A DNA stretch of 64,000 nucleotides from Clostridiales bacterium. GTDB lineage: Bacteria; Bacillota; Clostridia; Lachnospirales; Lachnospiraceae. Position 1 is the stretch's first letter; each line of letters begins with the position of its first letter. The translations under genes were made by a program, and so were the position numbers. The stretch spans positions 1 to 64,000 of the forward strand of contig JAMPHY010000010.1 of NCBI GenBank assembly GCA_023663185.1. Reading direction: 5' to 3'. Below the pieces are notes generated by a model. That model saw only the letters and a program-made list of their open reading frames with translations. It did no database searches and was not told the origin of the DNA. Shown one piece after another: positions 1 to 64,000 of the stretch.

Positions 1-78
1 GAGGAATTTAAGGTATTTAGGCAGGATATAATGGAAATTTACCTTTCAGAACTGTCTGAAAATACTTTTGCTGGCTAA
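1..78 (+). CDS. C-terminal end of an unidentified protein (truncated by window edge)
   Basis: An open frame enters from the left edge and ends at a TAA at 76-78, giving 25 residues ending in SELSENTFAG. The composition is AT-rich like the following KAP gene, 64 bases downstream on the same strand, so the two may be co-transcribed. There is too little sequence to assign a family. It is listed because the frame stays open to the edge and the next start has its own ribosome binding site. Confidence 0.4.
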   Translation, partial: EEFKVFRQDIMEIYLSELSENTFAG

Positions 79-142
79 TATCCCCAATATATGATATAGT
101 ATAAATAATTTATCTAGTTCAATAATATAAGGAGACACGAAG

Positions 143-1477
143 ATGCTTGAAAAGGAAGATATACTAAACAGACAACCTTTTATTGATAAAATTCTTTCCA
201 TATTGGAAACATTGTCAAAAGAAAAAAGGGGAATATCTTTTGCAATTGATGGCGACTGGGGTTCTGGAAAAACATTTGTATTAGAACAGCTTGAAAAACA
301 GCTTGAACCTATACAAAGTGAAGAGACAATAAATGACAAATATTTTCTCTTTCATTACAACTGTTGGCAATATGATTATTATGATGAGCCTGCAGTAGCA
401 ATTATATCTGCTATGTTGGAAAAAGCATATTCCATGAACAACACAAAACTTGAAATAGCAGCAAAAACATCATGGAAAATGGCAAAAAATAAATTAATTG
501 ATGTTGGAAATGAATTCATAAAAAACAGAATAGGCATTAATATTGTAGAAACAATTACTGATTTTCAAAATGAATTGGATAAACAAGCCTTAGATAATAG
601 TTCTTTTGATAAATGGTTCTCATTTAAGCAAACCATAGACAGTACTAGAAAAACTATCCAAGAAATTGCATCCAAAAAAACTGTTGTAATTATCGTTGAT
701 GAATTGGATCGTTGTATGCCTAATTACTCCATAAAAGTGCTGGAGAGACTTCATCACATTTTCGATGGAATTGATAATGTAATTTTGATTTTTGCTATAG
801 ATATAAACCAGCTACAATATACTGTAAAAAATATATTTGGCAATAAAGATGATAAAACCGTTGAACGATATTTAAGAAAATTCATAAATTTTGAATTGAA
901 ATTGGATTATGGAAATGTGCAGACTAATGTGTGGGAAAAATATCAAGACTATTTTAAACTTTTTTCCAGCGTACATTTTCCTAATGATGAAAATAAAGTG
1001 AAAGAAATTATCTTTAATTTATTTAAGTATAGTAAAATTGATATTCGTAATCAGGAAAAATTAATCGAGCAGGCAAGAACCGTACATAGAATTGTCTATC
1101 CTGAAAATGATTCTGATTATTCCATTTTGTTATTTGAACTAATTGTATCCATTTTTTTGCATTTAGTTCCCAATATAGCACTACGGGTTATACCTGAAAT
1201 TAACCGAGTTACATATGTAGGATTGGATAAGTCTTTAGGTCAAGACTTTCTCAATCTACTGAAAAAATTAGAAGATAGTACAGATGGAAATAGACAATTA
1301 GATGGAAACATAACAGAAGGATATCTAGAATGCAATAAAACAATAAATTTATCATTTTACTATTTGTACTCACTCTTCTCAAAAGAAACAAAATATGCAG
1401 GCAACAGAATTAAAAATAGTGCAGAAGAATTAGAAATATGCAGAAAATTTATTGAAATGAAAAAGCTTCTTACATAA
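143..1477 (+). CDS. KAP family P-loop NTPase
   Basis: A 444-residue protein with a Walker A motif GDWGSGKT at residues 37-44 and a Walker B stretch VIIVDELDRC around 180-190, followed by the FAIDINQL segment typical of KAP NTPases. KAP proteins are often membrane-associated or partners in phage-defence systems; I see no clear transmembrane insertion between the Walker motifs, so it may be soluble. The start is the ATG at 143, preceded by AAGGAGACA. The gene is very AT-rich compared with guaA and most later genes, which suggests transfer. It is convergent with the large STAND-like gene, separated by 165 bases that hold only a weak hairpin (1564-1580). The defence role is inferred from family and neighbour; its target is unknown. 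Confidence 0.8.
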   Translation: MLEKEDILNRQPFIDKILSILETLSKEKRGISFAIDGDWGSGKTFVLEQLEKQLEPIQSEETINDKYFLFHYNCWQYDYYDEPAVAIISAMLEKAYSMNNTKLEIAAKTSWKMAKNKLIDVGNEFIKNRIGINIVETITDFQNELDKQALDNSSFDKWFSFKQTIDSTRKTIQEIASKKTVVIIVDELDRCMPNYSIKVLERLHHIFDGIDNVILIFAIDINQLQYTVKNIFGNKDDKTVERYLRKFINFELKLDYGNVQTNVWEKYQDYFKLFSSVHFPNDENKVKEIIFNLFKYSKIDIRNQEKLIEQARTVHRIVYPENDSDYSILLFELIVSIFLHLVPNIALRVIPEINRVTYVGLDKSLGQDFLNLLKKLEDSTDGNRQLDGNITEGYLECNKTINLSFYYLYSLFSKETKYAGNRIKNSAEELEICRKFIEMKKLLT

Positions 1478-1642
1478 GATTATAGATTAACAGTAGACTT
1501 ATATTTCGCCTTAAAAAGAAAAAACAAAAGTTTATTGTATATAAATAGTCACCTACCTTTCATGTCTTGCTTTTCAAGACTAAAGAATGTTTTATACAAG
1601 CACACACCCGTTTTCAATTGCATCATTTGTTATGAATTGAAT

Positions 1643-4600
1643 TTATGCTATATCACTATTTTCTAGATATTCTCTTATCAGAATATCCTGTTTATAGTGT
1701 TCATATGAATTTTTTCTTTCTTTAAGATATGCCCTGTGTTCAACAAACTCTACTCCTTTAAGAGCTGTAATTATATCGCTTAAAAAATCAATCTTCTTTT
1801 CAATAAGAGGCACTTCACTACCACTCCAAGATGAAGAACTTGCAAACAAAGGTATCTCCTTAAATATCGCTATATCCTTTGTATAATTCATTAATTCCAA
1901 CAAAAACTCTATTCTATCTGATTCAAAAAATGTTGCGATAACATTAAAGATTATTTGAAGATTGTTGCTATTTCCAATGTTTTTTCCAATATATTCTTTT
2001 ATCCAATCCTTCTTCCGTAGCCTTATGAATTCTGAAGTATTTTGGCTATTAGCAAAAATTGCTGCTGCTTCGTCTTCTGCCATAAAACCAAAATAGTCGC
2101 CTAGCATATTCTCATATGCTACTTGGATTAATTCCTTATAGCCGTCCATTGCCCATATATTTTCAAATACATTATGTTCATATGCTGTTCTATGTATATT
2201 GCCACAAAGTTTTTGAGTAATCTCTATCCAGAAAACATTATTTCTTTTAACAAGTTCTATTAAAAGCATTCCATTATAGTCAAAATTCTTTCCACAAGCA
2301 AGCAAATACAATTTCTCTAAAATTTCCCATTCATCTATAAATAAATCCAATATTAAATCGATTGTTGTTTTCTGATGAGCAAAATTTAGAAATTGTGCTA
2401 CATAAAAATTATTTTTAGGTGGACTATCTATAATAATTTCTGATACTTTTTTAACAATTTCTGCATCATACTCTCTATATCGCTCTAAACATAGTATAGA
2501 GGGAAAATCAGGCATTTCCAGAAAAGACTCTTTCTTCATAAAATCTAAAAACTCCTTTGTTAATTCTTTGTTTAACATTTCTTTTGGAGCAATTTTCCAA
2601 ATAGCACTCTCCCAATTATGCTTATATGTAAAGTCTTTTTCCTCTATAAGTTTTTTTGTTTGCTCAATCCCAAAATTCATCAATAGTGTCTTTATAACCA
2701 TATTGGCATTATATCCATATGGGGCTTGATAATATAGATAACTTTTTACAATATCTAAATATACTTCCGGTTCAGATTCTAAGATTGTAAAAATAATATC
2801 TATCCCCGATTTTAACGACCACTCTTCTTTATCATTATTTTCCTCACAATTTTTACAGATTTTAAACAAATGAGCATAATCATCTAACTTATAGTTTTTA
2901 ATCATTTCTCCAATTTGTTTTTTTCTCTCCACCTCGTCTTCCTCATACGTTTGTCCTTTTATATGCTCCCTAACTAATGTATTATATATCACAAAATCCT
3001 TATTTTCAGTATATCTAATAAACAAAGCTTTATTTTCAATTTCCATCCATTCCGAATGTTTTTCTAACTCTCTTAATATTTTGCATTGTTCAAATGACAA
3101 GTTCTCCCATTTATCAAAAAACATTTCCTTTATACATTGCAAGTCATACATTTGAAATTGTTTTGCTTCTTCTGGATTTAACCCACTAACATAACAATAT
3201 GAAATAATATTATTAATCAGATTCTTATATTTGTCATTTGAGTATAACTTAGATAATACTTCCCATATATAACTACGCAATTTTTTGCTTCCATTAGTAT
3301 ATACCACCTGTAAATTGTACATTGTAAAAGATCTACTATTTTCCACAGACTCAGTCCTGTGAAAACTGCACTTTAACAATTCTTTAAATACATACAACAA
3401 TAAAATGGTAACATTGATGTCTTTACCCTCATTTGCATATCTCCACAAACAATCTACCATCTTTAGTTCTTTATTATAGTCCAATTTATACGAATTTACA
3501 TCAAATGACATTCTATCAGAAAAAGCAAAATAAAAATCCATGATTAAATCAGGTCTTTTTTTATAATAAAGCAACAATAATTCCATAGTATCCTCAAAAT
3601 ATTCAGAATACTTAAAGCTACTTAAAATGACAACCTCTTCACATTTAATGCTATTACAGTTTTTCTTACTTTCAATATCAAACTGCGATATATCCATCTC
3701 AATACATTTTAAACTATCTATTTTTTGTTTTAAAACAGACAACGATTTTTCTTCATTTAGAGCATGAAAGCATTTTAGATATTCTGCTTGTTGACTCTCA
3801 TCTGCACTATTCCAACTCAAATTAACTTGTTTCTCTATATAATCCTTTGTATCTTCCGAATAAAACAATTTAATCAGTGTATTCAACGCATATACTAATT
3901 TATTTTTAAATTCTGGAAAACCTGTCTGTAACAATTGAAAAATAGAGATTGTCTTTTTCTCAATTAAAACATATTCTAATATATAATTTCCAAGACTCTG
4001 ATCACTAACTTTCGCCACTTCATCTTGATATAAATCAATTAATTCTCTATCATTCAAATCATGGCATAAAATTATAAAATGTTCAGAATTTATATTCATT
4101 AACTCTAATATTTTTCGCGCCATAACACTTTCTTTATAACGAATTGCTCCTAAAAGAGAGATAACAAACAAAGCATTTATAGTATCTCCCTTTAATTCTG
4201 TAGTTTCTATTATTTTCCCATAATATTGAGCAAATATATCTGTAGCATTTCTTATCGCCAAATAACCTCTATCAATTGATATTTTCCCCGCTAAAATAGC
4301 TAATCTAATATTTCCCTTTGCAATCTGTGTTATTCTATCCAAATAATCTTCATTAAGTATGCCAAGATTCTCTTTTAAAATCCCTTTGATCTCTTCATCT
4401 TTTAGAACTTTAATTGTTATTTCTTGCGGAATCATGTACTGACAAACAATACTTTCTACTCTATGTTTTGCATAATCTCGTACTGTCATTATTATTTTAA
4501 TAGTGTTGTTATTCGCTATAGCAGTCACATAATCCAGTATGTATTCTAAACTGGTTGTTTGATTTGCATCATCAATAAATAAAATATATTTTTCTTCATC

Positions 4601-5356
4601 GGCTGTGTAATATTGTATATCATTATAAAGTAATTCTCCATTATTTTTCACACACCAAACATTCCAACCTTCAATTTCAAATTTCTTACATACTTCTAAA
4701 ACAAGTCTAGTTTTTCCTACTCCTGACACTCCTGTTACTAATACTATTTTTGAAGAACAAATTAATGAATATAATTGTTCCTTTTCCCGCTCTCTATAAT
4801 ATAAATCCATGCCAAGAGGTGCATTTATACCATTTTTGTCATATATTTTAATAAAATCATCTCTTGAAAATATCTGATGTGTATCAACTTGAATATGTAA
4901 ATATTCTGCTGCTAAAAATGGAAAGTTTACAAGTAAATCATGGGATATGGTACTTAATCCTATTGTTTCAATTTCAATCCCTGATATCATACTTTTTAAC
5001 TCTTCTTGCTGTTCTACATGTATATTTGTAGATGAATATGCGCAAATTATCTTTTTTATTTTATTTTCACCAATTGCTAATTTGTCTTTATTAAAGCATG
5101 ATAAAATATCCTTTTTCATTTTACCATATGCTTCTATTCCCACTGTCCCATACATAATTAAAACATATTTTCCATCATTTTCGAGTACAAATGAATCTGG
5201 TGTCCCCTTAGTAGTCTTGTTTGTTCCGTCTTGCACTCCTAACGTTTGTATATTTTTAAATCTGTACTTTTTATATAAATATGCATCAAATAATTTTTGA
5301 AAACTTCCTCCTTCCAATTCCTTAATTGCGTTTTGTATAACATTTATCTTGCTCAT
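1643..5356 (-). CDS. Large STAND-type NTPase with N-terminal nuclease-like domain
   Basis: A 1237-residue protein. Residues 1-130 resemble the PD-(D/E)XK-like domain found ahead of STAND NTPases: a helix ending in FDAYLYKKY, then GTPD at 51-54 and a strand YVLIMYGT at 64-71. The residue expected to be Glu or Gln in the second catalytic motif appears to be Met68, so nuclease activity is uncertain. A P-loop GVSGVGKT lies at 209-216 and Walker B ILFIDDAN near 260. The remaining roughly 800 residues are predicted helical, with no clear known repeat, and would be the sensor arm. Such architectures (Avs-like or nSTAND3) act in antiphage defence by recognising a phage protein. The start is the ATG preceded by GGAGAAAG. 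It is AT-rich, convergent with the KAP gene, and backs onto guaA. Family-level assignment is good; the specific Avs type is not established. Confidence 0.7.
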   Translation of the reverse strand: MSKINVIQNAIKELEGGSFQKLFDAYLYKKYRFKNIQTLGVQDGTNKTTKGTPDSFVLENDGKYVLIMYGTVGIEAYGKMKKDILSCFNKDKLAIGENKIKKIICAYSSTNIHVEQQEELKSMISGIEIETIGLSTISHDLLVNFPFLAAEYLHIQVDTHQIFSRDDFIKIYDKNGINAPLGMDLYYREREKEQLYSLICSSKIVLVTGVSGVGKTRLVLEVCKKFEIEGWNVWCVKNNGELLYNDIQYYTADEEKYILFIDDANQTTSLEYILDYVTAIANNNTIKIIMTVRDYAKHRVESIVCQYMIPQEITIKVLKDEEIKGILKENLGILNEDYLDRITQIAKGNIRLAILAGKISIDRGYLAIRNATDIFAQYYGKIIETTELKGDTINALFVISLLGAIRYKESVMARKILELMNINSEHFIILCHDLNDRELIDLYQDEVAKVSDQSLGNYILEYVLIEKKTISIFQLLQTGFPEFKNKLVYALNTLIKLFYSEDTKDYIEKQVNLSWNSADESQQAEYLKCFHALNEEKSLSVLKQKIDSLKCIEMDISQFDIESKKNCNSIKCEEVVILSSFKYSEYFEDTMELLLLYYKKRPDLIMDFYFAFSDRMSFDVNSYKLDYNKELKMVDCLWRYANEGKDINVTILLLYVFKELLKCSFHRTESVENSRSFTMYNLQVVYTNGSKKLRSYIWEVLSKLYSNDKYKNLINNIISYCYVSGLNPEEAKQFQMYDLQCIKEMFFDKWENLSFEQCKILRELEKHSEWMEIENKALFIRYTENKDFVIYNTLVREHIKGQTYEEDEVERKKQIGEMIKNYKLDDYAHLFKICKNCEENNDKEEWSLKSGIDIIFTILESEPEVYLDIVKSYLYYQAPYGYNANMVIKTLLMNFGIEQTKKLIEEKDFTYKHNWESAIWKIAPKEMLNKELTKEFLDFMKKESFLEMPDFPSILCLERYREYDAEIVKKVSEIIIDSPPKNNFYVAQFLNFAHQKTTIDLILDLFIDEWEILEKLYLLACGKNFDYNGMLLIELVKRNNVFWIEITQKLCGNIHRTAYEHNVFENIWAMDGYKELIQVAYENMLGDYFGFMAEDEAAAIFANSQNTSEFIRLRKKDWIKEYIGKNIGNSNNLQIIFNVIATFFESDRIEFLLELMNYTKDIAIFKEIPLFASSSSWSGSEVPLIEKKIDFLSDIITALKGVEFVEHRAYLKERKNSYEHYKQDILIREYLENSDIA

Positions 5357-5400
5357 ATATCTTTCTCCATTGCATTTTATATTTCAATTTAGTTTACCAA

Positions 5401-5417
5401 TTATACTCAAAGTATAA
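5401..5417. promoter_or_regulatory. Palindrome upstream of the STAND-like gene (possible operator)
   Basis: TTATACTCAAAGTATAA is a 7-3-7 perfect inverted repeat about 45 bases before the start of the STAND-like gene, within AT-rich promoter-like sequence. It may be an operator or a chance palindrome in AT-rich DNA; no regulator gene is adjacent. Confidence 0.3.
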
Positions 5418-5455
5418 TATTTTTCTTCCATTTCTAATTATAATATAAATATTAC

Positions 5456-5490
5456 AAAAATGACAGGCAATCTCATAGATTACCTGCCAT
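5456..5490 (-). terminator. Rho-independent terminator of guaA
   Basis: Read on the minus strand, a 12-bp stem (GGCAGGTAATCT pairing with AGATTGCCTGTC, including GU pairs) with a 3-base loop is followed by ATTTTTG. It lies about 25 bases after the guaA stop and marks the boundary between the housekeeping gene and the AT-rich island. Confidence 0.85.
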
Positions 5491-5515
5491 ATAAAATAAT
5501 CTATATACCCTCGTA

Positions 5516-7057
5516 CTACTCGAACTCAATCGTCCCCGGCGGCTTACTGGTACAATCATACAGTACACGATTAACCCCTTTAACTTCATTGACAATTCGA
5601 TTTGCAACCTTGCCTAAGACTTCCCACGGAATCTGTGCGCAGTCCGCAGTCATGAAATCACTTGTGCACACGGCGCGCAGGGCAACCGCATAATCATAGG
5701 TGCGCCCATCGCCCATGACTCCAACCGAACGCATATTAGTAAGTGCTGCAAAGTATTGCCCCAGATTCTTATCTATTCCGGCTTTAGCAATCTCCTCACG
5801 ATATATGTAATCAGCGTCCTGCACGATATGAACCTTCTCTGCCGTTACTTCTCCTATAATGCGTATTCCGAGCCCCGGTCCTGGGAACGGCTGGCGATAT
5901 ACCAGATTTTCCGGAATACCAAGTTCAAGTCCTGCTTTTCTTACCTCGTCCTTAAACAACATACGCAGCGGTTCAATTATCTCTTTGAAATCAACGTAAT
6001 CGGGAAGTCCGCCGACATTATGATGCGACTTAATAGTAGCGCTTTTTCCAAGACCGCTTTCGATTACATCGGGATATATCGTTCCCTGCACTAAGAAATC
6101 TACTGCTCCGATTTTCTTAGCTTCTTCTTCAAAGACGCGAATGAACTCTTCTCCGATTATTTTACGTTTCTGCTCTGGTTCTTCAACTCCTGCAAGTTTT
6201 TTATAAAATCTCTCCTGCGCGTTTACGCGAATAAAATTCAAATCGTATGATCCTTCCGGTCCGAATACTGCTTCTACTTCATCGCCTTCGTTTTTACGCA
6301 GCAGTCCGTGGTCTACGAAAACGCAGGTGAGTTGTTTGCCTACGGCTTTTGCAAGCATGACCGCCGCCACGGAAGAATCCACTCCGCCTGAAAGAGCGCA
6401 CAACACTTTACCGCTGCCGACTTTTTCGCGTATAGAGCGAATAGTTGTTTCCACGAAAGAATCCATCTTCCATTCACCGTTGCACTTACAGATATTCAAT
6501 ACAAAATTACGCAGCATCGTTACGCCCTCTGTCGTATGAAGCACTTCGGGGTGAAACTGAACTGCGTATAAATTTTTCTCTGGGCATTCCATGCCTGCGA
6601 CCGGGCATACCGGTGTATGCGCCGTTATCTGAAAGCCTTCCGGTATTTTCTCAATATAATCCGTATGGCTCATCCAGCAAATCGTCTTCGGGGATACTCC
6701 GTGGAACATGGAAGCTTCCGTATTTATTTCAACCTCTGTTTTTCCGTATTCGCTTACCGGCGCTGTCGCAACTTTTCCGCCGAGCATATGCGCCATCAAC
6801 TGTGAACCGTAGCATATGCCCAGAATCGGAATCCCCATTTCAAATATCGCCTTATCACAAGAAGCCGCGTCTTTAGCATATACGCTGTTTGGTCCTCCTG
6901 TGAAAATAATGCCTTTGGGGTTCATCTGCCTGATTTGTTCAAGGCTTAGATTATATGAATGTACCTCGCAATAGACATTACACTCTCTGACTCTTCTTGC
7001 TATCAACTGATTATACTGCCCGCCAAAGTCCAACACTACAATCATTTCTCTTTCCAT
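5516..7057 (-). CDS. guaA: GMP synthase (glutamine-hydrolysing)
   Basis: 513 residues, the usual length. It converts XMP to GMP using ATP and glutamine, the last step of guanine nucleotide synthesis. An N-terminal class I glutamine amidotransferase carries the nucleophile Cys82 in GICYGSQ and the HPE of the triad in VQFHPEV; the ATP pyrophosphatase P-loop is ALSGGVDSS near 220-228; the C-terminal dimerisation domain ends in [10 protein letters not shown] strong sigma-A promoter sits directly upstream and a terminator follows. Only about 30 bases of leader are available, so there is no room for a purine riboswitch. The 3' end of guaA is a known integration site for genomic islands, which fits the AT-rich island beyond it. 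Confidence 0.97.
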
Positions 7058-7093
7058 GTCTATAACCGTATTCCTTTCTCCATTAATACATTT

Positions 7094-7122
7094 ATTATAA
7101 ATGTATCGGTATACCTTGTCAA
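7094..7122 (-). promoter_or_regulatory. Sigma-A promoter of guaA
   Basis: On the minus strand TTGACA (7117-7122) and TATAAT (7094-7099) are separated by 17 bases, both perfect consensus hexamers. Transcription would begin about 30 bases before the guaA ATG. The promoter lies between the spoIIID stop and guaA, so guaA is expressed independently of spoIIID. Confidence 0.9.
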
Positions 7123-7132
7123 AAGATATTAT

Positions 7133-7387
7133 TTATGCATGCATGTGTAGGTATTTTTCCCTTGTTGCAAGACCACCGCGGATATGACGTTCGGACTTAT
7201 TAATATCAAGCACTTTTCTTGCCTCCGATGCCAATGCCGGATTAATCTGTGATAAGCGGTCTGTTACGTCTTTATGTACCGTACTCTTGCTAATTCCAAA
7301 CTGCTTCGCCGTCTGCCTGACAGTAGCGTTGTTCTCGATAATATAATTAGCAATATTTATTGCTCTTTCCTCAATATACTCTTTCAA
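7133..7387 (-). CDS. spoIIID: Sporulation transcriptional regulator SpoIIID
   Basis: 84 residues, the expected size. SpoIIID is a mother-cell DNA-binding protein that modulates sigma-E regulon genes and sigK during endospore formation. The helix-turn-helix TVRQTAKQFGISKSTVHKDV and the basic C-terminal HIRGGLATREKY are characteristic. The start is a TTG, six bases after GAGGGG; that Shine-Dalgarno sequence is the 3' arm of a palindrome (7393-7437), so translation could be affected by folding. The upstream region has a sigma-E-like promoter, in line with known sigma-E control of this gene. Confidence 0.95.
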   Translation of the reverse strand: MKEYIEERAINIANYIIENNATVRQTAKQFGISKSTVHKDVTDRLSQINPALASEARKVLDINKSERHIRGGLATREKYLHMHA

Positions 7388-7392
7388 AAAAT

Positions 7393-7443
7393 CCCCTCAA
7401 GAATACTTTTTTACATTGTATGAAATATTCTGAGGGGTTATGA
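7393..7443 (-). promoter_or_regulatory. Sigma-E-like promoter of spoIIID embedded in a palindrome
   Basis: On the minus strand a -10 CATACAAT (7415-7422) matches the sigma-E consensus, with a -35-like TCATAA (7438-7443) 15 bases upstream. The -10 lies in the loop of an inverted repeat whose arms begin CCCCTCAGAATA and end TATTCTTGAGGGG (7393-7437); the last GAGGGG is the spoIIID ribosome binding site. The RNA made from this promoter would begin inside the palindrome, so only its 3' arm is transcribed from here. Transcripts entering from upstream would carry the whole hairpin, which could mask the ribosome binding site or act as a terminator of the SEC-C gene, since TTTTTT follows it. Confidence 0.65.
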
Positions 7444-7478
7444 CTGTTTACTTGTTTAATACCTTCTATATTTTCTCG

Positions 7479-8789
7479 CTACCCCTGTTTAACAGAAATA
7501 AACTTTTTTACTTCATCATATCTTTCTTTATCATGGTTTTCTTGTAAAAGTCTGCTCAACTCACCAAGCCACTCTTCACAACAATAATGTATGCTGTACT
7601 TTTTATCATATTCTGTAAATGAAGAAATCTGTTCTTCTTCCATTTTCGTCATACATTTTTGAAACGCAAGATACAAATATTCTTTTTTCCTTCTGTCTTC
7701 TGTCTCCTCATCTCTATTCCAAATTACCCCCGGACGATTCATTAGAGCCAAATAAAGAATTTTATCAATTTCTATACCGGATGGATTAAAATAATCGTCA
7801 AGATAAATTCTGCCCTCTATCCGCTCCTGTCCTATATATGGATAAGACCTTAACCATTTATTACGCTCTTCCTGACTTTCTATAGAATCGATTGCACTTT
7901 TTGGCTTGTTTAAACAACATAGCTTATATTTCTTCCCGCTACCGCAAGGACACGGATCATTTCTGCCAGTTTTTATTTTCTTAACAGGTGGATTCAACTC
8001 CCTGTCAAGCGAACGCAACATTTTGTCCCAGTCTCTTTCTTTTATATTGCTCTCTATATCTTCGGCGCTTTCTTTAAACATTGCCCAACTCCGCAAAGTA
8101 TCAGCCGCATTCATTGAGGACTCACAAAATCTCTTTTCATTTTCCCTATAATCAAACATGGCATCAACGCAAGCGTCGTATTTTCCCATCACGATTTCAT
8201 CTAAAATATCCTGTTCAAACATATATCGAATTTCAGGAAGCATATCTGCGAAATGACATTGACACAATAGCAGTTCTACTGCATTATAAATATAATTATA
8301 TTCCTCTCCACCATACACAATCTCTTTTAAAAATTCTTTCCATTCTGTTTCCGGCAAAATACCATCTAAATACAACTGTCCCAACACATCCAGCATAGAT
8401 GATCTTACATATTCATAAACATCTCTATTTTTGATTGATTTCTTCAGTAAATCTATATTTCCATCATATGTATTGTAGAGAATGTCGCTCAATCCTCCTG
8501 TCACCACATCTCCAATCAGGTACTCCACTTCATCCTTCGGAAGAGATACCAGCTCCATAATTTTCGCAAAAGATTCCCTGTCTTGAAATTCCCCTAGTAA
8601 AAAAAGCGCGTAAAAATGACGCTGATAATCTTCCCCTAATTCCATTCCTTTGCAAATGGCATAATCAACAGCCTCCCTTAAATACGGAATCGCCTCTTCC
8701 TTATTTGCTGTAATTACTTGAAATGCTTTTGCCGGAAAAATATCTGTAAAGTATGTAATATCCTCAATTGCTTTTTGTAATTCATTCAT
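7479..8789 (-). CDS. DUF1186/SEC-C motif protein
   Basis: 436 residues. The N-terminal about 230 residues resemble DUF1186 helical-repeat proteins (the IGDVVTGGLSDIL segment is typical). A SEC-C zinc-binding motif CPCGSGKKYKLCC follows near residue 285. The C-terminal 140 residues are acidic and helical with no family I recognise. SEC-C motifs bind zinc and occur at the end of SecA and in many uncharacterised proteins, so they suggest protein or nucleic-acid contact but no specific role. The start ATG has AAGGAG at good spacing. The gene stands between the chemoreceptor and spoIIID on the same strand. Confidence 0.75.
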   Translation of the reverse strand: MNELQKAIEDITYFTDIFPAKAFQVITANKEEAIPYLREAVDYAICKGMELGEDYQRHFYALFLLGEFQDRESFAKIMELVSLPKDEVEYLIGDVVTGGLSDILYNTYDGNIDLLKKSIKNRDVYEYVRSSMLDVLGQLYLDGILPETEWKEFLKEIVYGGEEYNYIYNAVELLLCQCHFADMLPEIRYMFEQDILDEIVMGKYDACVDAMFDYRENEKRFCESSMNAADTLRSWAMFKESAEDIESNIKERDWDKMLRSLDRELNPPVKKIKTGRNDPCPCGSGKKYKLCCLNKPKSAIDSIESQEERNKWLRSYPYIGQERIEGRIYLDDYFNPSGIEIDKILYLALMNRPGVIWNRDEETEDRRKKEYLYLAFQKCMTKMEEEQISSFTEYDKKYSIHYCCEEWLGELSRLLQENHDKERYDEVKKFISVKQG

Positions 8790-8952
8790 GTTCTTCTCCT
8801 TCTGCTATGTACAATTTATCCAATTCCGCATTCACATTTTAAGCTGCATTAAATATTTCAAAAAGGACACCAGATACACAATGTCAGAAAAGCATAATAC
8901 CAAATTGCTTTCCATCCATAAATATCTGATGCCCTACCTTACACTTAGATTT

Positions 8953-10971
8953 CTATGCGTAATACTTAAACCTACCCACCAGTCCTTTAAGTACGTCTGC
9001 CTGCGCCGATAACTCTTGAGAAGCTGCCGCGCACTCCTCAGAAGTTGCGGAGTTGGATTCTACTACCGACGCGATTTGATTGATACCCTCGGTAATCTGC
9101 GCCGTAGCCTCCGCCTGATTGTCAGACGCCTCTGCAATCTCAGCAATCGATTCACTTACAATCTTCGCATTATCCACAACACGTAACAGTGATTCCGCTG
9201 TAGAATTTGCCAGTCTGGTTCCATCTTCTACCGCCATGATTGCGTTCTGTATCAAATCCTTTGTATTTTTTGCCGCCTCGCTGCTTTGTTCGGAAAGAAT
9301 ACCCACCTGTGTAGCGACTACCGCAAACCCTCTTCCTGCCTCACCTGCTCTTGCCGCCTCAATGGAAGCGTTCAGTGCAAGCAGATTGGTTTGCGATGCG
9401 ATTTCTTCAATGCTGCTGATAATCTCTGCAATCTTATTGGAAGCCTCTCTGATTCGTTCCATCGCCTCTGTACTTTGTCGCATCTGTTCGTTACTCTCAA
9501 CCACCTGATTATTCATTCCTGCCATAATTGTACTTACTTTTGCGGCATTCTCGGCATTAATATGTATTTTTTCCGCTATATCCGTCATGGTCGCAGTAAG
9601 TTCCTCCACAGCGCTAGCCTGGTCGGTCGCGCCTTCTGCCAGAAGCTGTGATGCACCGGCAAGGTCCATGGAACCCTTTCTGACGCTCTCAGTATTATCA
9701 TCAATCTCCCGCATGGCAGTACTCAGCGAACTAATAATGGCTCGGAAAGATTCGCTAATATGCACAAAGTCGCCCCTATAATCCTCATCAACACTAATCT
9801 TGAAGTTTCCATCAGCCAATTCTGCCAAATCCTTAATAACATCTTCAATAATCGTATGTAATTCGAGCATTGTTTCTTTCATGCTATTCAATAGGAGCGC
9901 GGTTTCATCATTCTCAGTAGGTTCAGGCACTTCTGAATGGATATCGCCTTCCGCCAAAAGCTTCAATCTGTCTACCGCTACATTCAACGGTTCTGCTACT
10001 GCTTTTCCTAATGCAATACCGTTCTTAATGCCAATCAGGGTAAATGCGATTACAAAAACAACAGTAAGCGCCAGCGCCAGATAAAGCATACCTAAAAAAT
10101 TATTTCTAATTGCCGCCACTCCAATACTCCAGCCATCTGTCTGTGGAACCGGAGAATAAGCAACTACCTTCGTTTTTCCATTATAGCTGTATGTACCTGT
10201 ACCATTCTCTCCCTTAACCATTTCCTTACAGATTTCACTGTATTTCTTTAACTTGGGATTGGTATCCCCCAGCGCGACGCTATTCTCCACGCCTACAAGA
10301 GATGAATCTATATCAGCAATAGTGATACCGTTTTTATCCAGCATAAATGCCGTGCCGCCATCTCCTACCTGTATCGAACGCATAATATCATTAAGGAACT
10401 CTCCGTCCGGCATATATGCGATAACGCCAACCGGCGTCGTCCCCGGAATACCGCCTTCCCACAATGGCGCCGATACCACATAAAATACAGACTTAGACGC
10501 TTCGTTATAAACCGGCGTAGAAATGTAAGTGTTCCCTTTCATACCCTCCTCAAAGAAAGCCATACTAGAAAAATCTGTGCCGCTAATTATGTCAATACCG
10601 TTGCTGTCAAGAATATAACCCCCGTCAAAATCGTGATCCGCAATTCTTTGATTAAGGATTGCCGCCTTTTCCTCTACCGATTTCTCCGGGTCTGCAAGTC
10701 TGGCAATACTTCCCGTTTCATAAGCAATCGCAACATATTGCTGCAGGGCTGCTGAAACATAATTTGCCGCCACGTCGGAAGTGTTATTGATTGTCTTTGA
10801 GACTGCGCTGATTGAAGAAATATAGTTCAAAACTGACGCCACTATTCCCAATACAAGACAGCAGATTATAACAATTTGTCCAAAACGCTTGGAAATTTTT
10901 GTCTCAATACTGACAAATCCACCCTCACTTTTCCCGCCTGATACTTTTTTTGTTCTTGCTTCTTTTTGCAT
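8953..10971 (-). CDS. Methyl-accepting chemotaxis protein
   Basis: 672 residues. A transmembrane helix near 28-50 and a second near 290-312 bracket a roughly 240-residue extracellular sensor, probably a Cache domain (it contains the DGGTAFMLDKNGITIAD segment typical of dCache/PAS-like folds). A HAMP-like linker and a cytoplasmic signalling domain follow, with the hairpin tip NLLALNASIEAARAGEAGR. It would signal to CheA/CheW, which are not in this window. The start ATG follows GGGGGTTAATCT. It is downstream of two c-di-GMP/FIST signalling genes, forming a sensory cluster. The ligand cannot be told from sequence; sugar or amino acid sensing is common for the family. Confidence 0.92.
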   Translation of the reverse strand: MQKEARTKKVSGGKSEGGFVSIETKISKRFGQIVIICCLVLGIVASVLNYISSISAVSKTINNTSDVAANYVSAALQQYVAIAYETGSIARLADPEKSVEEKAAILNQRIADHDFDGGYILDSNGIDIISGTDFSSMAFFEEGMKGNTYISTPVYNEASKSVFYVVSAPLWEGGIPGTTPVGVIAYMPDGEFLNDIMRSIQVGDGGTAFMLDKNGITIADIDSSLVGVENSVALGDTNPKLKKYSEICKEMVKGENGTGTYSYNGKTKVVAYSPVPQTDGWSIGVAAIRNNFLGMLYLALALTVVFVIAFTLIGIKNGIALGKAVAEPLNVAVDRLKLLAEGDIHSEVPEPTENDETALLLNSMKETMLELHTIIEDVIKDLAELADGNFKISVDEDYRGDFVHISESFRAIISSLSTAMREIDDNTESVRKGSMDLAGASQLLAEGATDQASAVEELTATMTDIAEKIHINAENAAKVSTIMAGMNNQVVESNEQMRQSTEAMERIREASNKIAEIISSIEEIASQTNLLALNASIEAARAGEAGRGFAVVATQVGILSEQSSEAAKNTKDLIQNAIMAVEDGTRLANSTAESLLRVVDNAKIVSESIAEIAEASDNQAEATAQITEGINQIASVVESNSATSEECAAASQELSAQADVLKGLVGRFKYYA

Positions 10972-11108
10972 AGATTAACCCCCATTTCCTCATACATATT
11001 ACGCAAATAACATAAATTAACTAAAATCATCGGATAAGTATAGAGTATAAAAGATAAGCAAAAGATATCTTAGCCACGACACAATATATTCATCTGAAAT
11101 ATTAGAAA

Positions 11109-11138
11109 ATTATAATTATAATATATCATATTGTGCAA
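11109..11138 (-). promoter_or_regulatory. Probable sigma-A promoter of the chemoreceptor gene
   Basis: On the minus strand TTGCAC (11133-11138) and TATAAT (11109-11114) are 18 bases apart, about 130 bases before the chemoreceptor start. No convincing sigma-D (motility) promoter was seen in this 311-base gap, which otherwise holds only the spoIIID-leader copy at 11179-11267 and AT-rich sequence. Confidence 0.5.
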
Positions 11139-11178
11139 ACTTTTTCTACTTTTTTTATAATTTTATTTTTAATTTTAT

Positions 11179-11267
11179 TTACAATATCCACGCCTTAACC
11201 ATATAATCTTTCAAAACCCCCTCAAGAATACCTTTTTACATTGTATGAGTATTCCGAGGGGGTATGA
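11179..11267 (-). repeat. Second copy of the spoIIID promoter/palindrome with truncated spoIIID start
   Basis: On the minus strand this repeats the spoIIID upstream region: a TCATAC-like -35 (11262-11267), CATACAAT -10 (11240-11247), a palindrome with 14-bp arms (11217-11231 with 11249-11262), a GAGGGGG ribosome binding site and a TTG start at 11214. It then reads MKDYMVKAWIL and stops at 11179-11181. Real spoIIID here starts MKEYIEERAI, so about five codons resemble it before the copy decays. It lies about 210 bases upstream of the chemoreceptor and could drive it late in sporulation, or be inert. Confidence 0.65.
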
Positions 11268-11282
11268 TTGTTTAGAGCAGTA

Positions 11283-12929
11283 TTATACAGTTTCTTTATT
11301 TAACAGTTGTTCAAAATCTGTCCGGCAGACAGGGCGTGAATAATGATATCCCTGAAGCAACGTAGCGTTTAACTCTCCTACAATATCCGCTACTTTGCCG
11401 TTCTCCACGCCTTCTATAATAGAGTTATATCCTAAGCGCCTGCACATTCCCAACAGACTGTCAACAATCACATAATCTATGTCGTGCCCCGGCTGCGCAA
11501 GCTCTCTGATAAAAGAATGCTCCACCTTAATATAATCCACCGGAAGCCATTTCAGCATTTCCATAGAAGCATATGCAGTACCAAAATCGTCCAATGCTAT
11601 TTTAAAACCGTATTCCCGCAGCCTGCCAAACATAGCAGCAAGCTCTTTGGGGGCTTCTACCTGACAGCTTTCCGTAAGCTCTATAATGATATATTGCGGA
11701 TTGACTCCGTACTTTTCCGCGCAGGAAATCGCTCTTTTTTCAAAATCATCATCTATAAACTGCTGATAAGATACGTTAAAGCTTACCTTCAGTTCTCCGT
11801 ATGTATCGCGCCATGCCGCCTGCTGTTTGATTGCCTGCTCCATAACCCAGAAGCCCACTTCATGAATATCGCCGTAGTCCTCCAAAACCTTAATAAACTC
11901 CATCGGATAAGAGTCTTTAATTCTTTCACCCTTCCAGCGCAAAAGACATTCACAGCCGGCAATCTTATTAGTGTCAGGATTGATAAACGGCTGGAAAAAC
12001 AATTCAAATCCTTGAAAATCATTCTTAATGCACTGTTTTAAATCTTCCCGCAAAACTAACCCTCTTTCATGTTTAGCGGCAATCTCTTCTGAAAAGAAAG
12101 CTAGGTTTCCTCTACGATTATTCTTAGCATACTCTAACGAATGCTCCAATTTATTTATAAGTTCTTCCCTATCGCCTGCGTCTTTAGGGAAAAACACGCC
12201 GCCTGCCGATATGGAAATACCGACTTTGCGCCCGTCCTCTAGTTTCATAATCTCTGTTTCGCAGCGCAATTTTTCATAAAAATCCGTTACTTCCTGCATA
12301 TTTGAGGCAAAGGCGATAACCATAAATTCGTCGCCGCTGAACCGCAGCACTTTCCAGCCGGAATTAGACAAATCGCTTATTTTTCTTGAAAATTTAATCA
12401 AAATCTCATCGCCAATGTTATAACCATAATTGCTCACAATTTTCCTAAATCCGTCCATACCGATTAAAATAGCAATTCCGGGTTGCGAAACAAAATCATA
12501 ATAGTGCATGTCCTGTGTTGTCAAAAGTCCGGTCAAAGAATCATACTTACTCTGCCCGTCTATCCTTGTCATAAGCCCCGCAAAAATAATAGGATTACCT
12601 TCCGCATCTCTGATTACGCTGCCCTTGCATTCCACCCAGATATATTCTCCTGCTGCATTCCGTGTCCTGTATTGGCAGTCGTGATATTTCTTTTTACCGG
12701 AAAATACGCCGCTGATATCATCTGTATAAATCGTCAAATCGTCCGGATGCACATGCTTCGCCCACATATTAGCCGCATCTTCCATATACTCGCCTTCCAA
12801 ACCGAAATAATCCACGGCTGCTTTAGACCATCTGGAAACATCGGTCTTCATATCGCATACATAGATGTAAACATTATCAGACGACGATGCAAACGCTTCA
12901 AACAATTCATTATTGAAAATATCACTCAT
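11283..12929 (-). CDS. PAS-GGDEF-EAL cyclic di-GMP signalling protein
   Basis: 548 residues with a PAS sensor (about 15-130, ending in a PAC-like segment), a GGDEF domain whose signature is RFSGDEFM, and a C-terminal EAL domain. EAL catalytic positions are mostly kept: ECLLRW in place of EAL, FNVSYQQF, ELTES, DDFGTAYAS, DYIKVEH and EGVEN. The KxD motif reads KVE. This suggests a phosphodiesterase, perhaps with a regulatory or weakly active cyclase domain. No transmembrane segment is seen, so it is cytosolic. GGGGGATTAGC precedes the ATG. It is 58 bases downstream of the FIST-GGDEF gene on the same strand, and they probably work in the same c-di-GMP circuit. Confidence 0.9.
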   Translation of the reverse strand: MSDIFNNELFEAFASSSDNVYIYVCDMKTDVSRWSKAAVDYFGLEGEYMEDAANMWAKHVHPDDLTIYTDDISGVFSGKKKYHDCQYRTRNAAGEYIWVECKGSVIRDAEGNPIIFAGLMTRIDGQSKYDSLTGLLTTQDMHYYDFVSQPGIAILIGMDGFRKIVSNYGYNIGDEILIKFSRKISDLSNSGWKVLRFSGDEFMVIAFASNMQEVTDFYEKLRCETEIMKLEDGRKVGISISAGGVFFPKDAGDREELINKLEHSLEYAKNNRRGNLAFFSEEIAAKHERGLVLREDLKQCIKNDFQGFELFFQPFINPDTNKIAGCECLLRWKGERIKDSYPMEFIKVLEDYGDIHEVGFWVMEQAIKQQAAWRDTYGELKVSFNVSYQQFIDDDFEKRAISCAEKYGVNPQYIIIELTESCQVEAPKELAAMFGRLREYGFKIALDDFGTAYASMEMLKWLPVDYIKVEHSFIRELAQPGHDIDYVIVDSLLGMCRRLGYNSIIEGVENGKVADIVGELNATLLQGYHYSRPVCRTDFEQLLNKETV

Positions 12930-12987
12930 GCTAATCCCCCATTCTTACCAACTTATGATGTTTGTACTTAATTCTCATAGCCACAAC

Positions 12988-14757
12988 TTAATCCAGTCGT
13001 ACTACCTGATTTTTACCTGCTGCCTTTGCCGTATAAAGAGCCTTGTCCACCCTATTGTAAAGCGTATCAGCAGTTTCATCTTTTGCCTGCGTCACGCCGA
13101 TACTTACTGTCTGGCACCCTGCTGTTTCATAAGATATCGAAGCAAACTCCTTGCGGATTTTCTCTGCCAGCTCTTCCGCATAGTCCGCATTGCTGTCCGA
13201 CAACAATATCATAAACTCTTCGCCGCCCCAGCGTCCAAGCGAGCAGGAATGTACTCCTATCGTTGTTTTTCTCAAGACGTCGGATAACGCCTGAATTACA
13301 TGGTCGCCTTCTTTGTGTCCGTATATATCGTTTACCTTTTTAAAATTATCAATATCTAACATAATCAAGGAAATATCGCTGTCTGTTCCCTGATTTTTGC
13401 GTTTGTCTAAAGCGCTGCGGATTTTTCTCTCAATCTCCGCACGGTTATAAAGCCTTGTCAGACCGTCTGTAACGGAGCTTAGAGCAAGCTTCATATTCAT
13501 TTCCTCCAGTTCGGCGGTAGACGCCTCGATAAAGGAAACAAAACGCCTGATAATAGGAATCTTTTCATTATTATCAATCTGCGCCTTAGCAATATTCACT
13601 TTTTCGCTTGTTGTCGGCATATCGCCTTCCCGCATGGCGACAATTACAAGCGTCACATTGAAATTGAGCATATCGCTCCCTATACGGATAAACTCGCCAT
13701 GCGTGTAAAAGCCTGTAGTAGGCGCGACGCTGTTAAACAAAATCGTCTCGTCGCTGATATTTTCATCTCCCCAGAACGCCTTTCTTGCCGCGCAAGAAAA
13801 AGTCTGGATAACCTCCGGTCTGAAATCCGCTATCTTCTGTCCGTCCTGCCTGATACTTGCAAGAATTGTCTCCGGATCCCCATAGGCAAGCCTGACAATC
13901 GCATCTTCCTGCACATCGGAAGACATTACAAGCGAATCGTCGTCATTGACCGCCAGCGGACAACGCAGGATATCAATATCGCCATGCTCCAGAAAAAGCG
14001 GAAATTCAAGCGTATTTGAGAAAAATCTGTCGTTTTTATTGATATTTAAAAATCTCTTATATACGTCTAACGCCGGTTTTCCGTCCAGCTCGTACAAAAT
14101 CTCCCTGTCCGCCTTTGTGACTTTGAATCGTCTTTTTAACGGTTTCCAACCCGAAATAAAGGTACTGTATGTATGGAAGTCTTTTCCGCCAAGCATGAGA
14201 AAAACAATGCCGTGTCCTAAGAAATCATTTCCTTTAGAAAAGACTACCGCCGTATCATCGTCCATATCCGGATTAAAGGCGCCGCCGCCAAAAACTTGAA
14301 TATCCTCGCGCAAGCCGCTCATTTCATTGCAGAACTCCATCATGGACATATCCATGATAGTAGCGTGCATTTCCACTGCCTGAACCCACGGATTCTCATC
14401 ACAACATTTTTTAAGCGTTTCCACGTCCTGCGCCGCATTTTCCTCTGAAAACGGCATTTGCAAAATCTTCGCCTTAGTAGTCTCATATTCAAAAATAGTA
14501 CAAGTTAGAATAATTTTGGAATCTGACAACGCGCCATCTATAATATTGGCGTTCGTTGTGCAACCCAAATACAGCGCATCCGGCATTTCCTTATCCAGAA
14601 AATCACAAACATGCCGAATATGTTCAAAATCCATATCCTCAGAATATATTCTGAATATGGTAGTATAGGCCGAATGGGAAGTTTTCCACTCTTTAATCTC
14701 CTTCAGCCTTTCAAGCAATCCCTCATCGTCTTTGTAGAGAATTTGAAACTGTTTCAT
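12988..14757 (-). CDS. FIST-domain diguanylate cyclase
   Basis: About 589 residues from the ATG at 14757, which has AAGAAGGAG upstream; a longer in-frame start at 14799 lacks a ribosome binding site. The N-terminal about 380 residues are FIST_N/FIST_C sensor domains (segments CTTNANIIDG and FGGGAFNPDM), thought to bind small ligands such as amino acids. The C-terminal about 165 residues are a GGDEF domain with an intact RWGGEEFM signature and the DGLTRLYNR entry motif. It should make c-di-GMP in response to a cytosolic signal. Its direct downstream neighbour is a PAS-GGDEF-EAL protein, giving a make/break pair. Confidence 0.9.
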   Translation of the reverse strand: MKQFQILYKDDEGLLERLKEIKEWKTSHSAYTTIFRIYSEDMDFEHIRHVCDFLDKEMPDALYLGCTTNANIIDGALSDSKIILTCTIFEYETTKAKILQMPFSEENAAQDVETLKKCCDENPWVQAVEMHATIMDMSMMEFCNEMSGLREDIQVFGGGAFNPDMDDDTAVVFSKGNDFLGHGIVFLMLGGKDFHTYSTFISGWKPLKRRFKVTKADREILYELDGKPALDVYKRFLNINKNDRFFSNTLEFPLFLEHGDIDILRCPLAVNDDDSLVMSSDVQEDAIVRLAYGDPETILASIRQDGQKIADFRPEVIQTFSCAARKAFWGDENISDETILFNSVAPTTGFYTHGEFIRIGSDMLNFNVTLVIVAMREGDMPTTSEKVNIAKAQIDNNEKIPIIRRFVSFIEASTAELEEMNMKLALSSVTDGLTRLYNRAEIERKIRSALDKRKNQGTDSDISLIMLDIDNFKKVNDIYGHKEGDHVIQALSDVLRKTTIGVHSCSLGRWGGEEFMILLSDSNADYAEELAEKIRKEFASISYETAGCQTVSIGVTQAKDETADTLYNRVDKALYTAKAAGKNQVVRLD

Positions 14758-14876
14758 GGCTTTCTCCTTCTTGTGTGTTAATATTATTAATAACTTCACA
14801 GCAGAATTGTAAATTGTTTTATATCTGCTGATATCTATGTTCTATTATAATTCTTCTGTATTGTTTTGGCAATCTT

Positions 14877-14931
14877 AAAAAACGCTTCTAAATACATTGG
14901 CATTCTGTCCCTTTGTATTTTAAGAAGCTTT
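14877..14931 (-). terminator. Terminator of the DUF4143 ATPase gene
   Basis: On the minus strand AAGCTTCTTAAAATACA pairs, with one bulge, with TGTATTTAGAAGCG and is followed by TTTTTT. It begins a few bases after the stop of the ATPase gene. Confidence 0.75.
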
Positions 14932-14936
14932 TTGTC

Positions 14937-16163
14937 TCATATTGCCCCTGCCGGAAAATACCATGTTTCTCGGTTGTATGGCAGCATTTCCTCCGCTATG
15001 CACAATACTATTCCCGGTTGGACATTCATTTTTAACTTACTAAGCGCAGAAAAGTTCTTGTCTGCATGGTTCGGCATCTTTGCCTTTTTAATCTCTATCG
15101 GGTATATCTTATCTCCCTCCACAAATAACAGGTCAATTTCTTTTCCGTCAATATCCCGATAGTAATATAAACCCGGTCGCTTTCCCGCGTTATAATAACT
15201 TTTTACAATCTCGCTGACAACATAAGTTTCAAAAAAAGCGCCGTCCATTGCACCGTTTTCTAAAGTCTCTGCATTAGGCCATCTGCACAAATATGCGGCA
15301 AGACCGGTATCCATAAAATACATTTTAGGCGTCTTAACCAGCCTATTTGTAATATTGCTATAATACGGTCGCAGAATAAAAATAATTCCTGAACGCTCCA
15401 AAATAGCCACCCACTCCTTTGCCGTGGGCGCTGATATACCGATGGCATTGGCAATCTCACTGTACTTTAATTCCATGGAAGTCCTAGCTGCCATAAATAC
15501 AAGAAAATCGTAGAACTCACCCAGCTTTCCCACGAGCGATAATTCTTTAATATCCCGTTCCAGATAAGTATTAATATAATCTGTATAAAACCGCTCCCTA
15601 TCTAAATCAGTTGCAATAAGCTTAGGCATTCCACCTTCAAAAATCCGCTCGTATATCGCATGGACATTCTTCGGCTCATAATCCTGTATTCTTTTACGAA
15701 GATATTCTAATTTCGGTTGAAATATGTCCGACTTCCGCCCTTCCAGTTCTGCCGCCGACAAACCGGACATATCAAAGACAGCAATCCTACCCGCCAATGA
15801 CTCTGACACGTCTTTCATCATTTTGAATTTTTGTGAACTGGTAAGCCAATACATTCCATTGTTATCTTCGCCATCTAATGCCCGCTTATCTACAATCCGC
15901 TTCATTTCCAAAAGAATAGACGGAACTCTCTGAAACTCATCAATCAAAAGCGGATAACCATAAGTTTCAAAAAAAAGCTCCGGGTCTTTTTCCGCCAGTC
16001 TTCTTGCATTCCCATCGTCCAACGTCACATAACGACGTTCTTTTTCTTTAATATGATTCAGCATGGTAGATTTTCCGACCTGACGCTGCCCGCACACCAT
16101 GACTACCGGATAAAATTTTGAGGTTTCCCTGACTTGAGCCTCTAAATGTCGCTGAATATACAA
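14937..16163 (-). CDS. AAA-type ATPase with C-terminal DUF4143
   Basis: 408 residues. The N-terminal AAA ATPase has Walker A GQRQVGKST near residues 25-33 and a Walker B region ending in LIDEFQRVP. The middle holds a winged-helix-like segment (YSEIANAIGISAPTAKEWV), and the C-terminal DUF4143 has a PD-(D/E)XK-like core, GKEIDLLFVEGDKIYPIEIKK. These proteins are common and often variable between strains; their role is unknown. The start is a TTG with a strong GAGGGGGA Shine-Dalgarno. It is a single-gene unit with its own promoter (16210-16238) and terminator. Confidence 0.85.
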   Translation of the reverse strand: MYIQRHLEAQVRETSKFYPVVMVCGQRQVGKSTMLNHIKEKERRYVTLDDGNARRLAEKDPELFFETYGYPLLIDEFQRVPSILLEMKRIVDKRALDGEDNNGMYWLTSSQKFKMMKDVSESLAGRIAVFDMSGLSAAELEGRKSDIFQPKLEYLRKRIQDYEPKNVHAIYERIFEGGMPKLIATDLDRERFYTDYINTYLERDIKELSLVGKLGEFYDFLVFMAARTSMELKYSEIANAIGISAPTAKEWVAILERSGIIFILRPYYSNITNRLVKTPKMYFMDTGLAAYLCRWPNAETLENGAMDGAFFETYVVSEIVKSYYNAGKRPGLYYYRDIDGKEIDLLFVEGDKIYPIEIKKAKMPNHADKNFSALSKLKMNVQPGIVLCIAEEMLPYNRETWYFPAGAI

Positions 16164-16209
16164 TGTTCTTCCCCCTCGTTACACTTCGAGAAAAATAATT
16201 TCTCACTTT

Positions 16210-16238
16210 ATTTTACTCAGATTGTTAGGGGATGTCAA
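16210..16238 (-). promoter_or_regulatory. Sigma-A promoter of the DUF4143 ATPase gene
   Basis: Minus strand TTGACA (16233-16238), a 17-base spacer and TAAAAT (16210-16215), about 45 bases before the TTG start. The 306-base gap between this gene and the divergent padR holds this promoter and the padR promoter/operator, and nothing else that I could recognise. Confidence 0.75.
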
Positions 16239-16403
16239 GGTGGAATGAAGGCATTGTTTGCTTAATTTATTTAAGTTTTTCTGATATGGTTTTTTAATAT
16301 GTTTTACTTTTATAGTTGAGTTAATGGTTCATATTTGAAGGATGTTTCCCCATTTTTGAAAATTTCCGCATAAACCAAAAGTTGCTATTTTTCTTAAAGT
16401 TTA

Positions 16404-16441
16404 TTGACAAGTAGGAATAACATTACTATAATATTATAGTA
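16404..16441 (+). promoter_or_regulatory. padR promoter with overlapping palindromic operator
   Basis: TTGACA (16404-16409), a 17-base spacer and TATAAT (16427-16432) form a near-ideal promoter. The -10 lies inside the perfect 18-bp palindrome TACTATAATATTATAGTA (16424-16441). PadR family regulators often repress their own operon by binding such sites, so autoregulation of the padR-CPBP pair is likely. Confidence 0.75.
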
Positions 16442-16469
16442 GTATTGAAATACAGTATAGGAGGAGTAT

Positions 16470-17003
16470 ATGTTATCAAAATCTGCAACTATGATGTTAG
16501 GGTTGATAAATAAACAGCCACAAAACGCTTATGAAATAATTAAAGTCTTGGAATATATGAATGTAAAATGGTGGTATAACATAGCAGATTCAACGGTATA
16601 TGCTACGCTTCGGACGTTGGATAACAAAGGGTTGATTGTCGGTGTATCTGAAAAGAATGGAAACATGCCCTACCGTACAGTCTATTCAATAAGCGATAGA
16701 GGAAAATTTGAACTAAAAGATACTTTAATGAAATCTATATTATCTTTTGATTTTGACACAAATATATTTTCGATTGCAGCATTTTTTCTTGATTTTTTTG
16801 AACCTAATGAGCAAATTTCTCTTTTGAAACAAAGAGCGGAAATGCTTAAAAAACATATTGCAGGAATTGAAAATTGGATTTTACATCAAGAAAATAATAC
16901 AATACCTTTTTCGCATATTGTAACAGTCGAGCGCATGGCAGACCTTGCAAAAACAGAATTGTGCGGAACATACAAATTACTTGAAACACTCAAAATAATT
17001 TAG
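16470..17003 (+). CDS. PadR family transcriptional regulator
   Basis: 177 residues with an N-terminal winged helix typical of PadR (MLGLINKQPQNAYEIIKVL, then DSTVYATLRTLDNKGLI and a YRTVYSISDRG wing) and a C-terminal helical dimerisation segment. PadR proteins are usually repressors that respond to small molecules, often toxic ones, and control a neighbouring membrane gene. The ATG follows AGGAGGAGTAT. The gene sits 18 bases ahead of a CPBP protease-family gene, and its promoter carries a palindromic operator. Both genes are more AT-rich than their flanks. Confidence 0.9.
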   Translation: MLSKSATMMLGLINKQPQNAYEIIKVLEYMNVKWWYNIADSTVYATLRTLDNKGLIVGVSEKNGNMPYRTVYSISDRGKFELKDTLMKSILSFDFDTNIFSIAAFFLDFFEPNEQISLLKQRAEMLKKHIAGIENWILHQENNTIPFSHIVTVERMADLAKTELCGTYKLLETLKII

Positions 17004-17021
17004 AGGAAAGAATATTAAATT

Positions 17022-17891
17022 ATGAGAAAATACAAACTATTCCTGTTTCTTATTTGTATAGAAATAATGATAATAATCAGTATTGCATTAGCCAACCTCA
17101 ATCCGGCGCCTGCACTTTATTTTATTTTCTATAATCTTATTTATGGATTGATATTCAGTTTTCTTATTCCTCTATATTATTTACACAAAGAAAAAGAATT
17201 GCCGGCTTCTGTTGGTATTAAAAAACCGGGTATACGACAATTTGTTGTTTTATTTTGCTTTGTTGCATTTTCAATCGGTGGACAGCTTATTCCGAAGATA
17301 GTTGCAGGCGAACAATTACTTTGGCATTTATTGCCTATGGGTATTGTGCCGCTTATTATGACTACTTTTTTTGAGGAATTTCTATTTCGTGGATTTGTGC
17401 AAGGCAGGGTTGCGCAACAATTTGGCTGGTTGCCTGCAATTTTAGTTTCCGGGCTAATGTTTTCACTTTACCATTTAGGATATCCCGGTTTCCGCACTTT
17501 AGGAGATATTCTTCTATTATTTGGCGTAGGTCTTGGATTTGCGATTGCATACAAACTTTCAGACAACAATCTAATTGTGTCTTATTTTGTAAATCTACCA
17601 AATGCTTTTGTTACTTATATGTTGAAATATAATCAGTTTCCAACTATGAGATTCAGTTCTACCATCGCGGCGATTATCACAGTGATTTTGATTGTGCTAA
17701 CCCTATCGACAGTGTGGGAAAACGATATTTTCATGACAAAGAAAGCTTTCCTTTATGATAACATCAAAATTTCTACCCCACATACCCCTCTCCACGAAGC
17801 GACTGCAAAGATTCATCAACTGCCTGCGCAAGCTCCCGATGTGCGCCATAATACAGACACAACTGGTTCAGAGCATTCAAGGCGTCCTTAA
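17022..17891 (+). CDS. CPBP family intramembrane metalloprotease
   Basis: 289 residues with about seven hydrophobic segments. The CPBP (Abi/CAAX protease) motifs are present: EEFLFRG near residue 123 and the SLYHLGYP histidine motif near 157. The family includes bacteriocin self-immunity proteins and membrane proteases, and the PadR partner suggests response to membrane stress. The last about 40 residues (after KKAFLYDN) are hydrophilic and run antisense through the 3' end of the convergent GNAT-MazG gene, overlapping it by 119 bases. That tail is probably not native: the original stop may have been lost by a deletion or insertion near 17765. Confidence 0.85.
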   Translation: MRKYKLFLFLICIEIMIIISIALANLNPAPALYFIFYNLIYGLIFSFLIPLYYLHKEKELPASVGIKKPGIRQFVVLFCFVAFSIGGQLIPKIVAGEQLLWHLLPMGIVPLIMTTFFEEFLFRGFVQGRVAQQFGWLPAILVSGLMFSLYHLGYPGFRTLGDILLLFGVGLGFAIAYKLSDNNLIVSYFVNLPNAFVTYMLKYNQFPTMRFSSTIAAIITVILIVLTLSTVWENDIFMTKKAFLYDNIKISTPHTPLHEATAKIHQLPAQAPDVRHNTDTTGSEHSRRP

Positions 17892-18564
17892 TCTCACCCG
17901 CCAGCTCCTTCTTAGTGCCTTCTCCACGCCTTTGTATTTTAGTTCCGCTGCCTTCCAGTCTATTCACTTCGTTTGCCACTTCTCCGCATTCTTCCAGAAG
18001 TCGTGTGACAATTTGATACGGCTCATTTCCCTCTGGAAAACGACGGTTCATTCCCGCTGCCAATGCTTGCATAGACAATGGCTTCACCATAATCAAACAA
18101 AGATTATCTTTATCCCACATCTCATCAAGCGTAAGCAACGGCTCGAACCCCATACTCTCATAAAAAAGCCGCGTTTTTGCATAAGGCTCATAGTTCACCT
18201 TATCGCTCAATGTCTCTACCATAGCGTACTTACAACCTTTTTCCAGAAAGAAATGTTCAGTCCGTTCATAAAGTGCTCTACCTATACCCATATGGTGACA
18301 CTCCGGGCGCACACCGCATACATAAATGTCTCCTGTATGTCCATAGTGTATTCTCGCAGAGAAAAATCCCAGATATTTTCCCTTCTCATCTAACGCCGCC
18401 CATAAAGGAAGCGCTTGAACGCCTTTAACATATTCTTCTAAAGCTTCTTTATTGCCAAACCAATTCGGCAGGCTCTCCAAAATCTCTCTTGCGCAGGCTG
18501 ACTTTTCTTCATGATTACAAATTTCTGAAATTTGATACTCTTCTACCTTATATGTATTGCTCAT
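17773..18564 (-). CDS. GNAT acetyltransferase fused to a MazG-like domain
   Basis: 263 residues. Residues 1-155 form a GNAT N-acetyltransferase (VCGVRPECHHMGIGRALYER is the acetyl-CoA-binding motif). Residues 160-263 form a MazG/all-alpha NTP pyrophosphohydrolase-like domain with the metal motifs EECGE and EIKD. MazG enzymes hydrolyse NTPs, often modified or damaged ones. Joining both in one chain suggests handling of a modified nucleotide or a regulatory link, but the substrate is unknown. The start has AGGAAG at good spacing. It ends convergent with the CPBP gene, whose tail overlaps it. Confidence 0.85.
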   Translation of the reverse strand: MSNTYKVEEYQISEICNHEEKSACAREILESLPNWFGNKEALEEYVKGVQALPLWAALDEKGKYLGFFSARIHYGHTGDIYVCGVRPECHHMGIGRALYERTEHFFLEKGCKYAMVETLSDKVNYEPYAKTRLFYESMGFEPLLTLDEMWDKDNLCLIMVKPLSMQALAAGMNRRFPEGNEPYQIVTRLLEECGEVANEVNRLEGSGTKIQRRGEGTKKELAGEIKDALNALNQLCLYYGAHRELAQAVDESLQSLRGEGYVG

Positions 18565-18579
18565 TTCACTTCCTCCAAA

Positions 18580-19716
18580 TTATTCTTTTGCATTTCTTTC
18601 AACCAGATTCTTAAATTGTACCGCCCAGAAAGTTAAATCACAATCCAGACCGCGTCCTTTCTTATAATCTTCTTCCACTCTCACGTCTACATATGGTGTA
18701 GGATATTCTATATTCTTAGGCGAATAATGTTTGTTATGCGGCTGCGCAAAATTCATTTTGAGTATTCCTTCATCGTTTGTCGCGGCAGATATTGCTTCTA
18801 GTGACTCTTTTATAACGTCCACTTGAACCCCTACGCCCATCATTGCAATTTCTGTCAAAACCCTTCTGTAATTGATAATATCAATGTAGTTTGGGTTAAA
18901 TGCCCTAATCGGCGTCACAAGTGCAAAACACGGCGCATAATATCTGTTCTTTATCTTCACATTTATCAAATTATCCGGTTTCATAATCCTGTTGATATGG
19001 TTAAACGCATCTGCAAGCATCTGAATATTTTTCTTTGTTCTCCATGCCTTTGTATATGCTAACATCTCTAAAGTATAGCCATTGGGAAAATATTCGTCCG
19101 CCTCTATATAAGGAAGCTTATATTTCTTCTCCGCTCCCTTTCTTTTTTTCAGGATTTCATCTAAAGATGATATTTGCAAAACTCTCTCAAATCCTTTCAG
19201 GGCAATCTGTTGAAATTCTATCAAATCATCATAATCATCGCCATACCCTAGCATTGCTTGCATAGTGTATAGTAATGCGCCAAGACAGTTACCGTTGTGA
19301 ATACCGACAAATCTATTATTGTATCGTTCAATCTCCGGCGGAATATAGGAAAATTCCTGTTCCATAATCTTCTCGTCACGCATAACTTTTACAAAATTTG
19401 CTACAATCGGCTGCTCCTTTGGAATCGCATAATAGCAAAGCAGCCTTGCGGCTGTTTCTCCGTCCTGCAAAGGCGTCTCGTGAAGCACTGTGCCTCTCCA
19501 ATTATTCCAGCTGTGCATACCGCTTCCGATGTAACCGTTTGGTTTCACATATTTCTGAACCAGTTGAAAATATGGAAGTTCATATATTTCATTTAGGAGT
19601 CTTTCTTCTTCCTGCACTGAAATATTACCCATAATTTCTTTTTTCAGGCGATATTGAATTACCGGTCCTGCATTGTTTAACAAAAATTCTATTGATTTAT
19701 TCTTCACAGGGTTCAC
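18580..19716 (-). CDS. Uncharacterised protein, possible alpha/alpha-toroid fold
   Basis: 378 residues, no signal peptide or transmembrane segment. Helical segments with conserved-looking motifs such as GSGMHSWNNWRG and HNGNCLGALLYTM recall prenyltransferase/terpenoid-cyclase-like toroid proteins of unknown function in Firmicutes, but I cannot name a family with confidence. It starts at GTG (19716), 21 bases after the XRE-phosphotransferase stop, with a weak ribosome binding site, so translation is probably coupled. It is followed closely by the GNAT-MazG gene, so the three may be an operon. Confidence 0.6.
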   Translation of the reverse strand: MNPVKNKSIEFLLNNAGPVIQYRLKKEIMGNISVQEEERLLNEIYELPYFQLVQKYVKPNGYIGSGMHSWNNWRGTVLHETPLQDGETAARLLCYYAIPKEQPIVANFVKVMRDEKIMEQEFSYIPPEIERYNNRFVGIHNGNCLGALLYTMQAMLGYGDDYDDLIEFQQIALKGFERVLQISSLDEILKKRKGAEKKYKLPYIEADEYFPNGYTLEMLAYTKAWRTKKNIQMLADAFNHINRIMKPDNLINVKIKNRYYAPCFALVTPIRAFNPNYIDIINYRRVLTEIAMMGVGVQVDVIKESLEAISAATNDEGILKMNFAQPHNKHYSPKNIEYPTPYVDVRVEEDYKKGRGLDCDLTFWAVQFKNLVERNAKE

Positions 19717-19737
19717 AACTTTCTACTCTGTTTATTG

Positions 19738-21093
19738 TCACAATACTATCTCCTTATCCAGCACATACGTTTCATATGCCCTAATAGCCTTATCCCGCAT
19801 AATAAAATCGCAAATGCCGCGGTTAATTAAACGGATTGTATAAAACATGGCTTCCATAATTGATATTCTATAATCGTCCATGAACATTTCATAGGAATAG
19901 CCCTTTATGCTCTGGCAAAGACACTCATAGTAATAATCAAGAAGCTGTTTCGCGCGCTCTTTATCAGGCTCAATATGAAGCGCTACAAACATTGCCAAAT
20001 CTTCCGTGCATAACCCGACACGGACAGCTTCCATATCTATTATTTTAACAGATGACGCGGGCGGTTTCGATACAAAAATATTTCCCGGATGCAAATCCCC
20101 ATGTATCATTGTAATATTTTTGCCTGCATTAAATCTTTCATCTATCAGCGGGACATATCTTTGACGCAAGAGGCTGATAGCAGCTTGAAAATAATCGAGC
20201 TTATCCACATCAATTACATTACTCCAGCCGTTCCACACCTTAGGAATTTTGCCTGTCTCTTCTTTGTTCCGATATACAAGAAAATCCCGCTCCATTCCGT
20301 CTATGTGGGCAAGTAAATTTTCTTTTGTCTCATGCCGCCAGTCAAGTCCCGTTTCCTTAAAAGCTTCTTTATTTTCCCAAAAAGCAGCATGTATTTTTGC
20401 TATCTCTTTCAATATAGTGCGGTAGCTGTTTCTGAATATTTCTCCCGCCTCGCAATCTTCATCAAACTGAAATCCCTGAATACTATCGGTTACTTCGTCC
20501 ATAAGCAGAATTTTTTTATCAAAATCAATACAATATACCTGTGGAATTGATTTTACATGGCGGCTGAATAACTCATATCCTAACAACTCCATAATATCAT
20601 CATGGTATACTTTTTCCACTAATTTAAGTTCTTTTTGCGCTGTCGTTACAGTGATATATATACTTATATATCTGGTGCGCGGTTCCGGTTTTCCCCGCAT
20701 TATCTGATAGTTGCCAAGATTGGGGTGGACATGGCAGACAGCCTCAATGATTTCAGCGTCGCTTAAGCCCACAATTTCTTCCGGTATCGTGCCGCCTAAT
20801 TGCTCAATAATATAGTCCGCAATATGCCTTGCCTGCATATCCAGTTTATTTGGTTTTTTCTCTTCGATATCTGCTTCAAACAGATACGCAGGCATGATAA
20901 TTTCATCAATAGAACACTGAAAAATCTGTGCAAGAACAGGCAGCAAAGATGTATCCGGCGTTGTATGGCCGTTTTCCCATTTACTGATTGCCTGTGGCGA
21001 TATGCACAGTAATTCCGCCAGTTTTTCCTGTGACATTCCGTTTTGTTTTCTCAAAAGGGCAATTCTTTTTCCAAGCTGTTTTGTATCAAGCAT
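19738..21093 (-). CDS. XRE helix-turn-helix fused to an APH-like phosphotransferase
   Basis: 451 residues from the ATG at 21093, chosen because AAAGGAGAGACGC precedes it; the open frame extends upstream without one. Residues 1-65 are a Cro/C1-type helix-turn-helix (GMSQEKLAELLCISPQAISK). The rest is an aminoglycoside phosphotransferase/choline kinase-like kinase with the catalytic loop HGDLHPGNIF and the metal-binding IIDMEAV. The fusion suggests either a kinase that regulates transcription or a regulator that senses a phosphorylatable small molecule. An antibiotic substrate is not implied. It is upstream of the uncharacterised 378-residue protein and the GNAT-MazG gene. Confidence 0.85.
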   Translation of the reverse strand: MLDTKQLGKRIALLRKQNGMSQEKLAELLCISPQAISKWENGHTTPDTSLLPVLAQIFQCSIDEIIMPAYLFEADIEEKKPNKLDMQARHIADYIIEQLGGTIPEEIVGLSDAEIIEAVCHVHPNLGNYQIMRGKPEPRTRYISIYITVTTAQKELKLVEKVYHDDIMELLGYELFSRHVKSIPQVYCIDFDKKILLMDEVTDSIQGFQFDEDCEAGEIFRNSYRTILKEIAKIHAAFWENKEAFKETGLDWRHETKENLLAHIDGMERDFLVYRNKEETGKIPKVWNGWSNVIDVDKLDYFQAAISLLRQRYVPLIDERFNAGKNITMIHGDLHPGNIFVSKPPASSVKIIDMEAVRVGLCTEDLAMFVALHIEPDKERAKQLLDYYYECLCQSIKGYSYEMFMDDYRISIMEAMFYTIRLINRGICDFIMRDKAIRAYETYVLDKEIVL

Positions 21094-21232
21094 ATGCGTC
21101 TCTCCTTTATTAATGAGTATTCTATCTACTATTATAAGCGTCCGCAGCTTAAAAAACATATCAAAAACAGCAAAATATATTAACTTACGGTTAAGATAAT
21201 AAATTCCGACCTTATCTACTCATATACCACCC

Positions 21233-22309
21233 TTACGCCACCTGATGCCTGGCAAAAATATTCCGCGAAAAAATTCCCCCGCATATCATTATCACTATCG
21301 CAACCGGAACAGCCCATATTGCATAGAGAAGATTTCCATTCAGTTGCTGTACTGACATTAATGAAAAGCATTGTGCATGATAAATCGGCAATAGGACAAC
21401 TAATCGAAACAGTGGGCTTGTTTCCGACACAGGCAATAATAACGGCAAAAATTGAAACGCAGCAGCGACAACCAATGCCGCCATTTGGTTTTTACATAAT
21501 GCAGATACAAACAGCGTTATGCCGGTCACGCTGACCGCGCTGGTAAAGCTTAAGAGTATTTGATATTTTAATAATGTTCCGCAAGTTATATTAAACGGAA
21601 TAAATCCTTCCGTAAATCCAATAGGCGCAAAAAGAATACTGCAGTCTAATCCGTCTAAACCAAATAATAAAGCAGCTAAGGCAAAGTTAAAACCGACTAC
21701 TAACACAGTTACCAGCAAAGAAGAAATAAAGCCTGCTGCCACTTTTGCCGTACCGCACTTTGTCCTGCCGTATTTACTTGTTAAAATAATACTATCCATG
21801 CCGCCATACTCACTTGAAAAAACAGGCGCAACCATAATAATTATGACTATCGAAAGAATAACCATGCTTCGTACAAAATCCCTGCTTATATCTAACCAGC
21901 CGCTTATAAAGCCTATCTTTATTTCTTCCTCGCCAAAAACATCTGCAACACTAAGTCCATTCCAATTTCCTTCATTATCAGAAAAGCGTGCAAACGCAGC
22001 AGACTGTATGGCGTTCCAGTAAAGATATTTTACATTCATTCCGTGCAAATCTCTATTAGGTTTAAAATCAGACATCATCTGCTGCACTTTTTCATCTGTC
22101 AAAATACCACCGTATTTTGCTGCAAGGGATTTTTCAATTTGTACGGCAGTCTTTCCGGTTCCTTCGCTACTTGCCCCATCAAAAGCATACATATTCCGAT
22201 AGGTTGAAAAAATAAACAGCATAGATAAAAGTAATACTGCACTAATAGAAAATAGCGAAAGTTTCTTCCATAATATTTTTCTTAATTCAAATAAAATAAT
22301 CATATTCAT
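21233..22309 (-). CDS. ABC-2-like transporter permease subunit
   Basis: 358 residues. An N-terminal FELRKILWKKLSLFSIS helix, a large extracytoplasmic loop between helix 1 and the rest, and about five further transmembrane helices fit permeases of ABC exporters found beside two-component systems in Firmicutes (bacitracin/lantibiotic-type resistance modules). GGAGAAAATTAATA precedes the ATG. No ATPase gene is present; the position where one is expected, between the kinase and this gene, holds only a short fragment (22312-22392). The permease may be non-functional or use an ATPase encoded elsewhere. Confidence 0.8.
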   Translation of the reverse strand: MNMIILFELRKILWKKLSLFSISAVLLLSMLFIFSTYRNMYAFDGASSEGTGKTAVQIEKSLAAKYGGILTDEKVQQMMSDFKPNRDLHGMNVKYLYWNAIQSAAFARFSDNEGNWNGLSVADVFGEEEIKIGFISGWLDISRDFVRSMVILSIVIIIMVAPVFSSEYGGMDSIILTSKYGRTKCGTAKVAAGFISSLLVTVLVVGFNFALAALLFGLDGLDCSILFAPIGFTEGFIPFNITCGTLLKYQILLSFTSAVSVTGITLFVSALCKNQMAALVVAAAFQFLPLLLPVSETSPLFRLVVLLPIYHAQCFSLMSVQQLNGNLLYAIWAVPVAIVIMICGGIFSRNIFARHQVA

Positions 22310-22311
22310 TA

Positions 22312-22392
22312 TTAATTTTCTCCTCTGAAATAAAGCATGTGTAAATCTTCTATTTTAAATCTCATAAAAATCTCTTTTCTCACCTTATACCC
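22312..22392 (-). pseudogene. Possible C-terminal remnant of an ABC ATPase
   Basis: Between the kinase stop and the permease start, an open minus-strand frame reads 26 residues ending in KIEDLHMLYFRGEN then TAA. From memory, ABC ATPases of such exporters often end in a stretch like LEDVYLYYFGEE, which matches in pattern. It ends just before the permease start, where an ATPase gene would end. An alternative is a random short frame or leader peptide; a start-like ATG lies at residue 10. Confidence 0.4.
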
Positions 22393-22399
22393 TCATAAT

Positions 22400-23587
22400 T
22401 TATGCTTTCATAACTCGTAACGCCTTAAAAAACGCTGTCACCCTCGCGCCATCTTGCACATTTTCTATTTTCAAATAACCGCCGTGCCGCTCGCACAGTA
22501 TCTTACAAATATACAACCCAAGTCCGAAATGCTCTGCACGATTTTCTTCTTCCGTAAAATAAGGCGTCAACGCTTTATCCAAAACCTCTTTAGAGAAACC
22601 CTTACCATCATCAGTTACCGCCAATACCAAGCCTTCCGCACTTCCTGTAAAAGTAATCACAATATTAGAAACTGCGTAGCGAAGTGCATTTGCCAATAAA
22701 TTATCGCAAACCCGCGAAACAAAAGACCAGTCAACATGTATTGAAGCTTTTGAAGCGCTATTTTGTATAGTTAATCTCTTATTGCACTCTCTACACAAAA
22801 TTTCTGATTTTTCTATCAAATCGGCAATATGCTTCTCTATATCTATACCGTCGCTTTGCGGCTTCATATCTTCTAATCGCGATAAATTACTCATACTATC
22901 CACATATCTTTCCAATCTAAGAATGTGTTCAGCCATAGTCAGCGCAGTTTCCCTAGTTGCCCTTTCTTCGCTTGAGCGCAGCATTTCATTATAGCCCTTT
23001 AACACCGTCAGCGGCGTGCGCAAGTCATGTGCAAAAGCCGCATTAAGCCGTTTACGCTCCTCTACCTGTCTCCACATCTTAGAAAAATTATCTGCAAGCG
23101 TATATCGCATAATTTCAAAAGAATTACATAGTTGTCCCAGTTCGTTTGCAGACTGATAATCAAGATGAAAATCCAAATCATTTTGGGAAATTTTTTCAGA
23201 GGCGGTTTGCAGTTTGGCAAGCGGTTCTTTTAATTTATCCTGATAAAATAACAGTGCCGCCGCAATAATACATAGTGCAGAGTAGATGGGTGTGACCACA
23301 ATCGGTATTAATTCCAATGCTGCTATTATTCTTTCATCTTTTTTACTCAAAGACGTTGGCTGTTTTGAAATATAAGCGCCTTCTCCCAATCTTTCTCCAT
23401 CGTCAGTAGTTAAATAATATTTCTTACTGCTTATCGGATAGGAGTCGTAAATTTTTTGCTCGATATTATAGCATAATGCGGACGTTACCATACTTAACGC
23501 GATAGCAAAAACCGCAAATATAAGAATGTAGAAAACTATGCTTTTTCGTAATGACAAATCACGCCAATAACGCTTTACTTTATCCAT
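22400..23587 (-). CDS. Sensor histidine kinase
   Basis: 395 residues. Two transmembrane helices (about 17-38 and 92-112) bracket a short extracytoplasmic loop of about 50 residues; a HAMP domain follows, then HisKA with the phosphoacceptor in FAHDLRTPLTV near residue 189 and a HATPase domain (NALRYAV, DDGKGF, GLGLYI). The short loop is typical of envelope-stress or peptide-antibiotic sensors. It overlaps its response regulator by 13 bases and lies upstream of a permease gene, as in resistance modules. Confidence 0.93.
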   Translation of the reverse strand: MDKVKRYWRDLSLRKSIVFYILIFAVFAIALSMVTSALCYNIEQKIYDSYPISSKKYYLTTDDGERLGEGAYISKQPTSLSKKDERIIAALELIPIVVTPIYSALCIIAAALLFYQDKLKEPLAKLQTASEKISQNDLDFHLDYQSANELGQLCNSFEIMRYTLADNFSKMWRQVEERKRLNAAFAHDLRTPLTVLKGYNEMLRSSEERATRETALTMAEHILRLERYVDSMSNLSRLEDMKPQSDGIDIEKHIADLIEKSEILCRECNKRLTIQNSASKASIHVDWSFVSRVCDNLLANALRYAVSNIVITFTGSAEGLVLAVTDDGKGFSKEVLDKALTPYFTEEENRAEHFGLGLYICKILCERHGGYLKIENVQDGARVTAFFKALRVMKA

Positions 23588-24249
23588 TTATATCCGCACC
23601 CCCAAACAGTCTCTATATATGTTTTATCCGTAAATTCCGCAAGCTTAGTTCGTATTCTGCGGATATGTTCAGCCACCACGCTGCTGTCTCCTTCGCTTTC
23701 ATATCCCCATATTTTCTCATAAATCCTCTCTTTATCAAAAACCTGTCCCAAATTTACAGACAGCAGTTCGACAATATCAAATTCCTTCTTCGCCAGAGTA
23801 ATTCGATTATCTTTGAAAAAAATACAACGCTGTGCATAATCAATCGTCAAGTCACCCGCAAACCTTATTTGACTGTTAGCAACGTGTCGCGCCTCGCGCC
23901 GCAAATGTGCTTTCACTCTTGCGTCCAGTTCAGCAAGCGAAAAAGGTTTTATAATGTAATCATCACCGCCCGCCGCAAATCCTTTGACTTTATCCGTATC
24001 TTCAATGCGTGCCGTTAAAAACAAAATGGGACAGGATACATATTCGCGTATGCGCTCGCAGACTGATATCCCATCTAATTTAGGCATATTTATATCAAGC
24101 AGCATAATATCCGGCTTGCGCTCAGCCTGCTTTATCGTATCAACGCCATTCGTCGCAGTTAAAACGGTATACCCTCTGCCAAGAAACCAGCTTTCCAACA
24201 TTTTAACAATGTCCGGTTCATCATCTGCAATCAGTATTGTATATTTCAT
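23575..24249 (-). CDS. OmpR-family response regulator
   Basis: 224 residues from the ATG at 24249, preceded by AGGGAGGG; the open frame extends eight codons further without a ribosome binding site. The receiver domain has acidic residues ADDEPD, the phosphoacceptor in IMLLDINMP and the KPF lysine; the C-terminal winged helix has the VAEHIRRIRTKL recognition region and ends in ETVWGCGYKW. It overlaps the kinase gene, so the two form a cognate pair. It probably controls the permease operon, but no operator was identified. Confidence 0.95.
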   Translation of the reverse strand: MKYTILIADDEPDIVKMLESWFLGRGYTVLTATNGVDTIKQAERKPDIMLLDINMPKLDGISVCERIREYVSCPILFLTARIEDTDKVKGFAAGGDDYIIKPFSLAELDARVKAHLRREARHVANSQIRFAGDLTIDYAQRCIFFKDNRITLAKKEFDIVELLSVNLGQVFDKERIYEKIWGYESEGDSSVVAEHIRRIRTKLAEFTDKTYIETVWGCGYKWIK

Positions 24250-24501
24250 ATAATCCCTCCCTATGTAGAACACAGTATATTATAATTTTCAACTTTTCTT
24301 CAACTTTCGTTATTTATTTAAAATATTTTCTTTTTAATCCTATTATTCTTTGTCCCACTAAAAAATGCCGCATACTCGAAACCTATTTTTCGGTTTCGTT
24401 CTACGACATAATTGAACTTTTAAATTCCAAATATGATAAGGCTCTGTCAAAAAATAACTTAAGTAAAGCCTTATTATAATAATATTAAAATATCCCTAAC
24501 A

Positions 24502-25695
24502 CTACACAATCCTTCTTATCGTAATAATACTCCTATATGTAGCCGACTGCGTTACTATTCCCGTGCGTGCGGTGGCAGCGTGTACAATCTGTCCATTGCC
24601 AATATAAATAGCAACATGTCCGCCATAATAAATTATATCACCCGGCTCCGCTTCATCATATGACACGCTTCTTCCTACCTGCGACTGTGAATAAGACGTC
24701 CGCGGCAGAGAATATCCAAATTCTTTATATACAGACTGCACAAATCCCGAACAGTCAGCTCCATTCGTAAGACTGGTTCCGCCCGCCACATAAGGATTGC
24801 CTACAAATTGACACGCATACCTTGCAATCTCCTGTCCCGATGCGCTGCCATAAGAGGCAACCACAGGCGTTGAAGACTTTGGCGTAGATGGTTTTGACGC
24901 TGCCGCCTTTGCCTTAGCTTCTTCTTCCGCCTTTTTGCGCGCTTCTTCCTCGGCTTTTTTTCTTGCCTCTTCTTCCAGTTTCTTAATCTGTGCGGTTTCC
25001 TGCTTGATTTTGGTCGAATACGCCGCGGCTTCCTGTTTAGCTTTCGCTAACACTAAGTCATAGTTATCATACTCCTCCTGCTTTTGCGCAAGCAGTTCTT
25101 CTGCGTATATTTTCGCCTCTTCCATCTCATATTTCGAGGTCTCAAGCTCGGATTTCTCGTCTTCTAATTGTTCTTTAAGTAAGGCTACCGTTTCTACTGT
25201 CAACTGGTATTCGTCCAGAAGTTTTCTATCATACTCATAAAGCTTCTCAATATACTCAGCCTTATTAAGTGCATCACTTATATCAGAAGATGTTAAAAGC
25301 AACTGCATATACGATACATCGCCCTGCTCGTACATAAACTTTATTCTTATTTTCATGGACTCATACTGAGAATCCTTAGTTTCTACCGCCGCATCATATT
25401 CCGCCTGAGTTTCGGCAATCTCCGTTTCTTTATTGCTGATATTGTCCTCAATAAGACTTATGTCCGTAAGCAGCGCCACTAACTCTGCGTCCAGTTCTTC
25501 TATTTCGCTGCCGATATCCGCCTGTGCGCCCATATAGCTGTCAATCTGCTTATTTACTTCTTCCAGTGCTTGTTCATTCGCTTCTTTTTCTTTTTGCAGA
25601 CTGGAAATAGTGGTAGCATACGCTGATTCTACCACTAAAGCAAACATGATTAAAATTATCATCACACTGGCAAATCTTCTAAGCAAACTTTTCAT
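24502..25695 (-). CDS. Secreted NlpC/P60 peptidoglycan hydrolase with coiled coil
   Basis: 397 residues from the ATG at 25695, which starts a clear signal peptide (MKSLLRRFASVMIILIMFAL, cleavage after ESAYA) and has GAAGG upstream. Residues about 30-245 form a long coiled coil as in PcsB/CwlO, followed by an Ala/Lys/Glu-rich linker and an NlpC/P60 domain with Cys315 in ADCSGF, His in GGHVAIYI and His in IVHAA. It is a D,L-endopeptidase for cell separation or elongation, of the type controlled by FtsEX in other Firmicutes. The 228-base gap downstream contains weak hairpins but no gene. Confidence 0.93.
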   Translation of the reverse strand: MKSLLRRFASVMIILIMFALVVESAYATTISSLQKEKEANEQALEEVNKQIDSYMGAQADIGSEIEELDAELVALLTDISLIEDNISNKETEIAETQAEYDAAVETKDSQYESMKIRIKFMYEQGDVSYMQLLLTSSDISDALNKAEYIEKLYEYDRKLLDEYQLTVETVALLKEQLEDEKSELETSKYEMEEAKIYAEELLAQKQEEYDNYDLVLAKAKQEAAAYSTKIKQETAQIKKLEEEARKKAEEEARKKAEEEAKAKAAASKPSTPKSSTPVVASYGSASGQEIARYACQFVGNPYVAGGTSLTNGADCSGFVQSVYKEFGYSLPRTSYSQSQVGRSVSYDEAEPGDIIYYGGHVAIYIGNGQIVHAATARTGIVTQSATYRSIITIRRIV

Positions 25696-25760
25696 ATGTG
25701 CCTTCATTCTTAATTTTATTTTCAAAAAAGACCAACACAAATCATTCCAGTAAAATTATA

Positions 25761-27152
25761 CTACAATTCACAGTTCTTAACGGTTCTTGGGAACGGAACA
25801 ACGTCTCTGATATTTCCCATTCCTGTAAGGTACATTACACATCTTTCAAAGCCCAAGCCAAAGCCTGCGTGTCTTGCCGAGCCGTACTTTCTCAAATCAA
25901 GATAAAATTGATAATCCTCTTTCTTAAGTCCCAGCTCGTCCATTCTCTTCTCAAGAGTCTCAAGATTATCTTCTCTCTGACTTCCGCCGATTATCTCACC
26001 GATTCCGGGCACCAGACAATCCATTGCCGCTACTGTCTTTCCATCTTCATTCAGCTTCATATAAAAGGCTTTAATTTCCTTCGGATAATCCGTTACAAAT
26101 ACCGGACGCTTAAATTCTTTTTCTGTCAGATAACGTTCATGTTCGGTCTGAAGGTCGCAGCCCCATGATACTTTATATTCAAATTCATCATTGTGCTTCT
26201 TGAGTATTTCTATCGCCTCGGTATAGGTAACATGTCCAAAATCCGAGTTGAGCACATGTTGCAACCTCTCAATCAAGCCCTTATCAATAAACTGATTAAA
26301 GAAATTCATCTCCTCCGGCGCATTTTCCAAAACATATCTGATTATATGCTTAAGCATGGACTCTGCTAACATCATATCGTCCGTAAGGTCTGCGAAAGCA
26401 ATTTCCGGCTCAATCATCCAGAACTCAGCGGCATGTCTGGTCGTATTGGAATTTTCCGCGCGGAATGTCGGTCCGAATGTATACACATTCTTAAATGCAA
26501 AAGCGTATGTCTCCACATTCAACTGACCGCTTACCGTAAGGCTGGTAGGTTTGCCGAAAAAGTCCTGACTATAATCTACGCTGCCGTCCTCTGTCTTAGG
26601 GACGTCTTCCAGATTAAGCGTCGTAACCTGAAACATTTCTCCCGCCCCTTCACAGTCGCTGCTCGTAATTAACGGTGTGTGCACATATACGAAGCCTCTC
26701 TCCTGAAAAAAGGTATGAATCGCATATGCAATCATTGAACGTACACGAAAAACTGCCTGAAAGGTATTTGTTCTGGGCCTTAAATGTGAAATGGTCCGCA
26801 AATATTCAAAAGTATGCCTTTTTTTCTGCAGCGGATAGTCTGAGGTAGACTCGCCTTCAATCATAATCTCCTCCGCCTGCATTTCAAAGGGCTGCTTCGC
26901 CTGCGGCGTCGCCACTATCTTTCCTCTCGCCACTATTGCAGAACCTACATTCAGCCCCGATATCGTCTCGAAATTCTCCAGATTATCACTGTACACAATC
27001 TGTAATGTTTCAAAAAAAGTACCGTCGTTCACCACAATAAATCCAAATGTCTTGGAATCCCTAATGCTCCTTACCCAGCCGCCGACTGTCACTTCTTTAT
27101 CAATATATTTTTCACTGTTACGATACAAATCCCTTACATCTGTCAGTTCCAT
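25761..27152 (-). CDS. asnS: Asparaginyl-tRNA synthetase
   Basis: 463 residues from the ATG at 27152 (GGGGGATATAAA upstream), the usual length; the open frame extends eight codons further. It charges tRNA-Asn with asparagine. An N-terminal OB-fold anticodon domain ([19 protein letters not shown]) and a class II catalytic core with [19 protein letters not shown] and the motif 3 region [13 protein letters not shown] are present. It is 42 bases downstream of the foldase gene, so there is no room for a T-box leader. Confidence 0.97.
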
Positions 27153-27194
27153 TTTATATCCCCCGTTTTTGTTCATTTAGACTTAACTTATTAT

Positions 27195-28280
27195 TTATTC
27201 ATTCTTTACAACCGCATTCTCAATCAGAAAATCAATTACCTTTTCCGCCATTAGATATTCGCGGAACTCTTCTTCGTCTATTTCTTCCTTCAATTCTTCT
27301 ACCGACGCATAGCCATATGTCGTTGCATTTTCACTCATTGCGTTATTAAATTCTTCATCAGAAATATTGAGTCCCTCCGCGTCAGCAATCGCCTGAAACA
27401 TAATATACTGCTGCGCTGAGGTTACGGAATTTTCCTTAAAAGTTTCCTCATATGTTTCCTTATCCATATAATATCTATTATACATATAAGTGTCCAAATC
27501 CATTCCGTACGCTACTGCCTGATTAGTCATTAAGTCAAGCATAGAATTATAATACCGCTCCGTCATCTCCTTAGGTGGCTCTTTAAAAATACAGTTCGCC
27601 ATAACGGTATCCATTATATTAGTCTCGACTGTCTCATTATACATATCCATCACATCGGTATACATTAATTCATGCAAAGCAGCACGCAGCTCCTCCGTCG
27701 TATTGTATTCGCCATTGGTAGCCTCTGTAGCTATTTCGTCCGTAAGCTCCGGTATCTCTACTATGGAAATGCCATTGACCGTTACTTCAAACTCTACCGG
27801 CGCTCCTGCCAAATCCGGATTAGGCTCATAAGTTTCAGGGAAAGTAAGCTCAAGCGTTACCGTCTCTCCTACGTTTACGCCGATAAGCCCTTCCTCAAAA
27901 CCCGGAATAAATCTTCCTGAGCCGATTGTAAGGCTGTCTCCCTGCGCAGAACCGTTATCAAAAGCTACGCCGTCTCTATATCCGGTATAGTCTATATTAA
28001 CCGTATCTCCTTCTTCTACCACAGTTCTATCGGTCACGTCCGTAGTAACTGCCAACGGTTCTAAAAGATAGGTTTCGATATAGTATTCCACATAGTCCGT
28101 AATCGCAGCTTCATCTGCCGGCGCCGCCACTGTAACCTCGATTCCTTTATACTCGCCGAGAGTAACATATTTGGAAGCATCTATACCGCTTAAATAGGTG
28201 GTATCTTTTCCACAAGCGGTCAACATGCTTACTGCCATTACTACTGCTGCCAATATTGCAATCTTCTTTTTCTTTTTCAT
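27195..28280 (-). CDS. Trigger-factor/FKBP-like foldase lipoprotein
   Basis: 361 residues. A lipoprotein signal ends in SMLTACGK, so the mature protein is anchored on the outer face of the membrane. An FKBP-type peptidyl-prolyl isomerase domain spans about 85-175 (EGDTVNIDYTGYRDGVAFD, FIPGFEEGLIGV), followed by a trigger-factor-like C-terminal helical region. It lacks the ribosome-binding N-terminal domain, so it is probably an extracytoplasmic chaperone for exported proteins, comparable in role to PrsA. It lies directly upstream of asnS. Confidence 0.88.
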   Translation of the reverse strand: MKKKKKIAILAAVVMAVSMLTACGKDTTYLSGIDASKYVTLGEYKGIEVTVAAPADEAAITDYVEYYIETYLLEPLAVTTDVTDRTVVEEGDTVNIDYTGYRDGVAFDNGSAQGDSLTIGSGRFIPGFEEGLIGVNVGETVTLELTFPETYEPNPDLAGAPVEFEVTVNGISIVEIPELTDEIATEATNGEYNTTEELRAALHELMYTDVMDMYNETVETNIMDTVMANCIFKEPPKEMTERYYNSMLDLMTNQAVAYGMDLDTYMYNRYYMDKETYEETFKENSVTSAQQYIMFQAIADAEGLNISDEEFNNAMSENATTYGYASVEELKEEIDEEEFREYLMAEKVIDFLIENAVVKNE

Positions 28281-28384
28281 AATCTCCTTGCCTTTCTAAT
28301 AATACTTTTATAAACTATATTAGAATATACCATAAATCAAGGCCGCTTGAAAGAGTTTCTTTATAAAACTTCGCTAAAATCTTT

Positions 28385-29671
28385 TCAACGCGGAAATAAA
28401 ATTTTACAGTAGAAACGTTGATTTTCCCACGAAAAACTGCAAATGCCGCCGTATTTTTCCACAATCTGCTTCACAATGCCAAGCCCCATTCCATGATGAC
28501 CTTTCTTAGTAGAAGCCATTCCGTTATTATCAATCTTACATTCTTTCTGCGCATGGTTACTGACCGCCAGCGTCCAAAAATGTTCCTGCTCCCCGCCTTT
28601 GATACTTATGTCGGGTTTTTCCTCATTAATAGACGCATCGTATGCGTTATCCAGAAGATTAGACAATAAAGAGCATGCTTCCATAGGATTAAGCGAATCC
28701 AGCCAGACAAACGCACCTTCACAGATAAACGGAATCCCCATCTGTTCAGCGCGCAGCTTCTGATCATTTATCACAATATCCGCCGCCTGATTGCCCGTAA
28801 ATTCCAAATCCTTTATCATGTCCGTCTTAGCTTGAAGCGAATCCAGATATAACTGCATTTTTTTCTTCTCATTGCGCTCCTGAAGGCTTTGCAACATCTG
28901 TAAATGTCCGCGCAAATCATGACGCAGCGCGCGGATATCCTGATTTTCATTTTTATACTGCTCCAAGTAGGATAACTGACATTGAATATAATCCTCCTCC
29001 TGCTTTACCAGCACATTCAGATTTCTTACATGGCGCAGCGTAATCAAGTGCCACAGATACGCGCCCATAGCAAGCAGGAAGAAAAACAGGCAGCCACCAT
29101 TTAGCAAAATCTGTGTCTTTCCGGAATAGTGTACCCGTATCACAGCAATTCCCATTAGCAAAAAAACTTCAAAGAAAAAGAACATTACAAAACCAAAAAC
29201 TTCCAACGGACGAAGTATCAGGGAGATATTGTGTTTTCGCAGCAGTCTAAAAAGTATCGTGACTGCAATGCAGCCCAATATGTCTGCCGCCACGCCAAGT
29301 ATATCCGCGCCGTACTGTGATAACGCTGCAATCTCCGGCACCGTAATAATACTGCGTATCATCATCACAGGTATAATACTTAGCACTGTATATAGCATAA
29401 TTGCCGGTATAATTAATACGCTTTCCCACACCTTGCGCTTCCCCATAAACAACACAATAAGAAGCATAGACCAGCAAACACTCCATGCTCCGATACACAT
29501 AGATATAAGACTTACGCCAAATGCAATTACTACAATTTGTAAAGCTCTTTTTTTATCAATTTCAAAGCTTCTAACCATAAATATCCGATATACCATGAAT
29601 ATCTGGTAAAAAGCAAGCATATCAAACACACTTATGCAAAAAATATCTACAATCAGATTCATTATTTTCAA
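28385..29671 (-). CDS. GHKL sensor histidine kinase (AgrC-like)
   Basis: 428 residues. Six or more hydrophobic helices fill the N-terminal 210 residues; a coiled segment then leads to the phosphoacceptor region RALRHDLRGHLQML and a GHKL ATPase with LLDNAYDAS and GMGLGIV. This is the architecture of AgrC-type peptide-sensing kinases. It is 12 bases downstream of a LytTR response regulator. No AgrD-like peptide or AgrB processing gene was found within the window, so the ligand may come from elsewhere. Confidence 0.9.
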   Translation of the reverse strand: MKIMNLIVDIFCISVFDMLAFYQIFMVYRIFMVRSFEIDKKRALQIVVIAFGVSLISMCIGAWSVCWSMLLIVLFMGKRKVWESVLIIPAIMLYTVLSIIPVMMIRSIITVPEIAALSQYGADILGVAADILGCIAVTILFRLLRKHNISLILRPLEVFGFVMFFFFEVFLLMGIAVIRVHYSGKTQILLNGGCLFFFLLAMGAYLWHLITLRHVRNLNVLVKQEEDYIQCQLSYLEQYKNENQDIRALRHDLRGHLQMLQSLQERNEKKKMQLYLDSLQAKTDMIKDLEFTGNQAADIVINDQKLRAEQMGIPFICEGAFVWLDSLNPMEACSLLSNLLDNAYDASINEEKPDISIKGGEQEHFWTLAVSNHAQKECKIDNNGMASTKKGHHGMGLGIVKQIVEKYGGICSFSWENQRFYCKILFPR

Positions 29672-29683
29672 ATCTCCTTATTT

Positions 29684-30391
29684 TCAGGCAAGGCACCTTA
29701 CTAACGCTTCCTGCAATGATTTCTGCTGCCTTCTACTCACTGACAAAGTTATGCCGCTCTCCAAAGTAAGACTCCCTTGTCTCACCACAGTAATACGTTC
29801 CAAGTTCACCAGTTGATTTCTGTTGATACGCGAAAATTTATCCTTTGGCAGTTTGGCGCTAAACTCTTTTAGACTTTGCATAAGCATTACTACTGTTTCT
29901 GCTTCCTGCCCGTTTCTAAGGTATACATCAAGATATCTTCCATGCACTTCTACATATAAAATATCTTTGCTGGAAATGACTCTTTCTCCGTCAAAAGCAT
30001 CTACCACAAATTTTCCGTTTTTTGCGCTTTTCTTTTCCATGTCTGCAAAAACCTGCTCTATGGCTTCCTTCTTCACTGGTTTTAAAAGATAGCGGAATAC
30101 TCCGCTGCGATAACCTTCCGGCGCATATTCGATATAATTTGTCACCACGACAAGAAATATTTTTCCCTCTGCGCTCAGCCGCCTGCATAAATCCATGCCC
30201 GACTGTCCGCTCTCCATGACAATATCTGTGAACACCACATCATAACGCACTCCCGATTCCCAATCTTTTATAAGTGACTCTACATCTGTATAGAGCGCGG
30301 TCTTTCGCCCTGTGGCTTCAATCGTTGCCTTAAGTTCCTGCCCTGCTTGTATTTCATCTTCACATATCGCAATTTTCACTGTGGGGACCAT
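29684..30391 (-). CDS. LytTR-family response regulator (AgrA-like)
   Basis: About 235 residues from the ATG at 30391; a GTG four codons later (VKIAICEDE) is an alternative. The open frame extends further upstream into the 153-bp palindrome without a ribosome binding site. The receiver domain has CEDE, the phosphoacceptor in VVFTDIVM and a KPV lysine; the C-terminal LytTR domain has the YVEVHGRYLDVYLRNGQ and FSRINRNQLVNL segments. It pairs with the GHKL kinase downstream and would bind direct-repeat promoter sites. Confidence 0.9.
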   Translation of the reverse strand: MVPTVKIAICEDEIQAGQELKATIEATGRKTALYTDVESLIKDWESGVRYDVVFTDIVMESGQSGMDLCRRLSAEGKIFLVVVTNYIEYAPEGYRSGVFRYLLKPVKKEAIEQVFADMEKKSAKNGKFVVDAFDGERVISSKDILYVEVHGRYLDVYLRNGQEAETVVMLMQSLKEFSAKLPKDKFSRINRNQLVNLERITVVRQGSLTLESGITLSVSRRQQKSLQEALVRCLA

Positions 30392-30461
30392 GCCTTTCTT
30401 TTGTTTGTGTATATTATACCGCAGACCATAGTTTACGTCTATTATGCAATAAACGGAAAAA

Positions 30462-30614
30462 GACGGAATAGACACATATGGTTCCCTTTGCGGCACACTT
30501 TCGTTCCGTGAAAAAACGCAGCGGTACTAAGTTCAAAAGCTAAAAAACAGCTTTTTCACTAAGTACCGGCGTTTTTCAAGGACCGCAAAAGGAACTATAT
30601 GTGCCTATTCCGTC
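30462..30614. repeat. 153-bp imperfect palindrome (long hairpin or MITE-like element)
   Basis: The outer arms starting GACGGAATAG (30462) and ending CTATTCCGTC (30614) pair for about 32 bases with a few mismatches (to the TTTGCGG/CCGCAAA segments). A central mismatched bubble follows, then further pairing (ACGC..CGGTACT with AGTACCGGCGT) and a core AAAAGCT/AGCTTTT. On the minus strand the hairpin is followed by TTTTT, so it could end transcription of the upstream membrane-protein gene. Its size and arm structure also resemble a miniature inverted-repeat element; no clear target duplication was seen. Confidence 0.75.
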
Positions 30615-30664
30615 CGGCTAAGCCGTCACACTAATAATATATTTATGATATCATATTTGTGATA

Positions 30665-31573
30665 TTATGCTTCCTGCGCGTTTTTAAACAGGCTCTTGAA
30701 TTTTGATGATAATTTGCACAATTTGTCATATAAATCAAAAGTAATTTCTGTGGTAGGAGCCACCTGCATATATGAGCATAGCATACATATCATGGTATAG
30801 CTGTCCATGACGGAAGATTTCACGACTAGCACAATCATTACGGCGAGTATAACAGCCACAAAGAACATGTCGAAACCGGGCATGCCTAGAACTCCTAAAA
30901 AGGCAAGCGTCACAAACATTAAAAGAAACCATGCTGCGACCGACATTACTAATGCAATAAGCGCCGTTTTAAGCGCATCTTTTAAGATGGTTTTCCAGTT
31001 CTGGAAATAAATAACGACTCCGTCTGCAGCGCTTTTGAAAGCGGACTGTTCTTCCTGATAAAAAGTATAAGCAAGGCAGCATTCGTCTACATTGCCAAGC
31101 GCGATACCTACGATTGATTTTGCCAAAGATACCAGTGAGTCCATGCCGGGAATTTTACCAAGAACATTACCTACAATATCAAGCCCGCCGTTAATCTGCC
31201 TTACCGCACCCGATACCAAACGGTCAACGGCAAAGTATGCCGCTGCGGTAGCAAATTTCTTTTTCACTATCTGCGTTCCGTATTCAAACTGATTTTCCGG
31301 CAGATTTCCTGTTGTCAATAGCTGTGTAACCACTGCAATATGCCCCGCCTTTAACACATAGCCCAGATAATACTGTGAAATTCCCAGCGCCGCCGCGGAC
31401 AAAACAATCCACAACATCAGTGAATATCCAACCACGGTAGTATTTTGGGATATTGCCGAAATAGCAATCAGAATCAATCCCAGTACAATAGAAAATGCTA
31501 TTGCGCACCCGCCAAGCGCCAGTTTCAACCATACAAATTTGATGGTTTTCTTAAAAACTTCATTTGCTTTCAT
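30665..31573 (-). CDS. Uncharacterised multi-pass membrane protein
   Basis: 302 residues with about five transmembrane segments (near 15-38, 48-70, 205-230, 235-255 and one in the 130-165 region), separated by a hydrophilic stretch with DECCLAYTFYQEEQ. GAGGAGACTTAT precedes the ATG. I do not recognise a named family, although similar predicted membrane proteins occur in Lachnospiraceae. It appears to be a single gene between the long palindrome and the Rpn region. Confidence 0.65.
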   Translation of the reverse strand: MKANEVFKKTIKFVWLKLALGGCAIAFSIVLGLILIAISAISQNTTVVGYSLMLWIVLSAAALGISQYYLGYVLKAGHIAVVTQLLTTGNLPENQFEYGTQIVKKKFATAAAYFAVDRLVSGAVRQINGGLDIVGNVLGKIPGMDSLVSLAKSIVGIALGNVDECCLAYTFYQEEQSAFKSAADGVVIYFQNWKTILKDALKTALIALVMSVAAWFLLMFVTLAFLGVLGMPGFDMFFVAVILAVMIVLVVKSSVMDSYTMICMLCSYMQVAPTTEITFDLYDKLCKLSSKFKSLFKNAQEA

Positions 31574-31688
31574 ATAAGTCTCCTCTCATAAGTAGAATGC
31601 CATGCCGTATATAGCTGCGGCAATTCCTGCAATATCTATCTTATGGATGTCTGTCTGCTAAGTCAATCTCCAAAGGCATAAGCGGTTG

Positions 31689-31718
31689 TTATGGTGTCAT
31701 AAGCGGTCGAACTATGGC
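31689..31718 (+). repeat. 30-bp dispersed repeat, left copy
   Basis: This 30-bp segment, with core GTCATAAGCGGTCGAACTAT, is 27/30 identical to 34325-34354 in the same orientation. A partial third copy (CATAAGCGGTTG) sits just before it at about 31676. The two full copies bracket the Rpn, radical SAM and HxlR genes. Confidence 0.8.
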
Positions 31719-31728
31719 AGCATAAGAA

Positions 31729-31762
31729 TAGGGCATATAGATTTCTGCTTCTATATGCCCTA
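31729..31762. terminator. Strong hairpin downstream of the Rpn-family gene
   Basis: TAGGGCATATAG pairs perfectly with CTATATGCCCTA across a 10-base loop. No U-run follows on the minus strand; on the plus strand a TTTTT lies 13 bases away. It may terminate the Rpn transcript weakly or be part of the repeat element on its left. Confidence 0.55.
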
Positions 31763-31801
31763 ATGTTGTTATCGTTTTTAATGTTGCTTGATATAATTGA
31801 T

Positions 31802-32710
31802 TCATGCCAACTGCATAACTTCGGCTTCAATTTCCTTTAATTCATCAAATGATAATGTCGGAACACACTCCGCAATATCTTCAAGCGACATCTTTCCTTT
31901 TTTTATCAATCTCTCTGCTGTTTCTCTCGCTTCTTCATGCCTTTCGCTTATCAAAAAGGTTTTCATAATTTCTTCTTCATCAAATAAACTCATCATAATC
32001 GTTACAACCTCCGTTTCCTTGCTCTCCAAATATTCTTTTAACACATTTCTGTCTTTGCAAATTTTAATTGTTTCCTCGACAGCCTGTTTTGTCATTCCGT
32101 ACTTTTCCCTCTGCTCGTCAAAAACTTTGCAGAAAATAATGTATTGGTTGATGATGTCCTCGGTATTACTTTCATAAATAACTTTTGCTTTTACCTCGAT
32201 GTCAATATCATCACCATTAAAAAACTCTTTGGATAAAGATATTGTGTCGGGTTTTTCGCCCTTATTTCCTGTGAAAATCACATAAAGTTCAGGTTTCGGC
32301 ATTTTGACTTTCCTACTCCCATACAGATTTAGTTTGTTCTGCTGGAAATACTTATGATAACTCTCCGCAAGATACAGCAGTATTCTAATCAGAATATTCA
32401 ATGTCCATGTGGACTGAGCTTCAATAAGTATCATCAGCTTATTATTGGCAATAAAACCTAAGTCGTTATACAAATTATCGGTCAACACATTTTCTATTGT
32501 TACATCGGTTAGCGAATTTTCCGTTGCTTTAGTATCCTCTGGGTGTAGCGTTTTATACAGCGCAAGCAGATATTTTTTGTCTTTGAAAAGGTCTAAAAAT
32601 ACGCTGTTTTTTGCTGTACGCTTTGCCATGTTATGCGTAACATTGACTTCCTGCGTAGATGTTGTCTGTATCGTTTCTATGGACTCTAGTCCATTTTGCA
32701 CTCTTATCAC
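31802..32710 (-). CDS. Rpn-family PD-(D/E)XK nuclease / transposase-like protein
   Basis: 302 residues. The core KNSVFLDLFKDKKYLLALYK, then DLGFIANNKLMILIEAQSTW with its D and EAQ catalytic-type residues, identifies the Rpn/transposase_31-like PD-(D/E)XK family. Such proteins promote RecA-independent recombination or act as strain-variable nucleases, and they are often found in many copies per genome. The open frame begins at a GTG (32710) with a weak signal; a later ATG at residue 28 (MAKRTAKN) is an alternative. Flanking sequences on both sides share a similar segment (31714-31747 and 32728-32760), suggesting that the gene was inserted or copied as a unit. Confidence 0.8.
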   Translation of the reverse strand: MIRVQNGLESIETIQTTSTQEVNVTHNMAKRTAKNSVFLDLFKDKKYLLALYKTLHPEDTKATENSLTDVTIENVLTDNLYNDLGFIANNKLMILIEAQSTWTLNILIRILLYLAESYHKYFQQNKLNLYGSRKVKMPKPELYVIFTGNKGEKPDTISLSKEFFNGDDIDIEVKAKVIYESNTEDIINQYIIFCKVFDEQREKYGMTKQAVEETIKICKDRNVLKEYLESKETEVVTIMMSLFDEEEIMKTFLISERHEEARETAERLIKKGKMSLEDIAECVPTLSFDELKEIEAEVMQLA

Positions 32711-32896
32711 CCCAATTCCCTAGAAACATGGCAGAAGATAGGATATAGATTTCTCCTGCCTTTATCAAAGATAACGGCTTTAACGTTTTCTTTTATTATA
32801 CAAAATACTGCCTTCATTTACAATAAAATTTGCATGAAATTTCTGTGTCTGTGTTACAATTCTTCCTTTATAATCATTATTTTGCCATTATAGTGC

Positions 32897-33778
32897 TCAC
32901 CCTAATGCTTTTATATTGCAACGGTATATGTGCATTTCTTCTTCGGTAAAAGTATCAATTACTTGCTGTATCTCTTTTATAACTTTCGTTCTCTCTTTGG
33001 GAAGGTAAGCAGTAATAGGATAAAAATTAGAAACAGTATTTGCAAATAAGTGTACTCTTATCTGCAAATTTTCAATAAATGTCTGCATTTCTGTCAATCT
33101 TTCTTTTTCTCCTGCTGGAACAAATTTTCCCTCATTTGCCAAATGATATAAAGTCGTATCTGGAAAAAGCGTTAAAGAATCTATTGAAATAAAATATGGA
33201 TTAAGCTGACTAAACACTTTTGCACTGTTAATTGCATTTTTATATCCATTCCCTTGTCCTGCCAATCCTGTCATGTATACAAAATAATATTCTATCCCCG
33301 CTTCATCTAATTTTCTGCATTGTTCCAAAATATCCTTTGATGTATATCCTTTATTTGCCAATGCAAGCGTATCATCATCTCCGCTTTCAGTTCCGATACT
33401 CAATCCGTTTACTCCCATTGCACGAAGTTTCCTAAGCTGCCATACTTCTTTATTTTTTATATCCCTGATACTTGAAAACATTGCTATCGTTTGACATTTA
33501 ATTAAATAATCCCTTACGGTCATAACATATGGTTTCAATTTTTCATAACTTAATGCAAAGGGATTGGCACCTGTCAAAAAAATACGTCTTGCATTTGGTT
33601 GATAACTCTTAATCTCTGCTAAATCTTCTTCAAACTCGGGCAAAGGAGATAAGCAAAAATATTCCCCTTTATATAAATTGCAAAAGTTACACTTATGGTA
33701 TGTGCAACCCGATGTTAGTTGAATAATACACGAATTGGCTTCATAGGGTGGTCGCCATGTTCTTCCTGTAAAGTGCAT
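32897..33778 (-). CDS. Radical SAM protein
   Basis: 293 residues. The iron-sulphur motif is CTYHKCNFC near residues 25-33; GTESGDDDTLALANKGYT and the YFVYMTGLAGQGNG segment fit the Elp3-like/YgiQ-type radical SAM barrel. The substrate cannot be assigned. No extra iron-sulphur or B12 domain is visible. It is divergent from an HxlR-type regulator, with a shared 174-base control region, so HxlR may control it. Confidence 0.85.
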   Translation of the reverse strand: MHFTGRTWRPPYEANSCIIQLTSGCTYHKCNFCNLYKGEYFCLSPLPEFEEDLAEIKSYQPNARRIFLTGANPFALSYEKLKPYVMTVRDYLIKCQTIAMFSSIRDIKNKEVWQLRKLRAMGVNGLSIGTESGDDDTLALANKGYTSKDILEQCRKLDEAGIEYYFVYMTGLAGQGNGYKNAINSAKVFSQLNPYFISIDSLTLFPDTTLYHLANEGKFVPAGEKERLTEMQTFIENLQIRVHLFANTVSNFYPITAYLPKERTKVIKEIQQVIDTFTEEEMHIYRCNIKALG

Positions 33779-33890
33779 AATCTCTCTCCTTTGCTAATTG
33801 ATATAACTAAAATACCTCTTTAGTTTTTCTGGTTCAAGTACTGTCTTTTTTTGATTATAGTTCTATTTTTAATACTATCTGTTCAATTTT

Positions 33891-33929
33891 ACAGTATATT
33901 GCCTTTTCACTGTATATACGATATACTGT
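33891..33929. promoter_or_regulatory. Inverted repeat in the radical SAM/HxlR intergenic region
   Basis: ACAGTATAT (33891-33899) and ATATACTGT (33921-33929) are inverted repeats 21 bases apart, with a third related ACTGTATAT between them. This lies between the divergent genes, just upstream of the HxlR start, and is a plausible operator for the HxlR regulator. Confidence 0.5.
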
Positions 33930-33952
33930 ACCAAATGAAAAGAGGTGCTATA

Positions 33953-34330
33953 ATGGCGGATAACAAATTTAATGACGAATCTACAATTGCGCGCTGTGTT
34001 CCTATGAGCAAACTCCAATCCATTATTGGCGGTAAATGGAAAATCATAATTTTATGGTACATCACATTTTATAAGGTTCAGCGTTTTGGCGAACTAATGC
34101 GCCGTCTTGACGGAATTACACAATCTACTCTGACAAAACAGTTACGGGAATTAGAAAAAGACGGTTTCATACATAGGGAAATTTATAAAGAAATTCCTCC
34201 AAAAGTTGAATATTCCCTAACAGAATTTGGTCAAAGTTTTATCCCTGTTTTACAAACAATGATGACATGGAGCGAAAAATACCTTTGTCCAGATTATAAA
34301 AGTCCATATGATGATTCATTATGTTTATGA
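33953..34330 (+). CDS. HxlR-family winged-helix regulator
   Basis: 125 residues from the ATG at 33953, which has AGAGGTG upstream. The open frame extends 34 codons upstream with no ribosome binding site. The HxlR signature is clear: IGGKWKIIILWYI, FGELMRRLDGITQSTLTKQLRELEKDGFI and a wing PPKVEYSLTEFG. Many HxlR proteins sense electrophiles or redox changes through a Cys; one is at CVPMSK near residue 14. It probably controls the divergent radical SAM gene. Its stop codon lies inside the right copy of the 30-bp dispersed repeat. Confidence 0.92.
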   Translation: MADNKFNDESTIARCVPMSKLQSIIGGKWKIIILWYITFYKVQRFGELMRRLDGITQSTLTKQLRELEKDGFIHREIYKEIPPKVEYSLTEFGQSFIPVLQTMMTWSEKYLCPDYKSPYDDSLCL

Positions 34331-34354
34331 TGTCATAAGCGGTTGAACTATAGC
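34325..34354 (+). repeat. 30-bp dispersed repeat, right copy
   Basis: 27/30 identical to 31689-31718 and in the same orientation. It overlaps the HxlR stop codon (34328-34330), so the repeat or its insertion may have set the end of that gene. Confidence 0.8.
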
Positions 34355-34359
34355 ATAAC

Positions 34360-34896
34360 TCATTCCAATATGTTTTGATTTATTTCATCATAAAACACGG
34401 GATAATCAAAATCTGCATTTGTAATTTTGTAAGTGTCCGGCAAACCATTCAACATAAGGTAATTCTCATAAACAAAAAAGGATTGTATCATATTATTATT
34501 TTCATCATAAAAGTATACCGAAACACCATCTCTAACTCTAAGCGATGTACCATCTGCCACTTCATATTGCAATGCGCTTAAAACATCATAGACATATGAT
34601 ACTTTATCATTATCATCAATTTCTCTCGTTTCGATTATTTCAGCATTTTCGAGCAACAAAATTTTCATTGTCATTTCAGACTCATTATCTGCTGCCGGAG
34701 TTTCTTGCTTACTATCATCGAGTGCATTAATATCTTTTTCGGTTTCTTTTGGTTCTTGGGTTTTCTCATTATCTACGATGTTTTCCTGTGTCACTTGCTT
34801 ATCATAATCTTGCTCTGGAATATTATCATTCCCACATGATGTCATTGAAAAAACGCAAATCATGGCTAAAAAATACAATACCATTTTTTCCTTCAT
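34360..34896 (-). CDS. Predicted lipoprotein of unknown function
   Basis: 178 residues with a lipoprotein signal ending in FSMTSCGN. A low-complexity acidic region rich in Glu, Gln, Lys and Asp spans about 25-75, followed by a globular C-terminal half (ending FYDEINQNILE) that I do not recognise. It is membrane-anchored on the outside. It is a single gene, AT-rich, next to the variable patch. Confidence 0.65.
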   Translation of the reverse strand: MKEKMVLYFLAMICVFSMTSCGNDNIPEQDYDKQVTQENIVDNEKTQEPKETEKDINALDDSKQETPAADNESEMTMKILLLENAEIIETREIDDNDKVSYVYDVLSALQYEVADGTSLRVRDGVSVYFYDENNNMIQSFFVYENYLMLNGLPDTYKITNADFDYPVFYDEINQNILE

Positions 34897-35036
34897 AATT
34901 TTATCACTCTCACAATCTCAAATTTATATTGCCATAATTATACCATAATCACACAATAAATCTCTATTTTATTTTCCTTGCCTAATATGAAAATCAATGC
35001 TAAAATATGGATTAACAGTAAATCGGAGGTATCGGT

Positions 35037-35513
35037 ATGAGCACACCATTAAAAGTAATATTGGGCATTCTCGTTTTCGTGGTTATCGCCCTAGTAGTTT
35101 TATACTTTGTCGGAAGAAAGCTGCAAACCAAGCAGTCAGCGCAGCAGGCGCAGATGGAAGCGATGAAACAGACCGTTTCCATGCTTATTATAGACAAAAA
35201 GAAAATGAAGATAAAGGATTCGGGGCTTCCGCAGGCGGTAGTAGCACAGACGCCTAAGATGCTTAGGAACTCCAAGCTGCCTATTGTAAAGGCAAAAGTC
35301 GGACCACAGGTTATGTCATTAATCGCAGACGATAAGATTTTTGATTCAATCCCTGTGAAAAAAGAAGTAAAAGCCGTCGTCAGCGGCATATATATCACTG
35401 ACGTAAAGGGGCTTCACGGTAAGCAGGCTCCGGTTGAAACCAAGAAAAAAGGCTTCTTCAAACGCGCTCTTGAGAAAGCGCAGGAAAAAGCCGGTGCGAC
35501 GCCGCTTAAATAG
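35037..35513 (+). CDS. Uncharacterised single-pass membrane protein
   Basis: 158 residues. One N-terminal transmembrane helix (about 6-25) is followed by a soluble domain with a Lys-rich C-terminus (FFKRALEKAQEKA). TCGGAGGTATCGG precedes the ATG. I do not know the family, but its composition matches core genes of the window. Its stop codon directly abuts the stop of the convergent DUF1934 gene, with no terminator between. Confidence 0.7.
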   Translation: MSTPLKVILGILVFVVIALVVLYFVGRKLQTKQSAQQAQMEAMKQTVSMLIIDKKKMKIKDSGLPQAVVAQTPKMLRNSKLPIVKAKVGPQVMSLIADDKIFDSIPVKKEVKAVVSGIYITDVKGLHGKQAPVETKKKGFFKRALEKAQEKAGATPLK

Positions 35514-35939
35514 TTATTTTGAACGAATATCCATGACTATTTTACAATCGGCGCAATATTCATAGTTCATATCCAGAACATATTCCACATCTACGGCTAT
35601 CCTCTCGGATTCCTGTAAGATGTGGATTTTTTTAGTATCAATTCCCAGCATGATATTACCATAGGGAATATTGTAGCTTGTCAGGTTTTTCTTATTTTCT
35701 TCAAAAACCATATGAACATTCACAGCCCCGCTTTTAATGATTTCAAGAAAATTTTCTCCGAATTTGACTTTATTTCTAACAGGCTTGTCAATGCCCTCTA
35801 TGACTTCATCATAAATAAGAAAATGCCTGCCATTCTTCTCATAATAATCTCCCGAAACGGTCGTTTCGATTTCTTCCTTATCCGCACCGTCATGTCCGTA
35901 CTGGCGGCTGTGCAGATGTACCCATACGTCCTTTGTCAT
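35514..35939 (-). CDS. DUF1934 domain-containing protein
   Basis: 141 residues from the ATG at 35939, with GAGGACTATTAAA upstream, one base after the murI stop; a longer frame overlapping murI is not used. DUF1934 proteins are small lipocalin-like beta-barrels (YwiB-like) of unknown function in Firmicutes. It is co-transcribed with murI. The stop abuts the convergent membrane-protein stop. Confidence 0.85.
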   Translation of the reverse strand: MTKDVWVHLHSRQYGHDGADKEEIETTVSGDYYEKNGRHFLIYDEVIEGIDKPVRNKVKFGENFLEIIKSGAVNVHMVFEENKKNLTSYNIPYGNIMLGIDTKKIHILQESERIAVDVEYVLDMNYEYCADCKIVMDIRSK

Positions 35940-35940
35940 T

Positions 35941-36774
35941 TTAATAGTCCTCGATATTAATGACTTTAGCAGAAAGAATGCCATACGGTATTATACTGTT
36001 AGCAAAATGCAGAAACTTATCCGCCATGTCGCTGACAAAGAAACGGTAAAGTTCCGTCCCCAGCGCAGGTCTTTTCTCGCTCTCAAGTCCCTCTTTATAT
36101 AACAACTCTTTTAATTCGCGCGCCGTCTCATAAGCCGGATTTACTAAAGTCACCTTATCGCCCATAATCCTTCCCACCGTAGAGCGAATCAGCGGATAAT
36201 GCGTACAGCCGAGTACCAGCGTATCAATTCCTATGTCGATAAGTTCAGATAAATACCTTCTGGCTATTTCATCTGTGACAGGATCTTCCCACAAGCCCTC
36301 TTCCACTAACGGTACAAAAAGCGGACACGCCTTTCCGATAACGCTGACACTATTGTCATTTTCTTTTATGTATCTGTTATAAATTCCGCTTCCGACCGTC
36401 GCTTCCGTTGCAATAACACCTATTTTTTTATTGCGCGTGGCTTCGATTGCCGCGTGCGCTCCGGGCTTTACTACGTCTATCATCGGGATTTTGACTTCTT
36501 TTTCCAGTTCTTCAAGTGCACAGGCGCTTGCGGTATTGCAGGCAACAACTATCGCCTTGACTTCCTGCGTCTGTAAAAATCTCACAATCTGACGCGAGAA
36601 CCTAGTCACAGTTTCCGGAGATTTGCTTCCGTAAGGCACTCTTGCCGTATCGCCGAAATATACTATTCTTTCGTTAGGCAGTTGGTTCATAATCTCTCTT
36701 GCTACCGTTAAACCACCCACGCCTGAATCAAAAACGCCAATCGGCGCATTGCATAGTGCTTCATTTTCTTTCAT
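35941..36774 (-). CDS. murI: Glutamate racemase
   Basis: 277 residues. It makes D-glutamate for peptidoglycan. Both catalytic cysteines are present, in AIVVACNTASA and LGCTHYP, together with the N-terminal GVFDSGVGGLTV motif. It is translationally linked to the following DUF1934 gene and downstream of a small membrane protein gene. Confidence 0.97.
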   Translation of the reverse strand: MKENEALCNAPIGVFDSGVGGLTVAREIMNQLPNERIVYFGDTARVPYGSKSPETVTRFSRQIVRFLQTQEVKAIVVACNTASACALEELEKEVKIPMIDVVKPGAHAAIEATRNKKIGVIATEATVGSGIYNRYIKENDNSVSVIGKACPLFVPLVEEGLWEDPVTDEIARRYLSELIDIGIDTLVLGCTHYPLIRSTVGRIMGDKVTLVNPAYETARELKELLYKEGLESEKRPALGTELYRFFVSDMADKFLHFANSIIPYGILSAKVINIEDY

Positions 36775-36838
36775 GCCGATTAATAACCCTTTCCCAGCCC
36801 TCTTAATTTATATATGCTTTCACATGGCTCATGCCATT

Positions 36839-37123
36839 TCACTTATTTTTCAGCCATTCCAATATCCTGCTTCTTATAACAATCTGTTCGTCGTCTGAAT
36901 ACATAAGCATGTCATAGATATCTTCTTTAGCGCCGTTTTCTTCCGCTTCTTTTGTCTCATACACTATCTCATAAGTTTCCTCCGGGAAGCAAAGCTCAGG
37001 GTAAAGCAAAAACCACCACACACATGCTGACGTCCCCATAAGCGCTCCTGTTATCGTCATTCTTAGATATTCTTTCCATTTAGGGCTTTGTTTTTTATCG
37101 CTATTTAATAATTCCTCGTCCAT
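36839..37123 (-). CDS. Small single-pass membrane protein of unknown function
   Basis: 94 residues with one transmembrane helix (MTITGALMGTSACVWWFLLY), an N-terminal charged cytoplasmic segment and an acidic C-terminal part. AAGGAG precedes the ATG. A hairpin (37138-37154, GCCGGA-TCCGGC) lies directly upstream. The role is unknown; its position between GntR and murI may be fixed in relatives, but I cannot check. Confidence 0.6.
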   Translation of the reverse strand: MDEELLNSDKKQSPKWKEYLRMTITGALMGTSACVWWFLLYPELCFPEETYEIVYETKEAEENGAKEDIYDMLMYSDDEQIVIRSRILEWLKNK

Positions 37124-37137
37124 TTCTTCTCCTTACC

Positions 37138-37154
37138 GCCGGATTGTGTCCGGC
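37138..37154. terminator. Hairpin between gntR and the small membrane protein gene
   Basis: GCCGGA pairs with TCCGGC across a 5-base loop. A TTTATT follows on the plus strand only. It could be a weak terminator of the gntR transcript or a leader hairpin for the next gene, whose ribosome binding site follows it closely. Confidence 0.35.
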
Positions 37155-37207
37155 TTTATTAAGGAGTCTTGACAATAAAAATATGTTTATTCTTTTAGGC
37201 AGTTTTT

Positions 37208-37900
37208 CTATTGTTTTTCACTGTTTTCTTTTTCCATATGAATTTGTTTTATGATGGATTTCTCCTGATTGTCAATATGCACTCTTGCCGCGTTCGCAGC
37301 CTTCTGTTTATCGTGCGAGACGATACCCTCATAAATCATTTTATGTTCTTCTACTAGGTGATTATGCTGGCTTTCGTCTTTAATATATTCAAACCGATAT
37401 CTGTACATCTGTTCAGAAAGGTTATTCACTATCTGTATAAGCCTTTTATTTCCCGTGGCGGCTACGATTATATCATGCAGCTTTACGTCCGCTTCCGCTA
37501 TCGTCGTTACGTTTCTTGTAGACGTCGCCCTTTCAAATCCGGCGCAGGCTTTTTTTAGTTGAAATTTCTCCTCTTCGGTAATTCTATCGCATGCAAGCTC
37601 TGCGCAGAGCGCGTCTAACGCCCTTCTTACTTCAAGCACGTCTTTTAAATCCTTTTCCGTAATCTGCGCTACTTCTGCACCACGGCGCGGAATCATTATA
37701 ACAAGCCCTTCTAGCTCAAGTTTCCTGATGGCTTCTCTAATAGGCGTCCTGCTGACGCCTAACTGGTTAGCAAGGTGAAGCTCCATAAGACGTTCACCCG
37801 GTTTAAGTTTCCCTGTCAGTATCGCTTTTCTGAGCGTATTAAATACCACGTCCCTCAGTGGAAGAAAATCGTCCATATCAAGCTGAAATCCAGTATCCAT
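37208..37900 (-). CDS. GntR/FadR-family transcriptional regulator with FCD domain
   Basis: 230 residues. The winged helix is at about 12-75 (LKPGERLMELHLANQLGVSR, TPIREAIRKLELEGLV) and the FCD ligand domain at 90-215 with metal-binding positions D (in EADVKLHDIIV) and histidines (VEEHKMIYEGI, AARVHIDNQ). FadR-type regulators sense small carboxylates or sugar acids. It starts 12 bases after the ispE stop, so it is co-transcribed. Its targets are not evident here. Confidence 0.93.
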   Translation of the reverse strand: MDTGFQLDMDDFLPLRDVVFNTLRKAILTGKLKPGERLMELHLANQLGVSRTPIREAIRKLELEGLVIMIPRRGAEVAQITEKDLKDVLEVRRALDALCAELACDRITEEEKFQLKKACAGFERATSTRNVTTIAEADVKLHDIIVAATGNKRLIQIVNNLSEQMYRYRFEYIKDESQHNHLVEEHKMIYEGIVSHDKQKAANAARVHIDNQEKSIIKQIHMEKENSEKQ

Positions 37901-37912
37901 ACACTTTCCTCC

Positions 37913-38773
37913 TTATACGAATCCAGTTATAAACACCTGTCCTGCCAACTTCTGATTTCTAATCTGCGCTGCTGCCTTCTGCGCCTGTTCGTCTGTAGTA
38001 AATATTCCGAAAACAGTAGGTCCGCTGCCGCTCATTAACGCATTTTCCGCTCTGGCGGCTTTCATCACGTTTTTTATTGTATCAATAACCGGATATTCCT
38101 TAACAGTTACCGTTTCAAGCACATTCCCCATTCTGTCTGTAATTCCCGCCAGACTGCCTTCCTTAATCGCCTCTACCATACCGTCGATATCCGGGTGATA
38201 TGACAACGTATCTGCATGGAGATTTTCATATACAAATTTGGTAGACACATTAATGTCCGGTTTAGCCACTACTAACACACACTTCGGCGGCGGCGGAAGC
38301 TTCGTCAAAATCTCGCCTATTCCTTCCGATAAAGCCGTGCCGCCCATTATACAGTATGGAATGTCGGCCCCTAAAGATACGCCCAACGTTTTAAGTTCTT
38401 CCAGACTAAATCCGAGTTCAAAAAGTTCATTAAGCCCAAGCAGCGTCGCGGCGGCGTCAGCGCTCCCGCCTGCCATTCCCGCCGCAATCGGAATCCTTTT
38501 TTGCAATAATATATCTATACTATGCCTGATACCTGCCCGGTCAAGCAAAAGCTTTGCCGCACGGCATATAAGATTATCTTTATCAGCAGACAACTCTGCC
38601 TTATCAACCTTTAACGTAATGCCCTGCCCTGCTCTCTTAGTAAATGTCAGCGTATCGTGAATATCCACAGTCTGCATTACCATCTTGACTTCATGATATC
38701 CGTCAGGTCTTCTGCGCAGTACATCAAGTCCTAGATTAACTTTGGCGTATGCCTCTTTTGTCAGTTGTTCCAT
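37913..38773 (-). CDS. ispE: 4-diphosphocytidyl-2-C-methyl-D-erythritol kinase
   Basis: 286 residues from the ATG at 38773, giving the normal start MEQLTKEAYAKVNLGLDVL; the open frame extends upstream without a ribosome binding site. It acts in the MEP isoprenoid pathway, phosphorylating CDP-methylerythritol. The GHMP kinase motif PIAAGMAGGSADAAATL and the C-terminal LMSGSGPTVFGIF are intact. It is followed closely by a GntR regulator gene, an arrangement I remember from other Clostridia. Confidence 0.96.
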   Translation of the reverse strand: MEQLTKEAYAKVNLGLDVLRRRPDGYHEVKMVMQTVDIHDTLTFTKRAGQGITLKVDKAELSADKDNLICRAAKLLLDRAGIRHSIDILLQKRIPIAAGMAGGSADAAATLLGLNELFELGFSLEELKTLGVSLGADIPYCIMGGTALSEGIGEILTKLPPPPKCVLVVAKPDINVSTKFVYENLHADTLSYHPDIDGMVEAIKEGSLAGITDRMGNVLETVTVKEYPVIDTIKNVMKAARAENALMSGSGPTVFGIFTTDEQAQKAAAQIRNQKLAGQVFITGFV

Positions 38774-38948
38774 AAATAACCATACCTTCTTAATCTGCCT
38801 GCGCCCAAATAAGCAGTCTTCGTCCATTTCGTGTACATATTACTCTGAATGGCAAAACTATGAATAGTGACACTTAATTCTATCCAATATAAAAGATTTT
38901 GTCAATGTAAAGTGACTCTTGACTCCTTGACTTTGTGGCTTTTGGCTC

Positions 38949-38977
38949 TTGACTTTGATTTTCAATTCTCTTAGAAT
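38949..38977 (+). promoter_or_regulatory. Probable promoter of the serine hydrolase gene
   Basis: TTGACT (38949-38954), a 17-base spacer and TAGAAT (38972-38977), about 75 bases before the start. Upstream are three spaced CTTGACT copies (38916-38954) that look like a short degenerate repeat. Confidence 0.5.
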
Positions 38978-39051
38978 TAATACATTACAATCACAATTAT
39001 ATAGGATTGCAATTATAACTATATAAATTTTATGAAAATCGAGGTATATTC

Positions 39052-40227
39052 ATGAACAAGCAAAAACTATCAATTCTTCAAGGATTACTTAACGAAATGG
39101 TGGATACAAATTTTATCTCCGGCGTAAACTGCATGGTTTTGCAAAACGGCGAAGAACAATGCTATTACGAGGCAGGTATGCGTGATATTGCAGGCAGACT
39201 GCCAATTACAAGAGATACTATATTCAGGCTGTATTCCATGACTAAGCCGATTACGTCTGCGGCAGTCATGATACTTTTAGAAGAGGGAAAACTGGATTTG
39301 CTTACGCCGGTTTCCACATATCTTCCGGGATTCAATAATCAATGTATAATACAAAAGGGTATGACGATACCTGCGGCACGCCCTGTTACCATACAGCATT
39401 TGTTGAATATGACGTCGGGACTTTCTTACGGCGGAGAAGGCAGCGTTACCGAAGTCAGAACGGAAGCCTTATTGAACGAAGTAAAAGAAAAGCTCTACTC
39501 CGACAAGCCGCTTACCACAGTAGAAATCATGAACAGACTAGGGACAATTCCGTTAGCGTTCCACCCCGGTGAAAAATGGCAGTACGGCATGTCAGCCGAT
39601 GTACTTGGCGCAGTCGTGGAAATCGTCTCAGGCATGAAATTCGGTGAGTTTTTACAAAAAAGGATTTTCGAGCCGCTTGGCATGAAAGACACCGCGTTCT
39701 TCGTACCGTCCGATAAGCAGAGCCGTCTGGCAAAAGTTTACCGCGAAACCGAAAGCGGTCTTGAAGAATTTCATATCTCACATCTTGGGGTGCAAAACAG
39801 TATGAAAGTGCCTCCGGCATTTGAGTCGGGTGGCGCGGGACTTGTTTCGACCATAGACGATTTTGCGGCGTTTACCCAGATGTTGTTAAACAAAGGTACA
39901 TACAACGGCGTCTCCATTCTCTCTCCTAAAACCGTGGAGTTTATGACAAATACGCATCTGTCGCCTGCGCTTCAGGATTATGTAAATCAGTGGGAAAACC
40001 TGCCGGGCTATACATATGCAAATCTCATGCGTATAGCAATAGACTCAGGACTTGCCGTATCCGTATCCAGCTTAGGAGAATACGGCTGGGACGGCTGGCT
40101 TGGCACCTATATGATGAATGATCCTGCCAATAACCTTACTTTATTAATTATGCATCAGAAAACGGATTCGGGAACAACCGCATATACCAGAAGAATACGG
40201 AACGTGCTCTTTTCCGCAATCGAATAA
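39052..40227 (+). CDS. Serine hydrolase of the beta-lactamase (class C/DD-peptidase-like) family
   Basis: 391 residues. The SxxK motif is in YSMTKPIT near residue 64, a YxN-like motif reads WQYGMSADV, and a C-terminal HQKTDSG segment stands where KTG is expected. There is no signal peptide, so it is cytoplasmic or exported in another way. The family includes esterases and D-aminopeptidases as well as beta-lactamases, so the substrate is unknown and antibiotic resistance should not be assumed. It ends at a shared hairpin (40237-40258) with the convergent DUF4910 gene. Confidence 0.88.
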   Translation: MNKQKLSILQGLLNEMVDTNFISGVNCMVLQNGEEQCYYEAGMRDIAGRLPITRDTIFRLYSMTKPITSAAVMILLEEGKLDLLTPVSTYLPGFNNQCIIQKGMTIPAARPVTIQHLLNMTSGLSYGGEGSVTEVRTEALLNEVKEKLYSDKPLTTVEIMNRLGTIPLAFHPGEKWQYGMSADVLGAVVEIVSGMKFGEFLQKRIFEPLGMKDTAFFVPSDKQSRLAKVYRETESGLEEFHISHLGVQNSMKVPPAFESGGAGLVSTIDDFAAFTQMLLNKGTYNGVSILSPKTVEFMTNTHLSPALQDYVNQWENLPGYTYANLMRIAIDSGLAVSVSSLGEYGWDGWLGTYMMNDPANNLTLLIMHQKTDSGTTAYTRRIRNVLFSAIE

Positions 40228-40236
40228 TAAATTTAA

Positions 40237-40258
40237 AAGGGGGGTGTATTACCCCCTT
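40237..40258. terminator. Terminator between convergent genes
   Basis: AAGGGGG pairs with CCCCCTT. On the minus strand a TTTTAAATTT follows, so it ends the DUF4910 transcript; its stem begins in the last DUF4910 codons. It can also limit read-through from the plus-strand hydrolase. Confidence 0.7.
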
Positions 40259-41565
40259 ATTAAGTCGTTATCCTTAAGTTTGCGTATAATAGGAAGCAGA
40301 TTACTCACCGGAACCCCTATAATATCGCTTATTTCAAATATATCGTTGCTTCCATCCGCATACGCGATAAAGTCGCGCAAAGCATTAATATTATCATACA
40401 TATTTTTTTTACTTATGGTAGGATACAAGCCCCGCTTTCCAAGCTGCGGCTCTCCTAATACCGTTACCTGATATTTACGGTTATACTCCATTGCCTGAAT
40501 CCATTGAACCATTACCTCATAAGAGCCTTGCAGTCCTGACGGCGATATAAGATCCAGATTGTCAAGTGAGGTATGGTACTCTGGGAATTCACCATACTTT
40601 GACCTACAGAAGCCCACGACGGAGAGGTCGATACCGGGCGCATTATACTGGCGTTCATCAGAGCCCCTCTCTAAAAAAGAATATTCGGAATATTTTCCCC
40701 TTGATGACAATATGCTTTTCAAAGACTTATCCGTAATAGTATTTCCGTATCTTGACTTTATGATGGAGTAATCCCTATCATCACCCACACATGAGAGAAC
40801 TATTCCTGCAACGAGTTTCTCCTGAAGCATTTTATAATTTATGCTCAAATAAGTAAGCGAACCTATCGTCTCAGGATTCAGCAGAAAGCGGTATGTGTAT
40901 CGTCTGTTTTCAAGTGAAGCCACATACTTCATAAGCGCAGCCAATACTACCGGACCGGAACACTCATTATTTGCCATTGAAGGGTGGCATGTATAACTGG
41001 AAAGCAAAATTTCTTCGTCCGTCTCTCCCTTAAGCACCGCCTCGGCATATGTAAGGCTGCCGTCAAATAATTCACTGTCTATATACATATGATACTTTCC
41101 TTCCGGTAAAGCATCAAGCTGATTCTTGCTCATACAGAAGCCGTAACGCTCCTTGTAGTAAGATGTTACATAGGGAACTGCCACGGGATTGTCCTCTTCT
41201 ACAAATACATGCTCTTTAAGTTCAGGCAATGACACCCACATATCAACAGGCACGGAATAACCCATAACATGAAGATTATTCTCCTTCATATCAATGATGT
41301 GTTTTCCGTTCTCGTCCTCAATATATGCTTCCCTTATTTTCCATTCCTTCGGAACATTCCAATCAAAAACCTGCGTCCCGCTTTGCACCTCATGAATATT
41401 CAGCTTTAAATTCGGGTTCGAGTCATTATCGCTTAAGAAATCATTGATTATGTTTAAAGTCTGTCTCACGCCATCTCCGGTTATACTTCTGCATATCGGA
41501 AATAATTTTTCTGCAAGTTCATACATGTCTTTTCCTAAATAATCCATACTCTTCAATATCTCCAT
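40249..41565 (-). CDS. DUF4910/aminopeptidase-like protein
   Basis: 438 residues. Belongs to the M28-like peptidase family annotated as DUF4910 or DUF2172: the zinc-binding segment YTCHPSMANNECSGP, then RGSDERQYNAPG and EYHTSLDNLDLIS. A C-terminal winged-helix-like segment (FEISDIIGVPVSNLLPI) is typical. Members occur in polysaccharide or secondary-metabolite clusters and may act on amide bonds. No neighbouring gene here explains its role. Confidence 0.85.
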   Translation of the reverse strand: MEILKSMDYLGKDMYELAEKLFPICRSITGDGVRQTLNIINDFLSDNDSNPNLKLNIHEVQSGTQVFDWNVPKEWKIREAYIEDENGKHIIDMKENNLHVMGYSVPVDMWVSLPELKEHVFVEEDNPVAVPYVTSYYKERYGFCMSKNQLDALPEGKYHMYIDSELFDGSLTYAEAVLKGETDEEILLSSYTCHPSMANNECSGPVVLAALMKYVASLENRRYTYRFLLNPETIGSLTYLSINYKMLQEKLVAGIVLSCVGDDRDYSIIKSRYGNTITDKSLKSILSSRGKYSEYSFLERGSDERQYNAPGIDLSVVGFCRSKYGEFPEYHTSLDNLDLISPSGLQGSYEVMVQWIQAMEYNRKYQVTVLGEPQLGKRGLYPTISKKNMYDNINALRDFIAYADGSNDIFEISDIIGVPVSNLLPIIRKLKDNDLIRG

Positions 41566-41572
41566 TTCTTAG

Positions 41573-41613
41573 CAACAACTCCCGGCACCGAAGCAAATTG
41601 TCGATGTCGGGAG
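41573..41613 (-). terminator. Hairpin downstream of the 214-residue protein gene
   Basis: On the minus strand AACTCCCG pairs with CGGGAGTT, with partial extension inside. It is followed by TTGTTGC rather than a clean U-run, so termination is possible but not certain. Confidence 0.45.
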
Positions 41614-41652
41614 TTATTTTTAAGTATTATCAAAAGTCTCAATACGCCCTGA

Positions 41653-42297
41653 TTAATTCTTTGTCGTATCTGTTGATGTTGTAAGTCCTGCGTCCTCAGC
41701 AAGCTTATCAAATTTCTCCATAACAGCGTCATAGGTCTGCTTGGATATCTCAGGAAGCTCTCCGCCCCAAGTCTTTGTAGCCTGCTTGTAGCCTTTCTTG
41801 AAAGCTTCACGCATCTCTTCAATCTTATCCGGATCTCCGCCTGTCAATGCAGTAGCGAAATCAATGATACGGTCTGAGGTCTGCTTTACTCCCCAATAAC
41901 CGTCTTCTGCAATATCCTTCTGCGCCTGTGCCTGAGTTGCAGCATCAACCTTAAGATTGCCGCCTGCAAGAATACTCCAGATACCATTAGCGCTGTTATA
42001 TGTCTGTCCCTGCTTAGTCATTAACTGCTCTACGATACTCTGCAACTGATTCTGTCTGCTTTCCTGATCTGCTTTCAGTTTAGCAAGCAATTCCGTATTC
42101 TGCGTATAGGTTTTCTTCGTCGCATTTACTGTCTCTGTTTTGCTCGGCTCATAAACAACGCCGCTATTTGCTTCTGAAGCCTGTACAGAAGATGATTCTG
42201 ATTTTGTCTGCTCTTCTGATGTTTTAGCAGCAGATGTCTGGCTTGTCTGATAAGCCTCATAAGTGCTCGCCGCACCTGTAACTCCGTTTACACTCAT
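41653..42297 (-). CDS. Uncharacterised Ser/Thr/Gln-rich protein
   Basis: 214 residues with no signal peptide or membrane segment. The N-terminal 75 residues are low-complexity, rich in Ser, Thr, Glu and Ala; the C-terminal half is helical with FKKGYKQATKTWGGELPEIS, a segment I recall from predicted proteins of Lachnospiraceae without a known role. AAGGAGGGATTAGT precedes the ATG. It is divergent from the fucosidase gene. Confidence 0.65.
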   Translation of the reverse strand: MSVNGVTGAASTYEAYQTSQTSAAKTSEEQTKSESSSVQASEANSGVVYEPSKTETVNATKKTYTQNTELLAKLKADQESRQNQLQSIVEQLMTKQGQTYNSANGIWSILAGGNLKVDAATQAQAQKDIAEDGYWGVKQTSDRIIDFATALTGGDPDKIEEMREAFKKGYKQATKTWGGELPEISKQTYDAVMEKFDKLAEDAGLTTSTDTTKN

Positions 42298-42371
42298 ACT
42301 AATCCCTCCTTGGAAGATTTCTATTCTAATCTTTATATCGGAACATTACTATAGAAACATTATAGCCAATA

Positions 42372-42400
42372 TGGAAATTTTTTTCAGAAAATGGTATAAT
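42372..42400 (+). promoter_or_regulatory. Extended -10 promoter of the fucosidase gene
   Basis: TGGTATAAT (42392-42400) is an extended -10 element, with a weak -35 TGGAAA (42372-42377) 17 bases upstream. It lies 58 bases before the start. Confidence 0.55.
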
Positions 42401-42458
42401 AGTCACAGGCAAGCGCTGAAAGCGCGAGTTTGCGAGTCTAAGAGAAGGAGTACGCCAC

Positions 42459-43943
42459 ATGAAAATCACCGACAAACAAGCATATTTAGCACAAATTAAA
42501 GAGGTAATAGACAAAGGTCCTTATCATGACACTTGGGAGTCGCTTACCGATTTTATCATGCCGTCATGGTTTGAAAAAGCAAAATTCGGCATATTTATCC
42601 ATTGGGGGCTGTACAGCGTTCCCGCTTTCAACAATGAATGGTATTCCCGCAATATGTATATTCAGGGTACGCCTGAATTTGAACATCATGTAAAAACATA
42701 TGGGGCGCATAAGGACTTTGGCTACAAGGATTTTATCCCGATGTTTACCGCGGAAAAATTTGACGCGGATTTCTGGGCGGAGACTTTTGCGGGTGCAGGC
42801 GCAAAGTATGTGGTTCCGGTAGCCGAGCACCACGATGGCTTCCAGATGTATCAAAGTGATTTATCTATTTATAACGCCGCTAATATGGGACCGAAGCGCG
42901 ATATTATCGGTGAACTTAAAACGGCTTTTGAAAAAAGAAACCTTATCTTCTGCACCTCTACACACAGGGCGGAACATCTCTGGTTTATGGGCAACGGTAA
43001 GGATTTTGAAAGCGATATCAAAGAACCTCTTAAATGCGGCGATTTCTACTGGCCTTCCATTAAAGAGCAGCCCGACCAACAGGACCTTTTTGCGAAACCG
43101 TATCCTACGAAAGAATTTCTTGAGGATTGGGTATGCCGCACTTGTGAAATTATAGACCGCTACCAGCCTAAAATACTTTATTTCGACTGGTGGATTCAAC
43201 ATGAGGGATACAAGCCTGCGCTTCGTCAGATTGCCGCTTATTACTACAATAGAGGGCTTGAATGGGGATATAATACCGCCATCTGTTACAAGCATGACGC
43301 AATGGCGTTCGGCAGCGGAATCGTAGACGTCGAGCGCGGTAAGTTTGCCGACTCTAAACCTTATCATTGGCAGACGGATACCGCCATAGCGCGTAATTCA
43401 TGGTGTTACACAACCTCGCTGGATTATAAGAGCAGCTATGAACTAATCTGCTATCTGATCGATGTAGTCAGCAAAAATGGCAATCTGCTGCTCAATGTCG
43501 GACCTAAAGCGGACGGCACTTTTGCCGATAAAGACGCTGCCATTCTTCGCGATATCGGCAACTGGCTTTCAACAAACGGCGAGTGTATCTATAACTCTAA
43601 ACCGTGGCGTTATGCTTCCGAAGGTCCTACTATTGAAACCGAAGGGCAGTTCAGCGACGCAGCGGCTAACTCATATACAAGTAAGGACTTCCGCTTTACA
43701 GCGGGCAATGGCTGTATTTATGCAATATGCCTGAAATATCCGCAAGATGGCAGGGTAACTATTCATTCTCTCTCAAAGACGCATGACGCAAATAAGCCTA
43801 ATTTCCACGGCATAATCCGTAAAGTATGCGTTCTGGGATTTGATGAGCAGATTGACTTCCAGTGTGATGAAGATGGTCTTCATTTTGTTACTAAGAATGT
43901 AAAAAGCGATTTCCCTGTTGTAATTAAGGTTACTGTTGAATAG
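42459..43943 (+). CDS. GH29 alpha-L-fucosidase
   Basis: 494 residues. Family GH29 removes alpha-linked fucose. The substrate-binding start KFGIFIHWGLYSVPAF and VAEHHDGFQMY are present, and the nucleophile is Asp243 in KILYFDWW. No signal peptide, so it acts inside the cell on imported oligosaccharides. AAGGAG precedes the ATG. Fucose caps xyloglucan side chains in many plants, which fits the rest of the locus. It is divergent from the main locus and has its own promoter and terminator. Confidence 0.95.
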   Translation: MKITDKQAYLAQIKEVIDKGPYHDTWESLTDFIMPSWFEKAKFGIFIHWGLYSVPAFNNEWYSRNMYIQGTPEFEHHVKTYGAHKDFGYKDFIPMFTAEKFDADFWAETFAGAGAKYVVPVAEHHDGFQMYQSDLSIYNAANMGPKRDIIGELKTAFEKRNLIFCTSTHRAEHLWFMGNGKDFESDIKEPLKCGDFYWPSIKEQPDQQDLFAKPYPTKEFLEDWVCRTCEIIDRYQPKILYFDWWIQHEGYKPALRQIAAYYYNRGLEWGYNTAICYKHDAMAFGSGIVDVERGKFADSKPYHWQTDTAIARNSWCYTTSLDYKSSYELICYLIDVVSKNGNLLLNVGPKADGTFADKDAAILRDIGNWLSTNGECIYNSKPWRYASEGPTIETEGQFSDAAANSYTSKDFRFTAGNGCIYAICLKYPQDGRVTIHSLSKTHDANKPNFHGIIRKVCVLGFDEQIDFQCDEDGLHFVTKNVKSDFPVVIKVTVE

Positions 43944-44029
43944 CATAAAGGAATACATAAGGTTACTGCCGAATAGCATAAAGGAACTCAAATTCACATG
44001 CAGGAAAAGAGTCCTTCGCACATATAGAA

Positions 44030-44060
44030 AGCAGGCGGCAAAATAGCCACCTGCTCTTTT
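44030..44060 (+). terminator. Terminator of the fucosidase gene
   Basis: AGCAGGCGG pairs with CCACCTGCT (one mismatch) and is followed by CTTTT on the plus strand. Confidence 0.7.
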
Positions 44061-44098
44061 ATATCTACTTTTTATATCTACTTTTAAATTTTCGTATT

Positions 44099-45946
44099 TT
44101 AGTTACCGCTCACATAGTTAAATGTTACGGATAATGTCTCGATGTTTCCAAGCGTATCTGCGTCCAGAATACATGGAGAAGGTTCTAATCCGTTGTCCTC
44201 AAGAATGCGTATGTCGTCCGGAACCTGAGTTACCCATGCGTTATACAGATTAACGCGGGTAGCTATTCCGTCATCGCTGCAAGTATAAGGCTGCGCTATC
44301 GGTTCATACGGTTCTCCGTTTATCAATATCTCCTGAATATCTATATAATATCCGGGGAAAAGTGTCTCGCCGTTTGCAATCGCAATCGCACTGAATACAA
44401 CGCTGTTTGCATATCCGCCGTTTACTCCCGTAAAATCTAACGCTACCGTATAAGTTCCTTCTCCCGTAATTTCTAAATCTGTAGCCACAAGACCTTCCGT
44501 TGCGGATTCAGGGCTATACACGTCGCCTACGCTATACTGCACATTCCAGTCGCTGCTATTGAACATAATCCATGCTAACGCCGTATTTTCATCTACTCCT
44601 GCTCCTTCGGCGGCATTATCATAATCATTATCCATTTCTTTACGCGCCTGCGCTATAATATCGTCTTTTGACATTTCGGACTGAATTTCCAGACTATGTT
44701 TTGTATACAGCCTCGCCATGCCCATATCGATAATCGTCCCATCGTTACGGTTGTACAGGTTATTGCAGTCCCACAATACAGGACAGTAGCCGTATACGTC
44801 GCAGTTATTTAAGAAGTTTTGTATATAATCCTGCGTATTTTCCTTAAGCTCATTGTTTGTATTTTCAATCAAAACGCCGTACTCGCCAATCACTACTCCG
44901 TAACCCTGCTCAGTGAATTTCGTCATTTTTTCAAGAGTCTCATTCATGGTCTGGTACTCCTGCTTATTCCCCCATGTAGCGATACTGGTATTGATACAAT
45001 AACCGCTGGGATCATAATAATGCACAGAAACAAGCAGTTTGTCTTTCGCAGAATCCGTCGGCATTTTATATTTGTCATTACATGTATTAGCAATATCCGT
45101 GCCAAATCCTGCAATCAGCAGGAATCTTTGCTCGTTGTTTCCGCCTGACGCGCGGATTGTATCTACAAACGCCTGATTAATCTCATTCGTCACAGTATAG
45201 CATTCATCGTCAGAAAGCGTCCCCGAATCTTTAGCGATATCAGTATCGTTCAGCCTAAAGCCCAGTTCTTCATTTGCCGACTCAAAAATCACATAGTCCG
45301 AATAGTCCTTAAACCGTTCCGCAATCTGAGTCCACATAGATTTATAGAGCTCCATTGCCTGCGCTCTGGTTTCTTCGGTTGCTGAGCCGAACATTCCCCA
45401 CCATGAGCCGTCCCAATGGTCGTTAATAATCACATACATATCTGCATTACGCGCATATCCCACTATTTCTTCCACACGGTCAAGATATGCGCTATTTATG
45501 GTATAATCTCCGCTTTCAAAAGCCATCATATTAGTCCACGCCACAGGCAGACGCAGCGTATCAAAACCTGCCGCCTTCATACCGTCAAGCATTGCTTGTG
45601 TTGTCACAGGCTGTCCCCAGTATGTTTCATACTGCGTCGGCTCCGCATCGGTGCCTAAATCATTCCTTCCGTATGCTTCCATCGTATTCCCAAGATTTAT
45701 GCCGTTACCCATAAGTTCAGTAACTTCTATCGCCGTCAGTCCCACCCTGATTGCCCCATCATCAGCGTTATTTCTTGCCGCGCTTGTATCCGTTTCAGTG
45801 CCGTTTACCTCTGTATTTTCGCCTTCACCCACTTCAGTTACTATCACAGAAGTTGGTCCATCTTCCCCCGGCACACTTGTCGAACACGCTGTAAGCGATA
45901 ATGCCAATCCTAGCGTAAGTATAACGCTACCAACTGCTCTTCTCAT
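44099..45946 (-). CDS. Secreted GH5-family endo-glucanase lipoprotein with C-terminal binding-like module
   Basis: 615 residues. A lipoprotein signal ends in LSLTACST, so the enzyme is anchored outside the cell. Residues about 70-440 are a GH5 barrel: acid/base Glu226 in ESANEEL and nucleophile Glu355 in VVIGEYGV, with INDHWDGSWWG in the active-site wall. The GH5 subfamily is not determined; cellulase, xyloglucanase or mannanase activity are all possible. Residues 456-615 form a separate beta-rich module that contains TCSDDGIATRVNLYNAW and is clearly related to the modules of the surface protein at 51044-52906. It is the last gene after the permease and YesL-like genes. The context favours xyloglucan. 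Confidence 0.9.
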   Translation of the reverse strand: MRRAVGSVILTLGLALSLTACSTSVPGEDGPTSVIVTEVGEGENTEVNGTETDTSAARNNADDGAIRVGLTAIEVTELMGNGINLGNTMEAYGRNDLGTDAEPTQYETYWGQPVTTQAMLDGMKAAGFDTLRLPVAWTNMMAFESGDYTINSAYLDRVEEIVGYARNADMYVIINDHWDGSWWGMFGSATEETRAQAMELYKSMWTQIAERFKDYSDYVIFESANEELGFRLNDTDIAKDSGTLSDDECYTVTNEINQAFVDTIRASGGNNEQRFLLIAGFGTDIANTCNDKYKMPTDSAKDKLLVSVHYYDPSGYCINTSIATWGNKQEYQTMNETLEKMTKFTEQGYGVVIGEYGVLIENTNNELKENTQDYIQNFLNNCDVYGYCPVLWDCNNLYNRNDGTIIDMGMARLYTKHSLEIQSEMSKDDIIAQARKEMDNDYDNAAEGAGVDENTALAWIMFNSSDWNVQYSVGDVYSPESATEGLVATDLEITGEGTYTVALDFTGVNGGYANSVVFSAIAIANGETLFPGYYIDIQEILINGEPYEPIAQPYTCSDDGIATRVNLYNAWVTQVPDDIRILEDNGLEPSPCILDADTLGNIETLSVTFNYVSGN

Positions 45947-45972
45947 ATTTGATTACCATCTCCTCTCACAAC

Positions 45973-46635
45973 TTAACTATTCTCCCCGTTTTCTTCTTCC
46001 CGTTCCGTCTCCGCCGCATTGACCACCGCTCCCGGTTCTTTCTCAATCTGCCTGAAAAATCGAATCGCAAAAGCACTGACCGTATACATTACCAATGCCG
46101 GACCAAAAAACACTCCGAGAATCATCATTGTAGTTGTCCAGCAGAATGCCGCTATCTCAATCGCCACTATAAAAACAGCGAGTAAAGTCTGTAAAAAAAA
46201 GCGTGTTGATATATCATAAGAATTTTTCAATGTCTTAATAAGGCTGTTCTCATATCTTGCCATGAGCGGAAATGCGTACATTAGCCCCATAACAAATACA
46301 AATATAGCCACTATCCCCATTATAAGAAAGAGCGCGCTCTGCGTCGCCCCCCAGAACTGAAAGTCCAGATATACCGCATATGCCGCCAAAAGTGTCAATA
46401 TCCCCAGCAGACTTCCGCCCTTTAAATTTTCTTTAAACGCCTTAAAAAAAGAACGGACAATATAGCCCTCCGTATCTTCCGCCATTTTAAGCGATACAGA
46501 GCATACGGCAACAGTAGCCGCTCCCATAGTCACAATAGGGATACTGCAGATAATCCAGCAGAAATTCAACTGAACTATATCCCACAACCTGACTATGAAC
46601 CTGTAAAACGGACTGTCTACACTGAAAAATTTCAT
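45973..46635 (-). CDS. YesL-like DUF624 membrane protein
   Basis: 220 residues with about five transmembrane helices. DUF624/YesL proteins are found next to carbohydrate ABC transporters (LplB/LplC type) in Firmicutes; the function is unknown, perhaps assembly or signalling. It is 26 bases upstream of the GH5 gene. A terminator (46690-46724) separates it from the solute-binding protein gene, but some read-through is likely. Confidence 0.88.
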   Translation of the reverse strand: MKFFSVDSPFYRFIVRLWDIVQLNFCWIICSIPIVTMGAATVAVCSVSLKMAEDTEGYIVRSFFKAFKENLKGGSLLGILTLLAAYAVYLDFQFWGATQSALFLIMGIVAIFVFVMGLMYAFPLMARYENSLIKTLKNSYDISTRFFLQTLLAVFIVAIEIAAFCWTTTMMILGVFFGPALVMYTVSAFAIRFFRQIEKEPGAVVNAAETEREEENGENS

Positions 46636-46689
46636 ATAACAGACATGCTCCTTTCATAAGAAACGTGCGCCATCATGCGCACTTTTTAT

Positions 46690-46724
46690 AAAAGGACTGT
46701 CCGTTTCCGAACAGTCCCTTTTGT
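46690..46724 (-). terminator. Terminator after the solute-binding protein gene
   Basis: On the minus strand AAAGGGACTGT pairs with ACAGTCCTTTT and the sequence continues with TATAAAAAG. A second hairpin (GTGCGC/GCGCAC, 46665-46682) follows before the YesL-like gene. Together they may reduce, rather than stop, expression of the downstream genes relative to the abundant binding protein. Confidence 0.75.
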
Positions 46725-46731
46725 TAAAAAC

Positions 46732-48471
46732 TTATTTCATAGCCTCTATAGCTTCCGTTAGAAGCTGCGCTTCATTTATTGACCACTCGATACATTCATC
46801 ATAATAATACTCGTTTGCTTTGGTTTTCATTTCTTCTACAATCTGATCAAATTCTTCATCAGAACCAGCATACATTGCATTCCAAGAATAAGTAACGATA
46901 CACTCTTTGGTCTGATCCCATTTGGTCTGGAATTCATCGCCCTTCGGACTTGCCGTATACTCAGATGCAGGTTTTACCTGATATTTTCCGCTTTCCATAT
47001 ATTCTTCGGTATTATGGCAGCCTGTATATTCTCTCCAATCATTTTCGATATCATACTTTGACGCCGTAAGTTCGCTCTCCCAGAAATCACATCTGTATTT
47101 CTCACCATTAGAATCAGGATTGAGGGCGTCAAGCGTCCATGTAGTATTATTAATCTGCAACTGTCCATCATGGAATGTTCCGCTGTAGCCTGCTTCTTCC
47201 ATCGAGGTCTCAATATCCTGATGGCAGGACTTACCTAAAGGAGTAAAGTATGTCTTACCGTTTTCATCATAATCCCAGCATACGCCCTGAGGACCATATT
47301 CCATAGTAATTCTTCCTTCGGGAGTACACAGATAGTTGATAACTTCCATGCAAAGCTCCGGATATTCAGTTTTAGCGCCGATTGCCCAGATACGATTACC
47401 GCCTAAGGTACTCATACCATAAGCAATAGGTGAAGCCTCAGAAGGCGTCAGCGACAACATCATCTTGCCGTCCGCCATATGCTCTTCCGTATTATATAAT
47501 GAACGTCCTGCATAATCAAAGATAGAGAAGAACGTACCGCCTGCCGCAACTTTTTCCTGCACATAATCATAAGTACAGGTCATAGAGTCAGGATCTAACA
47601 AATCATTACGGTATAACTGATTGAAGAAATGCAGCGCTTCAATATAAGGACTGTTATCATCAAGACAGCCTATAAAGCTGTTGGTTGCCGGATCATAGAA
47701 ACCCATTTCAAACTCATCATAACCATAGTACGCAGTAACTGTAGCCTTCGGATACATAGCCATTGTTCCGTCCCAGTCAGGCCATGCAACAAGCGCATAT
47801 GTAGGCTTTCCGTTTTCATCTGTAGGACAGATTTCTTTCATCTGCTTAAGTAACTCAAGTAAATCATCATAATCCTTTACTTCCGGATAGCCCAGCTCTT
47901 TATACAAATCCCAGCGGATATCCCATGTATAGAAGAACGCCTCATGGTCCTGCATACTGGTTGCCACATTATGGCCGAAGCCATAGGTAGTGCCACCGGA
48001 AATGTTTGCATTATGAGCCATTGCATTCTGCATATTCTCATAAATATAAGGACCATATTCCTGAACCAGATTTTCATCATTCCAATCAAGCAGCAGCCCT
48101 GCATCAACTGCATTAAGATATGGATCTCCATCGGTTCCAAATACTACGATATCTCCTAAGTCTCCGCCTTCCATACGTGTCTGATACGTACCGTTTACAT
48201 CGGGCACGATATTCAGGATAACGTTGAACTTATCTAACAGGATATCCGCCGACCAACCTGACTGAACTCCTGAGTAGTTTGCTAACTGACTGAATACTGT
48301 CAAGGTAATAGGTTCGCCGTCTCCTCCGCCTGAGGTATTGCCACCCGACGTATCACCGCCTGATGTATTAGCTTCTGAACCACCGCCGGCTGAATTGCCA
48401 CAGCCCGCCAGCAGTCCTACTGTCATTACCGTACACATAAGCAATGCAGCGATTTTTTTCATCTTTTTCAT
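46732..48471 (-). CDS. Extracellular sugar-binding lipoprotein of an ABC transporter
   Basis: 579 residues. A lipoprotein signal ends in VGLLAGCGN, then a Gly/Ser/Thr-rich linker, then a family 1-type solute-binding protein of the large LplA-like group, whose length is typical. It should capture oligosaccharides outside the cell for the two permeases upstream. AAAGGAGAGAAAGAA precedes the ATG. The likely ligand is a xyloglucan oligosaccharide, inferred from the neighbouring enzymes. Confidence 0.92.
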   Translation of the reverse strand: MKKMKKIAALLMCTVMTVGLLAGCGNSAGGGSEANTSGGDTSGGNTSGGGDGEPITLTVFSQLANYSGVQSGWSADILLDKFNVILNIVPDVNGTYQTRMEGGDLGDIVVFGTDGDPYLNAVDAGLLLDWNDENLVQEYGPYIYENMQNAMAHNANISGGTTYGFGHNVATSMQDHEAFFYTWDIRWDLYKELGYPEVKDYDDLLELLKQMKEICPTDENGKPTYALVAWPDWDGTMAMYPKATVTAYYGYDEFEMGFYDPATNSFIGCLDDNSPYIEALHFFNQLYRNDLLDPDSMTCTYDYVQEKVAAGGTFFSIFDYAGRSLYNTEEHMADGKMMLSLTPSEASPIAYGMSTLGGNRIWAIGAKTEYPELCMEVINYLCTPEGRITMEYGPQGVCWDYDENGKTYFTPLGKSCHQDIETSMEEAGYSGTFHDGQLQINNTTWTLDALNPDSNGEKYRCDFWESELTASKYDIENDWREYTGCHNTEEYMESGKYQVKPASEYTASPKGDEFQTKWDQTKECIVTYSWNAMYAGSDEEFDQIVEEMKTKANEYYYDECIEWSINEAQLLTEAIEAMK

Positions 48472-48497
48472 TTCTTTCTCTCCTTTTCTTTTTATAA

Positions 48498-49463
48498 TTA
48501 TCCCTTGACTGCCCCTAGCATAATACCTTTCTCAAAGTATCTCTGCATGAAAGGATAAACCAACAGGATAGGTATAACCGTCACCATAGAAATGGTGTAT
48601 TTTAAAACTTTAGTACTCATAGCCGACTGCGCTACCGCCGTCGCGCCCGAACCGCTTGTACTCATAATCTGTGCCAGATTGGAGCTTGTATTCAAATATA
48701 TATACAATCTGTGCTGCAATGTGTAAAGCGAGGGAGCATTCTGCATCAATATCAGTGAATCCGTAAAAGAGTTCCAGTGCCCTACTGCACCGAAGATGGC
48801 TATTGTCGCCAGTATCGGTTTACTTAACGGCCATATAATTTTCCTGAATACCGTCATAAAGCCGGCGCCGTCTATCAGCGCGCTCTCTTCAAGTTCAGAA
48901 GGAATGGACTCAATGTATGTCTTTACCAGAATAATATTGTAAGGCGCCACAATTCCCGGAATAATATACGCCATGAAATTGTTTGTAAGCCCTAACATTG
49001 ACATATTTAAATACCACGGAATCGTTCCTGCATTAAAATACATGGTAATTACCAGAAAGCGATACCAGAATTTTCTATGCCACATTTCCTTCTTAGTAAC
49101 CAGATAGCCTACAAGCGCAGTTGCCGCTACCATCAGAGCGGTTCCGATTAGGGTTCTTGCAATCGAAACAATGAACGCATTTCCCAAATCCGATACATTC
49201 ATCATCGCTATGTAGTTGTGGATATTAATTCCCTTCGGAATCAATGACACCTGTCCCTTCCTAACCAAGTCGTTATCGGAAATCGTATTGATAAACAAGT
49301 AGTAAAAAGGGAAGATACAGCTTATAGTAAATATGGTATAAAAAGCATAATTCAAAATATTAAATGTAATACTTCCCGGTGTACGCTGCCACTTAGGTTT
49401 ATGCTTTTTCTCATATTCTCTTTCTGCTTTTTGGTCCAGTTTTTCCTGTTTTGTTTTCGCCAT
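48498..49463 (-). CDS. Carbohydrate ABC transporter permease (LplC/YtcP type)
   Basis: 321 residues with six transmembrane helices. The EAA motif reads EESALIDGAGFMTVFRKIIW and contacts the ATPase. The N-terminus is charged and Lys-rich. GGGGGTGG precedes the ATG, 12 bases after the upstream permease stop. No ATPase gene lies in the locus; a shared MsmX-type ATPase encoded elsewhere is usual for this type. Confidence 0.95.
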   Translation of the reverse strand: MAKTKQEKLDQKAEREYEKKHKPKWQRTPGSITFNILNYAFYTIFTISCIFPFYYLFINTISDNDLVRKGQVSLIPKGINIHNYIAMMNVSDLGNAFIVSIARTLIGTALMVAATALVGYLVTKKEMWHRKFWYRFLVITMYFNAGTIPWYLNMSMLGLTNNFMAYIIPGIVAPYNIILVKTYIESIPSELEESALIDGAGFMTVFRKIIWPLSKPILATIAIFGAVGHWNSFTDSLILMQNAPSLYTLQHRLYIYLNTSSNLAQIMSTSGSGATAVAQSAMSTKVLKYTISMVTVIPILLVYPFMQRYFEKGIMLGAVKG

Positions 49464-49475
49464 TATTCCACCCCC

Positions 49476-50936
49476 TTACACAATGCTCTCGCCACGGATA
49501 GCTTTGGAAACGCCATTTGCCGCAAACAAAAGAATAACGCTGACAATGGATTTAACCATGCCGATAACCGTGGACAACGGAATATTACCATTGGTAATAC
49601 CCAGCGTATATACATAATAATCAAGTACCTGAATGGTATCCATATTTACTTTATTAGCAAATACCATATACTGATCCATACCATTGCTTAAGATATTGGC
49701 AATGGACATCAGCAGCATAACACAGTAAGTAGGAATAAGACCGGGCAGCGTCACATGCCACATCTTAGCGAAGCGTCCTGCGCCGTCCACTGTCGCCGCT
49801 TCATATAACTGTTGGTCGATACCGGAGATACCTGCTATGTAAATAATTGCACTCCAGCCAATACCTTTCCACATACCCCATGCCAGCATTTTAATCCAGA
49901 TATGAGACGCACTCATCAAGTAGTTAGTGCCTGTCTGTCCTTCCGCAAGCATTCCAAGCTGCGCCGCCGCGGTATTGACAAAACCATCGGTAGAAAAGAT
50001 AGCAAATGCAATAGCATATACTAAAACCCAGCTTATAAAGTTAGGAACCGTGGTAAACGTCTGCACAAAACGGCGGAACCTCATATTCTTAATCTCATTA
50101 AGGAATATTGCAAACGCCATTGCACACCAGCTTGTAGCAATGCCAAGACCGCTCATGGCAAGGGTATTACGAAGCACGCGGACTACGTCGGCTTTAGTTG
50201 CCTGACTCTGAAATAATGATGTAAACCATTTAAAGCCTACGAAATTATCCATAGACAGAGTTCCGCCCGCTGAATAATTAAAGAAAGCATATCTCCAGCC
50301 CCAAAGAGGGAGATAACTGAATACGAAACATAACGCTGCAAATGGAAGGAACATAAGGAACAACTTAAATTTGGATTCCATTTCATACTTACTGTCCTTT
50401 TCCACTTTAGGCAGCAATATAATATTCGCTATAGTTGAAACAAGTAAAACTATAGTCAAAATCAGGTATACGATATAACCTGCTGGGAACATCGGACCAA
50501 CTTTATCGTAATTGGAAGTTCCCTGTATCTGTACATAAGAAACATAAATTAAAATAAGTCCCAGAACATCTGCTGCTCCTCCTGCTAAGGAAAAGATATT
50601 CCCCAGCTTTTTAAATTTCAAATTGCCGAGGGACATACAGCCGCCTGCGGCTGCCGCAGCTATTCCCAGAAGCATTATCATTGAAGCTACATAAAGCAAT
50701 ATAATGTTTCCCTGCTCTATCCAGCCTCTATTAAACGCACGCCCCATCTCTGCTGTCAGACTGTTATAGAAAAGTCCCGACGTAAATAATGACAGGTTTT
50801 TATTAATCATCGTACAAATTCTGGAAGGCGTCGCAGCCGGGAAAAAAATAAGCGCAGTCGCAAGAAGCGTTGCAACACGCTGTATATAATAAACCTTATC
50901 GGTAATTATTTCGTTTTTAGTCTTATTTTCTTTCAT
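49476..50936 (-). CDS. Carbohydrate ABC transporter permease (LplB type) with N-terminal membrane extension
   Basis: 486 residues from the ATG at 50936, which has GGAGGTGTGT upstream (an in-frame ATG four codons earlier overlaps that site). The C-terminal about 290 residues are a normal LplB-type permease with EAA motif YEAATVDGAGRFAKMWHVTL. The N-terminal about 190 residues are extra and contain about four further transmembrane helices, ending at KVEKDSKYEMESKFK. Standard LplB proteins are about 300 residues. The added domain is of unknown role, perhaps contact with the surface proteins. It is the first gene of the transporter operon. Confidence 0.92.
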   Translation of the reverse strand: MKENKTKNEIITDKVYYIQRVATLLATALIFFPAATPSRICTMINKNLSLFTSGLFYNSLTAEMGRAFNRGWIEQGNIILLYVASMIMLLGIAAAAAGGCMSLGNLKFKKLGNIFSLAGGAADVLGLILIYVSYVQIQGTSNYDKVGPMFPAGYIVYLILTIVLLVSTIANIILLPKVEKDSKYEMESKFKLFLMFLPFAALCFVFSYLPLWGWRYAFFNYSAGGTLSMDNFVGFKWFTSLFQSQATKADVVRVLRNTLAMSGLGIATSWCAMAFAIFLNEIKNMRFRRFVQTFTTVPNFISWVLVYAIAFAIFSTDGFVNTAAAQLGMLAEGQTGTNYLMSASHIWIKMLAWGMWKGIGWSAIIYIAGISGIDQQLYEAATVDGAGRFAKMWHVTLPGLIPTYCVMLLMSIANILSNGMDQYMVFANKVNMDTIQVLDYYVYTLGITNGNIPLSTVIGMVKSIVSVILLFAANGVSKAIRGESIV

Positions 50937-50966
50937 ACACACCTCCATAGGCTAGGAGTAATAGCC

Positions 50967-51000
50967 GGACAGATATGTTCTTTATAGAATATATCTGTCC
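50967..51000 (-). terminator. Hairpin after the modular surface protein gene
   Basis: GGACAGATAT pairs perfectly with ATATCTGTCC over a 14-base loop. On the minus strand it follows the modular-protein stop by about 45 bases, without a U-run. It could cap the 3' end of that mRNA or limit read-through into the transporter operon. Confidence 0.6.
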
Positions 51001-51043
51001 GTACCATATTATTTATCTACCACTTTTACATTTACTTTTACAA

Positions 51044-52906
51044 TCAGTCTTTTTTCTTCTTGCTCATTACAACTGCTACAGCAGCGATTATTGCAACTAC
51101 AACTACTACAATCACTACTATAACTACAGGAGACATAGAAGAAGACTCTTCTACCGGTGCAGGTTCTTCTGCTGCTGCAGGCTCTTCAACCGGAGCCTCT
51201 GCTGCAGGTTCTTCTGCCGTCGCTGCTGCCGCTTCATTATCATATGCGAAGCCGGATACTGTAAATGTAATCTCCATATCCTTAGGCGGTACTGCATAGT
51301 AACCAATTGTCGCCACATCGTCATTCCAGATATTTTGAATCAGCATATTTACATAATTCACTGAATCCGGACTTAAGATAGGGCTGCATGATACATCTCT
51401 TCCATCAATAGTAAGTTTAATATCAGATATTGTAATCTCTCCGGTATTAGGAATATCGGTAGAGATGAAAATCAGGTTAAAGTAATCCTGAGAGTCAAAA
51501 TCTCCTTCAAGATTCATTCCGTTTGCAGAGATGGTATATGTACCATTACCTGCAATAACTGCGTCTGTCAGAGTACCGTCCTTGACAATAGCATCGCTGC
51601 CTTCCCAACCGGTAATCTGATTGAAGTATTCCGTCTCACGTCCATATGACTCATCATCAAAGGCATTACGGAAAGAATATGTCGGCGTCTGAAGACCGAT
51701 ATAAGCGTTATATGTGCCGTTTAAATCAACAGCGTCAGGAGCTGCAGCTTCGCCTGCTGATGCAAGTTCGCCTACGCCTGCTACTGTGAAAGTTACTTCC
51801 ATAGATTCTACAAGGAAACCGCTTCCTGATGAAGCATTAACATAATCGCTTGAGAATAAGCATGCTGTTGCGTCTGCAAGATTTCCTTCTGCTACACGGT
51901 GGTCAAGGTGATTATCATCACCAGCCGTAGCAGTCTCGTCCGGGCTGTTCCACTCATTGTAAAGATTTACACGGGTAGTTACGCCGCCGCCATCTGCTGA
52001 ACATGTATAACTCGGTCCCTGAAGTTCTACTTCTTCGCCGTTAATCTTAATACTGTCTACGGTAATAGTATAAGCCGTTCCTAAAAGAAGCTCGCCGTTC
52101 TCAACCTCAAGGGCGTTGAACTGTACAAGGCTCTGTCCTTCACTAGCTGTCATTGATACAGTATAAGTACCGTCTCCGGTAATCTCTGCATCTACATACT
52201 CAGCTTCATACTCTGACCAGTCTTCATTGTTGATGCTAAGGTGGGCAACTGCCGGACCTTCTGCTGTCGGTGTTGCTGAATCCGCTGCTGCGCCAGCCTG
52301 TGTGCCAAATCCTGATACGGTAAATGCAACCTCTAATGATTCTACAAGGAAGCCGCTTCCTGATGAAGCATTAACATAATCGCTTGAGAACAGGCATGCT
52401 GTTGCATCTTCAAGATTTCCTTCTGCTACACGCTGGTCTGCGTGCTTGTCATCACCCTCGCCCGCCGTAGCTGTTGCGTCAGGGCTGTTCCATTCATTGT
52501 AGATGTTTGTACGGGTAGTTACGCCGCCGCCATCTGCTGAACATGTAAAGCTCGGTCCCTGAAGTTCTACTTCTTCACCGTTAATCTTAATACTGTCTAC
52601 TGTAAGAACGCAGCCTGTACCAAGATAAGACTCGCCGTTTACAACTTCAAGCGCATTGAACTGTGCAAGGCTCTGTCCTTCTTTAGCTTCCATACCGACA
52701 GTGTAAGAACCGTCTCCGGTAATCTTGACATTTGTCCATTCAGCGTCAAACTCTCCCCATTCCTCATTATTAATGTTGAGGTATGCCGTGCCGTCTTCAA
52801 GTCCTGACGCGTCTTGAGCTGCGAGCACTGACAAAGGTGAAAGCGCCATCATGCAGGCAAACATGCCGGCAGAGGCAAGTGCTAACCATTTCTTAAACCT
52901 TTTCAT
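51044..52906 (-). CDS. Surface-anchored protein with three carbohydrate-binding-like modules
   Basis: 620 residues from the ATG at 52906 (AGGAGGAAAAGTA upstream; the open frame extends eight codons further). A signal peptide (cleavage near VLAA-QD, residue 30) is followed by modules at about 38-200, 218-385 and 395-555, a Glu/Pro/Ala-rich spacer, one transmembrane helix (VVIVVIVVVVVAIIAAVAV) and a KKKKD tail. Modules 1 and 2 are nearly identical and share TCSADGGGVTTR and NLYNEW/NIYNEW-like segments with the GH5 C-terminal module. No catalytic domain is seen. It probably binds polysaccharide at the cell surface beside the transporter. The family is unknown to me and the binding role is inferred. 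Confidence 0.8.
   Translation of the reverse strand: MKRFKKWLALASAGMFACMMALSPLSVLAAQDASGLEDGTAYLNINNEEWGEFDAEWTNVKITGDGSYTVGMEAKEGQSLAQFNALEVVNGESYLGTGCVLTVDSIKINGEEVELQGPSFTCSADGGGVTTRTNIYNEWNSPDATATAGEGDDKHADQRVAEGNLEDATACLFSSDYVNASSGSGFLVESLEVAFTVSGFGTQAGAAADSATPTAEGPAVAHLSINNEDWSEYEAEYVDAEITGDGTYTVSMTASEGQSLVQFNALEVENGELLLGTAYTITVDSIKINGEEVELQGPSYTCSADGGGVTTRVNLYNEWNSPDETATAGDDNHLDHRVAEGNLADATACLFSSDYVNASSGSGFLVESMEVTFTVAGVGELASAGEAAAPDAVDLNGTYNAYIGLQTPTYSFRNAFDDESYGRETEYFNQITGWEGSDAIVKDGTLTDAVIAGNGTYTISANGMNLEGDFDSQDYFNLIFISTDIPNTGEITISDIKLTIDGRDVSCSPILSPDSVNYVNMLIQNIWNDDVATIGYYAVPPKDMEITFTVSGFAYDNEAAAATAEEPAAEAPVEEPAAAEEPAPVEESSSMSPVVIVVIVVVVVAIIAAVAVVMSKKKKD
51751..52795 (-). repeat. 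Tandem duplication inside the surface protein gene
   Basis: The coding regions of module 1 (about 52306-52795) and module 2 (about 51751-52255) are nearly identical in long stretches at DNA level, for example the shared GCCGCCGCCATCTGCTGAAC stretch at about 51981 and 52521 on the plus strand. This indicates a recent duplication. Boundaries are approximate. Confidence 0.8.
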
Positions 52907-53050
52907 TACTTTTCCTCCTATTTCGTCCACTTAGGACAGTTTATTGTTACTTTATTTAAACCTCCCACACCAATAAAGTGCGCTAAACACAATTTAGATA
53001 TGGGAAATTTGAATACTTTAATTAAAAATGTGATTATAACTCTAAAAATA

Positions 53051-53065
53051 TTATTGTAAAATTTA
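53051..53065. repeat. 15-bp inverted repeat, left (possible element end)
   Basis: TTATTGTAAAATTTA, the exact reverse complement of 54611-54625. The 395-base gap from 52907 to 53301 contains the modular-protein leader, this repeat and the DR2-like pair; no gene was seen in it. Confidence 0.6.
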
Positions 53066-53265
53066 CCTCATTCATTTACAGCACATTTTAATTTATTATA
53101 GCAATGTATGAATAGAAATACAAGAAAAAGTAGTATATTTTTTTGGTTATTTTTTATAAATCCAAATTACATCTTATAGTTTTTTCATATATTATGCCTT
53201 GCATACATACAATATTTCTGTGCAAATGCAATAAATAATATGTATATTTTTGACAATTTTCCCTA

Positions 53266-53290
53266 AAAGTAGTAAATAAAGTAGTAAATT
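53266..53290 (+). repeat. DR2-like integrase arm sites, left pair
   Basis: Two copies of AAGTAGTAAAT at a 12-base period, 11 bases beyond the integrase stop. From memory, the N-terminal domain of Tn916 integrase binds sites containing AGTAGTAAATT, an excellent match. Confidence 0.75.
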
Positions 53291-53301
53291 ATGTATCTTC
53301 G

Positions 53302-54495
53302 CTATGCAATCAGTCGTTCCATCTCCGCTTTTGCAGCAGTAAACGATGCGTGCGCATAATAATCCAGCGTCATTGAAATATTTGAATGTCCCATGATATA
53401 TTGTAAGGCTTTCGGATTCATTCCCGCATTGGCAAGATTAGTACAGAATGTATGGCGCAATGTATGAGGCGTCATAACTTTTGGCAGCGCAGTCTCATGA
53501 GACTTGTTATACTTTTCTGCAAGCCGCTTAAACATATTATCATAATTATTTGCAGTCTTTGGATATCCGTCCCGATTAATGAATAGGAAATTACTCCAAC
53601 CGTCAATACTAATATTTTTTGCTCCTTTGCGTTTTTCTAACACATGCCTTAGCGCAGCGTACACCTTTTCACTCATGGGAATCTGTCTAATGCCGCTTTG
53701 AGTTTTAGGTTTCTCGATATAATATCCGGTTTCTGAGCTCCGCAAAAGCTGATGGTCTATCTTAATAATCTTATTTTCAAAATCAAGATTAGCCTCAGTC
53801 AGTCCGCAAAGTTCAGATATACGTAGTCCCGTACCCAGTAAAATAATAAATTCATCATAATATTTTTTATAAATTCCGTCCTCGCGGATAAAATTAAGAA
53901 GTGATTTCTCTTGTTCTAACGTAAGCGGAACTTTAGGCTCCGTATCATCTTCTATCACTGTATTTAACTGAAACTCAAAAGGATTTTTCCTTATGCAGTC
54001 GTCCTGCATTGCCGCGTAAAATGCCGCTTTCAAAGAGCGCTTATCATTACTTATTGTCTTATAAGATATGCCCTTTTGCTTCATGCGCAGTATCCACTCT
54101 TTTACATCGGACTGTTTTACATTTTCTATTGGATAAGAACCCAGTTTATCTTTTTCTAACAGCTTCATTAACCGCTTGCGTCCCTGTGTAGTATTATATC
54201 TGACATTTCCGCGATGTTTTGTCTGTTTGGCATAAAGCTCGCAAACTGTCATTTTTTTACCCTTTATATCTATTCCGTCGTCCAAATCTTTACGGATTTT
54301 GCTTTCCTTTTCACGCAAAGACATATCTTCATGTTTTCCTACCGGAGTCTTGTCAGTAGGAACTAATTTCCAAGCATATGCAAACTTCACCTTGCCTAAA
54401 GAGTCGGTATATTTATAGGCATATCGCCCATCTTTTCGCTGACTCTCACCTAAATGTAAAATACGATTTTTATTATCGCGTCTTTTCTCTGCCAT
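53302..54495 (-). CDS. int: Tn916/Tn1545-type tyrosine recombinase (integrase)
   Basis: 397 residues, slightly shorter than Tn916 Int (405). The N-terminal arm-binding domain (RILHLGESQRKDGRYAYKY), core-binding domain and catalytic domain are all present. Catalytic residues: Arg near 224 in GLRISEL, HTLRH near 343-347, His in GHSNIS and Tyr near 379 in LDYYAH. Sequence similarity to Tn916 Int is obvious along the whole length (recalled, not computed). AAGGAG precedes the ATG. There is no xis gene next to it, nor any ICE genes. It separates the surface protein from the GH31/GH74 genes and appears intact. Confidence 0.95.
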   Translation of the reverse strand: MAEKRRDNKNRILHLGESQRKDGRYAYKYTDSLGKVKFAYAWKLVPTDKTPVGKHEDMSLREKESKIRKDLDDGIDIKGKKMTVCELYAKQTKHRGNVRYNTTQGRKRLMKLLEKDKLGSYPIENVKQSDVKEWILRMKQKGISYKTISNDKRSLKAAFYAAMQDDCIRKNPFEFQLNTVIEDDTEPKVPLTLEQEKSLLNFIREDGIYKKYYDEFIILLGTGLRISELCGLTEANLDFENKIIKIDHQLLRSSETGYYIEKPKTQSGIRQIPMSEKVYAALRHVLEKRKGAKNISIDGWSNFLFINRDGYPKTANNYDNMFKRLAEKYNKSHETALPKVMTPHTLRHTFCTNLANAGMNPKALQYIMGHSNISMTLDYYAHASFTAAKAEMERLIA

Positions 54496-54534
54496 AATGT
54501 AATGCTCCTTTCTTGAAACAAAAATAATATTAAC

Positions 54535-54557
54535 AGTAGTAAATTAAGTAGTAATTT
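54535..54557 (+). repeat. DR2-like integrase arm sites, right pair
   Basis: CAGTAGTAAATTAAGTAGTA begins here, a second pair of AGTAGTAA(A)TT units at a 12-base period, about 40 bases upstream of the integrase start and in the same orientation as the left pair. Confidence 0.75.
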
Positions 54558-54610
54558 AAAACGGCTTTTTTGCAAACTGCCCGTCAATTCAAGGCCAGCC
54601 CCCAAATAAT

Positions 54611-54625
54611 TAAATTTTACAATAA
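54611..54625. repeat. 15-bp inverted repeat, right (possible element end)
   Basis: TAAATTTTACAATAA, the reverse complement of 53051-53065. It lies between the integrase and the GH31 terminator hairpin, in AT-rich sequence. Confidence 0.6.
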
Positions 54626-54710
54626 AATTTTTGTTTTTTGATTGGTGCAAATTATGATAGGATATTAAGCGATTTGAAAGGCGTTGGAATGTATGAGACT
54701 GAAATTTTAC

Positions 54711-54738
54711 GGGGCGGCCATGTCGTATGGTGCGCCCC
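54711..54738 (-). terminator. Terminator of the GH31/GH74 transcript
   Basis: GGGGCG pairs with CGCCCC and, with a bulge, CCAT pairs with ATGG around a 5-base loop. It follows the GH31 stop by 16 bases on the minus strand; a GTAAAATTTC follows instead of a U-run. Confidence 0.6.
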
Positions 54739-54753
54739 ATCTTTTACATCACT

Positions 54754-56823
54754 TTATTCATAAATTTTATAATCTTTCCCGTCTCTAATCATAACCGGAA
54801 TAATATCAAGCGGCGCCGGCACCGTTATCCATTGTCCGCCGTCGTATGATTTCTTAGTATATGCGTCAGTCCATGTACAGCCCTTCGGCAGATAAACCGT
54901 GCGTTCTTTAACGCCTTCTTCCATCACGGGAGATACTAACAAATCCGGTCCGAACATATAGGAATCTTCTACTTCCCAACACGCTGCGTCTTCCGGGAAG
55001 TCAAAGAACAGCGGACGCATTACCGGCGCGCCCTTTTCACTCGCAGCTTTCATACATTCCCTTATATATGGACGAAGTCTTTCGCGGATAAATAAATATT
55101 TTGACAAAATCTTATAATTTTCCTCGCCAAAGCTCCACACCTCATTATCCTGTCCGCTCGTAAGCTGGCGCACGCCGTTAATGTATTCCTGCTCCCTTTC
55201 ATACCACGGAGAACGCTCTCCATGCATACGGAACACCGGGCAGAAAGCTCCCCATGCGAACCAGCGTACCAGAAGTTCCCTGAAATGTTCATCTTCAATG
55301 TTTCCGCCTAAGAATCCGCCGATATCGGAAGTCCACCACGGGATTCCCGCCATTCCCATATTCAGTCCCGCCTGAAGCTGTTCGCGCATGGAGCGGAAAG
55401 ACGAATAGATGTCGCCGGACCATGTAAGCACGCCGTACTTCTGGCTGCCTGCCCATGCACAGCGCACCAGGCTCATTATTTCAGTCTCGCCTTCCGCGCG
55501 CAAACCATCATAGAAGCCTTTGGCATAACCTACAGGATAGCGGTTGGTGCATTGCAGCGCGATGCCTTCATAATAACGGTAGTTGTCAAAATCATAAGGA
55601 CCATATTCAGGTTCCGCCTCGTCCAGCCAGAAACATCTGATTCCCTTTTTATAATAATTTTCCCTGCACTTCTCCCAGACAAATTTTTGCGCGTCAGGGT
55701 TAGTTGCGTCATAAAATATGGTATTCCCCATCCATGTCATATGGTTAGAATTGCCTCTATCCGCCGTAACCAGATAGCCTTTCTTCGCCATCTCGCCAAA
55801 GTTCTCACTCTGCTCGTCAATGGTCGGCCATACGGATACCACGGTCTCAATTCCCATATCCTTTAATTCCTTCACCATCGCTTCGGGTTCCGGCCAGTCT
55901 CTTGGTTCAAACTTAAAATCTCCCTGCCTTGTCCAATGGAAAAAGTCAACTACTATGGCATCCAGTGGAAGCCCTCTTTTTTTATGCTCTCTCGCTACTA
56001 CAAGAAGTTCTTCCTGATTTCTATAACGCAGCTTACATTGCCAATAACCCATGCCGTATTCCGGCATCATCGGGCTTCTTCCCGCCGCCATCGAATATTG
56101 CTCTTCAATTTCCGCCGGCGTATCTCCCGCCGTAATGAAATAATCAAGTTTTTTGGTACTATTTGCGGACCACTCTGTTTTATTAGCGCCGAAGATTGCC
56201 GTGCCAATCGCCGGATTATTCCATAAAAATCCATATCCGCGGCTTGAGACCATAAAAGGTACGCTCGCCTGACTGTTTCTGTGAGCAAGCTCTAAGATGG
56301 CGCCTTTTTTATTCAGATTTTTCTCCTGATACTGTCCCATACCGAAAATCTTCTCGTCGTCAAACGCTTCAAAACGCGCCGTCAAAGAATAATCCGTAGA
56401 ACCCTGAATAGCTTTTAACTCTCTGCCGTCAACCCTAAGCGGCACGCAGTAACGGTTGATACGGTTACGGTTGCGCCAGTATTCTTCCGTCAGTAGTTCG
56501 CCTTTTTGATTATAGAAGCTTATCCAGCCCTCATGGGATACTTTCGCTGTAATTTTACCGTTCGTAAGCTGCGCTTGTACTCCTGTCTGGTGATATTTAG
56601 CGTACTCCTCAGACTTATACCACGGATCCGTGACGTCTATTTCCTCAAAAGTAATCTGCGCATCTGTCTTAGGCACTTCCTCTGTCAACGCCCAATCATG
56701 CGCATCCATCTGCGCCTCGTAGCTCATTCGTACTCTTAAAGAATTTACGCCCCACGGCTCTATCCACACCTGAGACCTTCCATCTTTTATAAGCAGCCTG
56801 TTCCCTTCTTTTTCTAAGTACAT
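54754..56823 (-). CDS. GH31 glycosidase, probable alpha-xylosidase
   Basis: 689 residues, no signal peptide, so cytoplasmic. An N-terminal beta-sandwich precedes a barrel with AIVVDFFHWTRQGDFKF, nucleophile Asp401 in CFWLDEAEPEY, and WTSDIGGF after it. The WLDEAEPE form is typical of the XylS-like branch of GH31. It would remove alpha-1,6-xylose from xyloglucan oligosaccharides. It is 77 bases downstream of the GH74 gene, with a palindromic operator-like site between them. Confidence 0.9.
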   Translation of the reverse strand: MYLEKEGNRLLIKDGRSQVWIEPWGVNSLRVRMSYEAQMDAHDWALTEEVPKTDAQITFEEIDVTDPWYKSEEYAKYHQTGVQAQLTNGKITAKVSHEGWISFYNQKGELLTEEYWRNRNRINRYCVPLRVDGRELKAIQGSTDYSLTARFEAFDDEKIFGMGQYQEKNLNKKGAILELAHRNSQASVPFMVSSRGYGFLWNNPAIGTAIFGANKTEWSANSTKKLDYFITAGDTPAEIEEQYSMAAGRSPMMPEYGMGYWQCKLRYRNQEELLVVAREHKKRGLPLDAIVVDFFHWTRQGDFKFEPRDWPEPEAMVKELKDMGIETVVSVWPTIDEQSENFGEMAKKGYLVTADRGNSNHMTWMGNTIFYDATNPDAQKFVWEKCRENYYKKGIRCFWLDEAEPEYGPYDFDNYRYYEGIALQCTNRYPVGYAKGFYDGLRAEGETEIMSLVRCAWAGSQKYGVLTWSGDIYSSFRSMREQLQAGLNMGMAGIPWWTSDIGGFLGGNIEDEHFRELLVRWFAWGAFCPVFRMHGERSPWYEREQEYINGVRQLTSGQDNEVWSFGEENYKILSKYLFIRERLRPYIRECMKAASEKGAPVMRPLFFDFPEDAACWEVEDSYMFGPDLLVSPVMEEGVKERTVYLPKGCTWTDAYTKKSYDGGQWITVPAPLDIIPVMIRDGKDYKIYE

Positions 56824-56870
56824 ACGTTATCCTCCTGACATTTAATTTTATATTTCTATTTTCATAACCA

Positions 56871-56887
56871 GAGTTTAGTCTAAACTC
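56871..56887. promoter_or_regulatory. Perfect 17-bp palindrome upstream of the GH31 gene (possible operator)
   Basis: GAGTTTAGTCTAAACTC is an 8-1-8 perfect palindrome in the 77-base gap between the GH74 and GH31 genes. Its right half CTAAACTCGTG recurs in the divergent promoter region at 59266-59276. This fits a LacI- or AraC-type operator for the locus; no such regulator gene is in the window. Confidence 0.6.
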
Positions 56888-56900
56888 GTGATAATTCAAT

Positions 56901-59225
56901 TTATAACTTTTGGGGCGTTCCGTACAGCACTCCGCGGCTCCCCGTGCCGAGATAGAACCTTCCGTATACCCGACTGTCGCCTTCTATGCTGTTTATTTCA
57001 CCATACATCTGATTATCATCATTAAGCCTTACAAAAGTCTTAGCGTCGTCTACGGAACGATAGAAACCGTAAACGCCGTCTATATTAGCAGCCGTATAAA
57101 TCGCCTTGTTTTCCTTAAAATAATCTCCGTCCGGTCTGATTATCCCAAGCCCCAGCCGATAAAAAATGTCGCCGTCTGCGCTGAGTTTTGCAGCATATAT
57201 TTCATCTTCCTTCATATCATAATGCAGCTTCCAAAGCCCGTGTTCCCCAAGCGCCATATAGAAAATTCCCTGTCTGCCGCATTCGCCGCGTACCTCCGTC
57301 TTATTTGCACAGTCTATAAGAGAAAAATCAACCACTGGAAAATCCTCAGCATTTACGAGACATTTCGGTTTAATCTCCCGCTGCCTGAAAGTCATGCCGC
57401 CGTCCGTACTTAAATAAATTTGAGACTGTTCTCCAAATCCATAGAAAATATTGCTCTCCATACGGTCTGCAAACACTTTCATACCGCCCTGAGTCTTTAT
57501 CTTTCCCGCAGTATCATAGACTTTTGCCAAAGCAAAACTTTCTCCGCTGTCCCTGCTTACAACTACCGTATCTATAGGCAGCTTAGTGTGCTGTGCAACC
57601 GACCAGACAATATTCATACAGTCCGGCGAAACTGCCACCCAGCCGCTATTTACATTGGGCAGCTCTATCTGTTGCAGCGCTTTATCCAGCTTATCGCTAA
57701 GTCCAAACGGCATAGGCAAGCGTCTGAAAGTACGGCACTGGTCTTTAGACAATATCAGTCCGCCTTTGGTCTTACCTGTCCAGTTACCTCTGGGCGTTAC
57801 TACTACAAATTCCGGTCTTATATCGGAGTAATCTGCATTTATACATGTGATATAACGGTTTCCGTCCTTATCGTCAAATGAATTATCACATGCTTCATCG
57901 AGCGAACGGAAGGCAAAACCGCCTAAATCCCCCAATATATCAATAAGCTTCACATCACCCGACGGCAGACTGTACAAGTTCAAATGCACGGTTTCCTCCA
58001 GCCCGTCGCACCAGTCGCTGAAAACAACCTCGTCCCCTGTCAGATTATTAGTCCTAAACACTCCCGTCCCTGTATTAAACCATGCTTCATTTTCATTAAA
58101 CGGATTGATTTTTAAATCAGTAAGCCAATGAATAATTGAATGCCCGCCATTATAGCACGGCTTCATATACGACGTTCTAAAATCCATTCTGCCTCTATCT
58201 AAATCGTGCAGAATTTCTTGCCAGTTCTTTCCATAGTCAAAAGAGCGGTATATGCTGTCGCCGTCCTTTTTACAGATAGTCGAGCAGATAAGCAGCCCCT
58301 CTCTTGACGCCGCCGCATTAATACCGCTAAATCCGTATTCTAATAAACCGTCAGGATAAGGCGTAATCTCTTCCCCTTCTCCAAACCTGCCGTCTGAAAG
58401 AATTGGATATCGTACAACCCTTCCGCCTATTACGCTTCCGCCGTCGCAGCTATAACCGTTCTCCAACACATAAGCGTTTCTCCCCATAACAGAAAACGTA
58501 ACATAAAGATACTTATCGTCTAACGAGTAGCGCTGCGCTACAAGTCCGGCAAGCTTAACAGCGTCTATTTCATCAGACTGCGGCTGCCACAGCTTACTAA
58601 AGCTTGCACCGCCGTCGTAAGAAACATACAGGCTGTGTCCGCGCAATCTTTCACTACGCTTCGTCGTCACTCCTGCGCAGCCTGCAAACAATATCCTGCC
58701 ATCTTTACTCTGTCCTACAAACGTCATATATTCTTCCGGAAACGCACTGTTCTTCTTCCAGTTAGCGCCCCTGTCTAAGCTAATCCACAAACCTTCCTGC
58801 TGGCTTGCAAATATCAGCCTGTCGCTGTCAGCCTTATCTACAATCAGGCGAAATCCCGTGCCCCTTCCGTTTAAGTTGCCATGAATAAGTATAGGTATCT
58901 TATGATAGGCAAAATGCTCTCCGTAATCGTCTGAAACAGCAATCACTCCCGCGCCCGCTTTGTTGACGCCGCACGCAATATAAAGCCTGTTAGGATTAGC
59001 ATCATCAAGAGCGACGGCAATCGGAAAGGTCTCGCTTAAGTCTTTCATCGTCACATGGTCTGTTAAGCTTATCCAACTCTTTGTACCATAGTCAAATCTA
59101 TATGTACCGCCGATATCAGTTCTAGTATAGAGAATGCCTTCTTTTTTTTCATGAAAAATGAAACCTGTCACATAACCGCCGCCGGGAATCGGAAGGTTCC
59201 GGTACTCATACTTCTCGTTTTTCAT
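56901..59225 (-). CDS. GH74-like xyloglucanase without signal peptide
   Basis: 774 residues. GH74 enzymes are two seven-bladed propellers that cleave xyloglucan backbones. The entry segment YTRTDIGGTYRFD holds the first catalytic Asp and GDLGGFAFRS the second; repeated propeller motifs such as YVSYDGGASF and YLSTDGGMTF are spread along the chain. GH74 enzymes are mostly secreted, but this one begins MKNEKYEYRNLPIPGGGYV with no signal peptide, so it probably works on imported oligosaccharides. It starts divergently from the YicI-like alpha-xylosidase gene. Confidence 0.9.
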   Translation of the reverse strand: MKNEKYEYRNLPIPGGGYVTGFIFHEKKEGILYTRTDIGGTYRFDYGTKSWISLTDHVTMKDLSETFPIAVALDDANPNRLYIACGVNKAGAGVIAVSDDYGEHFAYHKIPILIHGNLNGRGTGFRLIVDKADSDRLIFASQQEGLWISLDRGANWKKNSAFPEEYMTFVGQSKDGRILFAGCAGVTTKRSERLRGHSLYVSYDGGASFSKLWQPQSDEIDAVKLAGLVAQRYSLDDKYLYVTFSVMGRNAYVLENGYSCDGGSVIGGRVVRYPILSDGRFGEGEEITPYPDGLLEYGFSGINAAASREGLLICSTICKKDGDSIYRSFDYGKNWQEILHDLDRGRMDFRTSYMKPCYNGGHSIIHWLTDLKINPFNENEAWFNTGTGVFRTNNLTGDEVVFSDWCDGLEETVHLNLYSLPSGDVKLIDILGDLGGFAFRSLDEACDNSFDDKDGNRYITCINADYSDIRPEFVVVTPRGNWTGKTKGGLILSKDQCRTFRRLPMPFGLSDKLDKALQQIELPNVNSGWVAVSPDCMNIVWSVAQHTKLPIDTVVVSRDSGESFALAKVYDTAGKIKTQGGMKVFADRMESNIFYGFGEQSQIYLSTDGGMTFRQREIKPKCLVNAEDFPVVDFSLIDCANKTEVRGECGRQGIFYMALGEHGLWKLHYDMKEDEIYAAKLSADGDIFYRLGLGIIRPDGDYFKENKAIYTAANIDGVYGFYRSVDDAKTFVRLNDDNQMYGEINSIEGDSRVYGRFYLGTGSRGVLYGTPQKL

Positions 59226-59257
59226 ATGTCTCTCCTTGTTGTCATTTTAAAAATTGT

Positions 59258-59276
59258 CAGTTCGACTAAACTCGTG
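59258..59276. promoter_or_regulatory. Operator-like half-palindrome in the GH74/alpha-xylosidase divergent region
   Basis: CAGTTCGACTAAACTCGTG contains AGTT...AACT symmetry and the same CTAAACTCGTG half as the palindrome at 56871-56887. It lies 33 bases before the GH74 start and about 110 bases before the alpha-xylosidase start, so it could control both directions. Confidence 0.5.
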
Positions 59277-59386
59277 CCGCACTCAACCACTGTGAAGCAT
59301 AACATCAAATTAGTATTTCATAATTACACATTAATATGATAATATATAATTATAAAATTTTAAACATAATTTTAAGGAGGAAAACT

Positions 59387-61735
59387 ATGAAATTTAATGA
59401 TGGCTGCTGGCTGCTTAAAGAAGGCGTCGCATGCTTCTCACCGGCGGAAGTGTACTATGCCAAAATCGAAGAAAAAGAGGTTACTCTATGTACGCCAACT
59501 CATAAGATTACCGAGCGCGGCGATACTTTGGGCGGAATCAATCTGACTATACGTATCAGCTCTCCAATGCCCGATATTATACGCGTACAGACCGATCACT
59601 ATATGGGCACGCTTCCGAAAGGTCCTGCTTTCGAGCTTAACCTTGACAATCCACAGACTCTTAAAGTAGAGGAGTCCGAAGAAGAACTTATCATAACAAG
59701 CGGCTCGGTTTCTCTGAAAATCGGTAAGAAAAATTGGTATATGCGCTATTGTATTAATGGCAAGGTAATTACACAGAGTCAGCCAAAAGATTTAGCGTTG
59801 ATGAAAACCGCTTGGAAGGGCAATGACTATTACGACAGAGACGGCGATATGAACGATACATATATACGCCAGCAGTTAAGCATAGGCGTAGGCGAGCTAT
59901 TATACGGCACCGGGGAACGCTTTACTCCTTTTGTCAAGAATGGTCAGACAGTAGAAATCTATAACGAGGACGGCGGCACCAGCACTGAGCAGTCCTATAA
60001 GAATATACCGTTTTTTATTTCCAATAAGGGCTATGGCGTTCTAGTCAACCACCCCGAAAAAGTCTCTTTTGAATTTGCCACGGAAAATGTGACAAAAACA
60101 GCGTTCAGTGTCAAAGGCGGCAGTCTGGATTATTTCTTCATAGGCGGTTCTAATATGAAAGAAGTGCTGACACATTATACCGATTTAAGCGGCAAGCCGT
60201 CCCTTCCGGCTCCGTGGACTTTCGGCTTATGGCTTTCCACTTCATTTACTACCAATTATGACGAGGCTACCGTTATGAGTTTTATAGACGGTATGCTTGA
60301 GCGCGGCATTCCGCTTCGTACATTCCATTTCGACTGCTTCTGGATGAAAGCTTTTAATTGGACTGATTTTGTATGGGATTCCGAAGTGTTCCCCGATCCT
60401 GCCGGTCTGCTTCAACGAATTAAGGCAAAAGGACTAAATATCTGCGTCTGGATTAATCCGTATATAGCTCAGGAATCCATAATGTTTAAAGAAGGCATGG
60501 AGAACGACTATTTTATTAAACGGTCAAACGGCGATATCTGGCAATGGGATATGTGGCAGCCCGGTATGGCGTTCGTAGATTTCACGAATCCTGCAGCTTG
60601 CAAATGGTATCAGGATAAACTAGAAGCATTGCTTGATATGGGTGTGGACTGCTTTAAAACAGACTTCGGTGAGAGGATTCCGACCAACTGCGTTTATTAT
60701 GACGGTTCCAATCCTGAAAAAATGCACAACTATTACACATATTTGTATAACAAAACAGTTTATGAATTATTGGAGAAAAAACGCGGTAAAGGACAAGCAG
60801 TTCTTTTCGCACGCTCCGCTACTGTCGGCGGTCAGAAATTCCCTGTCCACTGGGGCGGCGATTGTTGGTCCGACTATGAATCAATGGAAGAAAGTCTGCG
60901 CGGCGGCCTGTCCCTTATGATGTCCGGCTTCGGCTATTGGGCGCACGATATAGGCGGTTTTGAAAATACCTCCACAGCAGATGTTTATAAACGCTGGGTA
61001 GCGTTCGGACTGCTCTCTTCGCACAGCCGTCTGCATGGAAGCAGTTCTTATCGTGTTCCGTGGGTTTATGATGATGAGGCCGTAGACGTAGTAAGAAGCT
61101 TTACCAGACTTAAAGCTGCACTTATGCCCTATCTGTATAAAACGGCGATTGATACCTCTAAGTCCGGCGTTCCTACCATGCGCAGTATGGTTTTGGAGTT
61201 CACTAATGACAGAAGCTGTCACTATCTGGACAAGCAGTATATGTTGGGAGACAACCTATTGGTTGCGCCGATTTTTAATCCGGAAGGAAAGGGTATCTTC
61301 TATCTTCCGAAGGGTAGATGGACAGACTTTTTCACTGGCGAAACTATGGAAGGTGAAAGATGGATAGAAAAAGAATACGACTATCTGCACCTGCCGCTTA
61401 TGGTTAAAGAAAACAGTATAGTCGCTATCGGGGCTCATGACGATACGCCGGAATATGACTACGCCGACGGTGCGGAATTAAGAATATATTCACTTATCGA
61501 CGGTAAGGAAACCCAAAGCATTATATATGATATGGACGGGAATACAGCCTTAAGCATTTCGGCTAAAAAGAATAACGGCGAAATCATTATACAGGCTGAT
61601 ACTTCCAAAGCGTATACAATTCGTCTTGTCAACGTAAGCGGAGTAACGGCAGCCGGCGCTTCAATCCGTGCAGACGGAAATGATACTATTATCACACCAT
61701 CTGCCGAACGGATAGAAATCAAGCTTGCCGATTAA
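59387..61735 (+). CDS. Alpha-xylosidase (GH31, YicI-like)
   Basis: 782 residues from the ATG at 59387 (TAAGGAGGAAAACT upstream; the open frame extends 17 codons further). No signal peptide. The barrel has FHFDCFWMKAFNW, the nucleophile Asp426 in CFKTDFGERIP, and YWAHDIGGF after it, the characteristic YicI-type pattern (E. coli YicI uses an equivalent Asp). It removes terminal alpha-xylose from xyloglucan fragments or isoprimeverose. It is divergent from the GH74-GH31 unit and overlaps the bactofilin stop. Confidence 0.95.
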   Translation: MKFNDGCWLLKEGVACFSPAEVYYAKIEEKEVTLCTPTHKITERGDTLGGINLTIRISSPMPDIIRVQTDHYMGTLPKGPAFELNLDNPQTLKVEESEEELIITSGSVSLKIGKKNWYMRYCINGKVITQSQPKDLALMKTAWKGNDYYDRDGDMNDTYIRQQLSIGVGELLYGTGERFTPFVKNGQTVEIYNEDGGTSTEQSYKNIPFFISNKGYGVLVNHPEKVSFEFATENVTKTAFSVKGGSLDYFFIGGSNMKEVLTHYTDLSGKPSLPAPWTFGLWLSTSFTTNYDEATVMSFIDGMLERGIPLRTFHFDCFWMKAFNWTDFVWDSEVFPDPAGLLQRIKAKGLNICVWINPYIAQESIMFKEGMENDYFIKRSNGDIWQWDMWQPGMAFVDFTNPAACKWYQDKLEALLDMGVDCFKTDFGERIPTNCVYYDGSNPEKMHNYYTYLYNKTVYELLEKKRGKGQAVLFARSATVGGQKFPVHWGGDCWSDYESMEESLRGGLSLMMSGFGYWAHDIGGFENTSTADVYKRWVAFGLLSSHSRLHGSSSYRVPWVYDDEAVDVVRSFTRLKAALMPYLYKTAIDTSKSGVPTMRSMVLEFTNDRSCHYLDKQYMLGDNLLVAPIFNPEGKGIFYLPKGRWTDFFTGETMEGERWIEKEYDYLHLPLMVKENSIVAIGAHDDTPEYDYADGAELRIYSLIDGKETQSIIYDMDGNTALSISAKKNNGEIIIQADTSKAYTIRLVNVSGVTAAGASIRADGNDTIITPSAERIEIKLAD

Positions 61736-62166
61736 TTAGCTTTTTTATCTTCTTTCTTTTCAGAAGAAGTATCAGTGCTGCTGCCCTTGCCTACATTTCC
61801 ATTTTTGGAATTGGCAGGGGCAGTCATTGTACATCTTCCGTCAAAGCAAGCATTCTCGTCAATAATAAGAGATTTAGCGGTAATATTGCCTAAGATTTTT
61901 CCTGTAGCAAGAAGTTCGATTTTTCCATCTGCAATAATATCGCCTTCCACGCTGCCTGATATAAGTACGTTTACTGCGGTAATATCGCCTATAACGTTGC
62001 CGCTCTCTCCAATAATCAGATTTTCCTTACAGTCGCAGTTACCATTCAAAGTTCCGTCCAGTCTAACGGTCTCCGGCGCAGTAACGTGTCCGTCAACTAC
62101 GGCTCCTTTTCCTATCAATGTTCCGACCTTTGTCACACCATTTGCATTTTTGTTTTTTTTCATCAT
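61732..62166 (-). CDS. Bactofilin (DUF583)
   Basis: 144 residues. The central beta-helix has the repeating hydrophobic pattern of bactofilins (GESGNVIGDITAVNVLISGS, GKILGNITAKSLII), with disordered ends. Bactofilins self-assemble into filaments that place cell wall enzymes. The gene follows the M23-like gene by 15 bases, a common pairing. Its stop overlaps by three bases the stop of the convergent alpha-xylosidase gene. Confidence 0.92.
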   Translation of the reverse strand: MMKKNKNANGVTKVGTLIGKGAVVDGHVTAPETVRLDGTLNGNCDCKENLIIGESGNVIGDITAVNVLISGSVEGDIIADGKIELLATGKILGNITAKSLIIDENACFDGRCTMTAPANSKNGNVGKGSSTDTSSEKKEDKKAN

Positions 62167-62181
62167 TATTAATTCCTCCCT

Positions 62182-62919
62182 TTATCCTTTAGCTTCAATA
62201 ACTGTGAGTGGGTCTATCGGTTCTTCTTCAAAAATAATCTGATAATCTAACTGTGTATCGTCTTCGGTAATCGTAAACAAGGAGTCTCCTGCTTCCACCT
62301 GTGCGCCTATGCTGGCGGCAGCAATATTCACTTCCTGACGGCACATATATTTTGACTTATAGCCCTTTTTATGTTCTATCTCTACTATAACCGCATATGT
62401 ATCGTCAGATGTAACTTCCGTTACCGTTCCGCTGCCTGTGGCAATAACATTGCTGTCCTTATGGGTATTAATGGAAAGATAAGGCTGTTCTTCCGTATAG
62501 AAAGACAATACCGCACTACTTGATGACGGATAACGGCGCGGAATCGACAAATCCTCTTCGTCCTTTACTTCCTCGACAACAACCACTTCTTCGGTTTCAT
62601 TGCTTAACCTTAGTTCCTCATTTTCCTTCTCAAGCGCTGTATTTGCCTCACTTAGACTCTGCTTATCTGCTTCAAGCTGGGCGTTAAGTTGTATCTGTTC
62701 GTCAAGCTTTGCCTGAATTTCTTTACTCCCGCTGCCATCTATCGCAGCACGGTAAAGCAGCCAGCCTGTCAGTCCCAGTCCGACGCAGATTAAAATCAAT
62801 AGAATTGAAATAGCGCATATAGCATTTCGCGAAATATAAAATTTCCTGTTGCAGCGTCCCGTATTGGATATCAGCAGCACGGAAAATGATTCCTTGTGTT
62901 TATGTCCTTTACGTTTCAT
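62182..62919 (-). CDS. Membrane-anchored degenerate M23-type protein
   Basis: 245 residues. A charged N-terminus, one transmembrane helix (about 29-52), a coiled coil (about 60-110) and an extracellular LytM/M23-like domain. Where active M23 peptidases have HLHFE near the end, this protein has LDYQIIFEE, and the earlier His is also absent or moved (INTHKDSNV is the only candidate). It is probably inactive and structural, like SpoIIQ-type proteins, working with the bactofilin encoded directly downstream. Confidence 0.8.
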   Translation of the reverse strand: MKRKGHKHKESFSVLLISNTGRCNRKFYISRNAICAISILLILICVGLGLTGWLLYRAAIDGSGSKEIQAKLDEQIQLNAQLEADKQSLSEANTALEKENEELRLSNETEEVVVVEEVKDEEDLSIPRRYPSSSSAVLSFYTEEQPYLSINTHKDSNVIATGSGTVTEVTSDDTYAVIVEIEHKKGYKSKYMCRQEVNIAAASIGAQVEAGDSLFTITEDDTQLDYQIIFEEEPIDPLTVIEAKG

Positions 62920-63138
62920 ATACCTCTCCCTTCAGATAATCTACTAAGTAAATTCTCTGTCATAATCAGTATCTTATTCGTTCTGTCATTTATATCTTAT
63001 ATTAAGCGTCTAACTTTCATAATAGCACAAATTTTGTAAAAGTAAACTACTATAATTCAAAATTTTTTACAAATTTTTAACAACATATTAAAAAAGTGTT
63101 ACATTACGTTCTGTAAGTTTGCTCACACCGGTAATAAG

Positions 63139-63182
63139 AAATCGGGTGAAAATCCTGTTTTAAAAGGATTTTTGCCCGATTT
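63139..63182. terminator. Strong hairpin downstream of the SPOCS/LysM gene
   Basis: AAATCGGG pairs with CCCGATTT and, inside, AAATCCT pairs with AGGATTT. On the minus strand it ends the SPOCS/LysM transcript; it is nearly symmetrical and could act in both directions. Confidence 0.75.
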
Positions 63183-63204
63183 TGTCTGCTTCCCTGTATC
63201 TAAT

Positions 63205-64000
63205 TTATGAAACGCCTTTTACCACCAGAATTTTATCGCCCGCCTTAATTTCTTCTGTAGCAAGCTCATTAACCTCTTTTAGCTGCGATATTGTCACATA
63301 ATACTTTTTACCGATATCCCACAGGGTATCCCCCGCTCCCGCAATATAGATAACAATGCCCGGCAGCGAGCTGATTTTATTCATATCCAGTTCGTCTACC
63401 TTTATATCCGTAATAAGATTTGCCTTTTTATTCGTAAAGACAAGCACTTCATAACCCATAACCGCTTTGATATCCAGTTCGTCGCTGTCCGCCATAACGA
63501 CGTTAAGCTGCTCCAGATTCCAATGTATATGATATATCGCGGTATTGTCGATAGACGGTATATCTATGACATGGCTAAAAGGCAGTCTGCTTTTCGTAGC
63601 ATATAAGCTATTTTGTCCGTTGGTACATAGATATATGGTCGTAACGTTCAGAGTACCGATAACCTCGATTCCGTTTTCTACGATATTCTGTTCTTCTATC
63701 TGAATCTCCGCCTCGCTGTGTACCAGTTGATATATGTGCATTTCCGTATTCTGAATTTTCGCATGGTCTGCGCATTTGCACTTTCCACTATTGCTAAAGA
63801 GCAGTTTCTTTAATGACACCTCTGTTGTTAATGTCTCTATCTCTTTTGCCACCCCGTAAATATCGGACAGCACTTCCAGATTTTCTTCTTCATACAGACG
63901 GATTTCCAAATCCAGCACATTTTCTACGCAGAAAACCCGCTCTTCTCCGTCTAAATCCTGTTTAATTTCCACGCTGCACTGAGACGGCGTATATCTGATG
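63205..64000 (-). CDS. SPOCS (DUF3794) and LysM domain protein, N-terminus cut by window edge
   Basis: The frame is open from the right edge: codons upstream of the first in-frame GTG (63972) continue as IRYTPSQCS, so the true start is outside. About 265 residues are visible. A SPOCS/DUF3794 domain spans most of it and a LysM domain (AGDTLWDIGKKYYVTISQLK, ending KAGDKILVV) is at the C-terminus. Such proteins are found in spore-forming Clostridia and are thought to act in spore coat or cortex assembly (SpoVID/SafA-like). Full-length members have about 500 residues. Confidence 0.88.
   Translation of the reverse strand, partial: IRYTPSQCSVEIKQDLDGEERVFCVENVLDLEIRLYEEENLEVLSDIYGVAKEIETLTTEVSLKKLLFSNSGKCKCADHAKIQNTEMHIYQLVHSEAEIQIEEQNIVENGIEVIGTLNVTTIYLCTNGQNSLYATKSRLPFSHVIDIPSIDNTAIYHIHWNLEQLNVVMADSDELDIKAVMGYEVLVFTNKKANLITDIKVDELDMNKISSLPGIVIYIAGAGDTLWDIGKKYYVTISQLKEVNELATEEIKAGDKILVVKGVS

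Follow-up and report, generated by a model that had tools for sequence, protein, structure and literature searches.

A beta-rich module shared by a GH5 lipoprotein and a non-catalytic, importer-linked surface protein in a predicted Gram-positive xyloglucan locus

Can a Gram-positive polysaccharide locus encode a counterpart of the surface glycan-binding proteins (SGBP) of Bacteroides? In two reports, such loci are said to have no SGBP, the carbohydrate-binding modules (CBM) of enzymes doing that job (PMC10318527, PMC5320581). The question is raised by the 64,000-nucleotide stretch of Lachnospiraceae DNA analyzed here (the window), whose enzyme set makes a convincing case for a predicted xyloglucan locus. 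This set comprises a GH5 endo-glucanase lipoprotein of 615 residues (44099..45946, minus strand; catalytic region ~100-396, Pfam PF00150, E = 1.8e-48), a GH29 alpha-L-fucosidase (42459..43943, plus strand; PF01120, 6.9e-98), a GH31 closest to the alpha-xylosidase MeXyl31 (54754..56823, minus strand; 5zn6, 9.4e-258), a GH74-like xyloglucanase (56901..59225, minus strand; 6p2m 1.1e-72, 6mgj 7.8e-61, 2cn2 1.3e-57) and a second GH31 resembling the alpha-xylosidase YicI (59336..61735, plus strand; 8t7z, 1.8e-278). No signal peptide was seen in the MeXyl31-like and GH74-like proteins. The GH5 carries a lipobox-like LTAC; its second-best PDB match is 3zmr (BoGH5A; 8.3e-53), and its matches include 6xsu, the chain of which is named GH5-4.

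The GH5 gene and that of a 620-residue surface protein (SLP; 51044..52906, minus strand) are the two ends of a single co-directed gene run. This run also encodes ABC permease B (PermB; 49476..50948; PF00528 at residues 277-482), which by length comparison has ~180 extra N-terminal residues, ABC permease C (48498..49463; PF00528), a predicted substrate-binding lipoprotein (46732..48471), assigned from its lipobox and position and with no Pfam match at 0.001, and a DUF624 membrane protein (45973..46635; PF04854, 1.4e-17), YesL-like, all on the minus strand. The genes of the binding lipoprotein and the DUF624 protein are separated by a gap that contains a terminator-like hairpin (46682-46665); hence the GH5 may not be co-transcribed with the SLP throughout.

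The SLP starts at an ATG preceded by AGGAGG, a GTG start giving 628 residues also being possible. Along its minus-strand gene, a predicted signal peptide (~residues 1-30, 52817..52906; hydrophobic stretch 10-28) is followed by two A-type modules (52307..52792 and 51776..52252; profile matches of 1.8e-49 and 9.3e-52 in its own genome), a divergent, membrane-proximal B-type module (51242..51712), an acidic spacer rich in Glu, Pro and Ala, evident from the sequence (51134..51238), and a C-terminal hydrophobic segment (~residues 592-612, 51071..51133; hydropathy 3.76) followed by KKKKD. The signal and anchor, as well as the GH5 lipobox, were called by eye and hydropathy, and Pfam and NCBIfam scans of the full protein returned no enzyme domain. 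The architecture proposed in the first-pass annotation, with signal peptide, spacer, membrane anchor and no enzyme domain, was thus borne out. As would be expected of an SGBP-like protein, the SLP is non-catalytic and, from sequence prediction, anchored outside the cell.

The same annotation had proposed that a beta-rich unit of roughly 160 residues is shared by the GH5 C-terminus and three regions of the SLP. BLASTP against the SLP, together with the profile, placed an A-type module at GH5 residues 456-615 (44102..44581, minus strand). It matched SLP unit 2 with 70.5 bits (E = 5e-19, 38% identity) and unit 1 with 58.5 bits (E = 6e-15, 33% identity), which confirms the proposal for these two units, themselves 76% identical. 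For unit 3, the alignment spanned 36 residues and scored just 21.9 bits (E = 0.014). This unit keeps the ITGxGTYTV-like, INGE-like and closing strands; TCSxDGxxxxTR is absent from it and QNIWN stands in place of NLYNxW, so that the motifs thought to be common to all units are only partly so. Nevertheless, profiles of 50 A-type and 23 B-type units aligned in hhalign with 97.9% probability (E = 4e-13), and unit 3, weak in direct comparison, is supported at profile level as a probable divergent relative of the A module. In their own genome, only the GH5 and the SLP were found to carry the module. A cultured relative, Eubacterium ruminantium FB3002, also has the pair (locus L068).

Does this module belong to a described family? 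In Pfam and NCBIfam scans of the full GH5 and SLP, the module reached no curated cut-off. Among the 50 A units, the best Pfam E-value was 0.0016, in two members, and any one family matched at most five members; among the 23 B units the best was 1e-4, in one member. No family covered the modules, and no confident match to a non-carbohydrate family emerged. Matches to TAXi_C, Glucodextran_B, Calycin_like, HTHP and similar families were weak, restricted to short stretches or confined to one to five members. Two of them passed their cut-offs, TAXi_C in the L155 protein (34 bits against 23.9, over 34 of 161 positions) and HTHP in L203 (25.8 against 25 bits), and were judged to be chance because both are sums over repeats in which each stretch is insignificant alone. 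An NCBIfam match to adenosylhomocysteinase (8.9e-4) fell well short of its cut-off, with 34 residues aligned to a model of 432 positions. Against PDB sequences, the best match of the A profile was an iota-carbonic anhydrase (7.3e-5, a repeat sum with a best domain i-E of 4) and that of the B profile had an E-value of 0.26. Identity with CBM65 was rejected, hhalign with CBM65_1 (PF18259) giving 0.5% for A and 0.1% for B. The claim that the module matches no recognised CBM family therefore held against Pfam, NCBIfam and PDB sequences, a comparison that takes in CBMs having a Pfam model or a structure and leaves families such as CBM37 outside. Within this scope, an unnumbered CBM family would be the best reading. 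Ra1831 of Ruminococcus albus 8 has a glycan-binding region, once of unknown function, which its authors describe as a novel CBM but also as a distant CBM65 (PMC4954948). New gut carbohydrate-binding domains have also been reported in a paper whose main text, as far as available, mentions neither GH5, xyloglucan nor Lachnospira (PMC10076258), and the available part of another holds nothing bearing on the module's family identity (PMC13003330).

The conservation of the module is consistent with binding. In 50 diverse A units (GH5 numbering), Y499, F518, E527, G544, T555, S557, R564, N566, N569 and R580 are invariant, and positions 467, 568 and 571 are aromatic in 48, 48 and 50 units, respectively; we infer that these residues would fit a putative binding site. 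Within the Lachnospiraceae, 26 of 397 genomes encode the module. As is expected of a CBM, it is found as a discrete module fused to a carbohydrate-active enzyme, the GH5, in 53 of 125 distinct open reading frames; the other 72, which include the contig-edge fragments L070_2_700 and L060_7419, lack a GH5 domain and are non-catalytic surface proteins. In a 50-unit tree, a single branch (support 100/97) separates the 18 GH5-borne units from all others. The distribution of the SLP is patchy even within the genus, where 2 of 59 other genomes hold it. Besides, the family extends beyond xyloglucan loci. Oscillospirales encode A and B modules in separate small surface proteins; in one such locus (L087), none of nine Pfam-scanned neighbours of the module pair was a glycoside hydrolase, and array neighbours, three in L059 and two in L084, had no family match. 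A 1094-residue relative with six A-like units (L155) has no relatives of the window's transporter within 16 kb.

The position of the SLP gene, described earlier as immediately upstream of the transporter operon, was confirmed well beyond the window. Among loci L044-L116, 43 encode an SLP, defined as a reading frame of at least 480 residues once the GH5 proteins L044_16453, L045_7151 and L062_57 are excluded, and the same PermB gene follows in 42 of the 42 cases with room for it. Near-copies (e.g., L051-L053) enter this count separately, L064 is included in spite of a 37-base overlap between its two stop-to-stop frames, and L077, with 279 bases downstream, is left out. The SLP is thus encoded with an uptake system, as an SGBP-like protein would be, L155 being an exception outside this set. 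The converse does not hold. Starting from the extended permease (30 loci, L157-L186, 3 of 33 matches having no locus), and setting aside L158, L180 and L183 for too little room, the SLP is present in 15 of 27 loci, including L164, where by arithmetic it lies ~720 bases upstream of the permease (in L016), and no module protein lies upstream in 12, with one more such case in L105. The extension was therefore rejected as a strict marker of the SLP, and, the importer being also found without it, the SLP is accessory.

Taken together, these observations suggest that the SLP is probably an SGBP-like polysaccharide-capture protein of a Gram-positive xyloglucan locus, equipped with an unnumbered CBM family. 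The outer A modules of the SLP and the A module of the GH5 would keep xyloglucan, or a beta-1,4-glucan akin to it, at the membrane, where the GH5 would cut the polymer, while the divergent B module would be positioned beside the membrane. The resulting oligosaccharides would be collected by the binding lipoprotein, imported through the two permeases and dismantled by cytoplasmic GH74, GH31 and GH29 enzymes.

As to the ligand, 30 of the 43 SLP loci encode a relative, at >150 bits, of the GH5, GH29, GH31 or GH74 found in the window (GH31 in 19), which speaks for xyloglucan; yet all five enzyme types are absent from the stretch fetched, in several cases a short one, in the remaining 13. Because of these 13 loci, of L155 away from the importer and of the small Oscillospirales proteins, strict specificity is weakened. 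It is therefore conceivable, if rather doubtful, that xyloglucan is incidental and the module binds another glycan, such as mixed-linkage glucan, glucomannan or a glycan of the host or the cell wall; the Oscillospirales genes lying away from glycoside hydrolases in the single locus scanned, and the broad activity of GH5_4 enzymes noted in the consulted part of PMC4954948, point the same way.

Readings that dispense with glycan binding fare less well. A protein-protein assembly domain, by which the A modules attach GH5 and SLP to one another or to the binding lipoprotein and keep enzyme and importer together, would account for two proteins that end one gene run and share a module, and for the overlap in 22 genomes between those with the module (26 of 397) and those with the extended permease (32 of 397), where ~2 are expected by chance (hand count). 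However, in G445 and G164 (95-96% complete), both of which encode the extended permease, the sole A match sits on the GH5 protein, so the module needs no A-bearing SLP, and four GH5-module loci (L085, L086, L092, L108) have no SLP in the stretch fetched; we regard this alternative as unlikely. Still less probable is a structural role, as a stalk or Ig-like spacer that lifts other parts above the cell wall. Repeated beta-rich units that precede a membrane anchor often serve as stalks, and the number of units varies (B, AB, AA, AAB, AAAB), but the module forms the very end of the GH5, opposite the lipid anchor, which argues against a stalk, as do the invariant polar and aromatic residues of the A units.

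A broader, more speculative proposal is that Clostridia possess a hitherto undescribed class of glycan-capture proteins linked to importers, the SLP among them. The B module, as the usual membrane-proximal one, might couple to an ABC importer with a permease extended at its N-terminus by a membrane part, and the polysaccharide might be caught by outer modules open to exchange, be they A, the CBM65 of a parallel lineage or others. If so, Gram-positive loci would have genuine equivalents of SGBPs in physical connection with ABC uptake. B as a universal membrane-proximal module was rejected, no B match being found in eleven proteins of L044-L116 (L056, L062, L063, L065, L066, L068, L070, L071, L072, L074 and L079) nor in that of L156.

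Several known systems can be compared with the SLP. SGBPs are lipid-anchored. The SLP differs from them by its C-terminal transmembrane anchor and by an ABC importer in place of SusC/D, and no SGBP was among the PDB profile matches of the A module. Like the SLP, SGBP-A/B of Bacteroides beta-glucan and xyloglucan loci are non-catalytic, membrane-anchored, built of several binding-like domains and encoded in an uptake locus with a surface endo-glucanase (in part from the available text of PMC10318527). The earlier idea of a Gram-positive counterpart thus stands for a non-catalytic, anchored, importer-syntenic protein of a putative xyloglucan locus; as a general statement it is too simple, the family exceeding such loci, and the likeness would be one of working, not of membership. 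The same genome encodes an enzyme-free lipoprotein with three CBM65_1 modules (L132, 8145-10076), between permease and binding-protein-like genes. It resembles the SLP in its anchoring, its several modules and its importer-gene neighbours, and differs in its lipid anchor and in its modules, CBM65 and A giving the hhalign value of 0.5% noted above. Sas20, from the Ruminococcus bromii amylosome, is to our knowledge not an ABC-operon protein. According to part of its description, it is likewise a non-catalytic surface protein with two binding domains from a Gram-positive gut bacterium, but its ligand is starch and its context amylosome assembly (PMC9112005). CBM72, described in the available text as C-terminal on rumen glycoside hydrolases, with a 134-residue binding region and key Trp and Tyr residues, is similar in placement; its identity with the module was rejected, the full published aromatic spacing F-W-Y-Y-W-F, used here instead of a profile, occurring in 0 of 200 modules (PMC4725902). 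Finally, the xyloglucan system of Ruminiclostridium cellulolyticum parallels the locus in extracellular cutting, specific ABC import and cytoplasmic exo-enzymes, but relies on cellulosomes extracellularly and names no SGBP-like protein in the part available (PMC4780118).

Neither this module nor any SGBP-like protein within an ABC operon is described among the matches listed from the open-access literature. A capture protein that lacks catalytic domains and is conserved next to importer genes would correct the published picture of Gram-positive loci without SGBP, indicate a new CBM family and offer a direct way to test how Lachnospiraceae of the gut compete for xyloglucan. Upstream of the SLP lies a promoter-like TTTACA-16-TATAAT (53033..53060, minus strand), assigned by an 11/12 consensus match only, a pattern found at 30 sites against 24.2 in shuffles.

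The GH5 lipoprotein enzyme (positions 44099-45946, minus strand) and the 620-residue anchored surface protein (SLP; 51044-52906, minus strand) have a module of about 160 residues in common, as the first-pass annotation had claimed, with a similarity far above chance (BLASTP 5e-19). SLP consists of a signal peptide, two A-type copies of the module with a mutual identity of 76%, a divergent B-type copy, an acidic spacer, one hydrophobic segment and KKKKD, while in GH5 a lipobox is followed by the catalytic domain (Pfam 1.8e-48) and by an A module at the free C-terminus. Pairwise search was nearly blind to the B-type copy (BLASTP E 0.014); its kinship with the A type is supported by profile comparison (97.9%, E 4e-13). 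The motif TCSxDGxxxxTR, described earlier as common to all copies, is missing from this third SLP copy, and the description has to be narrowed accordingly. On the same strand, the order is SLP, the ABC permeases PermB and PermC, the binding lipoprotein, DUF624 and GH5, with successive gaps of 95, 12, 26, 96 and 26 bases. Hence, the two module proteins are the first and last of one co-directed run, with SLP directly upstream of the transporter genes, as annotated. Upstream of SLP there is a promoter-like site, although sites of this kind are about as numerous here as chance would give, and the 96-base gap between the binding lipoprotein and DUF624 contains a terminator-like hairpin. Besides, a Tn916-type integrase gene (53302-54495) sits between SLP and the GH31/GH74 genes, and occupies the same place in loci L044 and L046.

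The claim that the module stands outside recognised families was supported by HMM search, which gave no fitting family among Pfam, NCBIfam and PDB sequences. CBM65 was rejected as its identity, profile-to-profile comparison giving no match, and CBM72, the nearest by description, is set apart by its published aromatic spacing, which occurs in 0 of 200 modules. Judged against Pfam, NCBIfam, PDB sequences, CBM65 and the CBM72 spacing, the module is real, conserved and unlisted. In a set of 50 diverse A units, Y499, F518, E527, G544, T555, S557, R564, N566, N569 and R580 (GH5 numbering) are invariant and position 571 is aromatic (Trp in 46), positions 467 and 568 being aromatic in 48 units each. 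At the level of sequence, such conservation fits a putative ligand site; part of it could instead be structural. We infer binding and ligand from this body of evidence: the module is most likely a carbohydrate-binding module (CBM), and SLP most likely a capture protein resembling the surface glycan-binding proteins (SGBPs) of Bacteroides loci.

By profile search, the module is present in 26 of 397 Lachnospiraceae genomes and in 11 of 391 class-level genomes, own genome included in both, G859 being the sole other strong match at class level; it occurs at no fewer than 73 loci of genome_contigs (at least, among the best 80 of 171 matches). The whole-SLP query revealed a patchy distribution, with SLP in 2 of 59 other genomes of the genus (G007 and G011), a GH5-type match in G046 and, among 98 genomes, matches confined to the C-terminal tail in G023 and G085. 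An iterated profile over the loci collected yielded 125 distinct ORFs, of which 53 contain a GH5 domain and 72 lack one. In a 50-unit tree, a branch supported at 100/97 has all 18 GH5-borne units on the same side, and the GH5-module fusion therefore looks old and stable. GH5 proteins of about 1150 residues with a distant A-like module were also seen (L149 3393-6860 and L150 3062-6598), the former with Big_2 and a sub-threshold FIVAR match.

Among 43 SLP-like proteins of at least 480 residues (L044-L116, near-copies counted), the same permease follows in 42/42 cases with downstream room. A relative of the window GH5, GH29, GH31 or GH74 (>150 bits) accompanies 30 of the 43, GH31 in 19, and none was found at this threshold in the stretches read for the other 13. 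A counter-example outside this set is L155 (6718-9999), a 1094-residue surface protein that is anchored and contains six A-like units (the final one weak), for which relatives of the window transporter were not found within 16 kb. The compositions observed are B alone, AB, AA, AAB and AAAB, and there are also proteins in which B follows an outer part of unrecognised type; the membrane-proximal unit is usually B, except in eleven mostly Eubacterium-like proteins. Three SLP relatives (L082 4610-6961, L190 4482-6752, L194 4512-6413) carry 300-500 outer residues with no A-module or Pfam match, possibly further unlisted binding modules. In L206 (3551-5908) and L203 (6804-8873), about three strongly diverged outer units precede a well-kept B unit.

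PermB (49476-50948) has about 180 extra N-terminal residues, its first 190 holding three hydrophobic segments. These 190 residues matched in 32/397 Lachnospiraceae genomes, 22 of which are among the 26 module genomes. Of 30 extended-permease loci read, 27 had room upstream, with a module protein directly there in 15 (L164 included) and none in 12. Among 47 frames with >400 bits to PermB, 42 span 485-589 residues and five are shorter (227-472), which truncation at the edge of a locus may explain. Three further permeases from the same loci measure 314, 315 and 360 residues.

The substrate context is illustrated by two GH31 genes, at 54754 (nearest to the alpha-xylosidase MeXyl31, 9.4e-258) and 59336 (nearest to YicI, 1.8e-278), a gene at 56901 nearest to GH74 xyloglucanases and a GH29 gene at 42459. 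The second-ranked PDB match of GH5 is 3zmr, the BoGH5A xyloglucanase (8.3e-53). No signal peptide was seen by eye in the sequences of GH74, GH29 or either GH31. In R. cellulolyticum, xyloglucan is reported to be cut outside, imported by an ABC transporter and dismantled inside (PMC4780118), and the window follows the same plan. In loci of the Roseburia group, Sheridan et al. saw no near relatives of the Sus proteins, and they proposed that enzyme-borne CBMs bind polysaccharides (PMC5320581); a Blautia producta study describes gpPULs as lacking an SGBP (PMC10318527), and a preprint presents the structure of a xyloglucan substrate-binding protein (SBP) from a Gram-positive importer (PMC12710961). 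Among the literature matches listed, none describes an SGBP-like protein in an ABC operon.

The genome also encodes, on contig C11 (298144-300075; L132 8145-10076), a 643-residue lipoprotein in which Pfam recognises three CBM65_1 modules (4.8e-70) but no enzyme domain; an N-terminal domain is also present, and the gene is flanked by a permease gene and an SBP-like gene. The same order was found in another genome (L121), and in further genomes CBM65_1 proteins with two (L118) and three (L122) copies precede an SBP-like gene, the upstream stretch read being too short to show a permease. From this placement, with the A module as a putative CBM, two unrelated CBM families would occupy the same kind of position beside importer genes. 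Other settings exist: a B-protein gene directly precedes a small single-A protein gene in 10 of 14 such loci, mostly Oscillospirales (L059, L069, L073, L083, L084, L087, L093, L096, L099 and L100). Where read, the separate proteins have their own signal peptides and PxTG-like or hydrophobic tails. In L087, none of nine scanned neighbours is a glycoside hydrolase by Pfam. Such small surface proteins without local glycoside hydrolases would suggest that the modules also have other surface roles, or putatively capture glycans without local enzymes. Some pairs belong to arrays that contain several such small proteins; three additional array proteins in L059 and two in L084 match no Pfam family.
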